DNA from: Microbulbifer thermotolerans
GTDB taxonomy: Bacteria > Pseudomonadota > Gammaproteobacteria > Pseudomonadales > Cellvibrionaceae
Length of the DNA stretch: 64,000 nt
Direction of reading: 5' to 3'
Assembly: GCF_900112305.1 (NCBI RefSeq)
Contig: NZ_FOKT01000006.1
Location: 248,001-312,000 of the forward strand
In this document: positions 1 to 64,000 of the stretch, piece after piece
How positions within the stretch are numbered: position 1 is the stretch's first letter
Layout: each line of letters starts with the position of its first letter
Program-made: the position numbers and the translations under genes
Notes under the pieces: model-generated
What the model was told of the DNA's origin: nothing
What the model saw: only the letters and a program-made list of their open reading frames with translations
Databases searched by the model: none

Positions 1-138
1 GGAAATGTTGCGGCAGTGACCAATCCGGTCGAATTCTTTGGCCTGTTCGGGGTTGTGTATCCATGAGCCGCGCTTATTCGCTGCCTCTACCCTATTGCTT
101 GAGCGCCCCCCGCCTCACCGCTGGCCGGTGCGAAAGTG

Positions 139-1041
139 TCAGAGGTGTACCAGATCCATTAGCTGAGCCCGCAGCCATCGGTTGGCTGGATCATCGTGCT
201 GGCTTTTGTGCCACAACAGATGCCAGTCTATCTGGGGAATCTGAAAGGGTAATTCGAACCGCCGTGCCGGAAACTGATCGGCGAGGCTCGCGGGCACCGT
301 CAGTGCCAGGTCACTGCGCAGTACCACCAGTGGCGCTACCCGATAGTGTTGCACGCGCAGCTTGATCTCCCGCTGGCGGCCCAGTTTGTTCAAGGCGATA
401 TCCACCAGGCCGGGGCCACTGCGGCGGCTGGATACGTGGATATGCTCCAGTTGCAGGTATTGCTCCAGGGTCAGGCTGTCTTGCTTCGCCAGTGGGTGGT
501 CGGCGCGCAGCATGCACAGATAGCGGTCGCGGATAAGGCGCTGCTGCTTAAGCTGCGTGGCTGTAGGCAGGGGTATATCGAGACCGAAATCCAGCGTATT
601 GGCGGCCAGCTCCTTTGCCAACTGGTCCCGGGGTACATAGTAGGACTCCACACGGATTCCGGGCGCCAGCTGCTGCAGCCGCTCCAGAAGCCGCGGCAGT
701 AACAGCGTTTCGGCCATGTCATTCATCGACAGGCGCAGGGTCTTGCGCGCAGCGGCTGGGTCGAACTGGCGCTGTTCATTCAGGCTGCCGCCGAGCAGCG
801 CCAGCCCTTGCTGAACTTTGGGCATGATGCGCTCGGTCAAGGGCGTGGGCTGCATGCCCGAGGGGGTGCGGGTGAACAGGGGGTCGTCCAGCGTGCGCCG
901 CAGGCGGGCCAGCGCATTGCTGACCGCCGGTTGGGTAATGTGCAGCCGCTGTGCCGCGCGGGTCAGATTGCGCTCGCTGTAGATCGCTTCCAGCACCAGG
1001 AAGAGATTCATATCCATTTGCTGCAGCTGCACAGGCGGCAC
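139..1041 (-). CDS. LysR-family transcriptional regulator
   Basis: A 300-residue LysR-type regulator. The N-terminal winged helix-turn-helix is clear (about residues 10-70, with RNLTRAAQRLHITQPAVSNAL as the recognition part), followed by a type-2 periplasmic-binding-like effector domain to the end. The longest frame begins at a GTG; an ATG at 1017 (MDMNLFLVLEAIY) gives a more typical LysR N-terminus, so the start is uncertain. It is divergent from the phosphatase/acyl-CoA dehydrogenase operon across about 96 bp, the classic arrangement for a LysR protein controlling its neighbour, and that intergenic stretch holds AT-rich dyads (around 1052-1080). The effector is not predictable from sequence. 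Confidence 0.9.
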   Translation of the reverse strand: MPPVQLQQMDMNLFLVLEAIYSERNLTRAAQRLHITQPAVSNALARLRRTLDDPLFTRTPSGMQPTPLTERIMPKVQQGLALLGGSLNEQRQFDPAAARKTLRLSMNDMAETLLLPRLLERLQQLAPGIRVESYYVPRDQLAKELAANTLDFGLDIPLPTATQLKQQRLIRDRYLCMLRADHPLAKQDSLTLEQYLQLEHIHVSSRRSGPGLVDIALNKLGRQREIKLRVQHYRVAPLVVLRSDLALTVPASLADQFPARRFELPFQIPQIDWHLLWHKSQHDDPANRWLRAQLMDLVHL

Positions 1042-1137
1042 CCATCATAAACATTGTGAATGATTGAATATTCGCATAATAAACTTCAATGATCCAATGG
1101 CCGAGGCTAAGGTGGAGATCAAACCGGGGAGAAAGCA

Positions 1138-1809
1138 TTGGCTGAGTTTTACACGGTGCGCCACGGGCAGGCCTCATTCGGCGCCGATGATTACGACAAG
1201 TTATCCCCACTGGGCTGGCGTCAGGCGCGCTGGCTGGGGGAACACTGGCGCGAGGTGGGTGTGGCATTCGACCGGATTCTCTGTGGCGACCTGTTGCGGC
1301 ACCGGGAAACGGCACAGGGCATCTGTGAGGGGCTGGAAATGGACGGCTCCCGGGTACGGCTGGCGCCGCAGCTCAATGAATTTGATTTTCACAGTGTGCT
1401 GCAGTGCTACGGTGAGCGCGATCCGCAATCGGTGCCGCCACCCGGTACCGGCCGCTCTGAGTTTTACCGTTTCCTGAAAAAGGCCATGTTGGCCTGGGCA
1501 GCGGGGGAGATCCATCCGCTGGAGCGCTGGTGTGATTTTGAGCGGCGTATCGAAGACGCTCTGGAGTTGATCGCAGACGCGCCGAAAGGCAGTAAAACCC
1601 TGGTGGTCAGTTCCGGCGGCGCTATTGCGATGCTGGTGTGCCGGGTGTTGGGCGGCCCCGCGGAGACGGTGACCAGGCTCAATCTGCAAATAAAAAATAC
1701 GGCGGTAAGCCGCTTTTTTATCGGTGCCGACGGTATCGCCCTGCACAGTTTCAACCACGTGCCGCATCTCGAAAGGGATGGGCGGCGGAAATTTATCACC
1801 TACAGCTAG
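1138..1809 (+). CDS. Histidine phosphatase family protein
   Basis: A 223-residue phosphoglycerate-mutase-like histidine phosphatase. The RHG signature ([11 protein letters not shown], residues 5-15) carries the phospho-accepting His, and [11 protein letters not shown] near residue 160 is in the place of the second catalytic motif, where most members have SHG; here it reads SSGG, so the second His is not obvious. The start is a TTG preceded by GGGGAGAAAG. It is the first gene of a tight same-strand run with an acyl-CoA dehydrogenase and an APH-fold kinase. This suggests that it removes phosphate from an intermediate or a side product of that pathway; this is inference from context. Confidence 0.85.
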
Positions 1810-1817
1810 AGCGCGCG

Positions 1818-3029
1818 ATGGATTTTGAATATTCCCCCAAGGTGCAACAACTGCTAAATCGCCTGAAAAAATTTATGGGCGAACACATCTATCCCGCTGA
1901 AGAGGCCTTTCATGAACAGTTGCGAGCCGATCCCTGGGGCGAACCGCCGCTGCTGTCGGAATTAAAAGCGCGGGCCCGCGAACAAGGGCTGTGGAATCTT
2001 TTTATGCCGGACCCGCAATTCGGCGCGGGGTTGTCGAATCTCGAATACGCGCCCCTGGCGGAGGAAATGGGCAAGGTGGTCTGGTCTTCGGAAGTATTCA
2101 ACTGCAGTGCGCCGGACACCGGCAACATGGAGGTGCTCGCCCGGTACGGCAGTCCGCAGCAGCAGAAACAGTGGTTGGCGCCGTTACTGGCCGGGGAAAT
2201 CCGCTCCGCTTTTGCGATGACAGAGCCCAAGGTGGCGTCTTCCGACGCAACCAATATCGAGACATCCATAGTGCGCGACGGCGATGACTATGTCATCAAC
2301 GGTCACAAGTTTTACATCAGCGGGCTGATGAACCGGCGCTGCAGGATTCTGATCGTAATGGGAAAAACAGATCCAACCAATCCCGATCGCCACCGGCAGC
2401 AGTCGCAGATTTTGGTGCCCACCGATACACCGGGCGTCGAAATCATTCGCCCGATGACTGTGTTCGGTTACGACGATGCCCCCGAGGGACACGCGGAAGT
2501 GATCTTTGACAATGTGCGTGTGCCTGCGGCCAACTTGATTCTGGGCGAGGGGCGGGGCTTTGAAATCGCACAGGGGCGCTTGGGACCTGGGCGTATCCAC
2601 CACTGTATGCGCCTGATTGGCCAGGCTCAAAGGGCTTTGGAAATGATGGCCAGGCGCGCGGAGCAGCGCGTTGTTTTCGGCCGCCGGATGAGTGCGCAGG
2701 GCTCGGTGCGGGAGGACATTGCCAAAAGTGCCTGCGAAATAGAACAGGCGCGTCTGCTGACACTGAAGGCCGCGGATCAGATGGATAGATACGGCAACAA
2801 GGCGGCCAGGGATTTGATCGCCATGATCAAAATCGTGGCGCCGCAAATGGCCTGCAGGGTGATCGACCGCGCGATACAAATTCATGGTGCCGCCGGATTG
2901 AGTCAGGACTACAACCTGGCGCAGCACTACGCTTATGCGCGCACTGTGCGTCTGGCGGATGGCCCGGATCAGGTGCATATGATGCAACTGGGGCGCAACC
3001 TGGCGGCCCGCTACGGCGCGCAAGACTGA
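1818..3029 (+). CDS. Acyl-CoA dehydrogenase (ACAD10/11-like)
   Basis: A 403-residue FAD-dependent acyl-CoA dehydrogenase. N-terminal helical domain ([13 protein letters not shown]...), middle beta domain with FAMTEP and the KFYISG strand, and C-terminal helical domain with RVVFGR and [10 protein letters not shown], are all in the expected order. The start at 1818 lies 8 nt after the upstream stop and matches the family N-terminus; the frame is open further upstream but that stretch overlaps the phosphatase. Family members next to an APH-fold kinase resemble human ACAD10/11, where the kinase phosphorylates a 4-hydroxyacyl-CoA and the dehydrogenase-like enzyme removes the phosphate. The neighbouring kinase gene fits this role. 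Confidence 0.9.
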
Positions 3030-3043
3030 CACGGGAGCGGCGC

Positions 3044-4099
3044 ATGGAACAAAAAACTGCACAACAGCGCGACGCGGTGGCACAGCTGCCGCTGGAAAGC
3101 CTGGAAAAATATCTGGCCGCGCATATCGACGGATTTCGCGGCCCGCTTTCCGTGCGCAAATTTTCCGGCGGCCAGTCGAATCCCACCTTCAAGCTTGAAG
3201 CGGCATCCGGTCTTTATGTGTTGCGCCGCCAGCCGCCGGGCAAGTTGCTGAAATCCGCCCACGCGGTGGACCGGGAATTCCGGGTCATGCGCGCACTGGC
3301 GGATACAGATGTGCCCGTGCCGCGGGTGATGCATCTGTGCGAGGACCCGACGTTGATCGGGTCACTCTTTTTTGTCATGGAATATTGTGAAGGACGTATT
3401 TTTTGGCACGCCGACCTGCCGGAAGTGGACGAGCGCCAGCGCATGGCGATCTACGACGAGATGAACCGGGTGCTGGCGGCGCTGCACAGTGTGGATATCG
3501 AATCTGTGGGACTTTCCGATTACGGCCGCCCGGGCAATTATTTTGAGCGCCAGTTTGAGCGCTGGCGCGGTCAGTATCGGGCATCGGAACTTTCCCGCAT
3601 CGGTGCCATGGAATCCCTGATGGCATGGTTGGCGAAAAACCTTCCGGAAGACGATGGCCGTGTGGCGCTGGTACACGGCGACTACCGCCTGGATAACATT
3701 ATGTTTCACCACCGCGAGGCGCGGGCGGTCGCCTTGCTCGACTGGGAACTCTCCACCCTGGGCCACCCCTTCGCCGATCTCGCCTACCAGTGTATGCAAA
3801 TGCGTATGCCCGCCGACGGCGGCAAGATATCCGGCCTGATGGGCCTGGACAGGGCGGCGCTGGGGATTCCTTCGGAGCGGGAATATGTGGCGCGCTATTG
3901 CGAACGCATGGGGATTGGCGGAATCGATAATTGGGCCTTCTATCTGGCGTTCAGCTTCTTCCGCCTGGCCGCCATTATCCAGGGCGTGGCCAAGCGCGCG
4001 CAGGATGGCAATGCCTCCAATAAAAATGCGGCAACACTGGGCAGGCTGGTGGAACCGGTGGCTCTTATGGCGTTGGACGTTATCGAGACCGACGGCTGA
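3044..4099 (+). CDS. APH-fold phosphotransferase (ACAD10/11 kinase type)
   Basis: A 351-residue cytoplasmic kinase of the aminoglycoside-phosphotransferase fold. The catalytic loop HGDYRLDN is in the second half and the metal-binding DWELSTLGHPFADLAY follows; the N-lobe has the FSGGQSNPTFKL nucleotide-binding turn. It starts 14 nt after the acyl-CoA dehydrogenase with GGGAGCGGC as ribosome binding site. By the known ACAD10/11 and LvaA systems (established for the family), the likely substrate is a 4-hydroxyacyl-CoA rather than an antibiotic. It is not a resistance gene by context. Confidence 0.88.
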   Translation: MEQKTAQQRDAVAQLPLESLEKYLAAHIDGFRGPLSVRKFSGGQSNPTFKLEAASGLYVLRRQPPGKLLKSAHAVDREFRVMRALADTDVPVPRVMHLCEDPTLIGSLFFVMEYCEGRIFWHADLPEVDERQRMAIYDEMNRVLAALHSVDIESVGLSDYGRPGNYFERQFERWRGQYRASELSRIGAMESLMAWLAKNLPEDDGRVALVHGDYRLDNIMFHHREARAVALLDWELSTLGHPFADLAYQCMQMRMPADGGKISGLMGLDRAALGIPSEREYVARYCERMGIGGIDNWAFYLAFSFFRLAAIIQGVAKRAQDGNASNKNAATLGRLVEPVALMALDVIETDG

Positions 4100-4155
4100 C
4101 TTTTCGCAGCGGGCGCTCCCGTCCCGCGGCGCAGGACATCAACGGAGATAGGCGA

Positions 4156-4932
4156 ATGGCTACCAATTTGTTTGACCTCAGAGGAAAAATCGCCCTGGTA
4201 ACGGGGGCCAGCCGCGGCATCGGTGAAGCCGTTGCCAAACTGCTGGCGGAGCAGGGCGCCCATGTGCTGGTTTCCAGCCGCAAAATCGAAGGCTGCCGCG
4301 CGGTTGCGGAGGCAATTGTCGACGTCGGCGGTTCGGCGGAGGCCGTGCCCTGCCATATCGGTAATATGGACGACATAGCCGCGCTGTTCGACGGCATCCG
4401 CCAGAAGCATGGCCGCCTGGATATTCTGGTGAACAATGCGGCCACCAATCCCTATTTCGGTCATATCCTCGACACAGACCTGGGGGCTTTTCAGAAGACC
4501 GTGGATGTCAATATTCGCGGTTATTTCTTTATGTCGGTCGAGGCCGGCAAACTGATGCGTGCGCAGGGGGGCGGCTGTATTGTGAATACCGCTTCCGTCA
4601 ATGCTTTGCAGCCGGGTGTGGGCCAGGGAATTTATTCCATTACCAAGGCCGCGGTCGTCAATATGACCAAGGCTTTTGCCAAAGAATGTGCCCAGTTCAA
4701 TATCCGCGTCAACGCGCTGCTTCCGGGGCTCACGCGCACGAAATTTGCCGGTGCGTTGTTCACTCACGAAGAAATCTACAAGACCGCCATTGAGCATATC
4801 CCCATGCACCGCCATGCGGAGCCGGAGGAAATGGCGGGAACGGTTCTCTATTTGGTGTCCGACGCTTCCAGCTATACCACCGGCGAATGTGTCGTTGTCG
4901 ACGGAGGCCTGGTTTGTTGCGGAGGTGTTTAA
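4156..4932 (+). CDS. SDR-family NAD(P)-dependent oxidoreductase
   Basis: A 258-residue classical short-chain dehydrogenase. The cofactor motif TGASRGIG (about residues 17-24), NNAA (about 93-96), catalytic Ser in NTASVNA and YSITK (YxxxK) are all present. Fourth gene of the operon, 56 nt after the kinase, with GGAGATAGGCG before the ATG. It probably oxidises or reduces a hydroxyacyl-CoA in the same pathway. Its stop codon overlaps the next start codon by 1 nt, so the two SDRs are translationally coupled. Confidence 0.9.
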   Translation: MATNLFDLRGKIALVTGASRGIGEAVAKLLAEQGAHVLVSSRKIEGCRAVAEAIVDVGGSAEAVPCHIGNMDDIAALFDGIRQKHGRLDILVNNAATNPYFGHILDTDLGAFQKTVDVNIRGYFFMSVEAGKLMRAQGGGCIVNTASVNALQPGVGQGIYSITKAAVVNMTKAFAKECAQFNIRVNALLPGLTRTKFAGALFTHEEIYKTAIEHIPMHRHAEPEEMAGTVLYLVSDASSYTTGECVVVDGGLVCCGGV

Positions 4933-5717
4933 TGGAACGCGATCCTCTTCTGGACTTCAAAGGCAGGGTGGCGCTGATCACCGGTGCCGCCGGAGGCCTT
5001 GGCGCAGGTTTGGCGCGGGAACTGGGCATTCGCGGCGCGCAATTAATATTGGGTGATATCGACGAGCGCGGCGTGCAGGAAGTGGCGCGGGAACTGGAAG
5101 CAGAAGGTATTGCTGTGCGCGCGCAGCGTTGCGATGTCTCTGTCGAAAGCGATTGCGCCGCGCTGGTGGAACTTGCTCTGTCCCAGTTTGGTTCACTGGA
5201 TATCGCGGTCAACAACGCGGGTATAGCTCCGCCCATGCAGGCCCTTGAGACGGTGGATGCGGGGGTGCTGGAAAAACAGCACAACGTCAACGTGAAGGGC
5301 GTTTATTTCTGCCTTAAACACCAGCTGAAAGCGATGAAGCCGAGGCGCTCGGGCATTATCCTCAATGTCAGTTCCATGGCCGGACTCGGCGCCGCGCCCA
5401 AAGCGGCCACCTATTCGGCGGCCAAGCACGCGGTGATTGGCCTGACCCGCACGGCGGCGGTGGAAAACGCTAAATACAATATTCGCGTCAATGCGGTCTG
5501 CCCCTTTTTCACCCTGACCAGAATGGTGACAGACTTGCAGCCACCGGAAGGCGTTAGCGGCGACCAGATGCAGGCATATTTGGCCAGTGGTTGTCCGATG
5601 AAACGGCTGGCGGAACCGCGAGAGGTAGTTAACGCCATGCTCTTCTTCTGCTCCCCCGCACTCACCTATATTACCGGGCAGGCGCTGGCGGTGGATGGCG
5701 GCGTTTCAGCCTTTTAA
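4932..5717 (+). CDS. SDR-family NAD(P)-dependent oxidoreductase
   Basis: A 261-residue classical SDR with TGAAGGLG (cofactor), NNAG (about residue 95), the active-site Ser in NVSSMAG and YSAAK. The ATG at 4932 shares a base with the stop of the previous SDR and follows GGAGGTG, so it is preferred over an upstream in-frame start. C-terminal VDGGVSAF is typical. The stop TAA (5715-5717) is at the very edge of a 198-bp MITE-like repeat, so the element provides or abuts the natural end of the gene. Confidence 0.9.
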   Translation: MERDPLLDFKGRVALITGAAGGLGAGLARELGIRGAQLILGDIDERGVQEVARELEAEGIAVRAQRCDVSVESDCAALVELALSQFGSLDIAVNNAGIAPPMQALETVDAGVLEKQHNVNVKGVYFCLKHQLKAMKPRRSGIILNVSSMAGLGAAPKAATYSAAKHAVIGLTRTAAVENAKYNIRVNAVCPFFTLTRMVTDLQPPEGVSGDQMQAYLASGCPMKRLAEPREVVNAMLFFCSPALTYITGQALAVDGGVSAF

Positions 5718-5912
5718 GGAACCTCTGATTAAGTCACTTTCTGGTGGCAGAGGCGCTTCGGGAGCGGATGTGAAGCTCAGGTGGTAGGACGTACATTGCG
5801 AAACCGTCGGAGCTACAGGGAAGTACTCGTGCGTTTTCGAAATGTACGTCCTATTGCCTGAGCGCCCCGGAAGCTACCATAGTGTCCACGCGAATTAATC
5901 AGAGGTTACTTA
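5715..5912. repeat. MITE-like inverted-repeat element, full-length copy 1
   Basis: About 198 bp bounded by near-perfect terminal inverted repeats: TTAAGGAACCTCTGATTAA at the left end and its complement with one change (TTAATCAGAGGTTACTTAA) at the right. Inside are nested complementary arms (for example GGACGTACAT against ATGTACGTCC), so the whole unit can fold into one long hairpin. A copy about 95% identical by eye but in the opposite orientation lies at 30540-30738. No open reading frame is evident, so it would be non-autonomous. Confidence 0.85.
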
Positions 5913-5976
5913 AGAAGCTGCTCATTTATTCATGCTCCGGCTGTGAAGAGACTGCAAAGCTAGATGGGAGACAAGC

Positions 5977-6954
5977 ATGCGCGCACTGATTTGTCGGGAA
6001 TACGGCACCGCGGAACAGTTGGTGATTGGGGACCAAGCGCTGCCGCCGCTGAAAAATGACGAAGTGCGGATCGATGTTCGGGCCGCGGGGATCAACTTCC
6101 CCGACACACTGATTATTGCCGGCAAATATCAAATCAAGCCGCCACTGCCGTTTATTCCTGGTGGCGAGTGTGCCGGTGTGGTGAGTGCTGTCGGTGATGC
6201 GGTGACAAGTTTCAAGGTGGGCGACCGGGTGATTGCCATGCCGGGCCTGTCCGCTTTTGCCGAGCAGGTGCAAGTGAAGTCGCATTTGCTGGTGCCCATG
6301 CCGGACAAGCTTTCCTTCGAACAGGCCGCCGGATTCTGTATCACTTATGCCACTTCTTACTATGCGCTGAAGCAGCGCGCCGCACTGGAGAAAGGGGAAA
6401 CCCTGGTGGTGCTGGGTGCCGCCGGAGGCGTAGGCGTCACAGCAATCCAATTGGGCAAGGCTCTGGGAGCGCGGGTCATCGCCTGTGCGTCCAGCGACGA
6501 TAGGCTGGCATTTTGCCGCGAAGTGGGCGCGGATGATGTAATCAATTACTCGCGGGAAAACCTGAAAGAGCGGATCAAAGCGCTCACTGACGGCCAGGGT
6601 GCCGATGTGATTCTGGACCCGGTGGGCGGTGATTACACGGAGCAGGCTTACCGCTCCATTGCTTGGAGCGGCCGCTACTTAGTGATTGGCTTTGCCTCCG
6701 GTGATATTCCCAGGTTGCCGCTCAACCTGCCGCTGCTCAAGGCGGGGGATATCATGGGCATTTTCTGGGGCAGCTGGGCGCAGCGCGACCCCCAGGCGAA
6801 TCTGCGCAATTTTGCCGAGCTGCTGCAGATGGTGGAGGATGGCAGTTTGAATCCACTCACCACCGAGGTTTACCCCTTTGAGGAATATGCGCGGGCCTTT
6901 GCCTCGATTACCGAACGCCGCGCGCGGGGCAAAGTGATATTGGTTATCGGTTGA
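5977..6954 (+). CDS. NADPH:quinone oxidoreductase-like MDR enzyme
   Basis: A 325-residue zinc-free medium-chain dehydrogenase. N-terminal GroES-like domain (MRALICREYGTAEQLVIGD), then a Rossmann domain with GAAGGVGVTAIQLGKALG (about residues 148-165) binding NADPH, and VILDPVGGDY. The catalytic Zn ligands of alcohol dehydrogenases are absent, as is usual for quinone oxidoreductases. GGGAGACAAGC precedes the ATG. It is separated from the SDR operon by the MITE-like element and could be an independent unit; the substrate is not predictable. Confidence 0.88.
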   Translation: MRALICREYGTAEQLVIGDQALPPLKNDEVRIDVRAAGINFPDTLIIAGKYQIKPPLPFIPGGECAGVVSAVGDAVTSFKVGDRVIAMPGLSAFAEQVQVKSHLLVPMPDKLSFEQAAGFCITYATSYYALKQRAALEKGETLVVLGAAGGVGVTAIQLGKALGARVIACASSDDRLAFCREVGADDVINYSRENLKERIKALTDGQGADVILDPVGGDYTEQAYRSIAWSGRYLVIGFASGDIPRLPLNLPLLKAGDIMGIFWGSWAQRDPQANLRNFAELLQMVEDGSLNPLTTEVYPFEEYARAFASITERRARGKVILVIG

Positions 6955-7393
6955 CAGGCAGCAGCCGGCAATGGGTTTTTGCTTTGTTTTCCAGGTCGCG
7001 GGGCAGCCTCTCGGCAAGCGTTCCCTGCTGCTGCCGCCGCCACAGGCGGCAGAGTTCCATATAGCTGCCCGCCCGTACCTGGCTGCGTAGATCGAACCAG
7101 GGGTCCGGCGCCGCCTGCGGCGCGCTTTCGGGTTGCCAGTTGTGTAGGGGAGATGCCTGCGTGTTCTTTGCCGCGCGCAACTCGGGGGTCAGCGCACCCA
7201 GATATTGGGCCGGGTGCACCAGGAGAATCATCACTGCCAGAGCCGTGCATCCGCCCGCGGCCCTGGATAGCCAGCGGTTCTCTGTTTGGGGCGGCCGGAA
7301 TTGCTTGGCACGCTGCAGGATTTTTTCGTCGAGTGCTGCGGGGGAGGTGATATCGGCAACGGCATTCCGGTATTGGTGTTCCCAGTCATTCAT
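6944..7393 (-). CDS. Small membrane protein, possible anti-sigma partner
   Basis: A 149-residue protein with a short cytoplasmic N-terminus (MNDWEHQYRNAVADITSPAA), one likely membrane segment (about residues 47-65, AAGGCTALAVMILLVHP) and a periplasmic tail containing WRRQQQGTLAERLPRDLE. Its start overlaps the stop of the sigma-like gene by 4 nt (ATGA), so they are coupled. One-helix proteins in this position commonly act as anti-sigma factors; no zinc-binding anti-sigma motif (HxxxCxxC) is seen, so this role is inferred from arrangement only. Its 3' end overlaps the end of the convergent quinone oxidoreductase gene by 11 nt. Confidence 0.65.
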   Translation of the reverse strand: MNDWEHQYRNAVADITSPAALDEKILQRAKQFRPPQTENRWLSRAAGGCTALAVMILLVHPAQYLGALTPELRAAKNTQASPLHNWQPESAPQAAPDPWFDLRSQVRAGSYMELCRLWRRQQQGTLAERLPRDLENKAKTHCRLLPVNR

Positions 7394-8058
7394 TGCGCCA
7401 CTCCTTCAACCGCTTTGAGTTGCCAGGGTTGTCTTTGCGGCCCGTAGAGAAATTCTTCCAGTTTTTCTTTGCCGCGGCGATAGTGCTCTTTGCAGCGCTT
7501 AAGGGAAATGCGTTCTATATCTGCCACCGTCGCCAGGGGCAGGGCGCACTCTATGTGCAGCAGCAGTATGTTGCGTTCGATTCTCGGCAACTGCTGTATG
7601 CCTTGCAGAGCGCGGCTTTGAGCAGGAGGCACTCGCCTGGGCGCCTGCGCATTTTGGCAGGCATGGTTGCGCAGCAGTTTATTGACCTGGATGAACAGCC
7701 AGCTGCGCAAAAGGCGGCCGCTCAACTGCGGCGGGTGTTCGAGCAAGCCGTTCCAAAGAATTTCCAGTACCTCGTTTGCCACCGCGGGGTCCATTTGTAC
7801 ACAGTAGCGGTAGAGGCAGTCCTTGTGGCGTGCGTAGAGCTCGCGAAAGGCTTTGATATTTCGCGTGGAGTGATAATAGTCCAGCAGGGATTCATCGCTC
7901 AGCTGCCGGTAGTCTTTCCGTGACAAATTGCCGCGCCTCCGTGCGCTGGTAAGACTGTTCTCGAGTTGCAATACGTTGGGCAGATCAGTGGCGGTGCGTG
8001 TCGCGGCGGTCGGCCGGCGACTCTTCCGTTGACCGCTCATCTTTCCCTGTGCCGTCAT
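7390..8058 (-). CDS. ECF-like sigma-70 family RNA polymerase sigma factor
   Basis: About 222 residues from the ATG at 8058 (preceded by GAAAG). A region-2-like segment (AFRELYARHKDCLYRYCVQ) and a region-4-like helix-turn-helix (LPRIERNILLLHIECALPLATVADIERIS, then RCKEHYRRGKEKLEEFL) are visible, joined by a short linker. The N-terminus overlaps the 3' end of the upstream DUF6116-like gene by about 74 nt. An ATG at 8040 is an alternative start. The sequence is divergent from well-known ECF groups, so the target promoters are unknown. The coupled downstream membrane gene is the candidate regulator. Confidence 0.75.
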   Translation of the reverse strand: MTAQGKMSGQRKSRRPTAATRTATDLPNVLQLENSLTSARRRGNLSRKDYRQLSDESLLDYYHSTRNIKAFRELYARHKDCLYRYCVQMDPAVANEVLEILWNGLLEHPPQLSGRLLRSWLFIQVNKLLRNHACQNAQAPRRVPPAQSRALQGIQQLPRIERNILLLHIECALPLATVADIERISLKRCKEHYRRGKEKLEEFLYGPQRQPWQLKAVEGVAQ

Positions 8059-8278
8059 ATTTTTCTTTCGCTGGTGTCTGTGCGCGCCTGTTTTTCCGGG
8101 TTCCCAGGTAGAGTGTGGCCAGGCCCAGAAGTACTTCGTCGGCAAAGGGCAGTAGGTCGGGAATCAACAGGTCCACCAGAAAAATAGCGGCCACCCACCT
8201 GAACAGCTGCGGGTGCTCCAGTTTGCGGGCATAACTCAGAAACCAGCCGACTAGGGCACTGGGCAGCGCTTTTTTCAT
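7985..8278 (-). CDS. DUF6116-like small membrane protein
   Basis: A 97-residue protein with a hydrophobic centre (LFRWVAAIFLVDLLIPDLLPFADEVLLGLATLYLG) consistent with one or two membrane segments and a highly charged C-terminal tail ending in RRDTHRH. It resembles the short family often annotated DUF6116 in gammaproteobacteria; this is from memory. The tail-coding region overlaps the beginning of the sigma-like gene in another frame. No function can be given. Confidence 0.7.
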   Translation of the reverse strand: MKKALPSALVGWFLSYARKLEHPQLFRWVAAIFLVDLLIPDLLPFADEVLLGLATLYLGTRKNRRAQTPAKEKYDGTGKDERSTEESPADRRDTHRH

Positions 8279-8402
8279 TGACCTGCTCGTATCGCCTGTG
8301 TGGGAAGTATAGTTATCGCTTCATTGTGGCCCGGCGTCGGGGGGTGGGGGCTACGCCAGATTTTTTGACCGGTGGGTGCCCGGTGGTTTTTGCGTGATTT
8401 GT

Positions 8403-9485
8403 TTAAGCCGGAAACGCGTTCGGCTCCGGCAATGGCAACGGCAGTTGTTCCGGTCCCATTTCTGCGCGCAAGTCTTTGAGTTTTACTCCCATCCCCAGCA
8501 GGCGGATAGGGGCTGGCCGTCTGTGCCAGCACTGGCACAGCAGCTGTCTGAACTCGGAAATACGGCAGGTATGGCTGGCCCGCTCTTGGGTCATAATGGA
8601 AAAATCATTGTATTTCACTTTCACTGTGGCACCGCTGATTGTGTAGCGGTCGCCCAGTTTTTCCATACGTTGCAGCAGGCGCATATAGAGCCCGGTCAGC
8701 TGTTCCAACCACTCCTCCAGGCTCTTGAGGTCCTCGCTGAAGGTGTGTTCGATACTAAGGCTTTTGCGTGAGCCGTCGCCGTTGACGGGACGCTCGTCGA
8801 TACCCCGGCACAGTTCATACAGGCGGCGGCCGAACTTTCCGTAATCCTGAGTCAGCTCGATCAGGGAAATGGTGCGCAGGTCCGCGCAGGTGTGGATGCC
8901 CCGTCGGCGCATTTTTTCCGCTGTCACTCTTCCTACGCCGTGGATCTTCGCCACCGGCAGGCGCAGTACAAACTGGTCCACCGCGTCCGGTGTGATCACC
9001 GTGAGTCCATCGGGTTTGCGCCAGTCGCTGGCGACCTTGGCGAGAAATTTGTTCGGCGCCACCCCGGCGGAGATGGTGATGCCCAATTCCTCGCGCACTT
9101 GCCGGCGTATGGCTTCCGCCATCAGGGTGGCGCTGCCCTGGCAGTGGTCGCTGTGGCTGACATCCAGATATGCCTCGTCCAGCGACAGGGGTTCAATGGT
9201 TTCGCTGTAACGCAGAAAAATATCCCGGATCTGGCGGCTGACCTCGCGATATTTGTTCATGTTGCCGGGTACTACAATCAATTCAGGGCAGAGCTTTTTT
9301 GCCTGCGCCGTGGGCATGGCGGAACGCACGCCGTAGCTGCGCGCCTCGTAATTGCAAGTGGAGATCACCCCGCGCCTGTCGCTGGCACCGCCCACGGCGA
9401 GTGGGCGACCGCGCAGATTCGGGTCGTCCCGCATTTCGACCGACGCGTAGAAACAGTCGCAATCGCAGTGGATGATTTTTCGCAT
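8403..9485 (-). CDS. dinB: DNA polymerase IV (Y-family translesion polymerase)
   Basis: 360 residues, the normal size for Pol IV. The N-terminus MRKIIHCDCDCFYASVEMRD matches the conserved family start, so the long upstream open frame is discarded. SLDEAYLDVS carries the catalytic Asp-Glu pair, followed by the helix-hairpin-helix thumb (KIHGVGRVTAEKM) and the little-finger domain. It performs error-prone bypass of damaged template. A LexA-like box overlapping a TATAAT hexamer lies directly before the ATG, which indicates SOS control and possibly a leaderless transcript. Confidence 0.96.
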   Translation of the reverse strand: MRKIIHCDCDCFYASVEMRDDPNLRGRPLAVGGASDRRGVISTCNYEARSYGVRSAMPTAQAKKLCPELIVVPGNMNKYREVSRQIRDIFLRYSETIEPLSLDEAYLDVSHSDHCQGSATLMAEAIRRQVREELGITISAGVAPNKFLAKVASDWRKPDGLTVITPDAVDQFVLRLPVAKIHGVGRVTAEKMRRRGIHTCADLRTISLIELTQDYGKFGRRLYELCRGIDERPVNGDGSRKSLSIEHTFSEDLKSLEEWLEQLTGLYMRLLQRMEKLGDRYTISGATVKVKYNDFSIMTQERASHTCRISEFRQLLCQCWHRRPAPIRLLGMGVKLKDLRAEMGPEQLPLPLPEPNAFPA

Positions 9486-9486
9486 G

Positions 9487-9502
9487 CTGGGATTATATAC
9501 AG
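9487..9502 (-). promoter_or_regulatory. Putative LexA box / -10 element of dinB
   Basis: On the minus strand the 16-mer CTGTATATAATCCCAG matches the gammaproteobacterial LexA consensus (CTGT, AT-rich centre, ACAG) at about 13 of 16 positions and contains a TATAAT hexamer. It ends one base before the dinB ATG, so repression and the -10 would coincide. The right half-site is imperfect (CCAG for ACAG). Confidence 0.6.
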
Positions 9503-9561
9503 TGTGCGGCTTGGGTAGAAAGCGGTTGCGGTCAATGGAGCCAATAGTGGAAAGGTGGATT

Positions 9562-10095
9562 ATGAGCCGGATTCCTCTGGTGGAATTCCCGACGGAAGAC
9601 AGGGTGGAGGCGGTCTTTGCCGAGATTGAGGATGAGCTGGGCGCGATTCCCAGTATCTTCCGCGCGTTTGCACACCAGCCGGATCTGTTAGAGGCCAGCT
9701 GGCACCGGTTTAAGGCGGTGATGGTGCACGGTGTCCTGTCGCCGCAGCTCAAGGAGGGGATGGGGCTGGTGATTTCCGCGGACAACCACTGCAATTACGG
9801 CATTTACCACCACAGCAGCAATCTGGAAGATTTGGGGGTGGATCCGGCGGAAGTGATGCGCATTCGCGTTGATCCCAAGCATGTGCACTATTCCGAGAAA
9901 GAGCATGTGCTATTCGATTTGGCCCGCAAGGCTAATCTGTCGCCCAACGATCACGGTGAGCATCTGATTTCCAAGGCGCAGAAGCTGGGTGCCCGGGACG
10001 ATGAAATCATCGAGGCCCTGGCGGTGATGGAGCTGGTGGTGGGGTTTAACCGGGTGGCGGATGTGCTGGGCCTTGAGCCGCAGAGAGACAGGTAA
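9562..10095 (+). CDS. Carboxymuconolactone decarboxylase / AhpD-like protein
   Basis: 177 residues from the ATG at 9562 (AAAGGTGG before it). The all-helical AhpD-like fold is indicated by LKEGMGLVISADNHCNYGIYHHSSNL, the position of the peroxidatic CxxC and His motif. Here the second Cys of the usual CxYC is Gly (CNYG), so a classical two-cysteine alkylhydroperoxidase cycle is unlikely. The family includes peroxidase-related proteins of unknown role. A strong terminator follows, shared with the convergent ferredoxin gene. Confidence 0.75.
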   Translation: MSRIPLVEFPTEDRVEAVFAEIEDELGAIPSIFRAFAHQPDLLEASWHRFKAVMVHGVLSPQLKEGMGLVISADNHCNYGIYHHSSNLEDLGVDPAEVMRIRVDPKHVHYSEKEHVLFDLARKANLSPNDHGEHLISKAQKLGARDDEIIEALAVMELVVGFNRVADVLGLEPQRDR

Positions 10096-10126
10096 AGACA
10101 GTGGCCGCTTCGCGCGACAAATAAAA

Positions 10127-10151
10127 GAAAAGCCGTCGGTGACGGCTTTTC
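10127..10151. terminator. Bidirectional rho-independent terminator
   Basis: AAAAGCCGTC, a GGT loop region and GACGGCTTTT form a GC-rich hairpin flanked by A and T runs on both sides. It sits between the AhpD-like gene (+) and the ferredoxin gene (-), so it can stop transcription from either side. Confidence 0.85.
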
Positions 10152-10161
10152 GTTGATTGGT

Positions 10162-10485
10162 TCAGCGCTCTAGATGCTCCAGTTTGCCTTTTTTGCCGTC
10201 CCACTCTTCGGCGTCCGGCAGTGGGTCTTTTTTCTCAGTGATATTGGGCCAGATCTCCGCCAGCTCCGCGTTCAGTTCAATAAATTCCAGCTGATCTTCG
10301 GGTACCTCATCCTCTGAGTAGATCGCGTTGGCGGGGCATTCGGGTTCACACAGGGCACAATCGATACACTCGTCGGGGTGGATTACCAGGAAGTTGGGGC
10401 CTTCGTAAAAACAGTCCACCGGGCAGACTTCCACACAGTCGGTGTATTTACACTTGATGCAGTTTTCCCCAATTACGAATGTCAT
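10162..10485 (-). CDS. fdxA: 7Fe-type ferredoxin
   Basis: A 107-residue ferredoxin. Cysteines at 9, 12, 17, 21 and 25 and a second set at 40, 43, 46 and 50 ([12 protein letters not shown]) fit one [3Fe-4S] and one [4Fe-4S] cluster, as in Azotobacter/Pseudomonas FdxA. The long acidic C-terminal tail (about residues 57-107) is typical. It lies directly downstream of mutS on the same strand, an arrangement common in gammaproteobacteria. It serves as a cytoplasmic electron carrier, partner unknown. Confidence 0.95.
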
Positions 10486-10610
10486 CTTTGTCCCTCGCTA
10501 CGCCCTTTACTGACGGGGCCATGATTCTGTGAAGCTGCGGATTTTATCAGCTGCTGGCGCGAATTGTAGTGGCTTTTCAGTCGAATTGGTTGGGTGTTTA
10601 TAACCGAAGG

Positions 10611-10638
10611 GCGGGCGGCGGCCACCAAAGCCGCCCGC
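10611..10638 (-). other. GC-rich hairpin downstream of mutS
   Basis: GCGGGCGGC and GCCGCCCGC form a perfect 9-bp stem with a 10-nt loop just past the mutS stop. There is no T-run after it in the minus direction, so it is a weak terminator candidate or an mRNA 3' end stabiliser. Confidence 0.4.
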
Positions 10639-10648
10639 TTAGCGGCGG

Positions 10649-13279
10649 TTACAGCAGTTTCTGCAACTCGTAGAGTTTTTCCAGCGCCTGGCGCGGCGTC
10701 AGATTGTCCGGGTCCAGTTCTTCCAGGGCTTCCACCGCCGGGTGGCTGGGGGCGCCGAAGAGGTCCACCTGCTGTGGTGACGCGGGCTCGGGGCGGGGCT
10801 GCGGGGCCGGTGGGGTCGGGGACACTTCCGGCCGCACTGCCTCCGCGGCCGTCGCGGCGCCGGATTCCAGCGCCGCCAGGCGCTGTTTGGCTTCTTTCAG
10901 CACTTCGCCGGGCATCCCCGCCAGCTTGGCCACCTGCAGACCGTAACTTTTGGACGCGGGGCCTTCCTGGATGCGGTGCAGGAAGACGATGTCGTCGCCG
11001 TGCTCGGTGGCGTCCAGGTGGATATTGGCGGCCAGGGGGCACTGTTGCGGCAAATCAGTCAGTTCGAAGTAATGGGTCGCAAACAGGGTGAAGGCGCGCA
11101 CCTGATCTGACAGATAGTGAGCGCAGGCCCAGGCCAGGGAGAGGCCATCGTAGGTGCTGGTGCCGCGCCCGATTTCGTCCATGAGCACCAGGCTGTGCTC
11201 GGTGGCGTTGCGCAGGATATTGGCGGTCTCGGTCATTTCCACCATAAATGTGGAGCGGCCACCCGCCAGGTCATCGGCGCTGCCGATGCGGGTGAAGATG
11301 CGGTCCAGCAGGCCGATTTTGGCCGCGTCCGCCGGCACATAGCTGCCCACATGGGCCAGCAGGGCGATCAGTGCCGTCTGGCGCATATAGGTGGATTTAC
11401 CGCCCATGTTGGGGCCGGTGATCACCAGCATGCGGCGGTCGTCACGCAGTTCGATATCGTTGGCCACGAAGGGTTCGTCCAGCACCTGCTCGACCACCGG
11501 GTGGCGGCCGGCGCGGATATGCAAGCCGGGTTCGGTGCCGAGTTCGGGACGGCACAGGCGCAGGTTGTCGGCGCGCTCGGCCAGACAGGCGAGGACATCC
11601 AGTTGCGATACGCCGGCAGCGGCCAGCTGCAGTTCCGCCAGAGACAGGTTTAACTTGTCGATTAGCGCTTCGTAGAGGGCTTTCTCTCGCGCCAGGGCGC
11701 GGCTCTTGGCGGACAGCGCCTTGTCCTCAAATTCTTTCAGCTCTGGAGTGATAAAGCGCTCGGCGTTTTTTAACGTCTGGCGGCGGATGTATTCCGCCGG
11801 GGCCTTGTCGCTCTGGCCGCGGCTGATTTCAATAAAGTAGCCGTGTACCCGGTTGTAGCCCACCTTTAGCGTCGGGATGCCGGTGCGTTCCTTCTCCCGC
11901 GCTTCCAGCTGGATGAGATAGTCGCCGGCGTTTTCACTGATTCCACGCAATTCGTCCAGCTCCGCGTCGTAACCGGGGGCGATGACGCCACCGTCGCGGA
12001 TCACCACCGGCGGGTTTTCCACCAGGGCCCGCTGCAGGAGTTCCACGGTTTCCGGCCATTCGCCGATATCCCGCGCCAGCTCCGCGAGCAGGGGGGCATC
12101 TGTCTCCGCCAGCTGCCTTTGTATTTCCGGGAACTGGGCCAGGGATTGCCCCAGGCGCGCCAGGTCCCGCGGGCGCGCGGAGCGCAGTGCCAGGCGGCCG
12201 AGGATGCGCTCCATATCCCCAACCGGTTTCAAGGCGTCCCGCAGGGGTTCGAAGCGGTAGTCTTGCAGTAGTGCCGCCACGGCGGTCTGGCGGTTGTGCA
12301 GCGTGGTCAGTTGCCGCAGGGGGTTGTTCAGCCAGCGGCGCAGCAGACGGCTGCCCATTGCGGTTTTACAGCTGTCGAACACCGACAGCAGGGTATTGTC
12401 ATCGCCGCCGGACAGGTTTTGGTCGATTTCCAAGTTGCGGCGGGAAGCGGAATCCAACGCCACGGTTTCGTCGCCGCTCTCGGTTTGCAGACTGCGTATA
12501 TGGGGCAGTTCGGTGCGCTGGGTGTCGCGGGCGTACTGTAGCAGGCAGCCGGCGGCGCCGATTGCAGCGTGCATGTGGCTGCAGCCAAAGGCCTCCAGGT
12601 TGAGAGTGCCAAATTGCCGGTTCAGCAGTTGTAACGCCGTTTCCAGCTCGAATTCCCAGGGCGCGCGGCGGCGCAGGCCGGGGCGGCGTTCAATGTCCGC
12701 GGGCAGCGGCAGATCTTCCGCTACCAGCAGCTCCGCGGGGCCGTGTCGGTGCACCTGTTCCGCCAGTGCCTCCAGGGTGTCCACTTCCTGCACCACAAAG
12801 CGGCCGGTGGCCAAGTCCAGCAGCGCCAGGCCGTAGGTGCCGCCGGTTTCGGCGGCGGCTGCCAGCAGGTTGTCGCGGCGTTCGTTCAGCAGCGCTTCGT
12901 CGGTGACGGTGCCGGGGGTGACGATGCGCACTACTTTGCGTTCCACCGGACCCTTGCTCGCCGCCGGGTCGCCGATCTGCTCGCAGATGGCCACCGACTC
13001 GCCCAGTTTGATCAATCGCGCCAGGTAGCCTTCCACCGCGTGGTAGGGGATACCCGCCATCGGAATCGGCTGCCCGCCGGATTTGCCGCGGGCGGTCAGG
13101 GTCACATCCAGCAACTCCGCGGCCTTTTTGGCGTCGTCGTAGAACAGTTCGTAGAAGTCCCCCATGCGGTAGAAAACCAGCTCCTGGGGGTGCTGTGCTT
13201 TGATGCGCAGGTATTGCTGCATCATTGGCGTGTGTTCTGTCTTGGCGGTCTTTTCTTTCTTGTCGGCGATTTTGGGCAT
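10649..13279 (-). CDS. mutS: DNA mismatch repair ATPase MutS
   Basis: 876 residues from the ATG at 13279. The mismatch-binding N-terminus HTPMMQQYL...[11 protein letters not shown] holds the Phe-x-Glu motif that contacts the mismatch; Walker [14 protein letters not shown] and the DEIGRGTS Walker B are near residues 620-700, and the C-terminal ELQKLL tetramer region is present. A GTG/ATG further upstream (to 13327) is open but adds non-family sequence. Cytoplasmic, binds mispairs and recruits MutL. Gene order mutS-fdxA supports the assignment. Confidence 0.97.
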
Positions 13280-13419
13280 GTTTGTCGGTTGAATTGTGAT
13301 CGGTCGTTGGTTTCTCCCGGCGGGCAATGCTTGCCGGCGCGGCAGAATAGCAAAGCGGGGGGGAAACCACTATCGCGATGACAGGCGCGCGGGCTCAGGC
13401 TCGCGTCTGTGCGCCGGTG

Positions 13420-13610
13420 CCTGAGGCGCTTCTGGCTTCTGATGAATACGTGTGAACACTGTCGCTAGTTCCGTGGCGCTCAGGCAATGGGATAGATATT
13501 TCCAAAGCCACGAATACTTCCCTGTAGCTCTGACGGATACATCCCTGTATCCGACAGCTTCGAAACATCCATCCCATCACCTGAGCTTCTCATCCAACTT
13601 CGACGGGTCT
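13420..13610. repeat. Diverged MITE-like element
   Basis: Shares the internal blocks of the full-length element: GCGCTCAGGCAATGGG, TACTTCCCTGTAGCTC, TTCGAAACATCC and CCTGAGCTTC in the same order. Terminal repeats are degraded. It includes the small palindrome GGATACATCCCTGTATCC at 13535-13552, also found at 61608-61625. It occupies the gap between mutS and alr. Confidence 0.65.
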
Positions 13611-13719
13611 CTACCGTCAGGAGGTATATGAAAGAGGTGCTCTAAGAGTAAGTGCGCGACAGATGTCGGATGTCATGTGGGGCTGGGGAATCGCTTGCCT
13701 CAGCACACCAAATGGGTAA

Positions 13720-13732
13720 GAATAAATTATTC
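13720..13732. promoter_or_regulatory. Putative MurR/RpiR-type operator upstream of alr
   Basis: GAATAAATTATTC, perfect 6-bp arms around one central base, in an otherwise GC-rich context about 185 bp before alr. The same 13-mer (14 identical bases with the following G) occurs upstream of the NlpC/P60 operon. The remaining sequence between 13611 and 13916 shows an AT-rich promoter-like stretch (13715-13765) and no convincing gene. Confidence 0.6.
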
Positions 13733-13916
13733 GTGTCGTGTTTATTTTTCTAATTTATTATTGCCCTATGAACCGTCTTCGCCATGTTCTAATGCAGGCG
13801 CACCCGAGTCCCGCCGCGGCAAGACGCCCGTTACTGCGTTTCGCCCTCCTGCCCGCGCCCGCGCCCGCGTATGCGGACCCGGATGTGCGTGTAATCAGCC
13901 AGGGGAGGGAGGCGCT

Positions 13917-15077
13917 ATGAGCAGGCCTTTGCGCGCGGAGATCGATCTGGAGGCGTTGGCGCACAATTACCGCTACGCCAAGTCCCTCAGCCACGGGCGC
14001 ACTCTGGCAGTGATCAAGGCGGATGCCTACGGCCATGGCCTCCTGCGCGTGGCCCAGTGTCTTTGCGGTGGCGACGGCTTTGCGGTGGCGACTATCGAGG
14101 AGGCGGTGGCCCTGCGCGAGGCGGGTTTGCGCAACCGCATATTGGTGCTGGAAGGCGTATTTGACCGCGAGGGGATGTGTGAGGCGGCCTGGCGGCGGCT
14201 GGACCTGGTGGTGCACAGTGGTTATCAACTCGAGCTGCTGAAAGCTCTGCCTGAAACTCGTCCGCTGAGTATCTGGCTCAAGGTCGATACCGGCATGGGG
14301 CGGCTCGGATTCGACGGCGCCGACGCACCCGGTATCTACGCGGACCTGGCCGCACTGTCTGCGGTGCGGGAGTGTGTCCTGATTACGCATCTGGCCTGTG
14401 CCGACGAGGCAGACAGCCCGCACAACCATCTGCAGTTGCAGCGCTTTGACGCCACCGCTCGAGCCATTGAGACGCAGAGCACTGTGCGTCCATTGCCGTT
14501 TGCACAGAGCATTGCCAATTCCGCGGCGCTGATCGGTTTGCCGGATGCGCGCCGCGAGTGGGACCGTGCCGGCGTCATGCTGTATGGGATCAATCCGCAT
14601 ATGGGCACCGCTCAGGATCACAATCTCAAAAGCGCTATGACACTGCGCTCGCGGTTGATTGCCGTGCGTTCAGCGCGGGCGGGCGAGTCGGTTGGCTACG
14701 GCTGCGATTACCGCTTTTACCACGATGGCCGCTTCGGCATTGTCGCCTGCGGTTACGGGGACGGCTATCCGCGCCACGCTCCCTCTGGCACGCCGGTGCT
14801 GGTGTGCGGGCGGCGCGCGCAACTGATCGGGCGTGTTTCCATGGATATGCTGGCGGTGGATCTCTCTGCGATTCCGGAGGCGAGAGTGGGCACTGAGGTG
14901 GAATTGTGGGGCGGGGCACTGCCGGTTGCGGAAATTGCGGCTAGTGCGGGAAGCATCGCCTACGAGCTGCTCACCGGTGTCACCCAGCGGGTGCCGCGCG
15001 TCTACGGCAATGGCACACGGCTGGAAAGCGGCGGGGGCGCTGACCGTGCGGCCGGCCCGGACTCACCCGCGCCTTGA
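13917..15077 (+). CDS. alr: Alanine racemase
   Basis: 386 residues from the ATG at 13917, which has a strong AGGGGAGGG ribosome binding site. PLP-binding Lys34 is in AVIKADAYGHG and the opposing catalytic Tyr261 in VGYGCDYRF, the two bases that exchange the alpha proton. The N-terminal TIM barrel and C-terminal beta domain are complete. It interconverts L- and D-Ala for peptidoglycan. Here it stands beside murein-peptide degradation genes and shares their putative operator, so it may serve catabolism of D-Ala released from wall peptides rather than synthesis (compare DadX). Confidence 0.94.
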   Translation: MSRPLRAEIDLEALAHNYRYAKSLSHGRTLAVIKADAYGHGLLRVAQCLCGGDGFAVATIEEAVALREAGLRNRILVLEGVFDREGMCEAAWRRLDLVVHSGYQLELLKALPETRPLSIWLKVDTGMGRLGFDGADAPGIYADLAALSAVRECVLITHLACADEADSPHNHLQLQRFDATARAIETQSTVRPLPFAQSIANSAALIGLPDARREWDRAGVMLYGINPHMGTAQDHNLKSAMTLRSRLIAVRSARAGESVGYGCDYRFYHDGRFGIVACGYGDGYPRHAPSGTPVLVCGRRAQLIGRVSMDMLAVDLSAIPEARVGTEVELWGGALPVAEIAASAGSIAYELLTGVTQRVPRVYGNGTRLESGGGADRAAGPDSPAP

Positions 15078-15200
15078 CGGTTACGTCAAATGGCTGGGCC
15101 TGAGCGAATTGGTGATGTTGGGGTGACTGAATCACCGGGTCTTTAGTCTATTTTTATCGTTTTTCTTCGCCGGAGTGAATTTTTTATGCATAATGGTGGT

Positions 15201-15213
15201 GAATAAATTATTC
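15201..15213. promoter_or_regulatory. Putative MurR/RpiR-type operator of the NlpC/P60 operon
   Basis: GAATAAATTATTC, identical to the site upstream of alr. A -10-like CATAAT lies just before it (15190-15195), so a bound repressor would cover the transcription start. Located 203 bp before the NlpC/P60 start codon. Confidence 0.65.
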
Positions 15214-15316
15214 GCAAAGGCGTGCTGCGCGGCGGGGTTGGCGGCTGAACTCCCGGGGGCGCGCAGGCATCAGCGTTTGGCAGGATCAAAACTGACGTTG
15301 CTTGTCCGCTTGAACA

Positions 15317-15341
15317 GGGCACATTTAAGTGCCCTTTTTTT
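15317..15341 (+). terminator. Terminator in the leader of the NlpC/P60 operon
   Basis: GGGCAC, a 6-nt loop, GTGCCC and seven T residues. It lies between the predicted promoter/operator (about 15190-15213) and the first gene (15416). It is therefore either an attenuator or the 3' end of a short transcript of about 140 nt, not simply the end of alr, which stops 240 bp earlier. Confidence 0.75.
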
Positions 15342-15380
15342 CATCTTGCGATGGAAAATGATGGTATTAGCTGCAGTGGA

Positions 15381-15418
15381 ATAAGAGGTTGCCCATGCTT
15401 CATAAGAGGTTGCCCATG
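15381..15418 (+). repeat. Tandem duplication of the initiation region
   Basis: The 17-mer ATAAGAGGTTGCCCATG occurs twice with a 21-nt period, each copy containing a Shine-Dalgarno-like AAGAGG and an ATG. Because 21 is a multiple of 3 both ATGs are in frame with the NlpC/P60 gene; the first would lengthen the protein by seven residues before the signal peptide. Confidence 0.85.
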
Positions 15419-16816
15419 ACCAGAATCAATTTGTGGATTGCTATTGTTTTTTTGCTGATGAGTGCCGCCTGCGCGAAGCAGGAGTCGCAGTTCGCCAGTG
15501 AGGCCTCCCCGGACTTTGTCACCGATGTTCCCCTGCTCGAAGAGCGGATGCTGTCTGCCGATTTTTGGATCCGGCGGCTGGCCCGCGACGACGTGCGGCT
15601 CACCGGTGAGGAGATCGCGGCAATGAACGCCGCCAGTTTCGAGCGCGACCCCAACCTCTACGACCTGGATCAATTTCCCGACATTATGCCGCGCGAGCAA
15701 GTGCTGGCCTTGATCGACGGCGTCAGTCGTCCCGCTGCGAGCCCGCGTTTTTTTACCGATGGGCGCCCTGTCACAGAGGAAACCTACGCGCGTCTCGAAG
15801 CCGCGGTACAGCGTTCGGCACTGCCGGAACAGGTGCCGTTGCGCTGGGGGTTGGCGGTGCGGCGCGCGAGCATGCGCAGCTATCCCACAACTGAGCGGGT
15901 ACTCAAGAATCCCGACGACAGGGATTTGGACCGTTTCCAGGAAACCGGTGTGTTTCCCGGTCATCGCTTGGCACTGTTGCACGAGAGTGCGGACGGAAAG
16001 TGGTGGTTTGCGGTGAACTATCACTACGCTGCCTGGCTGCCGAAATCTGCGGTGGCGGAGGGTTCGCGGGAACAGATCACCGCGTGGGAACAGCGCGCAC
16101 CGAGACTGACGGTCACCGGCGCGCAGGTGCGAACGAACTTTAACCCCGAAGAGCCCAGGACCTCGGAAATTTTATTGGATATGGGGGTGTCTTTGCCGCT
16201 GCTGTCCGCACGGGAAGTGGGGCACAATGTGCACGGGCAAAACCCTCATGCGAGCTATATCGTTTCACTGCCGGTGCGTGAGGAAGATGGCAGCCTCGCG
16301 TTCGAGCCGACACTGATCGCGCGCAGCCGCGACGTGACCGTCGGCCACCTCGATTACCGTCCCTCGCTGGTGCTGCGTCAGGCCTTTAAATTTTTAGGGG
16401 AGCGCTATGGCTGGGGACATGACTACAATGGTCGGGACTGCACCGGTTTCGTCGGCGAGGTTTATCAAACTTTCGGTATCCTGATGCCGAGGAATTCCGG
16501 TGACCAGGGTAAAAGTGATTTTGCGCCCACGCGCCGTTTTGCCGAGGGCGATGACAGCGAGCGCCGCGAGGCACTTGAGGATCTCTCTGTGGGAGACCTG
16601 ATTTATATTCCCGGGCACGTGATGATGTATATAGGCCGTGTCAATGGAGAGCCTTATGTGATTCACGATGTGACCGGGCTCAGCTACTACAGCAGTGATG
16701 AAAGCTTGTACAAGGGCACCCTCTCCGGTGTCTCGGTGACGCCGCTGATGCCGCTGCGGCTGGCTTCCGGCAAGCGTTATGTCGACAGCATTTATGCAAT
16801 TAAATCGATTTTTTGA
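15416..16816 (+). CDS. NlpC/P60 lipoprotein peptidase with SH3 domains
   Basis: 466 residues. Type II signal with lipobox SAAC at about residue 19, SH3-like segments in the middle (including the paired 'RASMRSYPT' region), and a C-terminal NlpC/P60 domain with Cys342 (RDCTGFV), His401 (PGHVMMYIG) and His417 (VIHDVTG). This architecture is that of gamma-D-Glu-L-diamino-acid endopeptidases (YkfC/dipeptidyl peptidase VI type), which cut L-Ala-D-Glu from murein tripeptide. The downstream epimerase uses exactly that dipeptide. The translation start region is tandemly duplicated (15381-15397 and 15402-15418), giving a second in-frame ATG at 15395. Confidence 0.88.
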   Translation: MTRINLWIAIVFLLMSAACAKQESQFASEASPDFVTDVPLLEERMLSADFWIRRLARDDVRLTGEEIAAMNAASFERDPNLYDLDQFPDIMPREQVLALIDGVSRPAASPRFFTDGRPVTEETYARLEAAVQRSALPEQVPLRWGLAVRRASMRSYPTTERVLKNPDDRDLDRFQETGVFPGHRLALLHESADGKWWFAVNYHYAAWLPKSAVAEGSREQITAWEQRAPRLTVTGAQVRTNFNPEEPRTSEILLDMGVSLPLLSAREVGHNVHGQNPHASYIVSLPVREEDGSLAFEPTLIARSRDVTVGHLDYRPSLVLRQAFKFLGERYGWGHDYNGRDCTGFVGEVYQTFGILMPRNSGDQGKSDFAPTRRFAEGDDSERREALEDLSVGDLIYIPGHVMMYIGRVNGEPYVIHDVTGLSYYSSDESLYKGTLSGVSVTPLMPLRLASGKRYVDSIYAIKSIF

Positions 16817-16828
16817 CAGGATTCGGCC

Positions 16829-17923
16829 ATGAAAATTGTTGATGTAAAACTGGGTATGCTGCGGGTTCCCCTGGTGACACCATTCAAGACGGCCCTGCGC
16901 ACCGTGGAAAATGTAGAAGATGTGGTCGTCATGCTGGAAACGGATACCGGGCATACCGGTTATGGCAATGCGCCGGCCACGGCGGTGATTACCGGCGATA
17001 CACACGGATCGGTGATCGAGGCGGTGCGCCAAATATATGCACCTTTGCTGATCGGACGCGAAGTGGCGGATCTCAACCGTCTTTGCCGTCAGATACAGGG
17101 CGCCATGATTCACAACACCAGCGCCAAGGCGGCGGTGGAAATTGCGCTCTACGATCTGTTCGCACAGAGCTACAACACGCCCCTTTACCGGATTCTCGGC
17201 GGTGGCGAGAGCGGCCTCACCACCGATATCACTATCAGCGTGGACTACATCGACAAAATGGTGGCGGATGCGGAGCGCGCAGTGGAGCGCGGCTTCGAAA
17301 TTTTGAAGCTGAAAGTGGGTAAGGATATCAATCTCGATATCGAACGTATCAAGGCGGTATACGCAGCTGTGAAAGGGCGCGCCCTGCTGCGTCTGGATGC
17401 CAACCAGGGGTGGAGTCCCAAGCAGGCGGTCATGGCGATCCGCGGGCTAGAAGAGGCGGGCGTGGTGCTGGAACTGGTGGAGCAGCCGGTGAATGCCGGC
17501 AATCTCGAGGGAATGCGCTATATCTCCGAAAGAGTGAAAACGCCGATAATGGCCGACGAAAGCATATTTGGCCCGCGCGAAGCTATCGATATCATCGAGC
17601 GCAGAGCTGCCGACATCATCAATATCAAGCTGATGAAAACCGGCGGCATTTCCAATGCCTTGAAGGTCGCGGACTTGGCGGGGCTATTCGATGTGGAGTG
17701 CATGGTGGGCTGCATGCTGGAGACCAGCATCGGTGTTTCCGCCGCCGCGCACGTAGCCGCAGCCAAGGCGCCGGTTGTCTCCAAGCTGGATCTGGATGTG
17801 CCCTCCCTGTGCAAATACGACCCGATTGTGGGAGGGCCCACCTACAAAGATGCGGATGTTATCCTCAATGAAACTCCCGGTCTCGGCATCGAGAAAATTG
17901 AGGGGCTGGAGTTGTTAGCGTAA
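16829..17923 (+). CDS. L-Ala-D/L-Glu epimerase (dipeptide epimerase)
   Basis: A 364-residue enolase-superfamily enzyme of the muconate-lactonising group. KxK motif Lys160/Lys162 (LKLKVGK), metal ligands Asp190 (RLDANQGW), Glu218 (LVEQPV) and Asp243 (MADES), and the opposing base Lys267 (NIKLMKTGG) are all in place. The pair of lysines on opposite faces is what permits epimerisation. It starts 12 nt after the NlpC/P60 gene and would turn L-Ala-D-Glu into L-Ala-L-Glu for ordinary dipeptidases. Equivalent to YcjG/YkfB by context. Confidence 0.9.
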   Translation: MKIVDVKLGMLRVPLVTPFKTALRTVENVEDVVVMLETDTGHTGYGNAPATAVITGDTHGSVIEAVRQIYAPLLIGREVADLNRLCRQIQGAMIHNTSAKAAVEIALYDLFAQSYNTPLYRILGGGESGLTTDITISVDYIDKMVADAERAVERGFEILKLKVGKDINLDIERIKAVYAAVKGRALLRLDANQGWSPKQAVMAIRGLEEAGVVLELVEQPVNAGNLEGMRYISERVKTPIMADESIFGPREAIDIIERRAADIINIKLMKTGGISNALKVADLAGLFDVECMVGCMLETSIGVSAAAHVAAAKAPVVSKLDLDVPSLCKYDPIVGGPTYKDADVILNETPGLGIEKIEGLELLA

Positions 17924-17957
17924 TATCGCCCGCTACCAAGGGAACAGAGCCAACTCC

Positions 17958-18746
17958 ATGAACTGCCTCCTGAAAATGCGCGCACAGCGCGATCAGATGT
18001 CGGTGAATGAACGCAAACTGGCGGACTTTATCCTCGACAACATCGAGTTGCTGCGCGACTACTCGTCGCAGCAGCTGGCGGATGCGGTGGGTGTCAGCCA
18101 GTCCAGCGTGGTTAAGTTTTCACAGAAACTCGGTTACCGCGGCTATCCCAGCCTCAAGCTCGCCGTCTATGAATCCTATGCCGGGTCCATGATGGCGCAG
18201 GCGGGCGATGATTCCGCCCGGCACTTCTCCGGTGGGGACAGTCCTCTGAGCCAGTTAGGGCAGAAAAAATTCGAAATTCTGGAAAACACCACCAGCATCA
18301 ACGAGGCCGACCAGATCACTGCGGCCATTGCTGCGATTCGCGCGGCGCGCTGTATCCAGGTGTCGGCCTGTCCCGGCTCTGTAGCCGTTGCGCGTTACCT
18401 GACACACCAGCTACTGGAGTGCGGTCGCTGGGCGATATTCGACGAAGGTGGCAAGCTGCAGAGTCCTATTGCCAGGACTCTGGAAGATGATGATCTTTTG
18501 TTTATTGTCTGCGATTTGGGCGGCGAGGAATCCCTGGTGGACGTGGTCAACCGGGCCAGAGAGCAGGGCGCCAGGGTGTTGAGTATTACCCGCTACAACT
18601 ACAACGCCGCCAGCATCCACTCCGATATCCGTCTGTATGTTGCGCCCGCCGAAGGGGACGAAGGGTGGCAGCGGATTTTATTCCGCGCCGCACAGATGCA
18701 TTTGATCGAAGGCCTGATCGGTGGCCTGATCAATCAGGAAGGGTAG
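17958..18746 (+). CDS. MurR/RpiR-family transcriptional regulator
   Basis: 262 residues. N-terminal RpiR helix-turn-helix (LADAVGVSQSSVVKFSQKLG, about residues 41-60) and a C-terminal SIS domain (about 110-240) that normally binds a phosphosugar. Third gene of the murein-peptide operon, 34 nt after the epimerase, so it is probably autoregulated. In E. coli MurR responds to MurNAc-6-phosphate; a muropeptide-derived ligand is plausible here. It is the natural candidate to bind the GAATAAATTATTC palindromes before alr, before its own operon and before the serine hydrolase. Confidence 0.9.
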   Translation: MNCLLKMRAQRDQMSVNERKLADFILDNIELLRDYSSQQLADAVGVSQSSVVKFSQKLGYRGYPSLKLAVYESYAGSMMAQAGDDSARHFSGGDSPLSQLGQKKFEILENTTSINEADQITAAIAAIRAARCIQVSACPGSVAVARYLTHQLLECGRWAIFDEGGKLQSPIARTLEDDDLLFIVCDLGGEESLVDVVNRAREQGARVLSITRYNYNAASIHSDIRLYVAPAEGDEGWQRILFRAAQMHLIEGLIGGLINQEG

Positions 18747-18786
18747 GGAATTTCCGTCCGATTCGCTATCGGGCGGTCAAGATTCT

Positions 18787-18900
18787 GCCTGCTCAGGTGA
18801 TGAGGTGCTATTTCGAAATCGTGGGACACAGGGGGCTATCCAGTGGAGCTACAGGGACCTTCTGGCGCATTTTCAAAATAGCCACCCCAGCGCCTGAGAG
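18787..18900. repeat. Diverged MITE-like element
   Basis: Carries GCTCAGGTGATGAGG, TTTCGAAATCG, GAGCTACAGGGAC and GCGCCTGAG in the order of the full-length element, but without intact terminal repeats. The stretch 18901-19090 that follows shows no convincing gene. Confidence 0.6.
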
Positions 18901-19097
18901 CCCTGTGACCAACGGGATGCTGGTGCGAATTTTTAAGCGATTTCCCGACAACTGCCCGCACTACAATTCTCTTCTCCGAGCTTTTCTTGCCTCGCTATTT
19001 TATCTTTTCTCTCTGACATCCTCCCCGTTGCAGCGGAAAGTATTTGAGCTGTTGCGGCGGGCCCGGTGCTCTCGGCGGATCAAGGGTTTGCATTGCT

Positions 19098-19143
19098 GAA
19101 TAAAATATTATTTACTCGCTGAAAACTGATTGATAAATTATTT
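19098..19143. promoter_or_regulatory. AT-rich operator-like region upstream of serine hydrolase
   Basis: Two AT-rich dyads, GAATAAAATATTATTTAC (19098-19115) and GATAAATTATTTT (19132-19144), the second sharing the ATAAATTATT core with the perfect palindromes before alr and the NlpC/P60 gene. They lie about 80-120 bp before the serine hydrolase gene in an otherwise GC-rich area. Confidence 0.45.
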
Positions 19144-19220
19144 TGGTGCCGACATCGTGTCCAGCGGACTGTATGCAACCGCTGTGCCACTCACCGAAGT
19201 GCGGGAGGTAATGGTAAACC

Positions 19221-20834
19221 ATGTTGGAATTTCTACAGGGAGCGGATGGCAGCCGCAAGCGCCTTGCCGCAGCGCTGGGGGTGGCACTCGCAGCGGTGCT
19301 GCTGCTCAGCAGCTGCGGTACCAAAGCGCCGCTCGAAGGCCGCGAAGCCGAGGCACTGGTTGAGCGTGTGCTCGAAGAGGAACGTGTTCCCGGCGCGGCG
19401 GTGGCCATCTGGTATCAGGGCAAGCCCGTATTGCAGCGCGGCTTCGGTGTCACTAACGTCGATTATCCGCACCCGGTGGATGAAAATACCCTTTTTAAAC
19501 TTGCGTCCACCACTAAGGCATTTACCACTGCGGCCCTGGGACTGTTGGTGGAGGAAGGGCGCCTGGACTGGAATGACCGCGTCGTCGATCATTTGCCCCA
19601 GTTCCGCCTCGCCGATCCCTGGATTACACGGGAATTCCGCATCGTTGATTTGCTGACTCACCGTTCGGGCCTCGGGCCAGGCGCTGGCGATCTGATGCTG
19701 TGGCCGCAGCCGAACCACTTTACCCGCGCCGATGTGTTGGCTGGGCTGCAATATCTACCTCTCACCTTGCAATTCCGCGCCGATTACGCCTACGACAACC
19801 TGCTGTATATCGTCGCCGGTGAACTGATCGCGGAAATATCGGGTATGAGTTACGAAGACTTCGTGCAGACGCGTTTGCTAGATGCCATGGGCCTGCAGAA
19901 CTGTTATGCCGGTCCGGTGCCCGCCGCGGCGCGAGCGAATCTGGCCGACCCGCACCGGTTAGAAGCGGGAGGCCTAGTGGTGGATACCCCGAATCTGGCA
20001 GGCGATGAGCCCATAGTCCTGGCCGCCGCCGGCGGTATGCATTGCAGTGCCGCCGATATGATTACTTGGTTGCGCACTTTGTTGGCGGGGGGCACAACCC
20101 CCAGCGGTAAAACCCTGTTCTCAGCGGAGACCCGCGATCGCCTCTGGAAGCCGGTGACACTCATGCCAATGTCGGCCGAGCGCGCCGAGCGGGATGGGGG
20201 CAGCTTTTACGCCTATGCCCTGGGCTGGCGCGTGCAGGACATGCACGGAGTGCGGGTGATTCACCACACCGGTTCCCTGTCGGGCATGTATGCCTGGGCT
20301 GCCGTGGTGCCGGATAAAGACCTGGCCATGGTGGTGTTGATGAACCGCAGCGCCGGGGCGGCGCGCCAGGCACTGATCTACAGCCTGCTGAAACCCTATC
20401 TGGGCGCCCCGGATAGGGATTGGCTGAGTTATTTCCAGGCACTTTATGGCGGCGGCAAGGCAGCGGTTCCGGAACCGGACCTGCTACCGCCTCCGGACGG
20501 ACTGGTAGCGGTGAGCGATGCGGCGCTCAGCGGTCGCTATCGCGACCCCTGGTTTGGCGACATAGTGATAGAAAAAAACAACGGTCAGCTGCGCTGGCGC
20601 TCGGAAAAATCTCCGCGCCTGGTCGGCACCCTCACCGCGGCGGGCACCGGTGTCTGGGCACTGGAGTGGGATGACAGAAGCCTGAATGCCGATGCCTGGC
20701 TGGTGGCTGATCGCAACGCGTCCGGCACCCTGATTCTCACCATGCAAGCAAAATCCCGTGGCGTTGACTTCAGTTACGATTTTCCGGATCTGCGTTTTGA
20801 GCGCGTGCCAACTGGGGATCAAAGCGATTTATAA
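19221..20834 (+). CDS. Beta-lactamase-fold serine hydrolase lipoprotein
   Basis: A 537-residue secreted enzyme. Lipobox LSSC with Cys32, then a class C/AmpH-like serine domain: Ser96-xx-Lys99 (ASTTKAF), Tyr191-x-Asn193 (YDN) and HTG (HHTGSLSG); a C-terminal DUF3471-like beta domain (about 430-537). Such enzymes are DD-peptidases or D-amino-acid amidases/esterases acting in the periplasm. Placement next to LD-carboxypeptidase and the dipeptide epimerase operon suggests wall-peptide trimming. A signal-anchor start further in is possible because the first 13 residues are unusually polar for a lipoprotein. Confidence 0.88.
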   Translation: MLEFLQGADGSRKRLAAALGVALAAVLLLSSCGTKAPLEGREAEALVERVLEEERVPGAAVAIWYQGKPVLQRGFGVTNVDYPHPVDENTLFKLASTTKAFTTAALGLLVEEGRLDWNDRVVDHLPQFRLADPWITREFRIVDLLTHRSGLGPGAGDLMLWPQPNHFTRADVLAGLQYLPLTLQFRADYAYDNLLYIVAGELIAEISGMSYEDFVQTRLLDAMGLQNCYAGPVPAAARANLADPHRLEAGGLVVDTPNLAGDEPIVLAAAGGMHCSAADMITWLRTLLAGGTTPSGKTLFSAETRDRLWKPVTLMPMSAERAERDGGSFYAYALGWRVQDMHGVRVIHHTGSLSGMYAWAAVVPDKDLAMVVLMNRSAGAARQALIYSLLKPYLGAPDRDWLSYFQALYGGGKAAVPEPDLLPPPDGLVAVSDAALSGRYRDPWFGDIVIEKNNGQLRWRSEKSPRLVGTLTAAGTGVWALEWDDRSLNADAWLVADRNASGTLILTMQAKSRGVDFSYDFPDLRFERVPTGDQSDL

Positions 20835-20856
20835 AAAAACAGATAGGAGAGACCCC

Positions 20857-21912
20857 ATGCTGAGAAGGTCTTTGCTCAAATCCATGGTGGCGGCACCGTT
20901 GGTTGCCGCCAGCGGCGCAGCGGTCGCCAACAGCGGCAAAACCGCAGTAGCTGAATCCGATCGGTTGCTGCGCCCGAAACGGCTTGTCAAAGGAATGATG
21001 GTCGGGCTGGTGACACCGGCCAGCAACGTCTGGGAAGATGAGGATATCCGCTTCGCCATCGACGTGGTGAAATCGCTTGGGTTCCGCGTCAAAGAGGGCA
21101 AACATCTTTACCAGCGCACCCAGTATCTGGCTGGCCCCGATGCCGCACGGGCGGCGGATATCAACGATATGTTCGCCGATTCCGGCGTGGACGCAGTTTT
21201 TTGCCTGCGCGGCGGTTACGGCACACCGCGCATTCTGCCGATGCTGGACTTCGACACCATTCGTCGCAATCCGAAAGTGCTGCTGGGTTACAGCGATATC
21301 ACCGCCTTGCTCAATGCCATTTTCCTGCGCACTGGCCTGATTACATTTCACGGGCCCATCGCCGCGCAGAATTTTACCGACTATACGCTGCGGGAATTCA
21401 CCAAGGTTTTGGTCGATGTGGAAAATCCCACACTTCTCGGTGCGCCGCCGCCTTTCGAAACCGCACCTGGGCGCGTGGAAAAAGAAAACCGGATCACCCG
21501 TTTCCGGGGTGGTCGTGCCCGCGGGCGCCTGGTCGGCGGCAACCTGTCACTGATTTGCAGTTTGCTCGGCACCCCCTTTGAGCCGGATTTCCGCGATAAA
21601 ATTCTCTTCCTCGAAGATGTGGGTGAGGCTCCCTACCGGGTAGACCGCATGCTGACCCAGCTGTGGCTCGCAGGCAAACTGGATCAGGTGGCCGGAATTG
21701 TGTTCGGGAAATTTACCGAAGCGGAAACCAGCGGCAACAGCTTCAGCATGGAACATGTGCTGCGCGAACGCTGCGCCGCCCTGAGCGTGCCGGTGGTGCG
21801 CGGATTGATGATCGGCCACGTGGAAGATCAGACAGTGGTGCCAGTGGGCGCCATGGCGGAACTCGACGGCGACAGCGGCACCCTGCGCCTGCTGGAAGCC
21901 CCGTTGCGCTGA
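20857..21912 (+). CDS. LD-carboxypeptidase (peptidase S66), exported
   Basis: 351 residues from the ATG at 20857 (AGGAGAG upstream). Catalytic triad Ser146 (GYSDITALL), Glu254 (FLEDVGEAPYR) and His322 (GHVEDQ); the Glu-His spacing of 68 equals that of Pseudomonas LdcA. Unlike cytoplasmic LdcA it begins with a twin-arginine-like signal (RRSLLKSMVAAPLVAASGAAVA), so it is probably periplasmic. It removes the terminal D-Ala from murein tetrapeptide, supplying the tripeptide for the NlpC/P60 enzyme. Follows the serine hydrolase by 22 nt. Confidence 0.9.
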   Translation: MLRRSLLKSMVAAPLVAASGAAVANSGKTAVAESDRLLRPKRLVKGMMVGLVTPASNVWEDEDIRFAIDVVKSLGFRVKEGKHLYQRTQYLAGPDAARAADINDMFADSGVDAVFCLRGGYGTPRILPMLDFDTIRRNPKVLLGYSDITALLNAIFLRTGLITFHGPIAAQNFTDYTLREFTKVLVDVENPTLLGAPPPFETAPGRVEKENRITRFRGGRARGRLVGGNLSLICSLLGTPFEPDFRDKILFLEDVGEAPYRVDRMLTQLWLAGKLDQVAGIVFGKFTEAETSGNSFSMEHVLRERCAALSVPVVRGLMIGHVEDQTVVPVGAMAELDGDSGTLRLLEAPLR

Positions 21913-21953
21913 GCGCGCAGGCTGAAGCCCGAAAAGCAAGGATTGCCTCCACG

Positions 21954-21972
21954 CCGCCGGCACTGCCGGCGG
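21954..21972. other. Intercistronic hairpin
   Basis: CCGCCGG, loop CACTG, CCGGCGG between the LD-carboxypeptidase and transporter genes. No T-run follows, so partial termination or transcript stabilisation is more likely than a full stop. Confidence 0.45.
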
Positions 21973-22002
21973 TAACCACACAATAACGACAATAACGTAC
22001 TT

Positions 22003-23391
22003 ATGAACGAGTTATCCTGGACCACATTGCTGCCGTCATTTTTGGCTATCGCCCTGGCACTGTTCACACGGCAGGTTTACCTGGCGCTGTTCGCCGGTAT
22101 CTGGATTGGCTACTTCCTCCTCAACGGTTCTGGCTTTTTTCCATCGCTGGCGGACTCACTCGACGGGCTGTTAGCTGTTCTCGCCAGCCCCGGCGATGCC
22201 CGGGTGGTGATGTTCACTCTGGTAATCGGGGCCTTTATATACACCCTGGAACGCAGCGGCGCAGTGCGCGCCTTTGTGCAACTGCTCAAACGCAGCCAAT
22301 GGGTCACCAATGGCAAACGCGCTCAGTGGATGGCATGGCTGATCGGCATAGTGATTTTTATCGAATCCAATATTACGGTACTGGTGGCGGGTACCGTTGC
22401 CAAGCCGCTGTTCGACCACTTCCGTATTGCCCGCGAAAAGCTCGCCTACATCATCGATTCCACCTCTGCGCCCATTTGCATGCTGATCCCACTAAACGCC
22501 TGGGGCGCCTTTAACCTGGGCCTGCTAAATGGACTTGGAGTAGAGGACCCGCTCAAGGTTCTGCTTGCCAGTATCCCGCTCAACCTTTACGCAATTACAG
22601 CGGTCGCTATCTCTGCCTATGCCATCGCCCGGGACTACAATCCAGGTCCAATGGCGAGGGCGGAAGAGCGGGCGGCCCATTCCCGTATCGAAGATGCCGT
22701 AGTGGCCCCGGAAATTAAAAAGCGGCGCTCGCCCCATGTGAGCACCATGCTGATTCCCGTAGTGACATTGGTGGTGGCCATGCCAGTGGGACTTTGGATC
22801 ACCGGCGACGGCAAAATTTTTGCAGGCTCAGGTTCAACTTCTGTGCTCTGGGCCTCCCTGGCCGCTCTTGCCATCTTGTCGGTGATGATCGCCGTTCAGC
22901 GGATTATGACTCTCGACGAACTGAGCGAATCCTGGATGAATGGCGCAGGCCGCATGCTGCCCATGGCCATTATTCTGGTACTGGCTTTGGCTCTGGGAAG
23001 TGTCTCCAAAGCACTGGGAACCGGTGACTACGTGGTGAGCCTGGTCGGCGACACCTTGCCGCTGGCCCTGATGCCTTTGGTCATATTCCTGGTTTCCGCG
23101 CTGATCGCATTTTCCGTGGGCTCCAGCTGGGGAACCTTTTCCATCATGCTGCCCATCGCCGTTCCCGTTGCCACAGCCATGGGCGCCGACCCGACATTGC
23201 TTGTCGCCGCTGTGCTATCCGGTGGCATCTTCGGCGACCACTCCTCACCAATATCCGATACCACCATTGTCTCCTCCCTGGCAGCCGGGTCCGAACATAT
23301 TGAACACGTGCGCACCCAATTGCCTTACGCCCTCCGTGCCGGTGCCATTGCCGCGGTTGGATTTGTTGTATTGGGCTTTTTGTTACTGTAA
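22003..23391 (+). CDS. NhaC-family Na+/H+ antiporter-like transporter
   Basis: A 462-residue polytopic membrane protein with about 11-12 hydrophobic segments; VIFIESNITVLVAGTVAKPLFDHF and SSWGTFSIMLPIAVPVA are typical of the NhaC/ArsB-like IT superfamily. Last gene of the serine hydrolase/LD-carboxypeptidase unit. NhaC-like proteins beside peptidoglycan-peptide genes may import peptides or amino acids rather than only exchange cations; this is inference. The start ATG has a weak ribosome binding site. Confidence 0.85.
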   Translation: MNELSWTTLLPSFLAIALALFTRQVYLALFAGIWIGYFLLNGSGFFPSLADSLDGLLAVLASPGDARVVMFTLVIGAFIYTLERSGAVRAFVQLLKRSQWVTNGKRAQWMAWLIGIVIFIESNITVLVAGTVAKPLFDHFRIAREKLAYIIDSTSAPICMLIPLNAWGAFNLGLLNGLGVEDPLKVLLASIPLNLYAITAVAISAYAIARDYNPGPMARAEERAAHSRIEDAVVAPEIKKRRSPHVSTMLIPVVTLVVAMPVGLWITGDGKIFAGSGSTSVLWASLAALAILSVMIAVQRIMTLDELSESWMNGAGRMLPMAIILVLALALGSVSKALGTGDYVVSLVGDTLPLALMPLVIFLVSALIAFSVGSSWGTFSIMLPIAVPVATAMGADPTLLVAAVLSGGIFGDHSSPISDTTIVSSLAAGSEHIEHVRTQLPYALRAGAIAAVGFVVLGFLLL

Positions 23392-23408
23392 CTATTTGAA
23401 CGCACGCG

Positions 23409-23788
23409 TTAAGGTGAAAGCTCGCTTTGAGTAGTGAAACGATAGCGCAATTCCTCGGCCACTTTGGCCATCTTGCGCATCGATGCGCCCTGTACGTAGG
23501 ATTCTGCCAGCGCCAGCCGCAAGGCTCGCTTGCAGCGTATTCCTTCTCCAGCGCGGACAGGTAAAACTGACTGTCGCGAATTTGAGGCACCTGCAACTCA
23601 AACTCTCCCACACGGGTAGGTATAGGCTTCTTCTTGATTCCGTTGGCATAGCGCCTGCGATTCTCTGAACGCTCGTAGTAGGCCGCCCCAAGGTACTGCT
23701 TACGCTCTACCAATATCAGCGTGTTGAGTAGCACCTAGAAAGCCGAAGCCAGATCATTCAATCCTTGTTCAGAAAGGATTTCGGCCAT
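23409..23788 (-). pseudogene. Remnant of IS256-family transposase (N-terminal part)
   Basis: Read from an ATG at 23788: MAEILSEQGLNDLASAF, an in-frame TAG (23735-23737), then LVERKQYLGAAYYERSENRR, RVGEFELQVPQIRD and SALEKEY. After a frameshift near 23525 it continues LRLALAESYVQGASMRKMAKVAEEL and soon stops. This order matches the first ~125 residues of IS256/mutator transposases of about 400 residues; the catalytic DDE core is missing. It marks the left edge of the AT-rich accessory segment. Confidence 0.8.
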
Positions 23789-23861
23789 AGCGGATATTGC
23801 TGTATTCTCATTGTCGCGGGTTATGGTTATTTCCTTATTAAGAACGATAAGGGGTCTTTCT

Positions 23862-24170
23862 ATGGCGAAGGAAGTAGATAGAAAATTGTTGGCCTACATA
23901 AAACCAGAGGGGTCAGAAGAGGTTTTTATTGATATTGTCGAAATCTCCAGAAGAAGTACGTCTTTTCACTATAAGGGTATAGTCTGGAATAGATCTCCGC
24001 TTGTTATGGGGGCTGGAAACTGCACAGATCCTCACGGCAATAAATGTAAAATATTCCCTCTGAATAGGCATTACACTCCCAGCTGGGCAGTGGATGCAAA
24101 GGTTATAATTAAAGAAAGCGCGAAAGAGCGATACAATTTATGGCTTTCAAGAAAAATAAAATCAGAGTAG
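23862..24170 (+). CDS. Hypothetical protein
   Basis: 102 residues from the ATG at 23862 (MAKEVDRKLL), after AAGGGG-like purines. Mixed alpha/beta composition, with a conserved-looking IDIVEISRRSTSFHYKGIVWNR stretch and a Lys/Arg-rich end. No signal or membrane segment. Markedly more AT-rich than the core to its left, consistent with transfer. No family recognised. Confidence 0.55.
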   Translation: MAKEVDRKLLAYIKPEGSEEVFIDIVEISRRSTSFHYKGIVWNRSPLVMGAGNCTDPHGNKCKIFPLNRHYTPSWAVDAKVIIKESAKERYNLWLSRKIKSE

Positions 24171-24305
24171 GAACAAATAAGAGAGGTTTTCAGTATTTAG
24201 AGTAGAATCAATATCTGATATTGCTTGATATCGAAAAATCATTGCGATGCATGAACTGTTAATTTTTAATCGTTAGACGCTAATGGATTGTAGTGTTATA
24301 GAAAT

Positions 24306-24857
24306 ATGAAAATTAGAACAAAAGAAGAGCTTGTTGAATTCGTAAATTATGGAAATAGAGTTAAGTATATATTTTTCTGGGGCCATAAGGAAGACTCTAA
24401 AGTAACCAAAGCGTGTTTTAGCCAGTGGTATGAGTCTAGCTTTGAGATTGACGGAGTTAGATTTCTGACGGCAGAGCATTTCATGATGGCTAAAAAGGCT
24501 GAGCTTTTCGATGATATTAAGTCATACAATAAAATCATCTCTTCAAAAAATCCTGGAGAAGCTAAAAGGCTCGGCAGAGAGGTAAAAGGCTTTGATGAGT
24601 CTGTATGGATTGATCAGAGATTTGAGATAGTTGTTCAGGCAAACTTCGCTAAATTTTCGCAGAATGAAGACTTGAAGTCTTTTTTGTTGGCAACAGGTAA
24701 TCGCGTCTTGGTAGAAGCTAGTCCTGTAGACAGAATTTGGGGTATCGGATTGTCCGCTGATGATGAAGCTGCAGAAAATCCAAATAGATGGCGAGGTCTT
24801 AATTTACTCGGGTTTGCGCTGATGGAGGTTCGAGATAGATTACGCCCCTGTGTTTAA
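24306..24857 (+). CDS. NADAR domain protein (YbiA-like)
   Basis: 183 residues. FWGH near residue 24, FSQWYESSFEIDGVRFLTAEHFMMAKKAELF and the end motif DRIWGIGL...NRWRGLNLLGFALMEVRD define the NADAR fold (COG3236). Family members hydrolyse N-glycosidic bonds: YbiA acts on riboflavin biosynthesis intermediates, and others remove ADP-ribose from guanine in toxin/antitoxin or defence settings. The neighbours do not include a clear partner ADP-ribosyltransferase. AT-rich, so probably acquired. Confidence 0.88.
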   Translation: MKIRTKEELVEFVNYGNRVKYIFFWGHKEDSKVTKACFSQWYESSFEIDGVRFLTAEHFMMAKKAELFDDIKSYNKIISSKNPGEAKRLGREVKGFDESVWIDQRFEIVVQANFAKFSQNEDLKSFLLATGNRVLVEASPVDRIWGIGLSADDEAAENPNRWRGLNLLGFALMEVRDRLRPCV

Positions 24858-24984
24858 AAGGTAAACAGGGATGAGTCTATTAGAGGTTCCAATTTTAATG
24901 AAATCTAATAAATTCAATCGCTCCTGAGATTGGGGCTTTACCGGATTTTATTTTTGCACGGATTTAAAGATCTAATACGAAGCT

Positions 24985-25593
24985 ATGTTAAGAATTTTTA
25001 CGGTTTCTGTGATTTCGTTTTTATCTTTCTTCCCAATCTATATGTTTGTCACAGAAGTATGTGGATTAAATGATGATTTTGGCGCTGTGGTGGCTATTGC
25101 TTTGGCTATTATCGCCGTGCCTGCGGTACTTTTAAAGTTGTGGAAAGAAAAGCCCAGCCCGGAAGTTATTCCGGTTAATGTAAACGATCCTGTTATGAAA
25201 GAATTCGTGGAGAAATCCAGGAAGCAAATTGATAGGTTGATTGAAGGGTTGGAGGAAGAGAAAAAAGAGGCATATGTGAAATTTCCTTATAGATTTGGCG
25301 GCGAAATTGAGCATGTGTGGGGCACAGCACATTATATAAAGGATGGTTATGTAATTGTATCCTTGGATTCGTCGCCCGTGGGAGATCTTCCGGAGGAGGT
25401 ATATGGAAGGCTGAAAATAAAGCTGGAGGAAATTGAAGATTGGATGCTAGTAGATACAGATGGAACAACATTCGGTGGGTATAGCATTCTCGCTCATGCC
25501 AAAATATACACGCGAGAATATGGAAGTTTGCCAAGGGATTATGAAAGGTATTTGAAAAGATTTGTAGATTTTGACTGGCCGGAAATTACATAA
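24985..25593 (+). CDS. Membrane-anchored DUF2314-like protein
   Basis: 202 residues. Two N-terminal membrane segments (about 5-25 and 31-51), a charged coiled stretch (VEKSRKQIDRLIEGLEEEKKEA) and a C-terminal domain with EHVWGTAHYIKDGYVIVSLDSSPVGDL and EIEDWMLVDTDGTTFGGYSI, the pattern of DUF2314 (COG3779). Function of the family is unknown. Preceded by a promoter-like AT-rich gap of about 125 bp, so probably its own unit. Confidence 0.7.
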   Translation: MLRIFTVSVISFLSFFPIYMFVTEVCGLNDDFGAVVAIALAIIAVPAVLLKLWKEKPSPEVIPVNVNDPVMKEFVEKSRKQIDRLIEGLEEEKKEAYVKFPYRFGGEIEHVWGTAHYIKDGYVIVSLDSSPVGDLPEEVYGRLKIKLEEIEDWMLVDTDGTTFGGYSILAHAKIYTREYGSLPRDYERYLKRFVDFDWPEIT

Positions 25594-25726
25594 ATCCTGA
25601 AGTGATAAGAGGTTGTTTCGGCTTGATACAGGGTAATCCTTAAATTATCTTATGGCAACATAGATGTTATTGGTTTATCGATTCTGCTGTCTCCAGGCCC
25701 ACTTCAAACTGTGAGGTAAAATAATA

Positions 25727-26119
25727 GTGCAGGGTGTGGGCAGAAATAGCTGTATACAAGAGTTTGCAAAAATGGTCCGTATTATTTATGCTTTTTCTTA
25801 TAATTTTGTAAATTTAATCTTGTTGTTTTTTTGTCTTCACTTTTCAATTACCATCCGGTCGGATGGTCCTGATGGTTTTTTTGAGTCTATAGTTAAATCG
25901 ATTATTTTTTATTTGTCTTTGGTGTCTTTTGGTTCGGGCGTGGCTTTGTCCTTTGAGAGGTATCGCATAAGAAATTCTGGGCGTTTTAATCTGTGCATGC
26001 GTGTGGCCATTACCATGTTTTTATCTTTTTTTGCTGTGGCTGGTGTTATTGAGGCGTGCGATGACGATAAAGGTTATTGCCGCAATTGGAGGTTAGTTAA
26101 TGTTGGGTATAATAAATAG
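25727..26119 (+). CDS. Hypothetical membrane protein
   Basis: 130 residues as the longest frame; an internal ATG at 25772 (MVRIIYAFSYNF) is a more natural start for a membrane protein, giving 115 residues. Three hydrophobic segments (NLILLFFCLHFSI, SIIFYLSLVSFGSGVAL, AITMFLSFFAVAGVI) and a short Cys-containing tail. No family recognised; AT-rich like its neighbours. Confidence 0.45.
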   Translation: MQGVGRNSCIQEFAKMVRIIYAFSYNFVNLILLFFCLHFSITIRSDGPDGFFESIVKSIIFYLSLVSFGSGVALSFERYRIRNSGRFNLCMRVAITMFLSFFAVAGVIEACDDDKGYCRNWRLVNVGYNK

Positions 26120-26308
26120 CTAGCCAATCCAATAAAATTAAAAAATATATAAGAGAGATCGTTTAGTTTTCAAAAAATTAAGTGGGTAATTGCGGGTGCT
26201 TATCCGATGTGCGTAACAAGGATGTTTTATAGGAATGTTGCGCTTTTGTGATCATATGAGATGCTCTTTTGAGTTGATATTAAAATTGTTGGAGTTTTTG
26301 TATATACA

Positions 26309-26641
26309 ATGAAACAAATATTGATTTTGGGTGTGTTGGCGTTTTTAGGGTGGAAGATATACCAGGAAAAAGTTATGTCACATGGGGCGCGATGGGGGGA
26401 TTATAAGGTTGAGAAAATTGGTGTGTCCGCAGATGGTATGGAAACGATTAAGCTATCTCCGACAAAAGGTACTGCAAAGAGTAGGCACGACTCTTATCAA
26501 GCTTTTAAGTGTGATGGACGACAGTATTGTAGCCAAATGACATCCAGAGAAGAGGCTGTTTTCTTTACAAGAAATTGTCCCAATACAAAAATGGATGGAG
26601 ATGGGGATGGTATTCCCTGTGAGAATGATTCTAGATTCTAG
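26309..26641 (+). CDS. Excalibur calcium-binding domain protein
   Basis: 110 residues. A short N-terminal membrane anchor (MKQILILGVLAFLGWKIYQ), a spacer, and a C-terminal excalibur domain with its two Cys pairs and the Dx(D/G)xDGxxCE loop (MDGDGDGIPCEND). The domain binds calcium and is usually attached to extracytoplasmic nucleases or thermonuclease-like proteins. Here it stands alone on a membrane anchor. Confidence 0.85.
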   Translation: MKQILILGVLAFLGWKIYQEKVMSHGARWGDYKVEKIGVSADGMETIKLSPTKGTAKSRHDSYQAFKCDGRQYCSQMTSREEAVFFTRNCPNTKMDGDGDGIPCENDSRF

Positions 26642-26699
26642 AGGATAACTGATAAGTTCTCTCCTTGGTGATAGTGAGACGTAGTTATTTAGATAAGAC

Positions 26700-26770
26700 T
26701 TATGTGATGCTGTGGATAGAGGTGCTCGTACTTTTTCGAGGTGCTCATCCTACTAGTTGAGCGCTTCATG
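26700..26770. repeat. Short MITE-like fragment
   Basis: GTGCTCGTACTTTTTCGAGGTG and CATCCTACTAGTTGAGCGCTTC resemble the central and right arms of the repeat family. Ends are not definable. It lies just before the CSD/DUF1294 gene. Confidence 0.4.
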
Positions 26771-26822
26771 TCTATCTACAGCATTCATAAAATTATTCAG
26801 AGATACTATAAGGAAATTTATA

Positions 26823-27455
26823 GTGAAGCAAAAAGGCTCTCTCACTTCTTGGGATGACAACAAAGGTTTTGGCTTTATTACACCAGACGAGGACGGTGAA
26901 CGGGTATTTGCGCACATCAGTGCTTTTCAGGGGCGTGGAAGGCCATCGGCTAGCCGTAAGGTGGTTTACGAGCAAAGCAAAGATGCCCAGGGGCGTTTAC
27001 AAGCAGCCCAATTTCAGTATTCCGGTGTAAGCCGATTGGGAGCGGCGTTGGTACCCGGGGTCTGGATAGCGCTGCTGATTGCGACGGCTGTTTTGGCCTC
27101 GCTTTCGCTATTGTTCAAGCTGGGCTATGTGCCGTTGTTTTTGCCCGCGACCTATGGGGTTATGAGTTTGATCACCTTTTTGATGTATGCAGTAGATAAA
27201 CGTGCGGCGGAGCGTGGCAGTTGGCGTGTACCAGAGGGGCGGTTACATTTTTTTGAGCTTCTATGTGGCTGGCCTGGTGCTTTGGTGGGGCAGCAGTTTT
27301 TTCGCCACAAGACCCGCAAGTTATCATTCCAGGCGACCTTTTGGTTTTATGTGCTACTGAATCTCACGGTACTTGGCTGGTTGTTGGCATGGCCGGATGC
27401 GGATTTTGCACGCCAGCAGCTGGGGATTAATGCGGTTATGCTTATCAGGATTTAA
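26823..27455 (+). CDS. Cold-shock domain / DUF1294 membrane protein
   Basis: 210 residues from a GTG at 26823 (AAGGAAATT upstream). Residues 3-65 form a cold-shock-like nucleic-acid-binding domain (KGSLTSWDDNKGFGFITPDEDGERVFAHISAF), followed by about four membrane helices with the DUF1294 signature YAVDKRAAERGSWRVPE and FFELLCGWPGALVGQQFFRHKTRK. This fusion is widespread in proteobacteria; its role is unknown. The earlier in-frame start at 26757 is in the repeat fragment and is not preferred. A terminator follows. Confidence 0.88.
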   Translation: MKQKGSLTSWDDNKGFGFITPDEDGERVFAHISAFQGRGRPSASRKVVYEQSKDAQGRLQAAQFQYSGVSRLGAALVPGVWIALLIATAVLASLSLLFKLGYVPLFLPATYGVMSLITFLMYAVDKRAAERGSWRVPEGRLHFFELLCGWPGALVGQQFFRHKTRKLSFQATFWFYVLLNLTVLGWLLAWPDADFARQQLGINAVMLIRI

Positions 27456-27564
27456 TAGTAAAATGCCTGCGCAATATAATCTTTGACTCTTGGAATTTTT
27501 ATTGCGATGACTTTGCTAATCGCTAGCTGCTCTCAGGCCTTGATACATTTGGAGGCAGTGGCTG

Positions 27565-27592
27565 AAAACCGCCCGGTAGGGGCGGTTTTTTG
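27565..27592. terminator. Rho-independent terminator
   Basis: AAAACCGCC, loop, GGCGGTTTTTT. It lies between the DUF1294 gene (+) and the SDR gene (-) and, with A and T runs on both sides, can serve both. Confidence 0.8.
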
Positions 27593-27638
27593 TATGGGCA
27601 TGTCGCCCGGCTAGTCCGTACTTAGCAAAGGGGTCTTT

Positions 27639-28361
27639 TCAGGCCTGCTGCCGAGTAGCTGCGATGGTGATATCGCGGATATTCACGTTCTGAGGTTGCT
27701 GATACATAAAGAACGCAGCCCGGGCAATATCATCGGCCGCCAGTACTCCACCCATGGTGGTTTTCCATTCCTCATATCCTGCGATGATCTCCTGGCTGGT
27801 GGTGTGGCTGAGCAGTTCTGTTTCCACTGCGCCGGGGTGGATCGCCATCACCCGCACGCTGCTATCTGCCACCTCCTCGCGCAGGTTCTCGGTTATGGCA
27901 CTGACCGCGAACTTGGTACCTACATAGGCGGCGTGGTTGGGAAAGCTCTTTTTGCCCGCAATGGAGCTGATGTTGAGGATGGTACCTCGGCCGCGGGCCA
28001 CCATATTTGCGAGTACCGCCTGAATGCCATTCAGTAAACCCAGCACATTCACATCGAACATCTGTTTCCATTCTTCCGGGGCCTGGGTGTCCAGTTGTCC
28101 CAGCAACATTACGCCGGCATTGTTGACCAGAAGGTCTGCGGGGCCATAAACGGCTTCAGTTTCACGGAGCGCCTCACGAAATGCCTGTGCATCGGTCACG
28201 TCCACTGGACGGCACAAAGTGTCCGGCAGGTCGAGCGCCTCGATTCTATCCACCCGGCGGGCGAGCAATAGCAGAGGGTGGCCAGCGCCAGAAAACTGCC
28301 GGGCGATGGCAGCGCCGATACCTGAGGATGCGCCGGTAATAACTACAAGTGGTTTTGCCAT
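27639..28361 (-). CDS. SDR-family oxidoreductase
   Basis: 240 residues from the ATG at 28361 (GGGAGAAAATCC upstream). Classical SDR motifs: TGASSGIG (about residues 9-16), NNAG (about 85-88), SSIAGKKSFPNHAAYVGTK with Ser and YxxxK. Of the YdfG-like group that often acts on small hydroxy acids or aldehydes. Divergent from a LysR gene across 122 bp, so that regulator probably controls it. Confidence 0.9.
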   Translation of the reverse strand: MAKPLVVITGASSGIGAAIARQFSGAGHPLLLLARRVDRIEALDLPDTLCRPVDVTDAQAFREALRETEAVYGPADLLVNNAGVMLLGQLDTQAPEEWKQMFDVNVLGLLNGIQAVLANMVARGRGTILNISSIAGKKSFPNHAAYVGTKFAVSAITENLREEVADSSVRVMAIHPGAVETELLSHTTSQEIIAGYEEWKTTMGGVLAADDIARAAFFMYQQPQNVNIRDITIAATRQQA

Positions 28362-28483
28362 GGATTTTCTCCCTTGGGCAACATTGTCGAAATGGTAGGC
28401 TGGAAATTGAAAGTACGAGCGCATTCTCTGTTCGCAGAGTATTATGAAAAACAGACACACTTGAAAAAGACTGTTCGGTTTTT

Positions 28484-29410
28484 ATGAACAATATCTCTTG
28501 GCGGTGGGTGCGTGCCTTCTTACTGGTGGCCGAGTATGGCAGTTTTACCGCCGCTTCCAATGCCTCTGGTCACTCCAAGGCCAACATCAGTCAGCAGGTG
28601 ACGGCGCTTGAGCAGGCGCTTGGGGTGCAGCTGCTGCACCGCACCACACGCAACCTGCGCCTGACCAGCGTTGGCAAGGGCTATTTTGAGCGCAGCCAGC
28701 TGGCTTTTCGCCAGTTGGACTCCGCTGCTGAATGGGCGATGCAATCCACCCAGGAGCTAAAAGGTGTGATCCGTATGAACTCTGTCGGCGGTCTGATAGG
28801 GGAGGAGCTGATAGCGCCCTTGGTATTCCGCTTCCAACAGGCAAATCCGGAGGTTGATGTTGAACTGGACTTCTCCAGCACACGCGTGGATCTGCTGAAC
28901 AGTCCTTATGACCTGGTAGTGCGAATGGGGGAACTGGCTGATTCCACACTGGTGGCTCGCAGCCTGCACAGGATCACCACCCGTTACGTGGCCAGCCCGG
29001 AGTTTCTGGCCCGCCACGGGCCTATCCATGCGCCTGCAGACCTACGGGAGCTGCCGCTTATCTACGGTAGTGTTGACCATTGGCTACTGGAGCGGGGAGA
29101 CGAGCAGCAACTGATTCGAGCAAAAAATGGTTTTAGAATTGTAAGCGGACGTGCCATGCGTCAGGCGGCTCTTTCCGGTCTTGGAGTCACACGGCTGACC
29201 GACACCCATGTGCAGGCAGATATCGCGCGGGGTGATCTGGTGGAAGTGCTTCCAGAGTGGTCCGAAACAACTCAGCTGTCACTGGTCTGCCCACCGCACC
29301 GGCATCAACTGAAAAGAGTACGTGGGCTAATGGATTGGCTGAAGGAGCATTTTGCAGAAGTCTACGAAAAGGCTCTGAGGGAAGGGCAGCCACTGCGGCG
29401 GATGGTTTGA
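28484..29410 (+). CDS. LysR-family transcriptional regulator
   Basis: 308 residues. Helix-turn-helix in residues 18-40 (FTAASNASGHSKANISQQVTALE) and a substrate-binding domain of the CrgA/DmlR type with VDVELDFSSTRVDLL and ELPLIYGSV. The variant SGHSKANISQQVT in place of the usual QPAVS is common in this subgroup. Divergent from the SDR gene, which is the likely target. Confidence 0.92.
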   Translation: MNNISWRWVRAFLLVAEYGSFTAASNASGHSKANISQQVTALEQALGVQLLHRTTRNLRLTSVGKGYFERSQLAFRQLDSAAEWAMQSTQELKGVIRMNSVGGLIGEELIAPLVFRFQQANPEVDVELDFSSTRVDLLNSPYDLVVRMGELADSTLVARSLHRITTRYVASPEFLARHGPIHAPADLRELPLIYGSVDHWLLERGDEQQLIRAKNGFRIVSGRAMRQAALSGLGVTRLTDTHVQADIARGDLVEVLPEWSETTQLSLVCPPHRHQLKRVRGLMDWLKEHFAEVYEKALREGQPLRRMV

Positions 29411-29471
29411 GCAATAACCAGTTACACCCGTCAGCCGTGCCTCCATTCTTCACTCACTTTATTTAGGGAGA

Positions 29472-29553
29472 CTCGGATTAATTCGAATGAGCGCTGTAGT
29501 TGATTCCGGAGCGCTTACGCGAATTAATCAGAGGTTCCTTAACGTCTCCTCTG
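29472..29553. repeat. Truncated MITE-like element
   Basis: Contains GCGAATTAATCAGAGGTTCCTTAA, the right terminal repeat, and at the left GATTAATTCG from the other end, with most of the centre deleted. Located in the 291-bp gap between the LysR gene and the next orphan gene; the rest of that gap shows nothing else. Confidence 0.65.
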
Positions 29554-29701
29554 GGGAAGCTGAATGATAAGTTGGCCAAAATACTTTAATCAGAACCAGA
29601 GCTCATACTGTGCGAAGAGCCGTAAGTATAATAAACAGCTTAAAGTAGGCTGTTCACAGCGTTGGCGCCATTAGCCGGGTGTTCTGTGTTATGAGGATGA
29701 G

Positions 29702-30166
29702 ATGATAAAGTTTATACCGTTGACTGGATTGCTTTTTGTGGGCTCGACGCAGGCTGTTGCAATGGAAGGCTGCTATTTGAAAAGTGATGAAATCACCAGC
29801 CTTGTGTCCAATGAGTCAGAGGGAAAACTAACATATATAGAAGTCTCAAAGGTTGCCGATGACTTCTTTGTGGATGGCGTCATTCAGGGGGGGAACTTTC
29901 ATGTTTGCCATATAGGTTCTCCGCTTGAGGGAGATGAAGGTCCGCTGAAAATGGCATATGTTGATAACACGCTTGTCTATAGTGAGGACGATCCAGAATA
30001 CGATATTAACTGCAAGTTGGTATTTTCTTTTGAGGGCGGAAAATTAACAATAAGTGACACAAATGCGCACTGTGCAAGATACATCTTCTCTTGTGGTGCA
30101 CATGCTGGTTTAGATGGAGTGGTTCTACCAAAAGTAGAGCGTAAATGCCCTGGTTCTGACACGTAA
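29702..30166 (+). CDS. Hypothetical secreted protein
   Basis: 154 residues with a signal peptide (MIKFIPLTGLLFVGSTQAVA) and six cysteines in the mature part. The end LTISDTNAHCARYIFSCGAHAGLDGVVLPK resembles the Cys-Gly motif region of small periplasmic proteins such as lysozyme-inhibitor-like LprI relatives, but the match is from memory and weak. GAGGATGAG precedes the ATG. Surrounded by repeats, so probably an acquired orphan. Confidence 0.55.
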   Translation: MIKFIPLTGLLFVGSTQAVAMEGCYLKSDEITSLVSNESEGKLTYIEVSKVADDFFVDGVIQGGNFHVCHIGSPLEGDEGPLKMAYVDNTLVYSEDDPEYDINCKLVFSFEGGKLTISDTNAHCARYIFSCGAHAGLDGVVLPKVERKCPGSDT

Positions 30167-30398
30167 TAAGTTTTTAAGAGAGACTTGTAGACCTGGTGCT
30201 TTTTAATGTGCGGGCTTCGGTGTTTAAGTAGCTGTTCTGAAGATTTTGTATTGTGTTTCCATCCGTCCTGTAATGTTGTGATGGCCAAAAAGAGCTGGCC
30301 ACTAGAGCCCTCGAAAATCATACTTAGTGCGAGATTTACGGAAAAAGTAAAGCAACGTAGCAAAATGCAATAGGAAGATTAGAGGGCTTCCAAATTGT

Positions 30399-30845
30399 AC
30401 CTGCTAACTGATTAACAGACGGGCTTGTGATTTATTTAGCTAAGTGCTGTACAACTTCCAAGATGCTCAGGCAATGGGTGAATATTTCGGAAGCGCACAA
30501 GTACTTCGCTGTAGCTCTCATCCCGTATTCGATGGGCTTTAAGGAACCTCTGATTAATTCGCGTGGACACTATGGTAGCTTCCGGGGCGCTCAGGAAATA
30601 GGACGGGCATTTCGAAAACGCACGAGTACTTCCCTGTAGCTCCGACGGTTTCGAAATGTCCGTCCTATCACCTGAGCTTCACATCCGCCCCCGAAGCGCC
30701 TCTGCCACCAGAAAGTGACTTAATCAGAGGTTCCTTAAATGCCCACCCCATCAGTTGAGCTTCTTTCCCCTGGCGCCCGCCTTCTTTAAGAGCCGGGAGT
30801 GAAGTATCTGGGAAAACCCCGAGAATTAATCAGCGGTCCCTTAAT
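30399..30845. repeat. Older MITE-like element split by a younger copy
   Basis: The left half (GATGCTCAGGCAATGGG, AAGTACTTCGCTGTAGCTC, ending GATGGGC near 30537) and right half (ATGCCCACCCCATCA, GTTGAGCTTC at 30739-30766, and terminal TTAATCAGCGGTCCCTTAA at 30826-30844) are parts of one diverged element interrupted by the intact copy at 30540-30738. The gap 30167-31130 otherwise holds no gene I can support. Confidence 0.7.
30540..30738. repeat. MITE-like inverted-repeat element, full-length copy 2
   Basis: Bounded by TAAGGAACCTCTGATTAA and its exact complement TTAATCAGAGGTTCCTTA. Internal nested arms include GGACGGGCATTTCGAAA against TTTCGAAATGTCCGTCC. Opposite orientation to the copy at 5715-5912 and nearly identical to it. 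Perfect ends suggest that this is the most recent insertion in the window. Confidence 0.88.
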
Positions 30846-31052
30846 TCGAAGCGGTAGAGTGGTGGAATAGAAGTCATAGCAATAATTTATTAATTTGCGA
30901 TCATAGATAGCATTTGTCTGCGTTTCGCTGATTAGACGGGGCTCAGCCAGAAGGTGTCTGTTCGGCAAGAGATGGTCAATTTTTAAACTGTACGAGTGTG
31001 CCAGTTGGCGTTAGATTGGGGCTGTTGTGCTATGGCATCTCTGGTGTCGGGA

Positions 31053-31080
31053 CCACCGCGCCGGAGAGCCGGCGCGGTGG
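31053..31080. other. Perfect 12-bp hairpin downstream of agarase gene
   Basis: CCACCGCGCCGG, AGAG loop, CCGGCGCGGTGG. It lies 50 bp past the stop of the GH16 gene (minus strand). No T-run in either direction, so mRNA 3' stabilisation or a protein site is as likely as termination. Confidence 0.5.
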
Positions 31081-31130
31081 TGCAATGGTTGCCGCAGCGC
31101 CCGTGGCAGGCACTGCGGGGTAGGGTGGCA

Positions 31131-32432
31131 TTACAGCTTCACAAAGCGGATTTCATCGCCATTCCACTGCCAGTTACTGCTGCCAGTGCTTTTCAATCGG
31201 AAGTTGTAGTTGCCGGGGGATGAGACGCTAATGGTTTGTGGGAGAGTGAATGTTTGATAGGACTCCCAGCCGCCGGTATTTGAGAGTGTCACGGTTTTGG
31301 CTGCATTGCCGGCAAAGGTGAGTTCTGCGCCCAGACCGCTGCTCATGGGAGACGCGATAACCAGATCGACGCGGTACTCGCCGGCAGCGGGCAGGTTGAC
31401 AGTGTAGTCAGCCCAGTCGCCCTTGGTGTTGTAGTTGATGTTGTTGCCGTTTTTGTTGAAGCCCAACACTGTATCACCGGTCACATTAGCGCCGTCTTTA
31501 CCCGTGTTGTGGAAGTTTCCAAGCTCAACGGTGGTTGCATTGCCGTTGATGGGAACGGGCTTGTAGAACCGTACCCAGTCTACGTAGTAGGTATTGCGGT
31601 TGGGATCGGCTAGCTCGGCATCGGTAGGGGTAATGCCGTTATCCGAGCGCCAGTTTTGATCTTCCATATTGATAATGGCGTACATAGGTTTACTGAGACC
31701 GGTGCCGCCAGTGAACCCGTTGGGGTCTATGATGTCCTGGCCCGAAACAGTGCGAACCAGCTTTCCATCCACGTAGTACTCCAGGTGCCAGGGGTCACGC
31801 CAGTAAACGCCGACACGGTGGAAAGCATCCCGCCACTTGGTTCCTTTGCCGTCCGCATACCAGGAACCCGCATCCGTGGGCTGATAGTCCTGAAAGGGGT
31901 CGCGAATGAATACATGGTGGCTGAGGTGCAGCCGTTCTGCATACCATTCCTGCCCTGGGCGGTCACTGCCGTAGGCTTCGATAACATCGATCTCTTCTGT
32001 TGAGTCTGCACTCAGGAACCAGAAATCGGAGGCCAGAACCATATTGCTCAGTTTGGCTCGGGCTTCCATATAGACGGGGTAGGTAAGGGGCGCTTTTGAT
32101 GTAATGCTGCCGAGATATACCTGGTTTGTGCCCGGTTTGCGCCCGGAGGTGATAGCCAGTTTGCCGCCGCTGACGTAGGAGTAGTGCGGGTGCCACTCGG
32201 TCAGGCCTGGCCCGGTCCAGGGGTTAATAAAGCCCTCTTTCCAACGCTCGTAGAAGCGGGTGCTTTTACCGGCGGCCGGTGCCTCGTAGTTGAAGTCGTC
32301 TGAGAGGGGATGTAGCTCCCAGGTTTTGCCGCTCCCGGGGTTGGCGGGTACGGGAACTCCATCCCAATCTGCGGCGTATGTCGCGGTACAGCCCATTACA
32401 CACGTGAGTAGTATTGAGGTTATTTTTCTCAT
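31131..32432 (-). CDS. Secreted GH16 beta-agarase with C-terminal CBM6
   Basis: 433 residues, the length I recall for Microbulbifer AgaA. Signal peptide 1-21 (ending TATYA), then the GH16 jelly-roll with catalytic Glu147-Asp149-Glu152 ([10 protein letters not shown]) in agarase spacing, up to about residue 290 ([12 protein letters not shown]), and a CBM6-like galactan-binding module from about 300 to the end ([23 protein letters not shown]). It cleaves internal beta-1,4 bonds of agarose outside the cell to neoagaro-oligosaccharides. Divergent from a TonB receptor gene, with an operator-like TTGTTGACAA between them. Confidence 0.93.
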
Positions 32433-32485
32433 CGCGGTTTCTCCTTTGGGTCATTATCATTATTGGAGCCGCGACCATAGCAGTT

Positions 32486-32495
32486 TTGTTGACAA
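32486..32495. promoter_or_regulatory. Putative agar-regulon operator (agarase/TonB receptor)
   Basis: TTGTTGACAA, one base from the palindrome TTGTTAACAA found in the other promoters of this region. It lies 54 bp upstream of the agarase start codon and about 200 bp upstream of the TonB receptor, with a further AATAGTTAATTG-like dyad beside it on the minus strand. Confidence 0.5.
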
Positions 32496-32691
32496 TCTAC
32501 AATTAACTATTGACATTGGGTGAGCATGCGCCCAGGATATTCGCGTCAGCCACGTGAGTGGATAACCAATAATCCACCACTCCCGGCGGCTGTACCGAGA
32601 GGTTCTATCCAATAACAATGAGGCACTCTATCCCTTGGTCAAAAGGACTTGGACCTAGGCATCGAGCGCCCGGATGAAGAGAGAAGCACCC

Positions 32692-35478
32692 ATGCCTATC
32701 AATAATAAGCGCTTCCACTTGAGCGCCTTGTCCGCTGCTGTAGTTGCCGCCAGTGTCAATCTGCAAGCGCAAGAGACTTCTAACTATGGTGACGCGGCTC
32801 TGGAAGAGATTACCGTAACCGGTATCCGCCAGTCCTTGACCAATGCCATGGATATTAAGAGAGACTCTTCCGGTGTTGTGGAGGCAATTTCCGCCGAGGA
32901 CATCGGCAAATTCCCGGATACCAATTTGGCTGAGTCCCTGCAGCGTATGACGGGCGTATCCATCGACCGCAGCAATAACGAGGGTAACAAGGTTACCGTG
33001 CGCGGCTTTGGGCCCAACTTTAACTTGGTGACTTTGAATGGTCGCCAAATGCCAAACTCTTCCGCGTTGCAGTCCGAGGGTATCACACGTAGCTTCCGTT
33101 TCGCGGAGATCTCTGCTGAGAGCGTATCTGGTGTGGAGGTCTACAAAACCGGTAAGGCGGATGTGTACTCCGGCGGTATCGGTTCCACCATCAATATTAA
33201 GACAGCGCGCCCATTCGATTACGATGGCCTTGTGGCCAGCGCGAGTGTAAAAGGCGTGATGGATACCAGTGTCGAAAATGGCGATTCCGTCACACCGGAA
33301 ATTGCCAGCATGGTGAGTAGTAAGTTCTTTGACGATAAGTTTGGTGTGCTGTTGGCCTTTTCCCACGCTGAGCGCGACAGCCGTAGTGAGGCAGTCAAAA
33401 CTCAGGGATGGGTGCCGAACTACGGTACAGCGGATACCTCTGCGATTGATCGCACCAAAAACCCGGAAGGCACCTACTGGGCGCCCTGGACCTTCGACGT
33501 AGATGTGGCGGATCACCAGCGCGAGCGCCAAAACGGTCAGCTGGTATTACAATTTGCGCCTATTGACAGTGTAACAGCGACTCTGGACTACACCGCATCC
33601 CGTTACGACGAAGAAATTTCCATGAACCGCACCAGCGTGTGGTTTGATTCTTCCGATGGTGTGACTGATGCAAACGGTACGGTAATTAACCCGAGTGTTC
33701 AGAACGATGAACTGAACTTCTGGGCCTGGGATTATCATTTCGTAACCGAGAATGACTCCATCGGTTTCAATGTGGAGTGGGAGGCGACGGATTCTCTGCG
33801 CTTCGCTCTGGACGTACACGATTCTACATCCCAGTCTCAGCCGAATGGTGAACCGGCGGAAACCATTGCCAATACCAAGAACCCCGGAAAGCTGGTAGAT
33901 GCAGTGGCAGACTTCTCCAGCGGCAGCGGCCTGCCGGGAATCAGCTTTGATGATTCCGCGCTCGATGGCGGCGCCTATGACCCGGATAACATCGTTTCCG
34001 ATCTCTTCCAGGAGCGGGGTTATCAGATTGAAAACAATATTCAGCAAGTTCAGCTGACTGGCACCTGGGACAACTTGGATGATGGTGCTCTTAGAACAAT
34101 CAAGTTCGGTATTGCCAACACCGATTACCAGATAGATGTATACGAAAGCCAATCTTTCGCTTTTGTCGATCTAGGTGATCTGTCGGAAATGGGCATCGAT
34201 TTTGAGTCGTTGGGCGATTTTGGCAGTGAAATCGGTAACAACAGTGGGCTTTTCCCGCTTCTGGCGGACTATGAAGCTTCCGATTTTATCGACGCGGTAA
34301 AGGCTTCTGGGCAATACTATGAGGCTACGCCTACTTTTGACAAAGTGAGCGAAGAAACATTTGCGGCCTTTGTCTCCATGGATTTTGAAACCGAATTTAA
34401 CGGCTATCCCATTCGTGTAAATGCCGGTCTTAGGTTTGAAGATACTGAGGTTACGGGCACATCCATTCAGAACGGTTTCCTCGGCCTGAGCTATTGGCAC
34501 TCCGAGGAATTGCGTGAAGTAACTGATGATACGCCCAGTGCAGATACCCTCGAGGGTGAGTACACCCGCTTCCTGCCGAACCTGGATGCCAGTATTGAGC
34601 TGACCGACGAACTGGTTGCGCGCGCTTCCTACAGCCGCACTCTGAGCCGCGCGGATATTTCTGCGATGTTCCCGTCCACTTCGCTCAATGTTTCCCGCCC
34701 AGGAGGCCCTTTCAATGCGTCTCAGGGTAACCCGGGTCTGTTGCCTATTACCTCGGACAACTTCGATCTGTCCGTAGAGTACTACTACGATGAAGGCAGT
34801 TATGTGTCTCTGGGCTACTTTAAGAAGTACGTGGAGAACTTTATCGGCTCAACTACGGAAGAACGCGTAATTTACGATGTTAACGGCAACCCGCTGACTG
34901 ACCCCAGTGTCAACCCTCGCTCTGGCTGTCCTGACTCTAGTGGTACTAACCCGGCCTGTATGGGCACTGCCGATGATCCGGTCATTACCTGGAACGTGAC
35001 TACTTCCGACAACTTGGAAGATGCAGAGGTTTACGGCTGGGAATTCGCCGTTCAGCATATGTTCGGAGATAGCGGCTTCGGAACTATCTTCAACGCCACA
35101 CTGGTGGATGGCGATGTGGACTACGATGTTTACAGCACTGACAATGTCTTTGCCCTGACGGGCCTTTCCGACTCTGCTAACCTGATTGGGTTCTACGAGC
35201 AGGGGCCTCTCCAGGTACGTTTGGCCTATAACTGGCGCGACGACTTTCTGCTGGATACCCGTCAATCGCAAATTGGCGGGGAGCCGGTATTCACCGAGGC
35301 CTACGGACAGTGGGACCTGAATGCCAGCTATGACGTGACTGAGAATGTCTCTGTTTTCTTCGAAGGTTTGAATATCACCGAAGAAACTATCCGTCGTCAC
35401 GGTCGCTTCGCCAACCAGCTGGTTAGTGCAGAGCAGTATGGTGCGCGTTACAACTTTGGTGTTCGCGCCAAGTTCTAA
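32692..35478 (+). CDS. TonB-dependent outer-membrane receptor
   Basis: About 928 residues from the ATG at 32692 (GAGAGAAGC upstream); an ATG at 32674 would add six. Signal peptide ending NLQAQ, TonB-box-like EEITVTGIRQSL, plug domain (VVEAISAEDIGKFPDTNLAESLQRMTGVSI...VRGFGPNFNLVTLNGRQMP) and a 22-strand-type barrel ending in the aromatic residue of NFGVRAKF. Of the 'TonB-dependent receptor, Caulobacter/oligosaccharide' type seen in marine glycan loci. Probably imports agar oligosaccharides through the outer membrane. Heads a unit with the halogenase-like and SapC-like genes, though a terminator follows. Confidence 0.93.
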   Translation: MPINNKRFHLSALSAAVVAASVNLQAQETSNYGDAALEEITVTGIRQSLTNAMDIKRDSSGVVEAISAEDIGKFPDTNLAESLQRMTGVSIDRSNNEGNKVTVRGFGPNFNLVTLNGRQMPNSSALQSEGITRSFRFAEISAESVSGVEVYKTGKADVYSGGIGSTINIKTARPFDYDGLVASASVKGVMDTSVENGDSVTPEIASMVSSKFFDDKFGVLLAFSHAERDSRSEAVKTQGWVPNYGTADTSAIDRTKNPEGTYWAPWTFDVDVADHQRERQNGQLVLQFAPIDSVTATLDYTASRYDEEISMNRTSVWFDSSDGVTDANGTVINPSVQNDELNFWAWDYHFVTENDSIGFNVEWEATDSLRFALDVHDSTSQSQPNGEPAETIANTKNPGKLVDAVADFSSGSGLPGISFDDSALDGGAYDPDNIVSDLFQERGYQIENNIQQVQLTGTWDNLDDGALRTIKFGIANTDYQIDVYESQSFAFVDLGDLSEMGIDFESLGDFGSEIGNNSGLFPLLADYEASDFIDAVKASGQYYEATPTFDKVSEETFAAFVSMDFETEFNGYPIRVNAGLRFEDTEVTGTSIQNGFLGLSYWHSEELREVTDDTPSADTLEGEYTRFLPNLDASIELTDELVARASYSRTLSRADISAMFPSTSLNVSRPGGPFNASQGNPGLLPITSDNFDLSVEYYYDEGSYVSLGYFKKYVENFIGSTTEERVIYDVNGNPLTDPSVNPRSGCPDSSGTNPACMGTADDPVITWNVTTSDNLEDAEVYGWEFAVQHMFGDSGFGTIFNATLVDGDVDYDVYSTDNVFALTGLSDSANLIGFYEQGPLQVRLAYNWRDDFLLDTRQSQIGGEPVFTEAYGQWDLNASYDVTENVSVFFEGLNITEETIRRHGRFANQLVSAEQYGARYNFGVRAKF

Positions 35479-35509
35479 CCGATTTAGAGATTGTTTTTGT
35501 AGTATGGAG

Positions 35510-35546
35510 GAGGGCTGCCAGGGATGTGGTGGCCCTCTTTTTTTTT
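35510..35546 (+). terminator. Terminator after TonB receptor gene
   Basis: GAGGGC...GCCCTC stem followed by nine T residues, 32 bp after the receptor stop. It probably reduces rather than abolishes expression of the following two genes. Confidence 0.75.
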
Positions 35547-35567
35547 AGCGAATAAAGTGAGATCACT

Positions 35568-37121
35568 ATGTCTCAACCGGTAAAATCTGTGGTGATACTG
35601 GGGGGTGGTACGGCGGGCTGGATCACTGCCGGCACGCTTGCGGCGCGCTTTAAAAGAGACCAGGCGGAGCCAGTCAGTGTTACTTTGATAGAATCCCCAA
35701 ATGTTCCCACGATTGGGGTAGGCGAGGGGACTTGGCCCACTATGCGCAATACCCTGAAGAGAATGGGTGTTCGCGAAACGGACTTTATTCGCGAATGCAA
35801 TGTGGGCTTCAAGCAAGGGGCGAAGTTTGCACGCTGGAGTACAGGAGCCAAAGAGGATTTCTACTACCATCCTTTAGTGTTGCCAGAAGGTTTTAATAGC
35901 CACAACCTGGCTCCCCATTGGTTGGCGGGTGATCGCTCCGTGTCTTTTTCCAATACTGTTTGTCCTCAGGAAGCTCTCTGCCAGCGCAATCTGGCCCCCA
36001 AGACGATTGACACGCCTGAATACGCTGCAATCGCTAATTACGCCTATCACCTGGATGCGGGTAAGTTTTCCAGGTTCCTACAGGAACATTGCACAGAAAA
36101 TCTTGGCGTGCGCCACATTCTGGCTGATGTGAGTGGCGTGCGGGAAAGTGAAACCGGTGATATTGCTGCCCTGCAGACCGATACGGCAGGGGAGGTCTCC
36201 GGCGACCTGTTTATTGACTGCAGTGGCTTCCGCTCGAAGTTGCTGGGTGAACACTTCGGTATACCATTCCATTCCTGCAAAAGTGTGCTGTTTATCGATA
36301 CAGCCCTGGCGGTTCAGGTACCTTACGAACACGAAAATTCTCCTATGGCCACTCATACCATTTCTACGGCCCAAAGTGCCGGTTGGATATGGGATATCGG
36401 CTTGCAGAATCGCCGTGGTGTCGGTCATGTGTATTCCAGTGCGCACTCTGATGAGAGCTCGGCTTACCGCGAGTTGGCGTCTTATCTCAATATGTCCGAA
36501 CCGCAGCTCGATGAGCTGGGTGTGCGTAAAATCCCCATTGTGCCCGGCCACCGGGAAAAGTTCTGGCATCGCAACTGTGTTGCTGTCGGTCTCTCTGCCG
36601 GATTTCTTGAGCCGTTGGAATCTTCCGCTTTGGTATTGGTGGAAATCTCCGCAAACATGATCGCGGAACAGTTTCCTGCAAGCCGGGCCGCAATGGATGT
36701 GGTCGCTCGCCGCTTTAATGAATCCTTTCTTTATCGCTGGGATCGGATCATAGATTTTCTAAAGTTGCACTATGTGCTCACCAAGCGTAAAGATAGCGAA
36801 TTCTGGCTCGATAACTGCGATCCGGTAAGTGTGCCGGACAGTCTGAAAGAACTATTGACCCTCTGGAGGTACCAGCCCCCTTGGCACGACGATTTTGACC
36901 GGGCTGTAGAGGTGTTTCCCGCGGCGAGTTATCAATACGTATTGTACGGTATGGGATATGAAACAAAGCCGCGACCGGGTGGAATTTCTGCACCCAATCT
37001 TGAAATGGCCGCGCAACTGTTTGAGCAGAAAAACCGCGGGCTTGAGAAAATGTTAAGATTGCTTCAGCCCCACCGGGATCTTATTAATAAAATCCGTAAA
37101 TTCGGATTGCAAAAAATATAA
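35568..37121 (+). CDS. Flavin-dependent (tryptophan) halogenase-family protein
   Basis: 517 residues. FAD-binding GGGTAGWITAG at residues 10-20, GVGEGTWPT near 50, the FKxG segment (GFKQGAKFARW) with the catalytic Lys of this family, and LEPLESSALVLVE with the conserved Glu. The WxWxIP motif that defines halogenases is altered to WIWDIG. Such genes are recurrent between TonB receptors and SapC-like genes in glycan loci of marine bacteria, where no halogenated product is known. It may act on an aromatic or a sugar-related substrate; not determinable here. Confidence 0.85.
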   Translation: MSQPVKSVVILGGGTAGWITAGTLAARFKRDQAEPVSVTLIESPNVPTIGVGEGTWPTMRNTLKRMGVRETDFIRECNVGFKQGAKFARWSTGAKEDFYYHPLVLPEGFNSHNLAPHWLAGDRSVSFSNTVCPQEALCQRNLAPKTIDTPEYAAIANYAYHLDAGKFSRFLQEHCTENLGVRHILADVSGVRESETGDIAALQTDTAGEVSGDLFIDCSGFRSKLLGEHFGIPFHSCKSVLFIDTALAVQVPYEHENSPMATHTISTAQSAGWIWDIGLQNRRGVGHVYSSAHSDESSAYRELASYLNMSEPQLDELGVRKIPIVPGHREKFWHRNCVAVGLSAGFLEPLESSALVLVEISANMIAEQFPASRAAMDVVARRFNESFLYRWDRIIDFLKLHYVLTKRKDSEFWLDNCDPVSVPDSLKELLTLWRYQPPWHDDFDRAVEVFPAASYQYVLYGMGYETKPRPGGISAPNLEMAAQLFEQKNRGLEKMLRLLQPHRDLINKIRKFGLQKI

Positions 37122-37138
37122 AAAAACGGGAGAAAGTC

Positions 37139-37858
37139 ATGGCTAAAGCCGTAGCCCTGAATAATGAACGCCACAGAAATCTGCGAGTGATTACTAAGCG
37201 TGGAGCAGAATATGGGGAAAACACTAATTTGGTTCCGGTAATCGCTGATGAGTTGCGTAATCTGGTACTGGAATATCCCGTATGTATTACAAAAAATCCG
37301 AATAATGGGCAGTTTTCCCTGTGCGCTTTGTTGGGATTTGAGCCCGATGAGAACTTGTTTCTCTATGGCGATGAATGGAAAGCTGAGTACCTTCCTTTGC
37401 ATATTCGACGCCAGCCATTCATGGTCGGTCATAAAAAAACGTCGGCGGAGGGAGATACTGAGGCACTGATTATTATTGATACTGATAGTGAACGGGTACA
37501 GGAGAAAGAGGGAGAGCGGTTGTTCAATGATGATGGCAGTAAGTCCAGCTATCTGGAAGAAGTGACAGTTATTCTCTCTCAGCTGATTTCAGGCATGACA
37601 TCTACCAGTGCGTTTCTGAAGTATTTGGCTGAAGAAGATTTGATAGAGCCAGTTCAGTTAAGTGTACGTTTTTCCAATGGTGAGCAGAAGCGTTACGAAG
37701 GTCTATATACAGTTAACGATGAAAAGCTTCAGAAATTGGACGCAGCACGGTTGGTGTCTATGCATCAACGTGGCTATCTACAGGCGGCCTATTGGCTTTC
37801 CGCATCCATGGGACAGGTGCGAAAACTGATTGCGTTAAAGAATGATTTGATTAAATAA
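37139..37858 (+). CDS. SapC-family protein
   Basis: 239 residues, 17 nt after the halogenase-like gene with GGGAGAAAGTC as ribosome binding site. Matches the SapC family by LVPVIADELRNLVLEYPVCITKN, GFEPDENLFLYGDEW and LPLHIRRQPF. The family name comes from a Campylobacter S-layer protein gene cluster, but in marine gammaproteobacteria it constantly accompanies TonB receptors and halogenase-like genes. No signal peptide, so cytoplasmic. Its biochemical role is unknown. Confidence 0.85.
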   Translation: MAKAVALNNERHRNLRVITKRGAEYGENTNLVPVIADELRNLVLEYPVCITKNPNNGQFSLCALLGFEPDENLFLYGDEWKAEYLPLHIRRQPFMVGHKKTSAEGDTEALIIIDTDSERVQEKEGERLFNDDGSKSSYLEEVTVILSQLISGMTSTSAFLKYLAEEDLIEPVQLSVRFSNGEQKRYEGLYTVNDEKLQKLDAARLVSMHQRGYLQAAYWLSASMGQVRKLIALKNDLIK

Positions 37859-37929
37859 TAGCCTGTTTAAAGGCTTACACACGTATATCTAACTAATGCG
37901 TGTTACTACCACAGCTGGTTTCGGTACGC

Positions 37930-37980
37930 TCCGGAACCAGCTACTGCACTTACATGAATTAATCAGAGCTTCTTTAGAGG
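37930..37980. repeat. MITE-like fragment
   Basis: GCTCCGGAACCAGCTAC and GAATTAATCAGAGCTTCTTTA are remnants of the right side of the repeat family. Lies in the short gap between the SapC-like and kinase genes. Confidence 0.5.
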
Positions 37981-37997
37981 CTTGCAGCGGTTTTTTT

Positions 37998-38969
37998 TCA
38001 TTTAGAAATATCTTGGCTTTCGATTAAATTTTTAAAAATGGATTTATCCACCAAAGCGCCCTTGTGCTGAATTACCAAAGCGGAAATTGTGGCAGCCCGG
38101 GCAATGGCTTCTCTTGGTGAGGCTCCCTGACTACGGAAGGCGAGATAGCTTCCATTAAAAGAGTCGCCAGCTGCGGTGGTGTCTACTACCTGTTCAACTG
38201 GTGTAATTGGCTCGAGAAAGGATTCCTCTGGCCCCCGATAGTAAACGCCGTTGGGGCCATCCTTGATTACCAGCTCCTCGATATCAAACTGCTCCAGAAA
38301 CTCGCAGGCACCACAAAAGTCTTGTACTCCGTAAAGCGCTTCCAGGTCTTCTATACCGGGGAGAACCAAGTGGGAGTATTCAAACGCAAGGGCGTATTCT
38401 GTTCGGGTGTCTTTACGTGAGGCCCATAGTTTGGGACGGTAATTGGGATCGAATACGATGCGGGCGCCTGCATCGCGCAATTGCAGTAGTAAATCCCAAA
38501 AGGCTGGCCGCGTATCGGGAGTCAGCACGGCTAACGATATACCACTAAAAAAGAATAGATCTGGGCAAGGTACTAGTTTGCTGGGAAGGAGGCCGCTATC
38601 GCCAGCTAGCAGGGTTGCATCCCTGAGCAAAGACATTATCTCCCTGGCGGCAGAGTTTGAGCGCCAGTAGCTGAAATTGCGTTCTCCGCAGGCGTCGTTG
38701 CTTACTATATACAGACCCAACTGACGGTTGGGGTGTCGAAATACTAAAGAGGTATCGATATCTTCCTCTAGAAGAGCGGCGATCATTTGATCACTGGCAG
38801 AGTCATTCCCAACTGCCGTCAACAACCGCACCCTATCTTCAGCGTCTGCCAGGCGTTTGAAATACACCGCGACACTGTGCACATCTCCGGCGAAAGATTG
38901 CCGGTAAAGCCCGGGCTCAACCTGGCTGAGTTCGAGCATGCTTTCACCAAGGATTACGAGGTCTGTCAT
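37998..38969 (-). CDS. PfkB-family sugar kinase, probably 2-keto-3-deoxygluconate/galactonate kinase
   Basis: 323 residues. Ribokinase-like fold with the N-terminal GESMLELS, central DPNYRPKLW and the C-terminal signature DTTAAGDSFNGSYL with its catalytic Asp and anion hole. These features fit KdgK. In agar catabolism 3,6-anhydro-L-galactose is oxidised and isomerised to a 2-keto-3-deoxy acid that this kinase phosphorylates, which fits its place. It is divergent from the second TonB receptor, and two perfect palindromic operators lie between. Confidence 0.85.
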   Translation of the reverse strand: MTDLVILGESMLELSQVEPGLYRQSFAGDVHSVAVYFKRLADAEDRVRLLTAVGNDSASDQMIAALLEEDIDTSLVFRHPNRQLGLYIVSNDACGERNFSYWRSNSAAREIMSLLRDATLLAGDSGLLPSKLVPCPDLFFFSGISLAVLTPDTRPAFWDLLLQLRDAGARIVFDPNYRPKLWASRKDTRTEYALAFEYSHLVLPGIEDLEALYGVQDFCGACEFLEQFDIEELVIKDGPNGVYYRGPEESFLEPITPVEQVVDTTAAGDSFNGSYLAFRSQGASPREAIARAATISALVIQHKGALVDKSIFKNLIESQDISK

Positions 38970-39101
38970 TTCAGTGTCCTTTAATCTTTATCCTGTTGTG
39001 GATCGCCTTGAAAGTAGTATTGACAGTTAAGTCAATATGCGGCGCATCAGCGCACAGCAGGGTGGATATTCTGCCCTTTGTTTACCTTGCTTTCTATTGT
39101 C

Positions 39102-39115
39102 CATTGTTAACAATG
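39102..39115. promoter_or_regulatory. Putative agar-regulon operator (kinase side)
   Basis: CATTGTTAACAATG, a perfect 14-bp palindrome 132 bp upstream of the kinase start codon. The 437-bp intergenic region also holds a second perfect site; no gene is seen in it. Confidence 0.75.
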
Positions 39116-39235
39116 TTTGTATGGAGCCTTGATTATAAAAAAATATTATAAAAAACAATAACTTAAGCTATTTTTGGTCGATTTTGGCGATCGTTGTTAG
39201 GCGGGCATTTTATCATCGTACGGTCAAAAAATGTA

Positions 39236-39249
39236 TATTGTTAACAATA
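39236..39249. promoter_or_regulatory. Putative agar-regulon operator (TonB receptor side)
   Basis: TATTGTTAACAATA, a perfect 14-bp palindrome 158 bp upstream of the TonB receptor start. Shares the ATTGTTAACAAT core with the site at 39102. Confidence 0.75.
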
Positions 39250-39406
39250 AATAGTTGACTTATGGCGGTGGTGTGGCGGATGATTGCGGGTGCTGGAGAA
39301 GCTCAAAAAAATAAAAACGGGCTTTTTTCGAGTCTAGGGAACCGCAAGCGGTATCGTGAACACCGACTTGATAATAAAAAACACAACCCGATGGAGAGAG
39401 ATACCT

Positions 39407-42400
39407 ATGTCTACGTCTTCTGTACGTAATCACTTCCGTATGTCGGCATTATCTGTTGCAGTGCTTTCAATATGCACTGGACAAGCGTTCGCACAGGATG
39501 ATGAAGTAAAGGACCCCGATGAAAAGAGCGCATATCTTTATCTTGAAGAGATAGAGGTAACTGGTATTCGCGCCAGTATTGAAAAGTCTATTGATGACAA
39601 GCGATATGGTAACAACATCAAAGACACTATCAATGCCGAGGACATAGGGAAAACCACGGACCAGAATATTGCTGAAGCCCTCTCCCGTGTGACAGGTGTT
39701 TCTATGCAAACGGACGACGGGGAAGGTACCACTATTACTGTGCGCGGAGCAAATGCGCAGCAGAACAATATCAGTTTAAATGGTGTACAGCTTGGTTCTA
39801 CCGGATTTAGCCAGGCAGTGGATCTCTCCGCATACTCGGCGGATATCCTTTCCAAGATTGAAGTTGTTAAGACGCCAAGTGCAGACCACGACGAGGGGTC
39901 CCTCGGAGCAAATATTAATCTGATCACTGCAAAGCCATTGGAGATCAATGAAGGCTTTAATATTAGCGGTCAGGGCCGCTATAACGACCTTGCCGAAGGG
40001 GAGGATTACAAGATATCCGGTACTTACACCGGAAAATTTTTTGATGACACACTGGGTATCATTGTTACCGCTTTTGATGAGACAAACTCGGTTCGAAAAG
40101 ATCAGTATGAAGCGGAGGACTTTGTCGCAAAAACATCCAGAATTGCTCGCGATGAGAATGGCGAAGTTGTTGAAAATGTAACGGGTATTGCTATTCCATT
40201 CTCACATATGAAGCTATTCCAGAACGAACGTGATCGTCAGGGTGTCAATCTGGGATTGCAGTGGGACGCAACGGAAAATACTGAAGTAAACGCCAATATC
40301 AGCTGGAATAAGCAGGACATAGTGTCCGAGATGCACGATGTGAGAGTGCGAATTGGCGAATACGGAAACATGTTTGAAGGTGAATACGTCGATGGGGTTA
40401 TTATGGAAGGCCCTTCCGAGTGGACTGACCCTCAGGAAGACTGGCATACCTATGACACCGAAACACGCACTTTCACAAAGATGCTGAACCGGACTGCATT
40501 GGGTGATATATCCCAGGGGACCAATGAGTTTTCTAATGAAAACAGTATTGTATCTTTGGATATCACTCACCAGCTAGGAAATTCGTTTATCGTAAGTGGT
40601 GGCGTAAACTATTCCAAGGCTGAGCAGATTCCCGGAAAATCTCTGTATGTAAATATGCAGAATTATGACCGAATCAATGCTCGTCAATTGATGTATACCA
40701 ATCCGGAAGATCTTGAGCCGGTTGGCTACGACTGTACCTCAGGCCGTTGTGTCCTTGTCGCAGGTACAGGTTATGTTGATCATGGAGAGGTTCTTCCTCC
40801 AGATGAACTGCATACCCGCGATAACTTTTCAACGACAGGCTTTAACCCTGATGACTTGGCTGCACAGCATCTAAGCTATCTGACAAAAACAGAGCGTGCG
40901 GTAGAGGATACTCAGAGTTCTGCATTTTTTGACGTGGATTGGGATGTGAACTTTGCCGGTATTAATAAGGTGGAGTTCGGTGCCAAGTTTTCAAATCGTG
41001 AAAAATTTGTTGATAATCAAACAGGCATATTCACTAACGTAACTGAAGGCATTACGACAGTAGACCCGGTTACCGGAGAGATATTTACCACTATCAGAGG
41101 TATGACGGATATCAGTGGAACCAATATCGTCGGCGGAGATTTCCCGGTTGATGACTTTATGGAATCTCTGGGGTACTCGGCAAATAATATTACTGATGGC
41201 TGGACTGTTGTTTCCGCGGAAAAGGCATTCGAGGCTGCGCTCGGAAATTCCGATGTAGCTATAGTTCCTGATAATACGGAAACCAGGAGCGCAGAACTCG
41301 ATACCCAGGCGTTCTACCTAAAGGGAAACTTTGCATTTCTGGATGACAGGCTTACTGGTGACGTAGGCGTACGTTACGTAAATACTACGGTGGAAACCGA
41401 AGGCTACTCCGGTGTTGTGTTTCACTCTGATCCAACCAATAACGGACGTGTGTTTGACCCATTTGTCCTGGAGCAATACCGTGATCCTTCGCTGCCAGCT
41501 TGTCCAGGAATTCTCTTCTATGGCGGTGATAACTATACAGAAGAAGCCCGTTGGTCTCGTGTAGATGGCCAAGGTTACGATACTATGGGAACAGAAACTC
41601 GTGTAGACGATGTGCCCTTGCCGGATGTTGGCCTATGCTATGACCCCTTGTTAACAACAGGAGCCGACAATTGGGTCGGTACCATTCACGAATGGTGGGT
41701 ATGGAGGCATTCCGACCTGTCTACTGAAAATTTCAACATTTACGGTGAACGTCAGTTTGACGAGGACGGCAACATTATTCCTGGCGAAGATTTGAGCCGC
41801 CGATCTTTCGCGGTAACTGATGAACATGACTACGATGTTGTATTGCCAAGTCTCAATATCAATTATCTGATTTCTGAGGAACTGATTGGTCGTTTTGCGA
41901 TCTCTAAAACAATGTCCCGTCCTCAGATAGACTCACTTCGGCCAGGCTTCCGGGTGGTTGAAACCGTTTGGGGCGATCGGACTGCAAACGCGATTACTTT
42001 GTATAACACCAAGCTAGACCCGCTGGAATCCAATAACCTCGACCTCTCATTGGAATGGTACTTCGCGGATAATGGATTGTTAGCTGCAGGTCTTTTCTAT
42101 AAGGACATGACCAATTTCGAGGAGTCCCAGACCATTGTTACTTATATGGACGACTTGAGGGATCTGGGGCTTGATGAAAATGAGGAGCCGTACGATCCCG
42201 CTAACCTCATCAAGACTGCTGATGATCTGGAAGGTTGCATGCCCAAACGCATACAGGGCAATGAGCAGTTGAACTCTGACTGGGCGCTGTCCGGCGATCC
42301 CGAGCAAATGTGTGCACAATTCCGCACGACTCAGATCAAAAATGGTAAGGGTGCGGAAATCAAAGGGATAGAACTTCAGTATACGCAAACCTACGATATG

Positions 42401-42916
42401 CTGCCGGGGATCTTCTCCGGGCTGGGAACTATGTTCAACTACACCTACCAAGATAGTGCCTATGACCAGGAGGTTTCATCTCTGGACCCGAGTCTGGTTC
42501 TTCCGGAATTGCCGGTGGCTTATACTCCAGAGCATAGCTATAACGCGACAGTTTTCTGGGAAAAGGATGGTCACCAGATCCGACTTGCGTACCAGGGAAC
42601 ATCTGATCAACTGGCTCAGCGTAGCTGGAACAACGGCGTTTTGTGGCAAGAGGGCCGCCGTACCCTAGATCTGTCTGCCACTTATGCGCTTACTGATAAT
42701 ATTTCATTGTCCTTCCAGGCCACGAACCTGACCGACGAAGGTGTGCGGACTTATTTCACCAGTCGCTTTATGGATCTGGGCGATGTAGATGCAGACGGAA
42801 ACCCGGTTCTGTACGACGAAGGTAGCCCCCTGGATGGCGATGCGACCAAATCCCGCACGGTTGTTGATTATCGCACAGGGCGCAGTTACCGCTTCGGTAT
42901 CCAGGCGCGCTTTTAA
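39407..42916 (+). CDS. TonB-dependent outer-membrane receptor, large
   Basis: 1169 residues from the ATG at 39407, which has GGAGAGAG upstream. Signal peptide ending GQAFAQ, TonB-box-like LEEIEVTGIRASI, plug (INAEDIGKTTDQNIAEALSRVTGV...VRGANAQQNNISLNGVQL) and a very long barrel ending RFGIQARF. Longer than the receptor at 32692 because of extended loops, a feature of receptors for larger oligosaccharides. Probably the main importer for agar or related galactan oligomers. Followed by a strong terminator. Confidence 0.93.
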   Translation: MSTSSVRNHFRMSALSVAVLSICTGQAFAQDDEVKDPDEKSAYLYLEEIEVTGIRASIEKSIDDKRYGNNIKDTINAEDIGKTTDQNIAEALSRVTGVSMQTDDGEGTTITVRGANAQQNNISLNGVQLGSTGFSQAVDLSAYSADILSKIEVVKTPSADHDEGSLGANINLITAKPLEINEGFNISGQGRYNDLAEGEDYKISGTYTGKFFDDTLGIIVTAFDETNSVRKDQYEAEDFVAKTSRIARDENGEVVENVTGIAIPFSHMKLFQNERDRQGVNLGLQWDATENTEVNANISWNKQDIVSEMHDVRVRIGEYGNMFEGEYVDGVIMEGPSEWTDPQEDWHTYDTETRTFTKMLNRTALGDISQGTNEFSNENSIVSLDITHQLGNSFIVSGGVNYSKAEQIPGKSLYVNMQNYDRINARQLMYTNPEDLEPVGYDCTSGRCVLVAGTGYVDHGEVLPPDELHTRDNFSTTGFNPDDLAAQHLSYLTKTERAVEDTQSSAFFDVDWDVNFAGINKVEFGAKFSNREKFVDNQTGIFTNVTEGITTVDPVTGEIFTTIRGMTDISGTNIVGGDFPVDDFMESLGYSANNITDGWTVVSAEKAFEAALGNSDVAIVPDNTETRSAELDTQAFYLKGNFAFLDDRLTGDVGVRYVNTTVETEGYSGVVFHSDPTNNGRVFDPFVLEQYRDPSLPACPGILFYGGDNYTEEARWSRVDGQGYDTMGTETRVDDVPLPDVGLCYDPLLTTGADNWVGTIHEWWVWRHSDLSTENFNIYGERQFDEDGNIIPGEDLSRRSFAVTDEHDYDVVLPSLNINYLISEELIGRFAISKTMSRPQIDSLRPGFRVVETVWGDRTANAITLYNTKLDPLESNNLDLSLEWYFADNGLLAAGLFYKDMTNFEESQTIVTYMDDLRDLGLDENEEPYDPANLIKTADDLEGCMPKRIQGNEQLNSDWALSGDPEQMCAQFRTTQIKNGKGAEIKGIELQYTQTYDMLPGIFSGLGTMFNYTYQDSAYDQEVSSLDPSLVLPELPVAYTPEHSYNATVFWEKDGHQIRLAYQGTSDQLAQRSWNNGVLWQEGRRTLDLSATYALTDNISLSFQATNLTDEGVRTYFTSRFMDLGDVDADGNPVLYDEGSPLDGDATKSRTVVDYRTGRSYRFGIQARF

Positions 42917-42946
42917 GTCCTCTCAGATACGTTAGTGATCTGATTT

Positions 42947-42976
42947 GCCGCACTTCGGATGAAGTGCGGCTTTTTT
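42947..42976. terminator. Rho-independent terminator
   Basis: GCCGCACTTC, GGAT loop, GAAGTGCGGC and TTTTTT: a perfect 10-bp stem. Ends the TonB receptor unit and lies just before the convergent beta-helix gene. Confidence 0.9.
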
Positions 42977-42993
42977 ATGAGTTTTGCTGTTTA

Positions 42994-44703
42994 TCAGAGC
43001 CGGTTGGAATTGCCTCCATTTAAGTTGCGCGAATCCTCGTTGAATAATATTAACTCGGGACGCAGCGGATTTTCGCTCGTCACAACGGCAGATGAGAAGT
43101 CCACAGGATAATAACCTGCTTCCTCGGCTTTAATATCTGACGAGGTATCACCAATTTCATTGGCATTTCTCTGTGAGGCGATAATCATCGGAGAAGTGGG
43201 TTGCATCAGATACCAGCGACGTCCAGAGCGATTGTGCGGAAGATCCGCCTGCGTGATGCGCCCGTCGCCGTTCCGGTCAGTCAAATTGTCACGCTCCGCC
43301 GGTGACATGAAATATGTGAGCATATTGCCAACTTCCGCTACGGCCTTGCCTGCGTTTTTATTTGTCCTGATCAGTTTTATGTTTCCTTTGATGGTAAGGT
43401 TTTCGAAGCGGCCATTGATAAAGTCTCGGCTGTGGGGATTCATGCGACTTTTGTCGGTGATAACCGCTGTGCCACTATCGATCGCAGTGACATTGCTGAC
43501 GGTAATATTTCTGTTAATTTTCCCGTGCGCCTTCAGCCAAACACCGGTGAACCCCTTGGTGACAGTCACGTTGTGTACTTCTACATTGTTGATAGACGAT
43601 AAATAGGGGCCTGCCCGGTTGATATTGTCTGTCGCCGAGCCGTTTCCTGCTTCAATTCTGACGCCGACGCCTTTTACCGCTTTGATATTATTGATATATA
43701 TCCAATCACCACCAAATATCTGAACGGCCCCATAACCTGTGTGCGAATTTTGCAGGACAATATTTTCAATAGTTCCTTTTACGGGGGTGCGTCCGTAAGT
43801 GAGATTGCGGATTATAGCCTCCTCGTCGGGTATTATTCGGCCCTTATCATCGACATAGTTTCCTTCGGAGTCCATGGGGAGTGGTTGACCATCCCGACCA
43901 AGCCAAACATCGTCTTGTGGATTTCCATTGGTTCCATTGCGATCAGCCAGAGCGCCATCTTTATAGTCACAGTCTGGGTAAAGGGAAATGCCGACATGCT
44001 CGGTGTGATTGTCGATTATTCGTATTCCTGAAATAGCAAAGTTTTCCGCGTAATAGATACCGATTGGTATAGCACGGGTGTAGTTGATGGCTGTATCCTT
44101 GGTTTTATCTCCGTGAACACCGTAGGAGATAGGCATATTGGTTTTTGCATCGATGGTGAATCGGCGGGTAGGGTGCGTGGAGGTAATTTCCACGTTGCGA
44201 ATACGCTCTCTGATTAGATTGTTGACGTTAGGGCTGCGGCCGATACTGAAAAGGAACTGGTTTGATCCAGAGGTCTTCAGATTGCCAATCATTTCTATAG
44301 TGACATCCGGGTCTACCTCTAAGCGTACATTGGAGGGCATGTCCACGCGGTCTAACCGGTAACGGTTGTTGCCGCCGTTTTTTGCTGCACGGAGTATAAC
44401 TACCCCTCCATCACTGTCTTCTTGGCTCGCTCGCCGTAGGGCGGCCAGTAAGCGCTGGGTGTCATTAGTCTGTGATGTGTAGTTTCTAGCCGGGTACAGC
44501 TCTTCTGGCTGCTGGTCAAAAACACGGTTTTCGAAGTATGGAGAAGCCCCTTGTATATACTTGTGTGCAAAGGTGTTGATATCTTGACCGTATCCCGTCC
44601 CGCTTAGGTCGTATTGGCTCGCAACCTCATCTTGACCGGCGAATAGAGGTGTACAAAAAATCGCCAAAACTGACGTGGCGAGTAGTGCTTCTTTTATTTT
44701 CAT
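42994..44703 (-). CDS. Secreted beta-helix glycosidase, GH82-like (iota-carrageenase candidate)
   Basis: 569 residues with a signal peptide (ends PLFAG). Repeating Asn-rich turns (IENIVLQNSHTGYGAVQIFGG, INNIKAVKGVGVRIEAGNG, INNVEVHNVTVTKGFTGVWLK, RNITVSNVTAID) indicate a right-handed parallel beta-helix. The Q(x22)E arrangement in AVQIF...RIEAG resembles the GH82 active-site region as I remember it, but the second acidic residue two positions after the Glu is Gly here. Other beta-helix glycosidase or lyase families remain possible. If GH82, it hydrolyses iota-carrageenan outside the cell. It is alone, and its promoter has a palindrome unlike that of its neighbours. Confidence 0.6.
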   Translation of the reverse strand: MKIKEALLATSVLAIFCTPLFAGQDEVASQYDLSGTGYGQDINTFAHKYIQGASPYFENRVFDQQPEELYPARNYTSQTNDTQRLLAALRRASQEDSDGGVVILRAAKNGGNNRYRLDRVDMPSNVRLEVDPDVTIEMIGNLKTSGSNQFLFSIGRSPNVNNLIRERIRNVEITSTHPTRRFTIDAKTNMPISYGVHGDKTKDTAINYTRAIPIGIYYAENFAISGIRIIDNHTEHVGISLYPDCDYKDGALADRNGTNGNPQDDVWLGRDGQPLPMDSEGNYVDDKGRIIPDEEAIIRNLTYGRTPVKGTIENIVLQNSHTGYGAVQIFGGDWIYINNIKAVKGVGVRIEAGNGSATDNINRAGPYLSSINNVEVHNVTVTKGFTGVWLKAHGKINRNITVSNVTAIDSGTAVITDKSRMNPHSRDFINGRFENLTIKGNIKLIRTNKNAGKAVAEVGNMLTYFMSPAERDNLTDRNGDGRITQADLPHNRSGRRWYLMQPTSPMIIASQRNANEIGDTSSDIKAEEAGYYPVDFSSAVVTSENPLRPELILFNEDSRNLNGGNSNRL

Positions 44704-44827
44704 CGCTCTAATCCTCTGATTTTATTGATTATTTTTGTCATATTGGCGTCGCGTGAGGCGCCTTCCAGCCATCGACAGCCATATTTGGACTGCAAACAAC
44801 GCGATAGGCTATTGATATGACTGAATT

Positions 44828-44842
44828 AAACATAATATGTTT
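44828..44842. promoter_or_regulatory. Palindrome upstream of the beta-helix gene
   Basis: AAACATAATATGTTT: 7-bp perfect arms around one base, 125 bp before the beta-helix gene start. Unlike the ATTGTTAACAAT motif, so possibly a different regulator. The surrounding 44704-45185 shows no convincing gene. Confidence 0.45.
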
Positions 44843-45185
44843 GTGAGGCGAACTTAGAAAACTGTGTCACATATTTAGGTCGCTGGCGGATGATTGATTG
44901 GAACTGCAATGCATCGATCTGTGTGTTATTTGATCAAATGCTACTGGCTGGATGCGCTGCGGATACACAAGCGTTGTACTCTTTCAGCGCTGTTGATCAA
45001 CAAGGTAGAGTTCCGGTATGGGGAAGTACTAATCAGTCAATTGGGTAGGTCGGCCGCTGGTGGTGTACACCTCATTTGACATTAAACCCTTGGAAGAGTG
45101 GAATAGAAGATTCATATTCAGGTTTCGAGTGATTGAAAATTTATTCAGAGACCTCCCGGAAATTTAAGTTTTGGTGTTTGGAACG

Positions 45186-45536
45186 ATGCGTTATTTCTCC
45201 GCTGTTGAAGCCATTGTGCTTATTGTCGGTGTTCTTGCCTATTGGGTGATTATGGGGTGGGCTTTATGGTTAGGTTTTGAGCACTATTTTGGCGCGCTAG
45301 GTGGAGGGGTAATTTTAGCGGTAATTCTGCTAGTCGGTGTCACATTGTCGATTTTAGATGGTCTATTTCTTAAATTTATGCCGCCTTTTGAATCGTCAAA
45401 CAACATATTACTTAGCTTGCTATTGCCTGTTGGAGCGTTTATAGGGGCAGTGCAAGTTTGGCATTGGCATTGGGCGGTAGCTGCATTATTTGTGCTGCCA
45501 CTATTGGCTTCTGCAGTAAATAATGACGCGTCATAG
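45186..45536 (+). CDS. Hypothetical membrane protein
   Basis: 116 residues from the ATG at 45186; TTG and GTG starts at 45171 and 45174 are also open. Nearly all hydrophobic, with three to four membrane helices (VEAIVLIVGVLAYWVIMGWALWLGF, GGVILAVILLVGVTLSIL, ILLSLLLPVGAFIGAVQVWHWHWAVAALFVLPLLAS). No family recognised. It does not fit the polysaccharide theme of the neighbours. Confidence 0.5.
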   Translation: MRYFSAVEAIVLIVGVLAYWVIMGWALWLGFEHYFGALGGGVILAVILLVGVTLSILDGLFLKFMPPFESSNNILLSLLLPVGAFIGAVQVWHWHWAVAALFVLPLLASAVNNDAS

Positions 45537-45660
45537 GTTCGTACAAGGAAAATAATGGGAGCAGAAAGTATTTGACTTTCTTAACTGTACTACTAGTAGC
45601 AGAACAAGAAGCAGTACTTGACAAAAATTCTGAAAAAGTTGAAAGCAATTTGTAGAGATA

Positions 45661-45690
45661 CCCACACCGGTCCTTTGACCGATGTGGGTT
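45661..45690. terminator. Hairpin at end of GH86 gene
   Basis: CCCACACCGGTC, CTTTG... and GACCGATGTGGG form a 12-bp stem with one mismatch, 27 bp past the stop of the first GH86 gene (minus strand). T-run weak. Confidence 0.6.
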
Positions 45691-45716
45691 GCTCTAGAGG
45701 CCTAGGGCAGTTGTGA

Positions 45717-48700
45717 TCAATGTCGTACAGGAGTGGTTGTGTACTCCTTGATTACAAGATTTGCAACAGTTAACTCTCCATTATGCCGGAAGTCCACGCT
45801 GATCGTGTTATTTTTCTGTAGTACATCAACGGGCACCGGTATCTCCAGTGTGTTGAAGTAGCGCTCCACAGAATTTTCTTTACGACCTCGCCAGTCTATG
45901 GGTGTCTCGATGGTGTGCCCATTAATGGTCAGAGTGTCAATCTGCAGGAGGCTGTCAGGGGTGTCGTCCTGGCTGGGATAGAGTGCCACGGTGAGACGCA
46001 GTTGTGACTCCGCATAACCGGAAGGTACGGATACATTGTTCACTTGTAAATTTTTTGCACCTCCGGCTACAGATATACGATGGGGTACACTGCCGCCACT
46101 CACGCTGTTACCAAAGTACTTTTTCTCGTCTACGGATTGGTTAATAGCAATAGTACTGTTCAAGGTATAGCGCAGTACCAGAGTAGCGTCAGCCGCAAGA
46201 GTGACCTTGGTCGGCATTTGCTTCATATGGTGTCGCTCCAGCTGTGTATCAAAGTTGTTGTCGAAATGCATATTGCGCAATTCCACATTTTGCAGCTGGG
46301 CGTTATTCAGTCCTGCCACCGTCAGGTCGATGGTTGTATCTACGGTTTCCAGGTTATTGATGATGATAAAAAGTTCATTGTTATTCACATAGGACTGAAC
46401 TTGTACATCCGGGTCGCTGGATACACTGTCCACACGGGTTCCGTCGATATCTGCCCAAAGTTCATAGAATTTAATGTAGTCAGACCACTGCCAATTATCA
46501 CTGTTTAATACAGGCTCTATGAGTAGGCTGTAGTGATAGGGCGCTGTACAGTTACGTACTTCCTCGTACCCGCAGCCACCCGGGTAGTAGCCCCACAATG
46601 GCTTGGCGGGAGTAAAGGGCATGGATTTGATCACGTAATCCGGGCGCTCGAGAATCTGCATTAACATAGCGTTAAAGGACTTAAGTACTTCCGACTCGAA
46701 GCGGGGTTGATGTGCCAGAGTGTTCCAGCCTCCCTGTACCGCACCATACTCGGAAATTACGATGGGTTTTCGGTTGGCCTGGCCATTTTGATACACGTCA
46801 TACCACTCAATCATATCAAGCATGGCGGGGAGGTGACCGTTCCGACGCAGGGTGGACTTGGCATCACTGTTAACGCCGGGCCAGTCGTAAACATGGACGG
46901 AGTAAAAGTCCATGTTGTGTCCGGCTGCATCCATAAACCCTTTCCACATTACGTCCCACTGATACCAATTCTGATCGCGTGTATCGTCGACGGTCGTGGC
47001 CATTGCCTGACGGAAAAACTCTTCCGCTGCAGCCTCTTCGGCTGGATCATCGGCGACTATCCATTGGTCGTATGCGTTGTCTGCGTAGCGGGAAATGCCA
47101 TCGCGACGGTAGAAGTCATGTTGACCCCAGGTCATACCGCCAATCAGCGGAGCCTCGTTGCCCAGTTTTGAGCGTATTTCCTGGGCAACCAGATTATGGT
47201 ATTCCCAAATAGCTTCCTGGTTGGTAACCATAAATTTTCCGGTTTTCATTTCCATATCTGGTTCGTTGATGACTTCCCAGAATTTTGGCATTGGATCGCC
47301 GATATAGCCGTTGCTGGAGTTGGCGTAGTAGTGCTTAAGGTATTGTCCCATCCAGGCGGCAGAGGTTTCGATGTGCATCGGTTGCCAGTCGTGCCAGGTG
47401 GAGCCATTGGCATTCCAGCTGAGGGTGGGGTAGGTGGGGTGTGGATTGGTACCTGCGATCAGTTCCGTTCTGTCGGCACTGAAGCGCTTGTAGAAGGGAT
47501 TGGCTTCATAGTTTTCACGCAGTTCCTTTCCCCGGGTCACCATGTAATCCAGGTCTGGCCAGTTTTCTCGGTTGGGGTCCTCCTTAGTGTCTTGAAATTT
47601 CCAGGTGGCAGTACCATTGTCGCGGCCCAGTGTTACATCCAGAGTGTTGACCAGATAATTGAGCTTGTCGGCATGTCCTTCCCAGTCTTTCTCATAGATG
47701 GTGGTATGTGCAGTGATATGCCGGTTGCGCCCAAAGTCAGAAATGCCCTTAACGCTGTGTTTAATATTCGCGTTGACCGTAACCTTTACACTGTGTGGAT
47801 TGGCTACCTGAGAGGGTGAGCAGCCAGACTCATTGGTAAACTCCTTGGCCGGAGTGGATGGACATTGATCCGTGCCGTTGGCAATGCCATCGCTATCGCT
47901 GTCCTCAAACCCTGTGCATCCTGATGGGGCTACGTTTTCCCCAAAGGGGGTGTCGGGGCATTGGTCCTCTTGATTGGCTATCCCGTCGAGGTCGTCGTCA
48001 TCAGCGCCGGTACTGGCACAGCCTTCAGAATCGACAAAATCCCCAGGTGCTGTGGTTGGACATTGATCCCGGTTATCGGCAATGCCATCTTTATCTGTAT
48101 CCAGCTGAGAAGGCGCACACCCTTCGCTGTTGGCGGTTTCTGATGGATCGGTTCCCGGACAGCTGTCGTTTACATCCGCAATGCCGTCGCTGTCTCCGTC
48201 CAGATCGAGGTCGACGTCACTGATACGCTCAAAAATGACGTAGTCAATATTAAACTGGAAGTCTTGAGTACCTGCGCCGTATATACGAATAGTCAGGTCG
48301 CCGGAAAATAGGTTGATATCAGAGGCGGCGTTGAGCAGGTAGAAGCTGTCCCAACCCCCCTGACTTTGAACTTCACTAGTGTTCTTAGTTACCAGGGCAC
48401 CTTCATGATCTGTTGCCATTAGACCAACCGCCACACCGGAGCTATGTGCGGTACTCACATAATACTTCGGTCGATAAAGGCCTGACTGATCCAGGTGCAG
48501 GTTGTACTCCAGATAGTCGCCGCTATTGAAATAGTTGACGGCAACGCCGCCGTTGATTGCATAGGTGTCGATTTCTCCCCCCACATGGTGTGCACTTTCG
48601 GCTTCCAGCTTAAAAGTCCCCGAAACATGACCACCTTCCTCTGGAGATCCTCCTGAGCTACTGCTTCCTGAGCCAGAACTCGAGGAAGATCCCCCGGATG

Positions 48701-49244
48701 AAGAGCTGGAAGTTGATCCTCCACCGGAACTGGAAGAGCTGTCATCAATGTAGGCAAGTTCCATTTTGTCCAGATTCCATTGCCAGTCGTGATCTCCGCC
48801 TCCGAATAACCGGATCTGCTGTGATCCAGAGGAGAGATGAATACTACCTGCGGGCAACGGTTGAAAATTGTCCCAGCCAGCATTGGGTACATCGGTTCTA
48901 GCCAGTGTTTGCCAGCTGCCATTGTTGTTGACCTGAAAATCAATCCGCGCTCCATCAATGGCTGTGCCGGCGAAATAGGTCAGATCGTATTGTCCCGCTT
49001 GTGGGACGGAAAGAGTATATTCAGCGTAATCGCCCTTGTTGACATAGTTGATGGCAGTAATGCCATTTACTGTGTAGACACTGATTTTTTGTGGCTGACC
49101 ATCGTTGTAGGTACCTCCTACATTGGTAAAGTCTTCGGCCTCTAGACGGTAATCGGCAGCGGTGGCTGCGGTACTGTAGGCGATTGCTGCCGCTAGCACA
49201 GCATGTGCTAAAGGCAGAATGCCTTGAGATTTGGAAAGTCTCAT
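45717..49244 (-). CDS. Multimodular GH86 beta-agarase (CBM6-CBM6-TSP3-GH86)
   Basis: 1175 residues. Signal peptide to about 29, CBM6-like module 31-160 (YRLEAEDFTNVGG), Ser/Gly linker 170-205, second CBM6-like module 212-345, then four calcium-binding thrombospondin type-3 repeats (DxDxDGIxDxxDxCP pattern, 350-480) and the GH86 catalytic domain (490-1175) with Glu661 in WEVINEP and Glu832 in VISEYGA as likely acid/base and nucleophile. Architecture resembles the Microbulbifer AgaO-type enzyme, an endo-beta-agarase; porphyranase activity cannot be excluded for GH86. Secreted or surface-attached. Confidence 0.92.
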   Translation of the reverse strand: MRLSKSQGILPLAHAVLAAAIAYSTAATAADYRLEAEDFTNVGGTYNDGQPQKISVYTVNGITAINYVNKGDYAEYTLSVPQAGQYDLTYFAGTAIDGARIDFQVNNNGSWQTLARTDVPNAGWDNFQPLPAGSIHLSSGSQQIRLFGGGDHDWQWNLDKMELAYIDDSSSSSGGGSTSSSSSGGSSSSSGSGSSSSGGSPEEGGHVSGTFKLEAESAHHVGGEIDTYAINGGVAVNYFNSGDYLEYNLHLDQSGLYRPKYYVSTAHSSGVAVGLMATDHEGALVTKNTSEVQSQGGWDSFYLLNAASDINLFSGDLTIRIYGAGTQDFQFNIDYVIFERISDVDLDLDGDSDGIADVNDSCPGTDPSETANSEGCAPSQLDTDKDGIADNRDQCPTTAPGDFVDSEGCASTGADDDDLDGIANQEDQCPDTPFGENVAPSGCTGFEDSDSDGIANGTDQCPSTPAKEFTNESGCSPSQVANPHSVKVTVNANIKHSVKGISDFGRNRHITAHTTIYEKDWEGHADKLNYLVNTLDVTLGRDNGTATWKFQDTKEDPNRENWPDLDYMVTRGKELRENYEANPFYKRFSADRTELIAGTNPHPTYPTLSWNANGSTWHDWQPMHIETSAAWMGQYLKHYYANSSNGYIGDPMPKFWEVINEPDMEMKTGKFMVTNQEAIWEYHNLVAQEIRSKLGNEAPLIGGMTWGQHDFYRRDGISRYADNAYDQWIVADDPAEEAAAEEFFRQAMATTVDDTRDQNWYQWDVMWKGFMDAAGHNMDFYSVHVYDWPGVNSDAKSTLRRNGHLPAMLDMIEWYDVYQNGQANRKPIVISEYGAVQGGWNTLAHQPRFESEVLKSFNAMLMQILERPDYVIKSMPFTPAKPLWGYYPGGCGYEEVRNCTAPYHYSLLIEPVLNSDNWQWSDYIKFYELWADIDGTRVDSVSSDPDVQVQSYVNNNELFIIINNLETVDTTIDLTVAGLNNAQLQNVELRNMHFDNNFDTQLERHHMKQMPTKVTLAADATLVLRYTLNSTIAINQSVDEKKYFGNSVSGGSVPHRISVAGGAKNLQVNNVSVPSGYAESQLRLTVALYPSQDDTPDSLLQIDTLTINGHTIETPIDWRGRKENSVERYFNTLEIPVPVDVLQKNNTISVDFRHNGELTVANLVIKEYTTTPVRH

Positions 49245-49467
49245 CGCTTGCTCCAGGATTTGAACACCTTTTAACTGGTGTGTTTATTTTTTGTTCGGCC
49301 GCTTACAACTACGCCGCAACCACCGTAATCTGCGGGAAAACCTAGAAGTGGCCCAATGGAAATTGACAGCAGGTAACAGTTAACGCGATATGGATGCTCG
49401 TTTTGCACGATGTTGAGTTAGCGGCTTTTTATATAGTTATATCTGCTGTCGACGGTATTAAATAATA

Positions 49468-49481
49468 TATTGTAAACAATA
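49468..49481. promoter_or_regulatory. Putative agar-regulon operator (first GH86)
   Basis: TATTGTAAACAATA: perfect 6-bp arms, central AA, 224 bp upstream of the GH86 start. It is in the 564-bp gap between the two GH86 genes, which otherwise holds a terminator and no gene. Confidence 0.65.
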
Positions 49482-49554
49482 AACAATGGGGGTCGCGTTA
49501 GTTGGCGCGAGAATGTTGTTTTGCTTCCCGGGAGAGAGAAATGATACGGCTTTT

Positions 49555-49587
49555 AGAAAAAAGCCCTGGCGAGTTACGCCAGGGTAG
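49555..49587 (-). terminator. Terminator of second GH86 gene
   Basis: On the minus strand CCCTGGCG, TAACT loop, CGCCAGGG and then CTTTTTT. About 220 bp past the stop of the lipoprotein GH86 gene, it separates it from the first GH86 promoter. Confidence 0.75.
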
Positions 49588-49808
49588 CAAGAAGCGAAGG
49601 TTGGGAGAAAAGCAGAAAACCTCTTATTAATTTGCCATCAAATTTTAATGAGGTTCCGTAAGCATAGAGGATATTCAACCGGTGAAATCGACATTTCGAA
49701 ACAGTCAGACACAAAAAAGTTGCTTATGGGATTTCGAATAGTCTATTTCATAGCATGAGCGCTTTCTAGTTATCTGCGGCGCTCATGCTATTGTTAATAG
49801 ATTACCCT

Positions 49809-52226
49809 CTAGCGTACTCCACGATTTATTGCACTGCTTGTGGAGAATACCTGTAGGGTGGTTGTGCTAACGTAACCACCATCGTCGGGGAATTCAATTT
49901 CCACGGCATTATCTTTGGTTAAATATTCGATGGCCACCGGTATTTCGATAACTCCGAAAAACTGATCCCGGCCCTTACCATCGTAATATTGATCGTACCC
50001 TTGATAATCTTCCGGTACTGATACTTTGTGACCATTGACCGTTACGGAAGGCGTGAGGGATTTGCCGTGGTCGCGACCGATGCCAAGGCGTAGTATCGCC
50101 TCCCCTTCGTCAGACACTTCTACGTTGCTGATCGCAAACTGTAATTTGCTTTTTGCCTCAATGGGTTGCTTGTATTTGTCTGCGTAATATTTTGTCTCCG
50201 AGTTTTCCTCATCTAGTGTGATGTTCTCTTTGTAGTTTAGTTGCAGAACAAGAGTGGCCTCAGGCTTCAGTGTGATTTTTTCGGGAAGCTGCTCGAGGGT
50301 GGTTTCTGAAAGTACCGGGATGCCATCGTCATTGTAGGAGAGCTCCTTGACGGTCACCTCCTGTAACGGATTGGCCCCTGTTCCCAGTGTCGCGAGGTCC
50401 AATATGCTGGTTTCTTCTTCCAGGTTGTTTAACACGATATAAGCGGTTGCGCCGTCTACATAGGCATTGACTTGAACATCCAGATCGCTGGCCCAGCTAT
50501 CTACTCTTGTTCCCTTCACTTCTGCCCACAGCTGGTAGAATTTAACCAGCTCAGTGTATACCCAGGAATCTCCACTCTCAGTGTCGGCTTCCTTTTTCTG
50601 GCGCATCAGGCGATTGGTATAGGGTACGGTTTCAGATTGTCGCCCCCATTCCGCCTTTACGGTAATGAATGGAATGGACTTCAAAATTTGATCCGGGCGC
50701 TCGAGAATGTTCATCATTAACCCGTTAAACGCACGCAGTTTGTAGCCATCCCTTTCCGGCGACCAGGGCTGGTTCATCATGCTGTGAACCGTTGCCCCGA
50801 ATTCTGAAATCAAAAATGGCATGCGTTCGCCGGTGGCCATCAGAGTGTATTGCTCCAGCATATCGAAGGTAGCTTCGAGATTGCTGCCGCGGCGGAGCTT
50901 TCGCTTGCCCTCGATATCCGGGAAGTCATAGAAGTGTAGGGACAGAAAGTCCATTTTTTCTCCGGCGATATCGATGAACAGCTTGTCGCGTTCCTCCCAG
51001 CGATTAAAGTCGTTCTTTTCGAAATCCGGGAAAGCAACGGTATAGCCCCCGATTAGTACGTTGTCGTGAACGGCTTGATCCCAGGGGTCGCGAAATGCGC
51101 GGACTGCATCTGCTACGGCATTGTGGAATTTGAACACCTCCTCCGGCGTTGTGCCTTTATCTTTGTCCGACGGAAAATCCACTAGGTCGTACAGGGGCTC
51201 ATTCATAACTTCCAGAAAAACGGGTTTGGGCTGGCCGTATGTGTCACCCGCTCCGCGGTTAAAGTACTCGTAGAGGAAGTTCGCCATATAGTGACCAACG
51301 GCGGTGCCGAAAGGCTCTTCCTCACTATCTGCGGTGGAAAAGGACCATCCCATACCGGTATCGTCACCATTTGGCCAGTAGGGATGCTGTTGGCCGCCAA
51401 CTACCATATCGGTTGCGCGATGCTCGTGATACCGGGCGAGTTGGGCTCCAGTACTGGTTCCTGTGGTGTAGTTCCAGCGCGCACCACCACCATTGCTTTT
51501 TGCTGCCGTCTCATCGATAAACCCGGGTCGGGATGGGTCTTCCGGCAGTAGGCTCAATTGCCATTTCATGCCTCCGGTATCCCTTCCCAGGTAAACATCG
51601 TACCCCTCCAGGAAGTTTGTCATCAGATCCGGATCTTCATTGGGAGCACCGGCACTCTGACTATTGTTACCGACCCAGTCTTGTTCGGTATTGGAGGCGT
51701 GGATGTTAATGAACTTTCGGCGATCAAATACCGACTCACCGCCTACGGTGTGTCGCATATTCAGGTTGACATCGACTTTTACTGTGTCTTCGTTATTGGT
51801 GGATTCGGCTTTGGTGGTAACACGGAATTCGGCACTGACGCCGCCGACCGTCAGAGTCGCGGTGACCGTAGCGCCGTAGTCAGTGCTCGCGATCAGGCGC
51901 AGAACGACACTGTCTCCGCTATTGACGGTTCCTGTCGAGTTTTGGAAGGGGCCATCATTAATGGAGAACTCACCTCCATTCACGCTGATGTCCGTACTGG
52001 TGTTGATGCCGGTAATCGTGATGGCATTTGAGACTTGTTGACTGCCAGGCTCGGCGTCTGAAACGGCGCCAAAGGTAAAGGCATCTGGCTGTGTGTCTTG
52101 CTGTACGTTGTCTTCTGGGGGTTGTGGCTCCTTGCGATCAGTTTGGTCACTGTCGTCACTACAGGCAGCCAGGAGCAGAGTTAAGAGTATGAGCGCAATT
52201 CGGCCAGGCCGGAAAGGACTGATCAT
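49809..52226 (-). CDS. Lipoprotein GH86 beta-agarase/porphyranase
   Basis: 805 residues. Lipobox LLAAC (Cys22), an acidic linker, an Ig-like/cadherin-like repeat (about 50-135: TITGINTSTDISVNGGEFSIN), then the GH86 domain with Glu343 (LEVMNEP) and Glu475 (LISEFGA). The lipid anchor predicts outer-membrane location, in contrast to the larger secreted GH86 next door, so the two probably act on successive chain lengths or on different galactans (agarose versus porphyran). Divergent from the six-gene catabolic operon, sharing a promoter region with two operator sites. Confidence 0.9.
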   Translation of the reverse strand: MISPFRPGRIALILLTLLLAACSDDSDQTDRKEPQPPEDNVQQDTQPDAFTFGAVSDAEPGSQQVSNAITITGINTSTDISVNGGEFSINDGPFQNSTGTVNSGDSVVLRLIASTDYGATVTATLTVGGVSAEFRVTTKAESTNNEDTVKVDVNLNMRHTVGGESVFDRRKFINIHASNTEQDWVGNNSQSAGAPNEDPDLMTNFLEGYDVYLGRDTGGMKWQLSLLPEDPSRPGFIDETAAKSNGGGARWNYTTGTSTGAQLARYHEHRATDMVVGGQQHPYWPNGDDTGMGWSFSTADSEEEPFGTAVGHYMANFLYEYFNRGAGDTYGQPKPVFLEVMNEPLYDLVDFPSDKDKGTTPEEVFKFHNAVADAVRAFRDPWDQAVHDNVLIGGYTVAFPDFEKNDFNRWEERDKLFIDIAGEKMDFLSLHFYDFPDIEGKRKLRRGSNLEATFDMLEQYTLMATGERMPFLISEFGATVHSMMNQPWSPERDGYKLRAFNGLMMNILERPDQILKSIPFITVKAEWGRQSETVPYTNRLMRQKKEADTESGDSWVYTELVKFYQLWAEVKGTRVDSWASDLDVQVNAYVDGATAYIVLNNLEEETSILDLATLGTGANPLQEVTVKELSYNDDGIPVLSETTLEQLPEKITLKPEATLVLQLNYKENITLDEENSETKYYADKYKQPIEAKSKLQFAISNVEVSDEGEAILRLGIGRDHGKSLTPSVTVNGHKVSVPEDYQGYDQYYDGKGRDQFFGVIEIPVAIEYLTKDNAVEIEFPDDGGYVSTTTLQVFSTSSAINRGVR

Positions 52227-52302
52227 CGTTTTATCTCCAGTTATTTTTATTAGTTATTTGGCCAGCCAATGCTAGCCACGGCTGGCTATATTGTAAATAG
52301 TT

Positions 52303-52316
52303 TATTGTATACAATG
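52303..52316. promoter_or_regulatory. Putative agar-regulon operator (second GH86 side)
   Basis: TATTGTATACAATG, 6-bp arms with one end mismatch, 77 bp upstream of the lipoprotein GH86 start. A related half-site TATATTGTAAATAG is adjacent at 52287. Confidence 0.65.
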
Positions 52317-52406
52317 TGGGCTGAGTGGTTAAAACCTGTCATTCATGACAATTGTTGTTTTTTATGTGAAGTGAAAGTTGTTGCAGCTGTCTTCTTCAGG
52401 TTGTAA

Positions 52407-52418
52407 ATTGTTAACAAA
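52407..52418. promoter_or_regulatory. Putative agar-regulon operator (catabolic operon side)
   Basis: ATTGTTAACAAA, one base from the perfect palindrome, 68 bp upstream of the aldehyde dehydrogenase start codon. Confidence 0.65.
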
Positions 52419-52485
52419 ATGGCACTTTGATAAATTCACACATATGACATAGCCGTTTTTCTACAACAATAATGAGAGGCGAGTG

Positions 52486-53970
52486 ATGATCGAAATGACC
52501 GCGAAAGTGAAGGATTTTCTCGGGCAAACGCCCGTTCCCTTCTACTCTGATGGCGCTTGGCAGGCTGGAATCAGCAGACAGTCCATGCTCGTGGAGAATC
52601 CAGCCGACAAATCGGAACTGGCGCAAGTGTCCGAGGCCAGGAGGGCGGATGCAGAGCATGCCATTGAGGCCGCGCATGTCGCCTTCCTGTCCTGGCAGGA
52701 CACTACAAACGCCGAGCGGGCCCGGTTGTTGCGTGCACTGGCAGACTTGTGCCAACGCGATGCGGAAGAGCTGGCTCAATTGGAAGCCCTGGATGTTGGA
52801 AAGCCCGTAGAAAATGCCCGGGGTTTTGATGTGCCTTTCGGTATTGAGTGTCTGCGCTACTATGCCGATTTGTGTGAGAAAGAGCCGTTTGAAAAACCGC
52901 TGGATCTGGCGGGTATGAAGCAGGCAGCTTCAGTTCGCCTCCCCTACGGTGTGGTCGGCTTTATTTTTCCCTGGAACTTTCCTCTTACGTTGTGCCAGTG
53001 GGGCATAGCTCCTGCACTTGCGGCGGGCAATAGTGTGGTAATCAAACCCTCAGAAGTAACGCCATTATCGACTCTTTATCTTGCAAAACTTGCTGACGAA
53101 GCGGGTTTCCCCGCTGGTGTAATCAACGTACTACCGGGCGAGGGGCCGGAAGTCGGTGCCGTATTTACCCGCCACCCCAAAGTACGCTTTGTTTCCTTTA
53201 CCGGATCTTCCCGGGTGGGCCGACAGATAGCAGAAACCTGTGGTGCAAATTTGAAGCCGGTAAAGCTGGAATTGGGTGGCAAGGGTGCCTCAGTTATCTG
53301 TGACGATGCGGATATCAATGCCGCTGCTTCTGGTTTGGCCGGTGCTATCACCTTGAACACCGGACAGGTGTGCTGCACTGCCACGCGCTGGATTGTACAC
53401 GAAAGCATAGCCTCGGAATTTATTGAGAAAGTTAAAGTCGAGCTGGATAAAGTTGTTATTAAGGCCGGCATGAATGAAGACAGTCAAATGGGGCCGCTGG
53501 TGAGTGAGCGTCAGTTGAAAACAGTGGTCGGCTATATTCACAAAGGTCGTGAACAGGGGGCAGAAATCGTTTACGGCGGTCAGCCGTTAAGCGATGCGGA
53601 GCGGTCCGGATATTATGTAACTCCAACGCTGATAATGGGTTGTGAGGACAATATCTGTTTCCGTGAAGAAATATTCGGTCCCGTGGCTTATATCACCACT
53701 TTTAAAGATGATGCGGATGCGGTGCGCCAAGTAAACAGCCTCGATTACGGCTTGGCGAACAGTGTCTGGAGTTCCGATAGCTGCCGGGCTATGGCGATTG
53801 CGAAGAAAATGGTTTCCGGAAATAGCTGGATCAATGCGCACAACGTCTTTGCTTACGGCCTCCCATATGGGGCAGTAAATGCCAGTGGTATGGGCGGCGG
53901 AGTAAACAGCCGGGAAACTATGCTGGACTATACCCGTGGACTCTCCATTGCTGAGCCGGAAGAGGGATAA
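52486..53970 (+). CDS. NAD(P)-dependent aldehyde dehydrogenase
   Basis: 494 residues from the ATG at 52486 (GAGAGG upstream; a GTG one codon earlier is possible). Rossmann motif FTGSSRVG, catalytic Glu in LELGGKG and catalytic Cys296 in GQVCCTATR. Related to betaine- and sugar-aldehyde dehydrogenases. As first gene of an operon controlled with agarases, its most likely substrate is 3,6-anhydro-L-galactose or another galactan-derived aldose; specificity cannot be read from sequence. Two nt separate it from the next gene. Confidence 0.92.
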   Translation: MIEMTAKVKDFLGQTPVPFYSDGAWQAGISRQSMLVENPADKSELAQVSEARRADAEHAIEAAHVAFLSWQDTTNAERARLLRALADLCQRDAEELAQLEALDVGKPVENARGFDVPFGIECLRYYADLCEKEPFEKPLDLAGMKQAASVRLPYGVVGFIFPWNFPLTLCQWGIAPALAAGNSVVIKPSEVTPLSTLYLAKLADEAGFPAGVINVLPGEGPEVGAVFTRHPKVRFVSFTGSSRVGRQIAETCGANLKPVKLELGGKGASVICDDADINAAASGLAGAITLNTGQVCCTATRWIVHESIASEFIEKVKVELDKVVIKAGMNEDSQMGPLVSERQLKTVVGYIHKGREQGAEIVYGGQPLSDAERSGYYVTPTLIMGCEDNICFREEIFGPVAYITTFKDDADAVRQVNSLDYGLANSVWSSDSCRAMAIAKKMVSGNSWINAHNVFAYGLPYGAVNASGMGGGVNSRETMLDYTRGLSIAEPEEG

Positions 53971-53972
53971 AA

Positions 53973-54971
53973 GTGGACCGTGAAGAGCTGGCCAGTAATC
54001 TGCTTGAAAAAGGTTTGCTGCAGTCAAAGGAAGTAACTTTTACTGCACTTTCCGGTGGTGTTTCCTGTGAAATCCTCTTAGTAGACGATGGCAGCGCGCG
54101 CTTCGTTGTAAAGCGTGCACTGAAAAAGCTCAAAGTCAAGGATGACTGGTTTGCAGATGTCAGAAGAAATATCACCGAGCAGGAGTATCTTCGCTATGTA
54201 GGAGGTATTCTTCCTGCGGCAGTTCCTCAAATTATCTATGCGGATAACGAAAGATATTTCTTCTGTATGGAAATGATCGAGGGCGGCATGACAACATGGA
54301 AGTCACGTCTTCTGGAAAGGGATTACAACAGCAGCTATGCCCAACTTGCGGGTAAATACCTGGGAGTTGTTCATCGATCATCTATCGATGAACAAGCTGT
54401 GCATGAGAAATTTGACACGGCAAAAGACTTTTATGAGCTGCGTATTGATCCTTATCTCTTAAAAACAGGTGATCGCCATCCTAGATTGAAAAAGTACTTT
54501 ATTGAAGAGGCTGACCGTATATCCGATACCGCCCGGTGTCTTATTCACGGAGACTACAGTCCAAAAAACCTTATGGTAGGTGAAGGGCGTCTGGTGATTC
54601 TCGACTGCGAAGTGGCATGTTTTGGTGATCCTGTATTTGATCTGGCTTTTCTACTGAATCATCTGTTCCTGAAATCAATCCATCAAAAAAAAGATGCACA
54701 GAAATTATTTGTACTGGTTGGCGATGTATGGAAAAGCTACCAAAAGGCGGCTGGAGCCGTAGTAGATCAGGGTTTTGAGGCACGGCTCTGTCATCTTATT
54801 CCCATGCTGATGTTGGCGCGGATAGACGGGAAGTCCCCTGCGGAATATTTGTCCGATGAAAGCCAGCAGTCTGTGCGAGAATTCAGTTACACCGCAATAC
54901 CTTTTCCCCAGAAAAAACTAGATGAATTTTGCCACCAATGGGCTGATTTTATGTCGGTGGAGAAAGCATGA
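53973..54971 (+). CDS. APH-fold small-molecule kinase
   Basis: 332 residues from a GTG start 2 nt after the previous stop. Phosphotransferase features: SGGVSCEILLV nucleotide turn, His192-Gly-Asp194 with Asn199 (IHGDYSPKN), Asp211-x-Glu213 (LDCEVACFGDP). Related in outline to methylthioribose kinase and other sugar-like APH kinases. Translationally coupled to the dehydrogenase before and, by a 4-nt ATGA overlap, to the enolase paralogue after. It is likely to phosphorylate the acid made by the dehydrogenase, giving the enolase-like enzyme a phosphorylated substrate. This is inference. Confidence 0.85.
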   Translation: MDREELASNLLEKGLLQSKEVTFTALSGGVSCEILLVDDGSARFVVKRALKKLKVKDDWFADVRRNITEQEYLRYVGGILPAAVPQIIYADNERYFFCMEMIEGGMTTWKSRLLERDYNSSYAQLAGKYLGVVHRSSIDEQAVHEKFDTAKDFYELRIDPYLLKTGDRHPRLKKYFIEEADRISDTARCLIHGDYSPKNLMVGEGRLVILDCEVACFGDPVFDLAFLLNHLFLKSIHQKKDAQKLFVLVGDVWKSYQKAAGAVVDQGFEARLCHLIPMLMLARIDGKSPAEYLSDESQQSVREFSYTAIPFPQKKLDEFCHQWADFMSVEKA

Positions 54972-56254
54972 ATATAAAGAAAATTGACGCTTTTCAGATT
55001 TACGATTCCCGTGGGTTTCCTACTGTAGAAGTTGAGGTGACTCTGGATAATGGCGTCACCGGATATGGGCTTGTGCCATCTGGCGCATCAACTGGGCAGT
55101 TCGAAGCGTTGGAGTTGCGCGACGGAGATAAAAATCGATTTAGAGGAAAATCGGTTTTCAAAGCAATCGATAATATCCGTAAAGAGATAGCGCCTTCATT
55201 AATCGGGTTTCCCGTTACAGATATGAAATCGATCGATATGAAGTTGATTGAATTGGATGGAACCAATAATAAATCGCGTTTAGGGGCTAATGCGACTCTT
55301 GGTGTATCAATGGCCTGCGCTCGTGCAGCGGCAAATTTTCGCGGAGTCTCTCTCTTTGAATACCTGGGAAAAGGGCAGGGGCACCTGCTTCCTCTTAATG
55401 AAATTCAGATTCTTGGCGGTGGCGCGCATGCAAATTGGGCTATTGATATTCAGGATTTCCTGATAATCGCCGTGGGAGCGAAAAGTTACCAGGAAACTCT
55501 GGAAATGACTTTCAATATCTACCATGCAGCCGGTGAGATAATGCGGTCAAGGGGGAAGAGTGTTGGACTTGCAGACGAAGGTGGATGGTGGCCGGATTTC
55601 TCCAGTAACGAGGAACCATTCGAAGTGCTACTGGAAGCGATACGAATGGCCGGTTACGAAGCCGGTAAAGATATCGCTATTTCTCTGGATATTGCTGCCA
55701 GTGACCTATTTGATGGAAGGGTTTATCACCTGAAAAAAGATGGGGTCTCGTATACCCCTAAAGAATTCTGTGAATTAATGATCAGTTGGTGCAATAAGTA
55801 CCCAATCATATCGATAGAAGATCCCTTCGCTGATACAGATTATGAAAGCTGGCGTGCGTTTACCGAGCAAGTGGGTGGAAGGGTTCAGGTAATAGGAGAT
55901 GACCTTTTTACCACCAATATTGATCGAATAAAAAATGGTATAGAAAACCGACTGGCAAACGCGGTATTGATTAAGCTTAATCAAATAGGAACAGTTTCAG
56001 AGACTATATCTGCTATCGAGATGACTCAAAGTGCTGGCTGGCTGCCGGTTGTTTCGGCCCGTTCTGGAGAAACAGAAGACGCATTTATCGCACATCTTGC
56101 AGTTGCTACCAATGCTGGTCAGCTTAAGGTGGGATCATTTTCAAGAAGTGAGAGAATGGTGAAATGGAACGAGGTGTTGCGGATTGAGAGAATCCTGGGA
56201 AATAGGGCTAACTTTATAGGAGGTGAGTTGTACAGGAGAATATTAACGGATTAG
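54968..56254 (+). CDS. Enolase paralogue with altered active site
   Basis: 428 residues, full length for an enolase. PSGAST (37-42), His154 (GGAHAN), Glu204 (ADEGG), Mg ligands Asp241 (DIAASD), Glu284 (SIEDPF) and Asp311 (GDDLF), base Lys336 (IKLNQIG), Arg365-Ser366 and Lys387 are kept. Two usual residues differ: Asp163 replaces the Glu of DIQEFM, and Ala364 replaces the His of SHRSGETED (yeast Glu168 and His373). These loosen the phosphate/carboxylate pocket, so 2-phosphoglycerate dehydration is doubtful. Placement between an acid-sugar kinase and a sugar-acid-type transporter predicts a phosphorylated aldonate-like substrate. Not a housekeeping enolase by context. Confidence 0.88.
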   Translation: MNIKKIDAFQIYDSRGFPTVEVEVTLDNGVTGYGLVPSGASTGQFEALELRDGDKNRFRGKSVFKAIDNIRKEIAPSLIGFPVTDMKSIDMKLIELDGTNNKSRLGANATLGVSMACARAAANFRGVSLFEYLGKGQGHLLPLNEIQILGGGAHANWAIDIQDFLIIAVGAKSYQETLEMTFNIYHAAGEIMRSRGKSVGLADEGGWWPDFSSNEEPFEVLLEAIRMAGYEAGKDIAISLDIAASDLFDGRVYHLKKDGVSYTPKEFCELMISWCNKYPIISIEDPFADTDYESWRAFTEQVGGRVQVIGDDLFTTNIDRIKNGIENRLANAVLIKLNQIGTVSETISAIEMTQSAGWLPVVSARSGETEDAFIAHLAVATNAGQLKVGSFSRSERMVKWNEVLRIERILGNRANFIGGELYRRILTD

Positions 56255-56301
56255 TTGATTTCAGATATTTTGAAAAAATTTTCACGTAAAAACGATTATG
56301 T

Positions 56302-57582
56302 ATGAACAAATATAATAAATTCCATGTTCTAACGCTAATCTTTATTAGTGTAGTTATAAACTACATGGATCGCACCAATATATCAGTAGCCGCTACATCG
56401 ATATCCGAAGACTTGGCACTGACACCTGTAGATATGGGAATCGTATTTTCTGCCTTTGCCTGGACCTATTCTGTGATGCAAATACCGGGTGGGATGATCG
56501 TGGATACGGTCCGTGTGCGTATTTTGTATCCATTTATTCTTATAGCTTGGTCTATAGCTACCATCGTACAGGGACTGGTGTCTTCTCTGGCAGCTATGGT
56601 TGGTTGCCGTATGATAGTAGGGGCTTTCGAAGCTCCCTCTTATCCGGCAAATAACAAAATCGTGACACAGTGGTTCCACGAGCGCGAGCGCGCTAGTGCC
56701 ATCGCCGTTTACACTTCCGGTCAATTTATTGGTCTCGCCTTCTTGATGCCATTACTAGCTCTTATTCAGGATTGGTTTGGGTGGAGGGGGCTCTTTTTTT
56801 TATCGGGTGTGATTGGTATTGCATGGGCAGCGGTATGGTATTTTTTGTATCGTGATAATACAGAGGGTAGAGTACGTGCCATACCGTCTTCCGAAGACAG
56901 CACGGAAAATCTGAATTCGTGCCCGGAGACGGAATCCATAAGCTGGGCCAATATACGTTTGGCATTCTCAAACCGAAAACTCTGGGGAATATATATCGGT
57001 CAGTTCTGCCTTGGAAGTACGTTGATATTCTTCCTGACCTGGTTTCCGACATACTTGGCAGAGTATCGTGGGCTTGGAGATTTGAAAACGGGCTTTCTCG
57101 CTTCTATTCCGTTCATCGCTGCATTTTTCGGAGTGTTGTGCTCTGGGTTTTCTTCCGACTGGCTGGTAAGGCGCGGATATACTAACGAGTTTGCTCGTAA
57201 GACACCAGTGATCCTGGGGCTGTTTCTGTCTGGCAGTGTGGTCGCTGCGAATTATGTCGACTCTATGGCTGCGGTTACTTTCTTTCTCTCGTTGGCATTT
57301 TTTGGCAATGGGTTGGCTTCTATCAATTGGGTTTTTGTGTCTCTTATTGCGCCTCGACATATGGTTGGGCTAGTGGGTGGGTGCTTCAATTTTATTGGTG
57401 GGCTGTCTGCAGTGATTATTCCTGTGGCGATTGGATTTCTCGTGCAGGATGGCGATTTTCGTCCCGCTTTAATTTTGATTGGCGGTTTGGCTTTAACGGG
57501 GGTGTGTTCCTACCTGTTTCTGGTTGGGCGTGTAGAAGAAATATCATTTTCAGAAAGTGAATCAGAAAAAGTTATCGCATGA
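56302..57582 (+). CDS. MFS transporter, anion:cation symporter (ACS) type
   Basis: 426 residues, twelve predicted membrane helices. N-terminal INYMDRTNISVAATSIS and the loop motif after helix 2 match the ACS family (ExuT, GudP, DgoT), which takes up hexuronates, aldarates and galactonate with protons. It follows the enolase paralogue by 47 nt. This suggests inner-membrane uptake of an acidic or anhydro-sugar unit, such as neoagarobiose-derived acid. Confidence 0.9.
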   Translation: MNKYNKFHVLTLIFISVVINYMDRTNISVAATSISEDLALTPVDMGIVFSAFAWTYSVMQIPGGMIVDTVRVRILYPFILIAWSIATIVQGLVSSLAAMVGCRMIVGAFEAPSYPANNKIVTQWFHERERASAIAVYTSGQFIGLAFLMPLLALIQDWFGWRGLFFLSGVIGIAWAAVWYFLYRDNTEGRVRAIPSSEDSTENLNSCPETESISWANIRLAFSNRKLWGIYIGQFCLGSTLIFFLTWFPTYLAEYRGLGDLKTGFLASIPFIAAFFGVLCSGFSSDWLVRRGYTNEFARKTPVILGLFLSGSVVAANYVDSMAAVTFFLSLAFFGNGLASINWVFVSLIAPRHMVGLVGGCFNFIGGLSAVIIPVAIGFLVQDGDFRPALILIGGLALTGVCSYLFLVGRVEEISFSESESEKVIA

Positions 57583-57620
57583 TTAGCATTTCAAAAACGA
57601 TAAATGGTTATGGAGTTAAT

Positions 57621-59963
57621 ATGGAACATTCAATGAAGTTCCTGTCAGCAGTGTTGCTTTCATCTTTCATTGTATCTGGGTGTGGTGAGAACAGCGCCGA
57701 CGCCTCCTCCTCTGTATACAGTTCTGGAGGGGAAGGAAGATCCTTTGGAAACATAAATGAAAGGTCTGAATTTGTTCTATGGAACTTCGATCAAGGAAAT
57801 ACACCTCAGGAAATAAAATTAGAAAATGCCGAAGCTGAATTGGTGTCTGGTCGGTCGGGAAAAGCGCTCAAAATCCGCCTATTGTCTAGGGATAACTACA
57901 TATCATCTTTTACCTTTGACGCAGAAACAGCGTGGGATTGGAGCGCTTTGGGAAATTTTGCTTTTGCACTGGATATTGCCAATAGGGAGCCAACGTCAGT
58001 TCATCTTTATGTAAAGGCAACTGACCGGGATGGCAAGGTACATAGCCGAAGTTTCGTGGTTCCTGAGAACTCCAGTGGGACATACTTTTTGGAATTGAAA
58101 GGACCGGATCTCTCAGTGGATACGGGGATACGATCCAATCCGCCGAGCTGGAACACCCAGTTTCAGGAAATGATCTATCGCTGGGGAAATAAAAAACTTA
58201 ACCTAAGTGCTATAGAAAGCGTTGAGTTTTCGGTAACCGGTGTCCTGGAGGATAAAACACTGGTTATCGATAATGTTCGCTTGATTCAGCCTGATTCTCT
58301 GGATGAGCTATATCTGGTGGAATTGGTGGATAAGTTCGGACAGAACAACAAGCTGGAATTCGCGAATAAAGTTCACTCAGAGGAGGAGCTAAAGCGGTTG
58401 GCAGAAGAGGAGCTGGCTCAACTGCGTAAGACTCCCTGGGAAGGTCGTTCCCGTTTTGGTGGTTGGGCGGAAGGGCCGCGTTTAAAAGCAACCGGTTATT
58501 TCCGGACAGAAAAAGTGAACGGAAAATGGGCTCTGGTTGATCCCGATGGCTATCTTTTCTTCTCCACAGGAATCGCTAATGTCCGCCTGGCCAACACCTC
58601 GACTATCACTGGATACGATTTTGACCATTCACTTATTCCGCAGAGGAAACCGGGCGACCTAACACCGGAAGACTCTCTGGGCCTGAATCGAGTGCCAGAT
58701 AAAGCGATTCCAACTCGTCACGTAAGCTCCAGGCTTAGAGCTGATATGTTTACCTGGCTCCCAAAATATGATGAACCCCTCGGTATGAATTATGGTTATC
58801 GACGTGAGGTTCATACGGGAATTCTGGAGCGTGGAGAAACCTTTAGTTTTTACCGGGCAAACCTGCAAAGGAAGTATGGCATCAATGATGATAAGAAGCT
58901 GATGGAAAAATGGCGGGAGGTAACAGTTGACCGTATGCTTAGCTGGGGATTTACCTCCTTTGGTAACTGGATTGATCCCGATTATTACCAATTGAATCGC
59001 TTTCCCTATTTCGCTAACGGCTGGATCATCGGTGACTTTAAGACGGTAAGCAGTGGCAATGACTACTGGAGCCCCCTGCCAGATCCGTTTGATCCACTAT
59101 TTAAGGAGCGGGCCTATATTACCGCTGAGCAGATTTCCCGGGAGGTTCAGGACAATCCCTGGTGCGTCGGCGTATTTATAGACAATGAGAAGAGTTGGGG
59201 ACAGGAAGGGTCTATCAAATCGCAATATGGAATTGTGATCAATACACTCTCTCTGGATGCCCGGAACAGCCCTACGAAAACACAGTTCCTCCATTTGATG
59301 CGCGATAAGTACAAGGACGTAAGCAAGCTCAACGACGCGTGGAATGTCAAACTAGACTCCTGGGATGAGTTTTCCAAGGGTGTATCCCTGGCGGAGTTTA
59401 ATGATACTGTTGTCAGCGACCTTTCTGCCATGCTGCAGCATTATGCTGATCAGTATTTCAAAGTTGTACGCGAAGCGGTCAAGCACTATATGCCAAATCA
59501 CTTGTACATGGGCGCTCGTTTTGCGGACTGGGGTATGACGCCGGAAGTGCGCGGAGCCGCAGCCCGTTATGCCGATGTGGTCAGCTATAACTACTACAAG
59601 GAAGGTGTAAGCGATAAGTTCTGGCACTTCCTCAAGGAAATCGACCGTCCGAGCATAATCGGTGAGTTCCATAATGGTTCCTTGGATTCTGGTTTGCTGA
59701 ACCCCGGTCTGATACATGCCAGTTCTCAGGCGGATCGTGGCAAGAAATACGCTGAGTATATGAATAGCGTAATTGATAACCCTTACTTTGTCGGAGCGCA
59801 CTGGTTTCAATATATTGATTCTCCGTTAACCGGTCGCGCTTACGATGGTGAAAACTATAATGTCGGTTTTGTGAGCGTGGCTGATATACCCTATTCGCCA
59901 CTTATTGAGTCAGTGAAGGCCGTTAATAAAAATCTATATCAAAGAAGGTTCGGTGCACTGTAA
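57621..59963 (+). CDS. GH50 lipoprotein beta-agarase (exo-type)
   Basis: 780 residues from the ATG at 57621 (GGAG upstream). Lipobox VSGC near residue 21, an N-terminal CBM-like beta-sandwich (about 55-220), then the GH50 barrel with Glu523 (VFIDNEKSWG) and Glu682 (IGEFHNG), 159 residues apart as in Saccharophagus Aga50D (about 161). GH50 enzymes of this type release neoagarobiose from neoagaro-oligosaccharides. Lipid anchoring keeps it at the cell envelope. Fifth gene of the catabolic operon. Confidence 0.92.
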   Translation: MEHSMKFLSAVLLSSFIVSGCGENSADASSSVYSSGGEGRSFGNINERSEFVLWNFDQGNTPQEIKLENAEAELVSGRSGKALKIRLLSRDNYISSFTFDAETAWDWSALGNFAFALDIANREPTSVHLYVKATDRDGKVHSRSFVVPENSSGTYFLELKGPDLSVDTGIRSNPPSWNTQFQEMIYRWGNKKLNLSAIESVEFSVTGVLEDKTLVIDNVRLIQPDSLDELYLVELVDKFGQNNKLEFANKVHSEEELKRLAEEELAQLRKTPWEGRSRFGGWAEGPRLKATGYFRTEKVNGKWALVDPDGYLFFSTGIANVRLANTSTITGYDFDHSLIPQRKPGDLTPEDSLGLNRVPDKAIPTRHVSSRLRADMFTWLPKYDEPLGMNYGYRREVHTGILERGETFSFYRANLQRKYGINDDKKLMEKWREVTVDRMLSWGFTSFGNWIDPDYYQLNRFPYFANGWIIGDFKTVSSGNDYWSPLPDPFDPLFKERAYITAEQISREVQDNPWCVGVFIDNEKSWGQEGSIKSQYGIVINTLSLDARNSPTKTQFLHLMRDKYKDVSKLNDAWNVKLDSWDEFSKGVSLAEFNDTVVSDLSAMLQHYADQYFKVVREAVKHYMPNHLYMGARFADWGMTPEVRGAAARYADVVSYNYYKEGVSDKFWHFLKEIDRPSIIGEFHNGSLDSGLLNPGLIHASSQADRGKKYAEYMNSVIDNPYFVGAHWFQYIDSPLTGRAYDGENYNVGFVSVADIPYSPLIESVKAVNKNLYQRRFGAL

Positions 59964-60011
59964 TTTGATGGGCCATGAGAAAGGTCAGCTGGATTTATAG
60001 GGGGTGTTAAA

Positions 60012-61496
60012 ATGAGAGTGACTCATCTGATTGCGGTGCTAGTATCTATTGCTGCTATATCTGAGGCTATTGCTGGACCTGCAGAAAGGCCAAATATTCT
60101 GTTAATTCTTGCAGACGATCTCGGATATGCCGATACCGGATTTACTGGCGCCAAGGATATTGAGACACCTAATCTGGATATGTTAGCCAGCGGAGGAATC
60201 ACGTTTACTAACGGATATGTTACTCATCCCTATTGCGGCCCTTCGCGGGCCGGATTGATGACCGGGCGCTATCAGGCCAGGTTCGGGATGGAAAACAATA
60301 GTACTTATTCACCATTTGATAACTATATGGGACTGCCGGTCTCGGAAAAAACCTTTGCCAAGCGGCTGCAAGAAGTTGGATACCGTACTGGTATTGTCGG
60401 TAAGTGGCATTTGGGAGCCGCGCCGCCATTTCATCCGAACAACCGGGGTTTCGATCATTTCTATGGCTTCCTTTCAGGGGGGCACTCTTATTTTCCTGAT
60501 AGCGTATCTAATCGGGTGCCTTTGGAATTGGAGGATGGCCGGGCAGATTATATGGCTAATGAAGGTGGCTACTTGCCACTTGTTCGAAATGCGGGAGCTG
60601 GTGAGTTCAATGAATATCTGACTCGTGCTCTGAGCCGGGATGCAGCGCAATTCGTGCGTGAGGGAAGTGAGCCATTTTTTCTATTTCTCTCCTATAATGC
60701 GCCCCATGCGCCTCTTGAAGCCCCAGAAGAGACCATTAAGAAATACAATCATATACAAGACCCTGAGAGACGTGTTTATGCGGCGATGATTGATGAGATG
60801 GATTCAGGAGTGGGCATGGTTATCGAATCTTTGAAAAAATCGGGAAGATTTGATAATACCTTGATATTTTTCCTGTCTGATAACGGTGGAGTATATCCAG
60901 AATATTGGATGCCAAATAGCGATTGGGCCGATAACCGCCCGTTTCGGCGTGGAAAAGTCAGTTTGACTGAAGGGGGGATTCACGTTCCATTTGTTGCTCA
61001 CTGGCGTGATAAATTGTCTCCCGGAAAATTTGATGGCTTGGTTTCCTCATTAGATATTGCTGCCACAGCGGTTGCGTTGGGTGGTGCAGAAGTTCCTGAG
61101 GGAAAATTGGATGGGGTGGATCTCATGCCGTATCTAACTGGCGAGAAAAATGGATCACCACATCAAGCTCTCTTTTGGCACCTGGAAGAGGGTGATGGGA
61201 ATACCTGGGCTGTGCGCACGGAAGATGCAAAGTATATGTATCAAAATCTCCCAGGTGTAGGTCGCAGTTTCTTTGATATGCGCAGTGATCCTTATGAAGA
61301 GAATAACCTGGTGGATCAGTTTCCGGAGCGTCAGTCCCAATTGGCGGAACTTTGGAACCGATGGAATTCGGAAAATAAGCAAAATATTTTATTGCAGGCG
61401 AATGATTATCAGAAGCGGCGTCAGGATTTCTATAAGGCGCTATATCAAGAGCGTGTTCGACATTCTAATGAACGTAAACCTATTGTAGTGAACTGA
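60012..61496 (+). CDS. Secreted S1 sulfatase
   Basis: 494 residues with a signal peptide (ends AISEAIAG). Formylglycine motif Cys75-Gly-Pro-Ser-Arg ([13 protein letters not shown]), metal site LADDLGYAD, and GKWHLGAAP. Family S1 and needs oxidation of Cys75 by a formylglycine-generating enzyme (not seen in the window). Resembles marine S1 sulfatases that remove sulfate from agar/porphyran or carrageenan units. Last gene of the operon, 48 nt after the GH50. Confidence 0.92.
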   Translation: MRVTHLIAVLVSIAAISEAIAGPAERPNILLILADDLGYADTGFTGAKDIETPNLDMLASGGITFTNGYVTHPYCGPSRAGLMTGRYQARFGMENNSTYSPFDNYMGLPVSEKTFAKRLQEVGYRTGIVGKWHLGAAPPFHPNNRGFDHFYGFLSGGHSYFPDSVSNRVPLELEDGRADYMANEGGYLPLVRNAGAGEFNEYLTRALSRDAAQFVREGSEPFFLFLSYNAPHAPLEAPEETIKKYNHIQDPERRVYAAMIDEMDSGVGMVIESLKKSGRFDNTLIFFLSDNGGVYPEYWMPNSDWADNRPFRRGKVSLTEGGIHVPFVAHWRDKLSPGKFDGLVSSLDIAATAVALGGAEVPEGKLDGVDLMPYLTGEKNGSPHQALFWHLEEGDGNTWAVRTEDAKYMYQNLPGVGRSFFDMRSDPYEENNLVDQFPERQSQLAELWNRWNSENKQNILLQANDYQKRRQDFYKALYQERVRHSNERKPIVVN

Positions 61497-61504
61497 TTTT
61501 AGTT

Positions 61505-61645
61505 GGCTTGAAGCGCCTCTGGTCTATTTGCTGTCTGCCCTAATAGATCGGGGGCGTTCAATCTGTCGGAATACACCTCAAAAGCGTTTGCGTAACGTTT
61601 ATCTGCGGGATACATCCCTGTATCCGCTGGTTTCCAAATTACATT
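61505..61645. repeat. Diverged MITE-like element
   Basis: GAAGCGCCTCTGG at the left and the small palindrome GGATACATCCCTGTATCC (61608-61625) shared with the element at 13420-13610. Lies in the gap between the convergent sulfatases. Confidence 0.5.
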
Positions 61646-61714
61646 ATATTCCTTAGTTTCTTTTTAAGAATGCGAAATAACTCTGAATCCATGGAGCAAA
61701 TCTTCATAAAGGTC

Positions 61715-63127
61715 TTAGTGTACTGCCTCTGGTGTTTTCGGTGTACGGTATTCATCCATTCGTTGCATCGCTTTTCCTTCATACTCCCGCTTTAACTGCC
61801 ATCTTGGCCGTTCCAGATTGAGCTCCCACTGGAATAGCTTTTTGTAGAGAGCGGCTAACTTATCGGGATGCTTCAGTGCCAAGTTATTGCTTTCTCCTAC
61901 GTCCACCGAAAGGTTGTAAAGCTCCGCAGGACGATCTGGAAAACGTAATAGTTTCCAGTCGCCATCCCGTATGGCACCACGGTTTTCTTTCTTCCAGTAG
62001 AGTGTCTCGTGCGGCTTGGTTTTGGCGATTCCCTGAATAAATGGCAGCAGATTGACGCCGTCAATATCCTCCGGAAGGCTCTCCTTACCACCAGCGGCAT
62101 AATAAAATGTTGGAAGTAGATCCAGGGTAATGATCGGGTGATTGTAGGATATGTTTTTCGGTAGTTTTTTCGGCCAACTCATCAGAAATGGGACGCGAAT
62201 GCCTCCTTCCAGATGCGTTGCTTTAGTTCCGCTGAGCGGGTAGTTGTTGGAGGCATTGTGGTCAGTTGGACCTCCATTATCGTTAGTGAATACAAGCAGT
62301 GTGTTTTCAGTTAGCTGTAATTCATCCAGAGTGGATAGTAATTTTCCCACTCCGCGGTCGAGAGCTCTGGTCATGGCCGCGACTTTTTGCCTATTTCCAC
62401 TGAGGGTGGGGAAGGCCTGGATATCTTCCGGCAGGGCGTCCATAGGTGCATGCACTGCGTTAAAGGATAAATACAGAAAGAAAGGATTTGATCGGTTGCG
62501 TTTAACGAATGCGACCGCTTCATCTGCTAGAGCATCGGTCAGATAGCGGCTTGTTTCTGCGTAACTGCCGAAATTTCGTTCGAGAAAGTTCTCTGTTAGA
62601 TGATGATTGGGGTTGTTTTCAGAGAATGGAAAATATGAACGTGCGCCGCCGCGAAAACCATAGAATTCATCAAATCCGCGGTTTAATGGGTGAAACCGGT
62701 CCGCATTACCCAGGTGCCATTTGCCTAGGATGGCAGTTCTATAGCCCAGGGGCTTCAGATAGTCGGCGATGGTTTTTTCATCGACAGGGAGGCCCATGTC
62801 GTCTCCGGTTGTACCACTTTTACTCATGTAGCCGGGAACATTATTTTCTTCAAAACCGAATTTCTGCTGGTATTTCCCGGTGATCAAGCCAGCTCTAGAG
62901 GGGCCGCATACAGCGGCACTTACGTATGCCTGCTGGAAGCGCACACCGGTTTCGGCAATACGGTCGATATTGGGTGTTTGGAATACTTGGCTACCTTGAA
63001 AGCTGAAATCGGCATATCCCGCATCGTCAGCCAAGATTAAAATGATGTTTGGTTTTTTAGGTGACTCTACGGCTGCGCTGACTGCGGAAATGAGTCCAAG
63101 CAGTAACAAAATGATTCTTATAAACAT
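61715..63127 (-). CDS. Secreted S1 sulfatase
   Basis: 470 residues with a signal peptide (ends SAVSAA). Formylglycine motif Cys74-Gly-Pro-Ser-Arg ([14 protein letters not shown]), [17 protein letters not shown] and the C-terminal [17 protein letters not shown]. About the same subfamily as the upstream sulfatase but clearly diverged, so a different sulfate position or polymer is likely. Single gene with an operator-like ATTGTTAACAAA 48 bp before its start. Confidence 0.92.
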
Positions 63128-63174
63128 GGCTTTAGCCCAGTGAGGAACACGGGCTTGCTTTATATCATATTGTA

Positions 63175-63188
63175 TATTGTTAACAAAG
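63175..63188. promoter_or_regulatory. Putative agar-regulon operator (sulfatase)
   Basis: TATTGTTAACAAAG, one arm perfect, the other changed at its last positions, 48 bp upstream of the second sulfatase start. Confidence 0.65.
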
Positions 63189-63204
63189 CTTGATGATGGC
63201 GAGC

Positions 63205-63305
63205 CAAGGAGCTCTGATTAACCCATGTGATTGCTGCGGCGGGCGCTCAAGCAATTGGTCGCGAAGTCTCTTTATGGCCAGGAAGTGCATTAATCATGGG
63301 CTCTC
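63205..63305. repeat. Degenerate MITE-like fragment
   Basis: GGAGCTCTGATTAACC at the left, GCGCTCAAGCAATTGG in the middle and GCATTAATCATGGGCTC at the right recall the ends and centre of the repeat family at a shortened spacing. Confidence 0.45.
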
Positions 63306-63340
63306 TAGCCTGTATTAAATCATTATCCGCAAACAGGGAA

Positions 63341-64000
63341 TCATTGCGCACTGGTATTTTGCGTTTTCTTTATATGGATTTGGAATGACCAGCTGCGAGA
63401 GGACTGTGGTGGTACTGTTGGGGCGGTTCCACGTTCGATCAGTGTTTTGAGGCTGTCGGCGTTACCGATAGCTGGCTCCAATACCAGGTTGAAATGAGGT
63501 CTTCCACCATCGCCCGCCCAGCTGCGATAGTTCAACCAAAGGGCGATATGGGGGATCTGTGTGATCGGTAGCTCAAACAGAAGTTGTTCATTAGTGTAGG
63601 GGTTGTGTAGCCCGGCCATCTTAAGGGCTCCCCCATTGCCGCAGTCGCTGAGGTCTGTGGCAGAAAGCAGCTTGGCTGCGAACGGCTTTTCTGCTTCAGG
63701 ATCTGGTATTAAGGAAAGGTCGTAGGCATTGGCAGTCTTTGGCCAAGTGACCACTTCATCCGTTGTTACAGGTGCATTTGGCGTGGCAAATGAGCAGTGT
63801 AGCCTGTGGTGTTTCGGCAATATGAGGCGCATACCTGGACGCAGTTGGAGTGCGGGGTGTAGGCACCAGCTGAAGGGAAAAGATAGGTCGCCGGGATTGT
63901 TCAGTTGGTATTCCAGCGAAACAGTACTTTGAGCGGGACTCAGTTTTAACGTTCTCTGAAATTCGCAGGACAGGGTGGAGCAGGATTGTTTTAGGGTGAT
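63341..64000 (-). CDS. Aldose 1-epimerase-like protein (partial)
   Basis: The frame is open from the window edge to the stop at 63341, so the N-terminal part is outside. The visible 219 residues are a beta-sandwich with LEYQLNNPGDLSFPFSWCLHPALQL, then DLSLIPDPEA and LPITQIPHIALWLNYRSWAG, resembling the galactose-mutarotase-like (aldose epimerase) fold with its conserved HP and C-terminal W-G region. It may interconvert anomers of a released galactan sugar; the family assignment is moderate. Confidence 0.65.
   Translation of the reverse strand: MTLKQSCSTLSCEFQRTLKLSPAQSTVSLEYQLNNPGDLSFPFSWCLHPALQLRPGMRLILPKHHRLHCSFATPNAPVTTDEVVTWPKTANAYDLSLIPDPEAEKPFAAKLLSATDLSDCGNGGALKMAGLHNPYTNEQLLFELPITQIPHIALWLNYRSWAGDGGRPHFNLVLEPAIGNADSLKTLIERGTAPTVPPQSSRSWSFQIHIKKTQNTSAQ

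Follow-up and report, generated by a model that had tools for sequence, protein, structure and literature searches.

A conserved kinase-enolase gene pair in an agar locus of Microbulbifer thermotolerans and its possible role in sugar-acid dehydration

Genes of the agar locus

The window, i.e. the whole stretch of 64,000 nucleotides from Microbulbifer thermotolerans analysed in this study, contains the following features:

37998..38969, minus strand: KdgK-like PfkB kinase (NF052444, 242 bits, cut-off 400; PF00294, 139 bits)
45717..49244, minus strand: second GH86-type enzyme with CBM6 and TSP3 repeats
49809..52226, minus strand: divergent neighbour, a GH86-type beta-porphyranase/agarase (PF18206, PF18040)
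52483..53970, plus strand: aldehyde dehydrogenase (ALDH; PF00171, 509 bits)
53973..54971, plus strand: APH-fold small-molecule kinase (PF01636, 67 bits)
54968..56254, plus strand: enolase paralogue (PF00113, 311 bits; PF03952, 179 bits)
56302..57582, plus strand: MFS transporter, anion:cation symporter (ACS) type (PF07690, 185 bits)
57579..59963, plus strand: agarase, which we take to be of GH50 type (PF17992 Agarase_CBM, 231 bits)
60012..61496, plus strand: sulfatase (PF00884, 211 bits)
61715..63127, minus strand: sulfatase (PF00884, 196 bits)

The earlier note had described four adjacent, closely spaced genes for an ALDH, a kinase, an enolase paralogue and an ACS-type transporter, and all four open reading frames were found (52483-57582). 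The kinase frame has a GTG start 2 nt past the ALDH stop, the 4-nt overlap claimed for the kinase and enolase genes (ATGA) is seen in the DNA of the locus, and the MFS gene starts 47 nt beyond the stop of the enolase paralogue. The start of the GH50-type agarase gene overlaps the end of the MFS gene by 4 nt, which places the kinase-enolase module in the agar operon.

The ALDH belongs to the ALDH superfamily and contains GQVCC and ELGG, presumably functional motifs of this family; no NCBIfam equivalog scored above its cut-off among the 25 families listed out of 45. It is 32-33% identical to three other ALDHs encoded downstream on the contig, among them the one linked to the anhydrogalactonate cycloisomerase (ACI; 33%), and its own genomic partner is the kinase-enolase pair, not ACI. 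The MFS protein reached 338 bits with TIGR00893 (D-galactonate transporter), under the cut-off of 395. The KdgK-like PfkB kinase possibly catalyzes a downstream step for a 2-keto-3-deoxy acid.

With 67 bits for PF01636 (cut-off 23.2) and the catalytic motif HGDxxxxN, the kinase is assigned to the APH-fold kinases. HGDxSPKN is present in all 66 paired kinases, while a second, stricter motif matches 52 of the 66. The best PDB match is 2olc (40 bits). Methylthioribose kinase (MTRK) and other APH-fold kinases have the APH family in common with the window kinase, but the latter is far under the MTRK cut-off (57 bits compared to 275), so that this identity was rejected, and its genomic partner is an enolase.

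The genome encodes six proteins that score above the MR_MLE_C family cut-off; the contig of the agar locus accounts for five of these, one of which is inside the window. The gene product of C13:353932-355080, 42 kb beyond the window, matches the Vibrio ACI (5xd7) with 517 bits, and its gene is accompanied on the contig by ADH-, SDR- and ALDH-like genes. A second ALDH gene on this contig is followed by a gene for a DauB/galactarolactone-cycloisomerase-like protein. In the catabolism of red-algal galactans, ACI (Vibrio EJY3, 5xd7) and DauB (5olc) are described as enzymes whose step follows that of an ALDH (PMC5698469, PMC9706016). Like the enolase paralogue, both are members of the enolase superfamily, but they belong to the MR_MLE subgroup and their substrate is not phosphorylated; homologues of both are found elsewhere in this genome. 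The statement that no muconate-type cycloisomerase is seen therefore holds inside the window and fails for the genome, the apparent lack of the known anhydrogalactose route being due to the window edge. ACI and the kinase-enolase module occur together in 9 of 9 agar-type Microbulbifer genomes, and the module is absent from 2 of the 11 ACI genomes. A role of the module as substitute for an absent ACI was rejected, since the ACI homologue is present in this genome and in all nine agar-type genomes.

Occurrence of the kinase-enolase pair

Among 48 Microbulbifer genomes, the kinase was detected in ten and the enolase paralogue in the same ten. In 398 genomes of the phylum, nine carry the kinase (own genome included) and all nine the paralogue. 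A DNA pattern for ARSGETED, applied to 398 genomes of the same draw, gave ten matches, namely eight of the nine kinase genomes plus G783 and G785; the pattern misses variants, e.g. SARSGESED in G616. In G783 and G785, ARSGETED lies in a frame fusing the start of the kinase to the end of the enolase, which is a deletion-fusion relic of the two genes. The pair is also found in Bacteroidota, Actinomycetota and haloarchaea, and all 16 kinase genomes for which enolases were tabulated carry the paralogue, unlinked cases included. The kinase is encoded in 32 plasmid records, with the paralogue in 13 of the 13 opened.

At 65 kinase loci (approximately 1.5 kb flanks), a neighbouring enolase on the same strand was found in 52, and alanine occupies the position of the leaving-group histidine in 52 of these 52. 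At ten of the 65 loci, all of family f212, no paralogue lay within the 12-19 kb seen, which counts against the chemistry proposed below; whole-genome searches in four of the ten located it elsewhere in all four. No kinase locus was obtained from another four f212 genomes with the kinase. Kinase and enolase distances are correlated (r = 0.84 for 66 pairs, compared to at most 0.135 in 1000 permutations). The pair, for which a search in other genomes had been proposed, is a linked and widespread family recurring in many bacteria and some archaea. Chance neighbours were rejected on the basis of co-occurrence, adjacency and correlated distances across phyla, and the sequence comparisons support a functional coupling of the kinase with the true-enolase-fold protein.

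The genes for ALDH, kinase and enolase paralogue are found together in the window and in all eight other agar-type Microbulbifer loci (gene presence at the relatives' loci was re-checked by tblastn). The GH86-type neighbour (49809..52226) recurs in 8 of 8, as does the second GH86-type enzyme, some copies of which are clipped by the end of the stretch. Within the retrieved stretches, the MFS gene is present at six and the GH50-type agarase gene at five of the eight orthologous loci. A Persicobacter plasmid encodes ALDH, kinase and enolase paralogue with 60, 46 and 71% identity, respectively, and no GH86, MFS or GH50 gene in the 19 kb seen. A Vibrio nigripulchritudo plasmid with a related ALDH (52%) was rejected as a relative locus, as it bears a different, polyol-like cluster in which no kinase-enolase pair is listed.

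Active site and branch of the enolase paralogue

The housekeeping enolase of the genome is encoded at G000:C13:211950; the window paralogue is a second enolase with 44% identity to it. It passes TIGR01060 (phosphopyruvate hydratase; 542.5 bits, cut-off 300), and public records label these paralogues accordingly. With 24.9 bits for MR_MLE_C (cut-off 29.4) compared to 311 bits for Enolase_C it is not of the MR_MLE type. The ten structures ranked best against the AlphaFold2 model (pLDDT 90) are without exception enolases, with TM-scores of 0.95-0.97, so that the true-enolase-fold protein reported behind the kinase is predicted to have the full enolase fold.

Ser41, His154, Glu204, Asp241, Glu284, Asp311, Lys336, Arg365, Ser366 and Lys387 are kept in the window paralogue and are invariant in alignments of 15 and of 20 paralogues. 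We take Lys336 and Glu204 (Glu211 of enolase) to be catalytic, Asp241, Glu284 and Asp311 to be metal ligands, and Ser41, His154, Arg365, Ser366 and Lys387 to be ligands of the C2-phosphate. Changed residues are Gly150, Asp163, Ala202, Ala364 and Val388. In a residue table of 68 paralogues and 16 housekeeping enolases (fragments <300 residues and duplicates left out), the exchanges Glu168 to Asp, Gly207 to Ala, Asn155 to Gly/Ser and Thr393 to Val/Ile (numbering of the own housekeeping copy) are found in 68/68 paralogues and 0/16 housekeeping enolases. His373 and Glu168, which in yeast enolase numbering are presumably the leaving-group residues of true enolases, are both affected: His373 is replaced by Ala in all 68 paralogues and kept in all 16 housekeeping enolases, a split that is itself the sorting label, whereas the Glu/Asp split (Asp in 68/68, Glu in 16/16) is independent of the label. 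Arg-Arg prevails at loop positions 162-163 and is replaced by Trp-Ala in the agar type, a variation between subgroups that is expected if the substrate tails vary.

In the tree (fragments <380 residues and duplicates left out), 71 paralogues are split from 19 housekeeping enolases on one branch with an SH-aLRT of 99. The paralogue thus shares with enolase the full-length fold, the lysine base, the glutamate acid and the metal and 2-phosphate ligands, but differs in both leaving-group residues, in its separate branch, in its kinase partner and in its location mostly beside catabolic genes. These features support the view that it is not an ordinary enolase.

Proposed chemistry and its alternatives

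The reading which we consider somewhat likelier to be right than wrong is a two-enzyme module in which a 2,3-dihydroxy acid would be dehydrated after prior phosphorylation, with an enol phosphate as product. Judging from the gene order, the acid would arise by ALDH oxidation of an aldehyde sugar that the agar/porphyran locus provides. The APH-fold kinase would then phosphorylate the C2 hydroxyl to a 2-phospho-2,3-dihydroxy acid, this site being suggested by the 2-phosphate-binding residues kept in its enolase partner. The conserved lysine of the paralogue might take the C2 proton, the C3 oxygen being expelled to give a substituted phosphoenolpyruvate (PEP), and with His exchanged for Ala and Glu for Asp, the leaving-group side could admit a sugar tail at C3. 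The enol phosphate would either transfer its phosphate to ADP in a pyruvate-kinase type reaction or lose it, and the resulting 2-keto-3-deoxy acid may enter the KdgK/aldolase or diketo-acid enzymes; the agar operon itself has no gene to remove the enol phosphate. The order oxidation, phosphorylation of the acid and beta-elimination by the enolase was put forward in the earlier note and is the best mechanism on offer, with coupling and a non-ordinary enolase upheld and the replacement of ACI dropped. A pathway that opens with an ALDH would be expected to start from a free aldehyde and not from a pyranose, which speaks against the mechanism.

Neighbouring genes in relatives would fit sugar acids. 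The non-phosphorylating diketo route for L-rhamnose/L-fucose is described as a series of dehydrogenase, lactonase, dehydratase, KDX 4-dehydrogenase and FAH hydrolase (PMC11199699), and several relatives have FAH and SDR genes next to the pair whose products match the final two enzymes of this series. In 8 of 14 loci scanned there is an FAH with 51-100% identity to that of Roseibium. The Paracoccus FAH has 8gsr (L-2,4-diketo-3-deoxyrhamnonate hydrolase) as closest PDB match (277 bits; next 184), and the SDR beside it has as third-best match 6d9y (258 bits), described as a putative L-KDR dehydrogenase (PMC11199699). The Paracoccus locus also encodes a xylose-dehydrogenase-like SDR (332 bits, cut-off 400), and in G011 two SDRs and an FAH adjoin the pair, even though its enolase belongs to another subclade. 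Seeds for MR_MLE and IlvD/EDD, the dehydratase families sought, found no match in five of the eight FAH loci (most stretches 8-10 kb each way), and kinase and enolase stand there at the dehydratase place. The argument is not clean, since 3 of the 8 hold MR_MLE homologues approximately 3-13 kb from the kinase, the stretches are short and the seeds were limited to these families. In several clusters the pair thus appears to occupy the place expected for the aldonate dehydratase of a diketo-acid sugar route; the agar operon of the window differs in having no FAH or SDR (KDX 4-dehydrogenase) next to the pair.

Enolase is usually regarded as a single-reaction enzyme. More tentatively, and with rather less than even confidence, the module might represent a third route of sugar-acid dehydration beside the MR and Fe-S (IlvD/EDD) dehydratases, in which APH kinases would form 2-phosphoaldonates and the enolase clade PEP-like enol phosphates, with the phosphate recoverable as ATP, and which would be used in agar, rhamnose/fucose-type, aromatic and haloarchaeal sugar-acid pathways in two domains of life. 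If so, a new enzyme function would be hidden beneath the textbook name phosphopyruvate hydratase, and sugar acids of algae and plants would have a further catabolic pathway, with PEP-type metabolites that are likewise new. No description of the pair or its chemistry was found among the papers listed in searches of the open-licence PMC literature, which omits most subscription papers and all preprints.

The chief rival to phosphorylation-dependent sugar-acid dehydration, possible yet rather unlikely, is a glycerate-to-PEP module, in which the kinase makes 2-phosphoglycerate (perhaps from L-glycerate), the paralogue makes PEP and the ALDH oxidizes glyceraldehyde released by an aldolase. The chemistry proposed for the pair follows the order of the branched Entner-Doudoroff pathway, where glycerate 2-kinase and enolase lead from the acid via the 2-phospho acid to the enol phosphate; the glycerate kinases known so far, however, have folds other than APH. 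In Rhizobium L034 and its relatives L071/L072, a single gene separates the kinase from a PEP carboxylase gene, which in Cupriavidus L039 is approximately 8 kb away. A pyruvate kinase gene is near the pair in only two genomes of one genus (L066 and L068, at 2.5 and 4.5 kb), a 2-hydroxyacid dehydrogenase adjoins it in several f212 loci, and an isocitrate/isopropylmalate-dehydrogenase-family gene does so in L067. The PEP carboxylase (L034, L071/L072) and the f212 2-hydroxyacid dehydrogenase would be just as compatible with plain PEP as the product, a point against the sugar-acid mechanism. The Persicobacter trio, moreover, adjoins genes for a class II aldolase, a PfkB kinase and a fucose-isomerase-like protein (28.8 bits, cut-off 29.3). 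An isomerase route of this type common to Microbulbifer was not favoured, as the isomerase had no match in 48 genomes, though this search had no positive control and its empty result carries no weight alone. D-glycerate requires no special enolase, and while the L form would explain a remodelled one, the kept lysine and ligands favour the usual C2 face, so that L-2-phosphoglycerate would require a new base, as we reason from what we take to be the enolase mechanism. Nor would a glycerate module fill the place of the dehydratase in the FAH clusters.

Less probable still is that the substrate is 3,6-anhydrogalactonate, whose ring the enolase would open after 2-phosphorylation, parallel to the cycloisomerase. 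The position in an agar operon with the ALDH first is in line with this, the ring ether at C3 could be a beta leaving group, and the nine agar-type genomes, all with ACI, probably meet this acid. However, the same nine genomes already have ACI for it, the module is absent from two genomes with ACI, the ALDH of the window shares just 33% identity with the ACI-linked one, and L-anhydrogalactonate is 2S whereas 2-phospho-D-glycerate is 2R. Phosphorylation at C3, with the paralogue expelling phosphate rather than OH to give the keto acid directly, would dispense with a dephosphorylating step, in keeping with the lack of a gene for it in the agar operon, but is very improbable given the presumed C2-phosphate ligands, which are invariant in the paralogues aligned. 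An ordinary spare enolase beside an unrelated kinase by accident, as the TIGR01060 score and the full enolase fold might suggest, is hardly credible in view of the co-occurrence and adjacency across phyla and the active-site changes shared by the paralogues.

Gene order in the agar-linked module

The aldehyde dehydrogenase (ALDH), kinase, enolase paralogue and MFS genes reported in the earlier note are present in the window as described there. Together with the flanking genes they are arranged as follows:

45717–49244, reverse strand, GH86-type gene
49809–52226, reverse strand, GH86-type gene
52483–53970, forward strand, ALDH
53973–54971, forward strand, APH-fold kinase
54968–56254, forward strand, enolase paralogue
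56302–57582, forward strand, ACS-type MFS transporter
57579–59963, forward strand, GH50-type agarase
60012–61496, forward strand, sulfatase
61715–63127, reverse strand, sulfatase

In the window ORFs, the kinase gene follows that of the ALDH after 2 nt and overlaps the enolase paralogue by 4 nt. The MFS gene starts 47 nt after the paralogue and is overlapped by 4 nt by the agarase gene. The GH86-type porphyranase/agarase genes are located on the opposite strand, the sulfatase genes downstream of the module. ALDH, kinase, enolase paralogue and both GH86-type genes are conserved in all eight other congeners with an agar-type pair; the MFS gene was found in six and the agarase gene in five of the eight stretches retrieved from these.

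Co-occurrence of kinase and enolase paralogue

A search of other genomes, as the earlier note had suggested, recovered the pair in congeners, the phylum, other families and plasmids. The window (G000:C13:248001-312000) belongs to a genome of the genus Microbulbifer, in records of which relatives of the kinase are present. The kinase was found in 10 of 48 congeners, which are the same 10 that carry the paralogue (nine of the agar type and one, G011, of a different subtype). Identical sets of this size have a chance probability of 1.5e-10 if genomes are taken as independent, which relatives are not. When run on 398 genomes of the phylum, the kinase profile matched nine, the own genome included, and all nine contain the paralogue; a motif pattern, run on 398 genomes of the same draw, matched 10, namely eight of the nine with the kinase and two of one genus. 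In the latter two genomes (L195, G785:C1:2217316, and L196, G783:C1:615440), one reading frame connects the start of the kinase with the end of the paralogue, which is interpreted as a remnant of the two genes after a deletion. A sample of the class (369 genomes) contained five with the kinase besides the own genome, each time with an adjacent paralogue. Two further families were sampled: f212, with the kinase in 34 of 249 genomes, and f223, with the kinase in 16 of 248.

The paralogue is a same-strand neighbour at 52 of the 65 kinase loci read. For the other 13, it lies approximately 5 kb away in two, approximately 7.5 kb away in one and elsewhere in the genome in four, while in the remaining six, all of family f212, no paralogue was present in the 12–19 kb stretch inspected. 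Pairwise distances of kinases and enolases are correlated (r = 0.84, 66 pairs). The kinase also occurs in 32 plasmid records, and all 13 of those opened contain the paralogue, among them plasmids of Persicobacter (Bacteroidota), Rhodococcus (Actinomycetota) and two haloarchaea. Kinase and enolase paralogue belong together.

Ten kinase homologues of family f212 (loci L133–L142) have no enolase within the 12–19 kb inspected, and a 2-hydroxyacid dehydrogenase homologue adjoins six of them. Four of the genomes concerned (G809, G818, G853 and G873) carry the paralogue elsewhere. Two kinase matches (G507:C72:196774-197757 and G1247:C2:574533-575510) contain one in-frame stop codon each, possibly due to decay or sequencing error.

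Active site and proposed reaction of the enolase paralogue

The housekeeping enolase of M. thermotolerans is encoded by a separate gene and shares 44% identity with the window protein, which is a paralogue distinct from the glycolytic enzyme. The AlphaFold2 model of the paralogue is confident (pLDDT 90), and its ten best-ranked matches are known enolases with TM-scores of 0.95–0.97. In a tree of 90 enolases (quick method without bootstrap, root for drawing only, no archaeal enolase among the housekeeping rows), a single branch with an SH-aLRT of 99 divides the 71 paralogues from the other enolases; among the paralogues, the agar-type group and Persicobacter are united with a support of 100 on a long stem (0.84).

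In enolase, His373, Glu168 and Glu211 enclose the leaving C3 hydroxyl. The equivalent of yeast His373 is alanine in 68 of 68 paralogues and in none of 16 housekeeping enolases, this difference being the label by which the two sets were split. Independently of the label, four further changes are found in all 68 paralogues and none of the 16 housekeeping enolases: Glu168 to Asp, the glycine preceding DEGG to Ala, the asparagine preceding GG-x-HA to Gly or Ser, and the threonine following the second lysine to Val or Ile. Two alignments, one of 15 kinase-linked paralogues with the own housekeeping enolase and one of 20 paralogues, show no variation at the catalytic lysine, at the glutamate serving as general acid, at the Ser/His/Arg/Ser/Lys that bind phosphate or at the metal ligands. 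Lys345 and Glu211 of enolase are dealt with in PMC8495383.

The earlier note had proposed that an agar-derived sugar is oxidized and the acid phosphorylated before an enolase-like step, and phosphorylation with a subsequent elimination of the enolase type remains the preferred interpretation. We lean towards a mechanism via a 2-phospho-dihydroxy acid with an extended substrate. The kinase would phosphorylate C2 of the acid, and the paralogue would convert it by beta-elimination to a PEP-like product, the phosphate of which might be recovered or lost. Candidates for the agar-derived acid are L-galactonate, an anhydrogalactonate or glycerate. The proposed function would be a form of enolase-superfamily sugar-acid dehydration. 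Among the papers listed by searches of open-licence literature for such a kinase-enolase pair, none describes one. Paralogues in four public plasmid records (L033, L034, L035 and L036) are annotated as eno/phosphopyruvate hydratase, a misnaming if the proposed reading is right.

The pair is read as a dehydratase substitute mainly because of a gap in loci encoding an FAH hydrolase, which adjoins the paralogue in 8 of 14 loci scanned. The nearest PDB match of the Paracoccus FAH protein is L-2,4-diketo-3-deoxyrhamnonate hydrolase (277 bits; next match 184). For the SDR beside it, the best PDB match behind two unnamed SDR entries is 6d9y, a putative L-2-keto-3-deoxyrhamnonate dehydrogenase according to PMC11199699; in the known route described there, an aldonate dehydratase acts between sugar oxidation and the SDR/FAH-type enzymes. 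A further SDR resembles D-xylose 1-dehydrogenase, with a score of 332 bits where the cut-off is 400. MR_MLE and IlvD/EDD seeds had no match in five of the eight FAH loci, while the other three do carry MR_MLE homologues, about 3–13 kb from the kinase. No dehydratase is named within 41 kb around the Paracoccus pair in the PLSDB gene table, which is incomplete. In the Microbulbifer genome G011 (locus L030), the pair is accompanied by two SDR genes and an FAH gene, and this group is surrounded by glycosidase genes of the GH2 and GH20 types and by a gene for a sodium:solute symporter.

That kinase and paralogue instead yield plain PEP, as a glycerate-PEP module, is less likely. It would fit with PEP carboxylase genes near the kinase in a Rhizobium locus (L034), two relatives of it (L071 and L072) and a Cupriavidus locus (L039), with pyruvate kinase genes at distances of 2.5 and 4.5 kb in L066 and L068 (two genomes of one genus), with the 2-hydroxyacid dehydrogenases adjoining pairs in family f212, and with the aldolase, isomerase-like and PfkB genes adjoining the Persicobacter pair. 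In the four loci with PEP carboxylase, this gene stands near a 2-hydroxyacid dehydrogenase and the kinase, and VOC/ring-cleavage-type genes are nearby. The haloarchaeal plasmid pairs (L035 and L190) are surrounded by several MR_MLE genes, by SDR genes and by a gene named ketol-acid reductoisomerase; these pairs might act on a branched 2,3-dihydroxy acid.

Cycloisomerase homologues and candidate anhydrogalactose loci

The suggestion that the module stands in for a missing cycloisomerase was not borne out. A homologue of the 3,6-anhydro-L-galactonate cycloisomerase (ACI) of Vibrio (5xd7; 517 bits) is encoded on the same contig, 42 kb past the window end (G000:C13:353932-355080; L026:2933-4084). 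Genes resembling those of an ADH, an SDR and an ALDH come next (L026:4088-7383), and together with them it probably forms an anhydro-L-galactose locus. Of 48 congeners, 11 have ACI, among them every one of the nine with the agar-type module; the module thus travels with agar users and serves something else or additional. A second locus comprises genes for a sugar porter and an SDR as well as, approximately 15–20 kb past the window end, an ALDH gene with genes for an MR_MLE protein and a KDPGal-aldolase-like protein behind it, in this order (L024:13332-18896 and L025:160-813). The MR_MLE protein matches galactarolactone cycloisomerase (4ggb, 307 bits) and DauB (5olc, 296 bits), and this ALDH-DauB-like locus is possibly a carrageenan-sugar locus. 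Steps of the known anhydrogalactose (AHG) and D-AHG pathways are covered in PMC9706016 and PMC5698469. Inside the window, an MR_MLE_C protein is encoded at 16829–17923 (C13:265255; 183 bits), which had been named a dipeptide epimerase in the earlier note.
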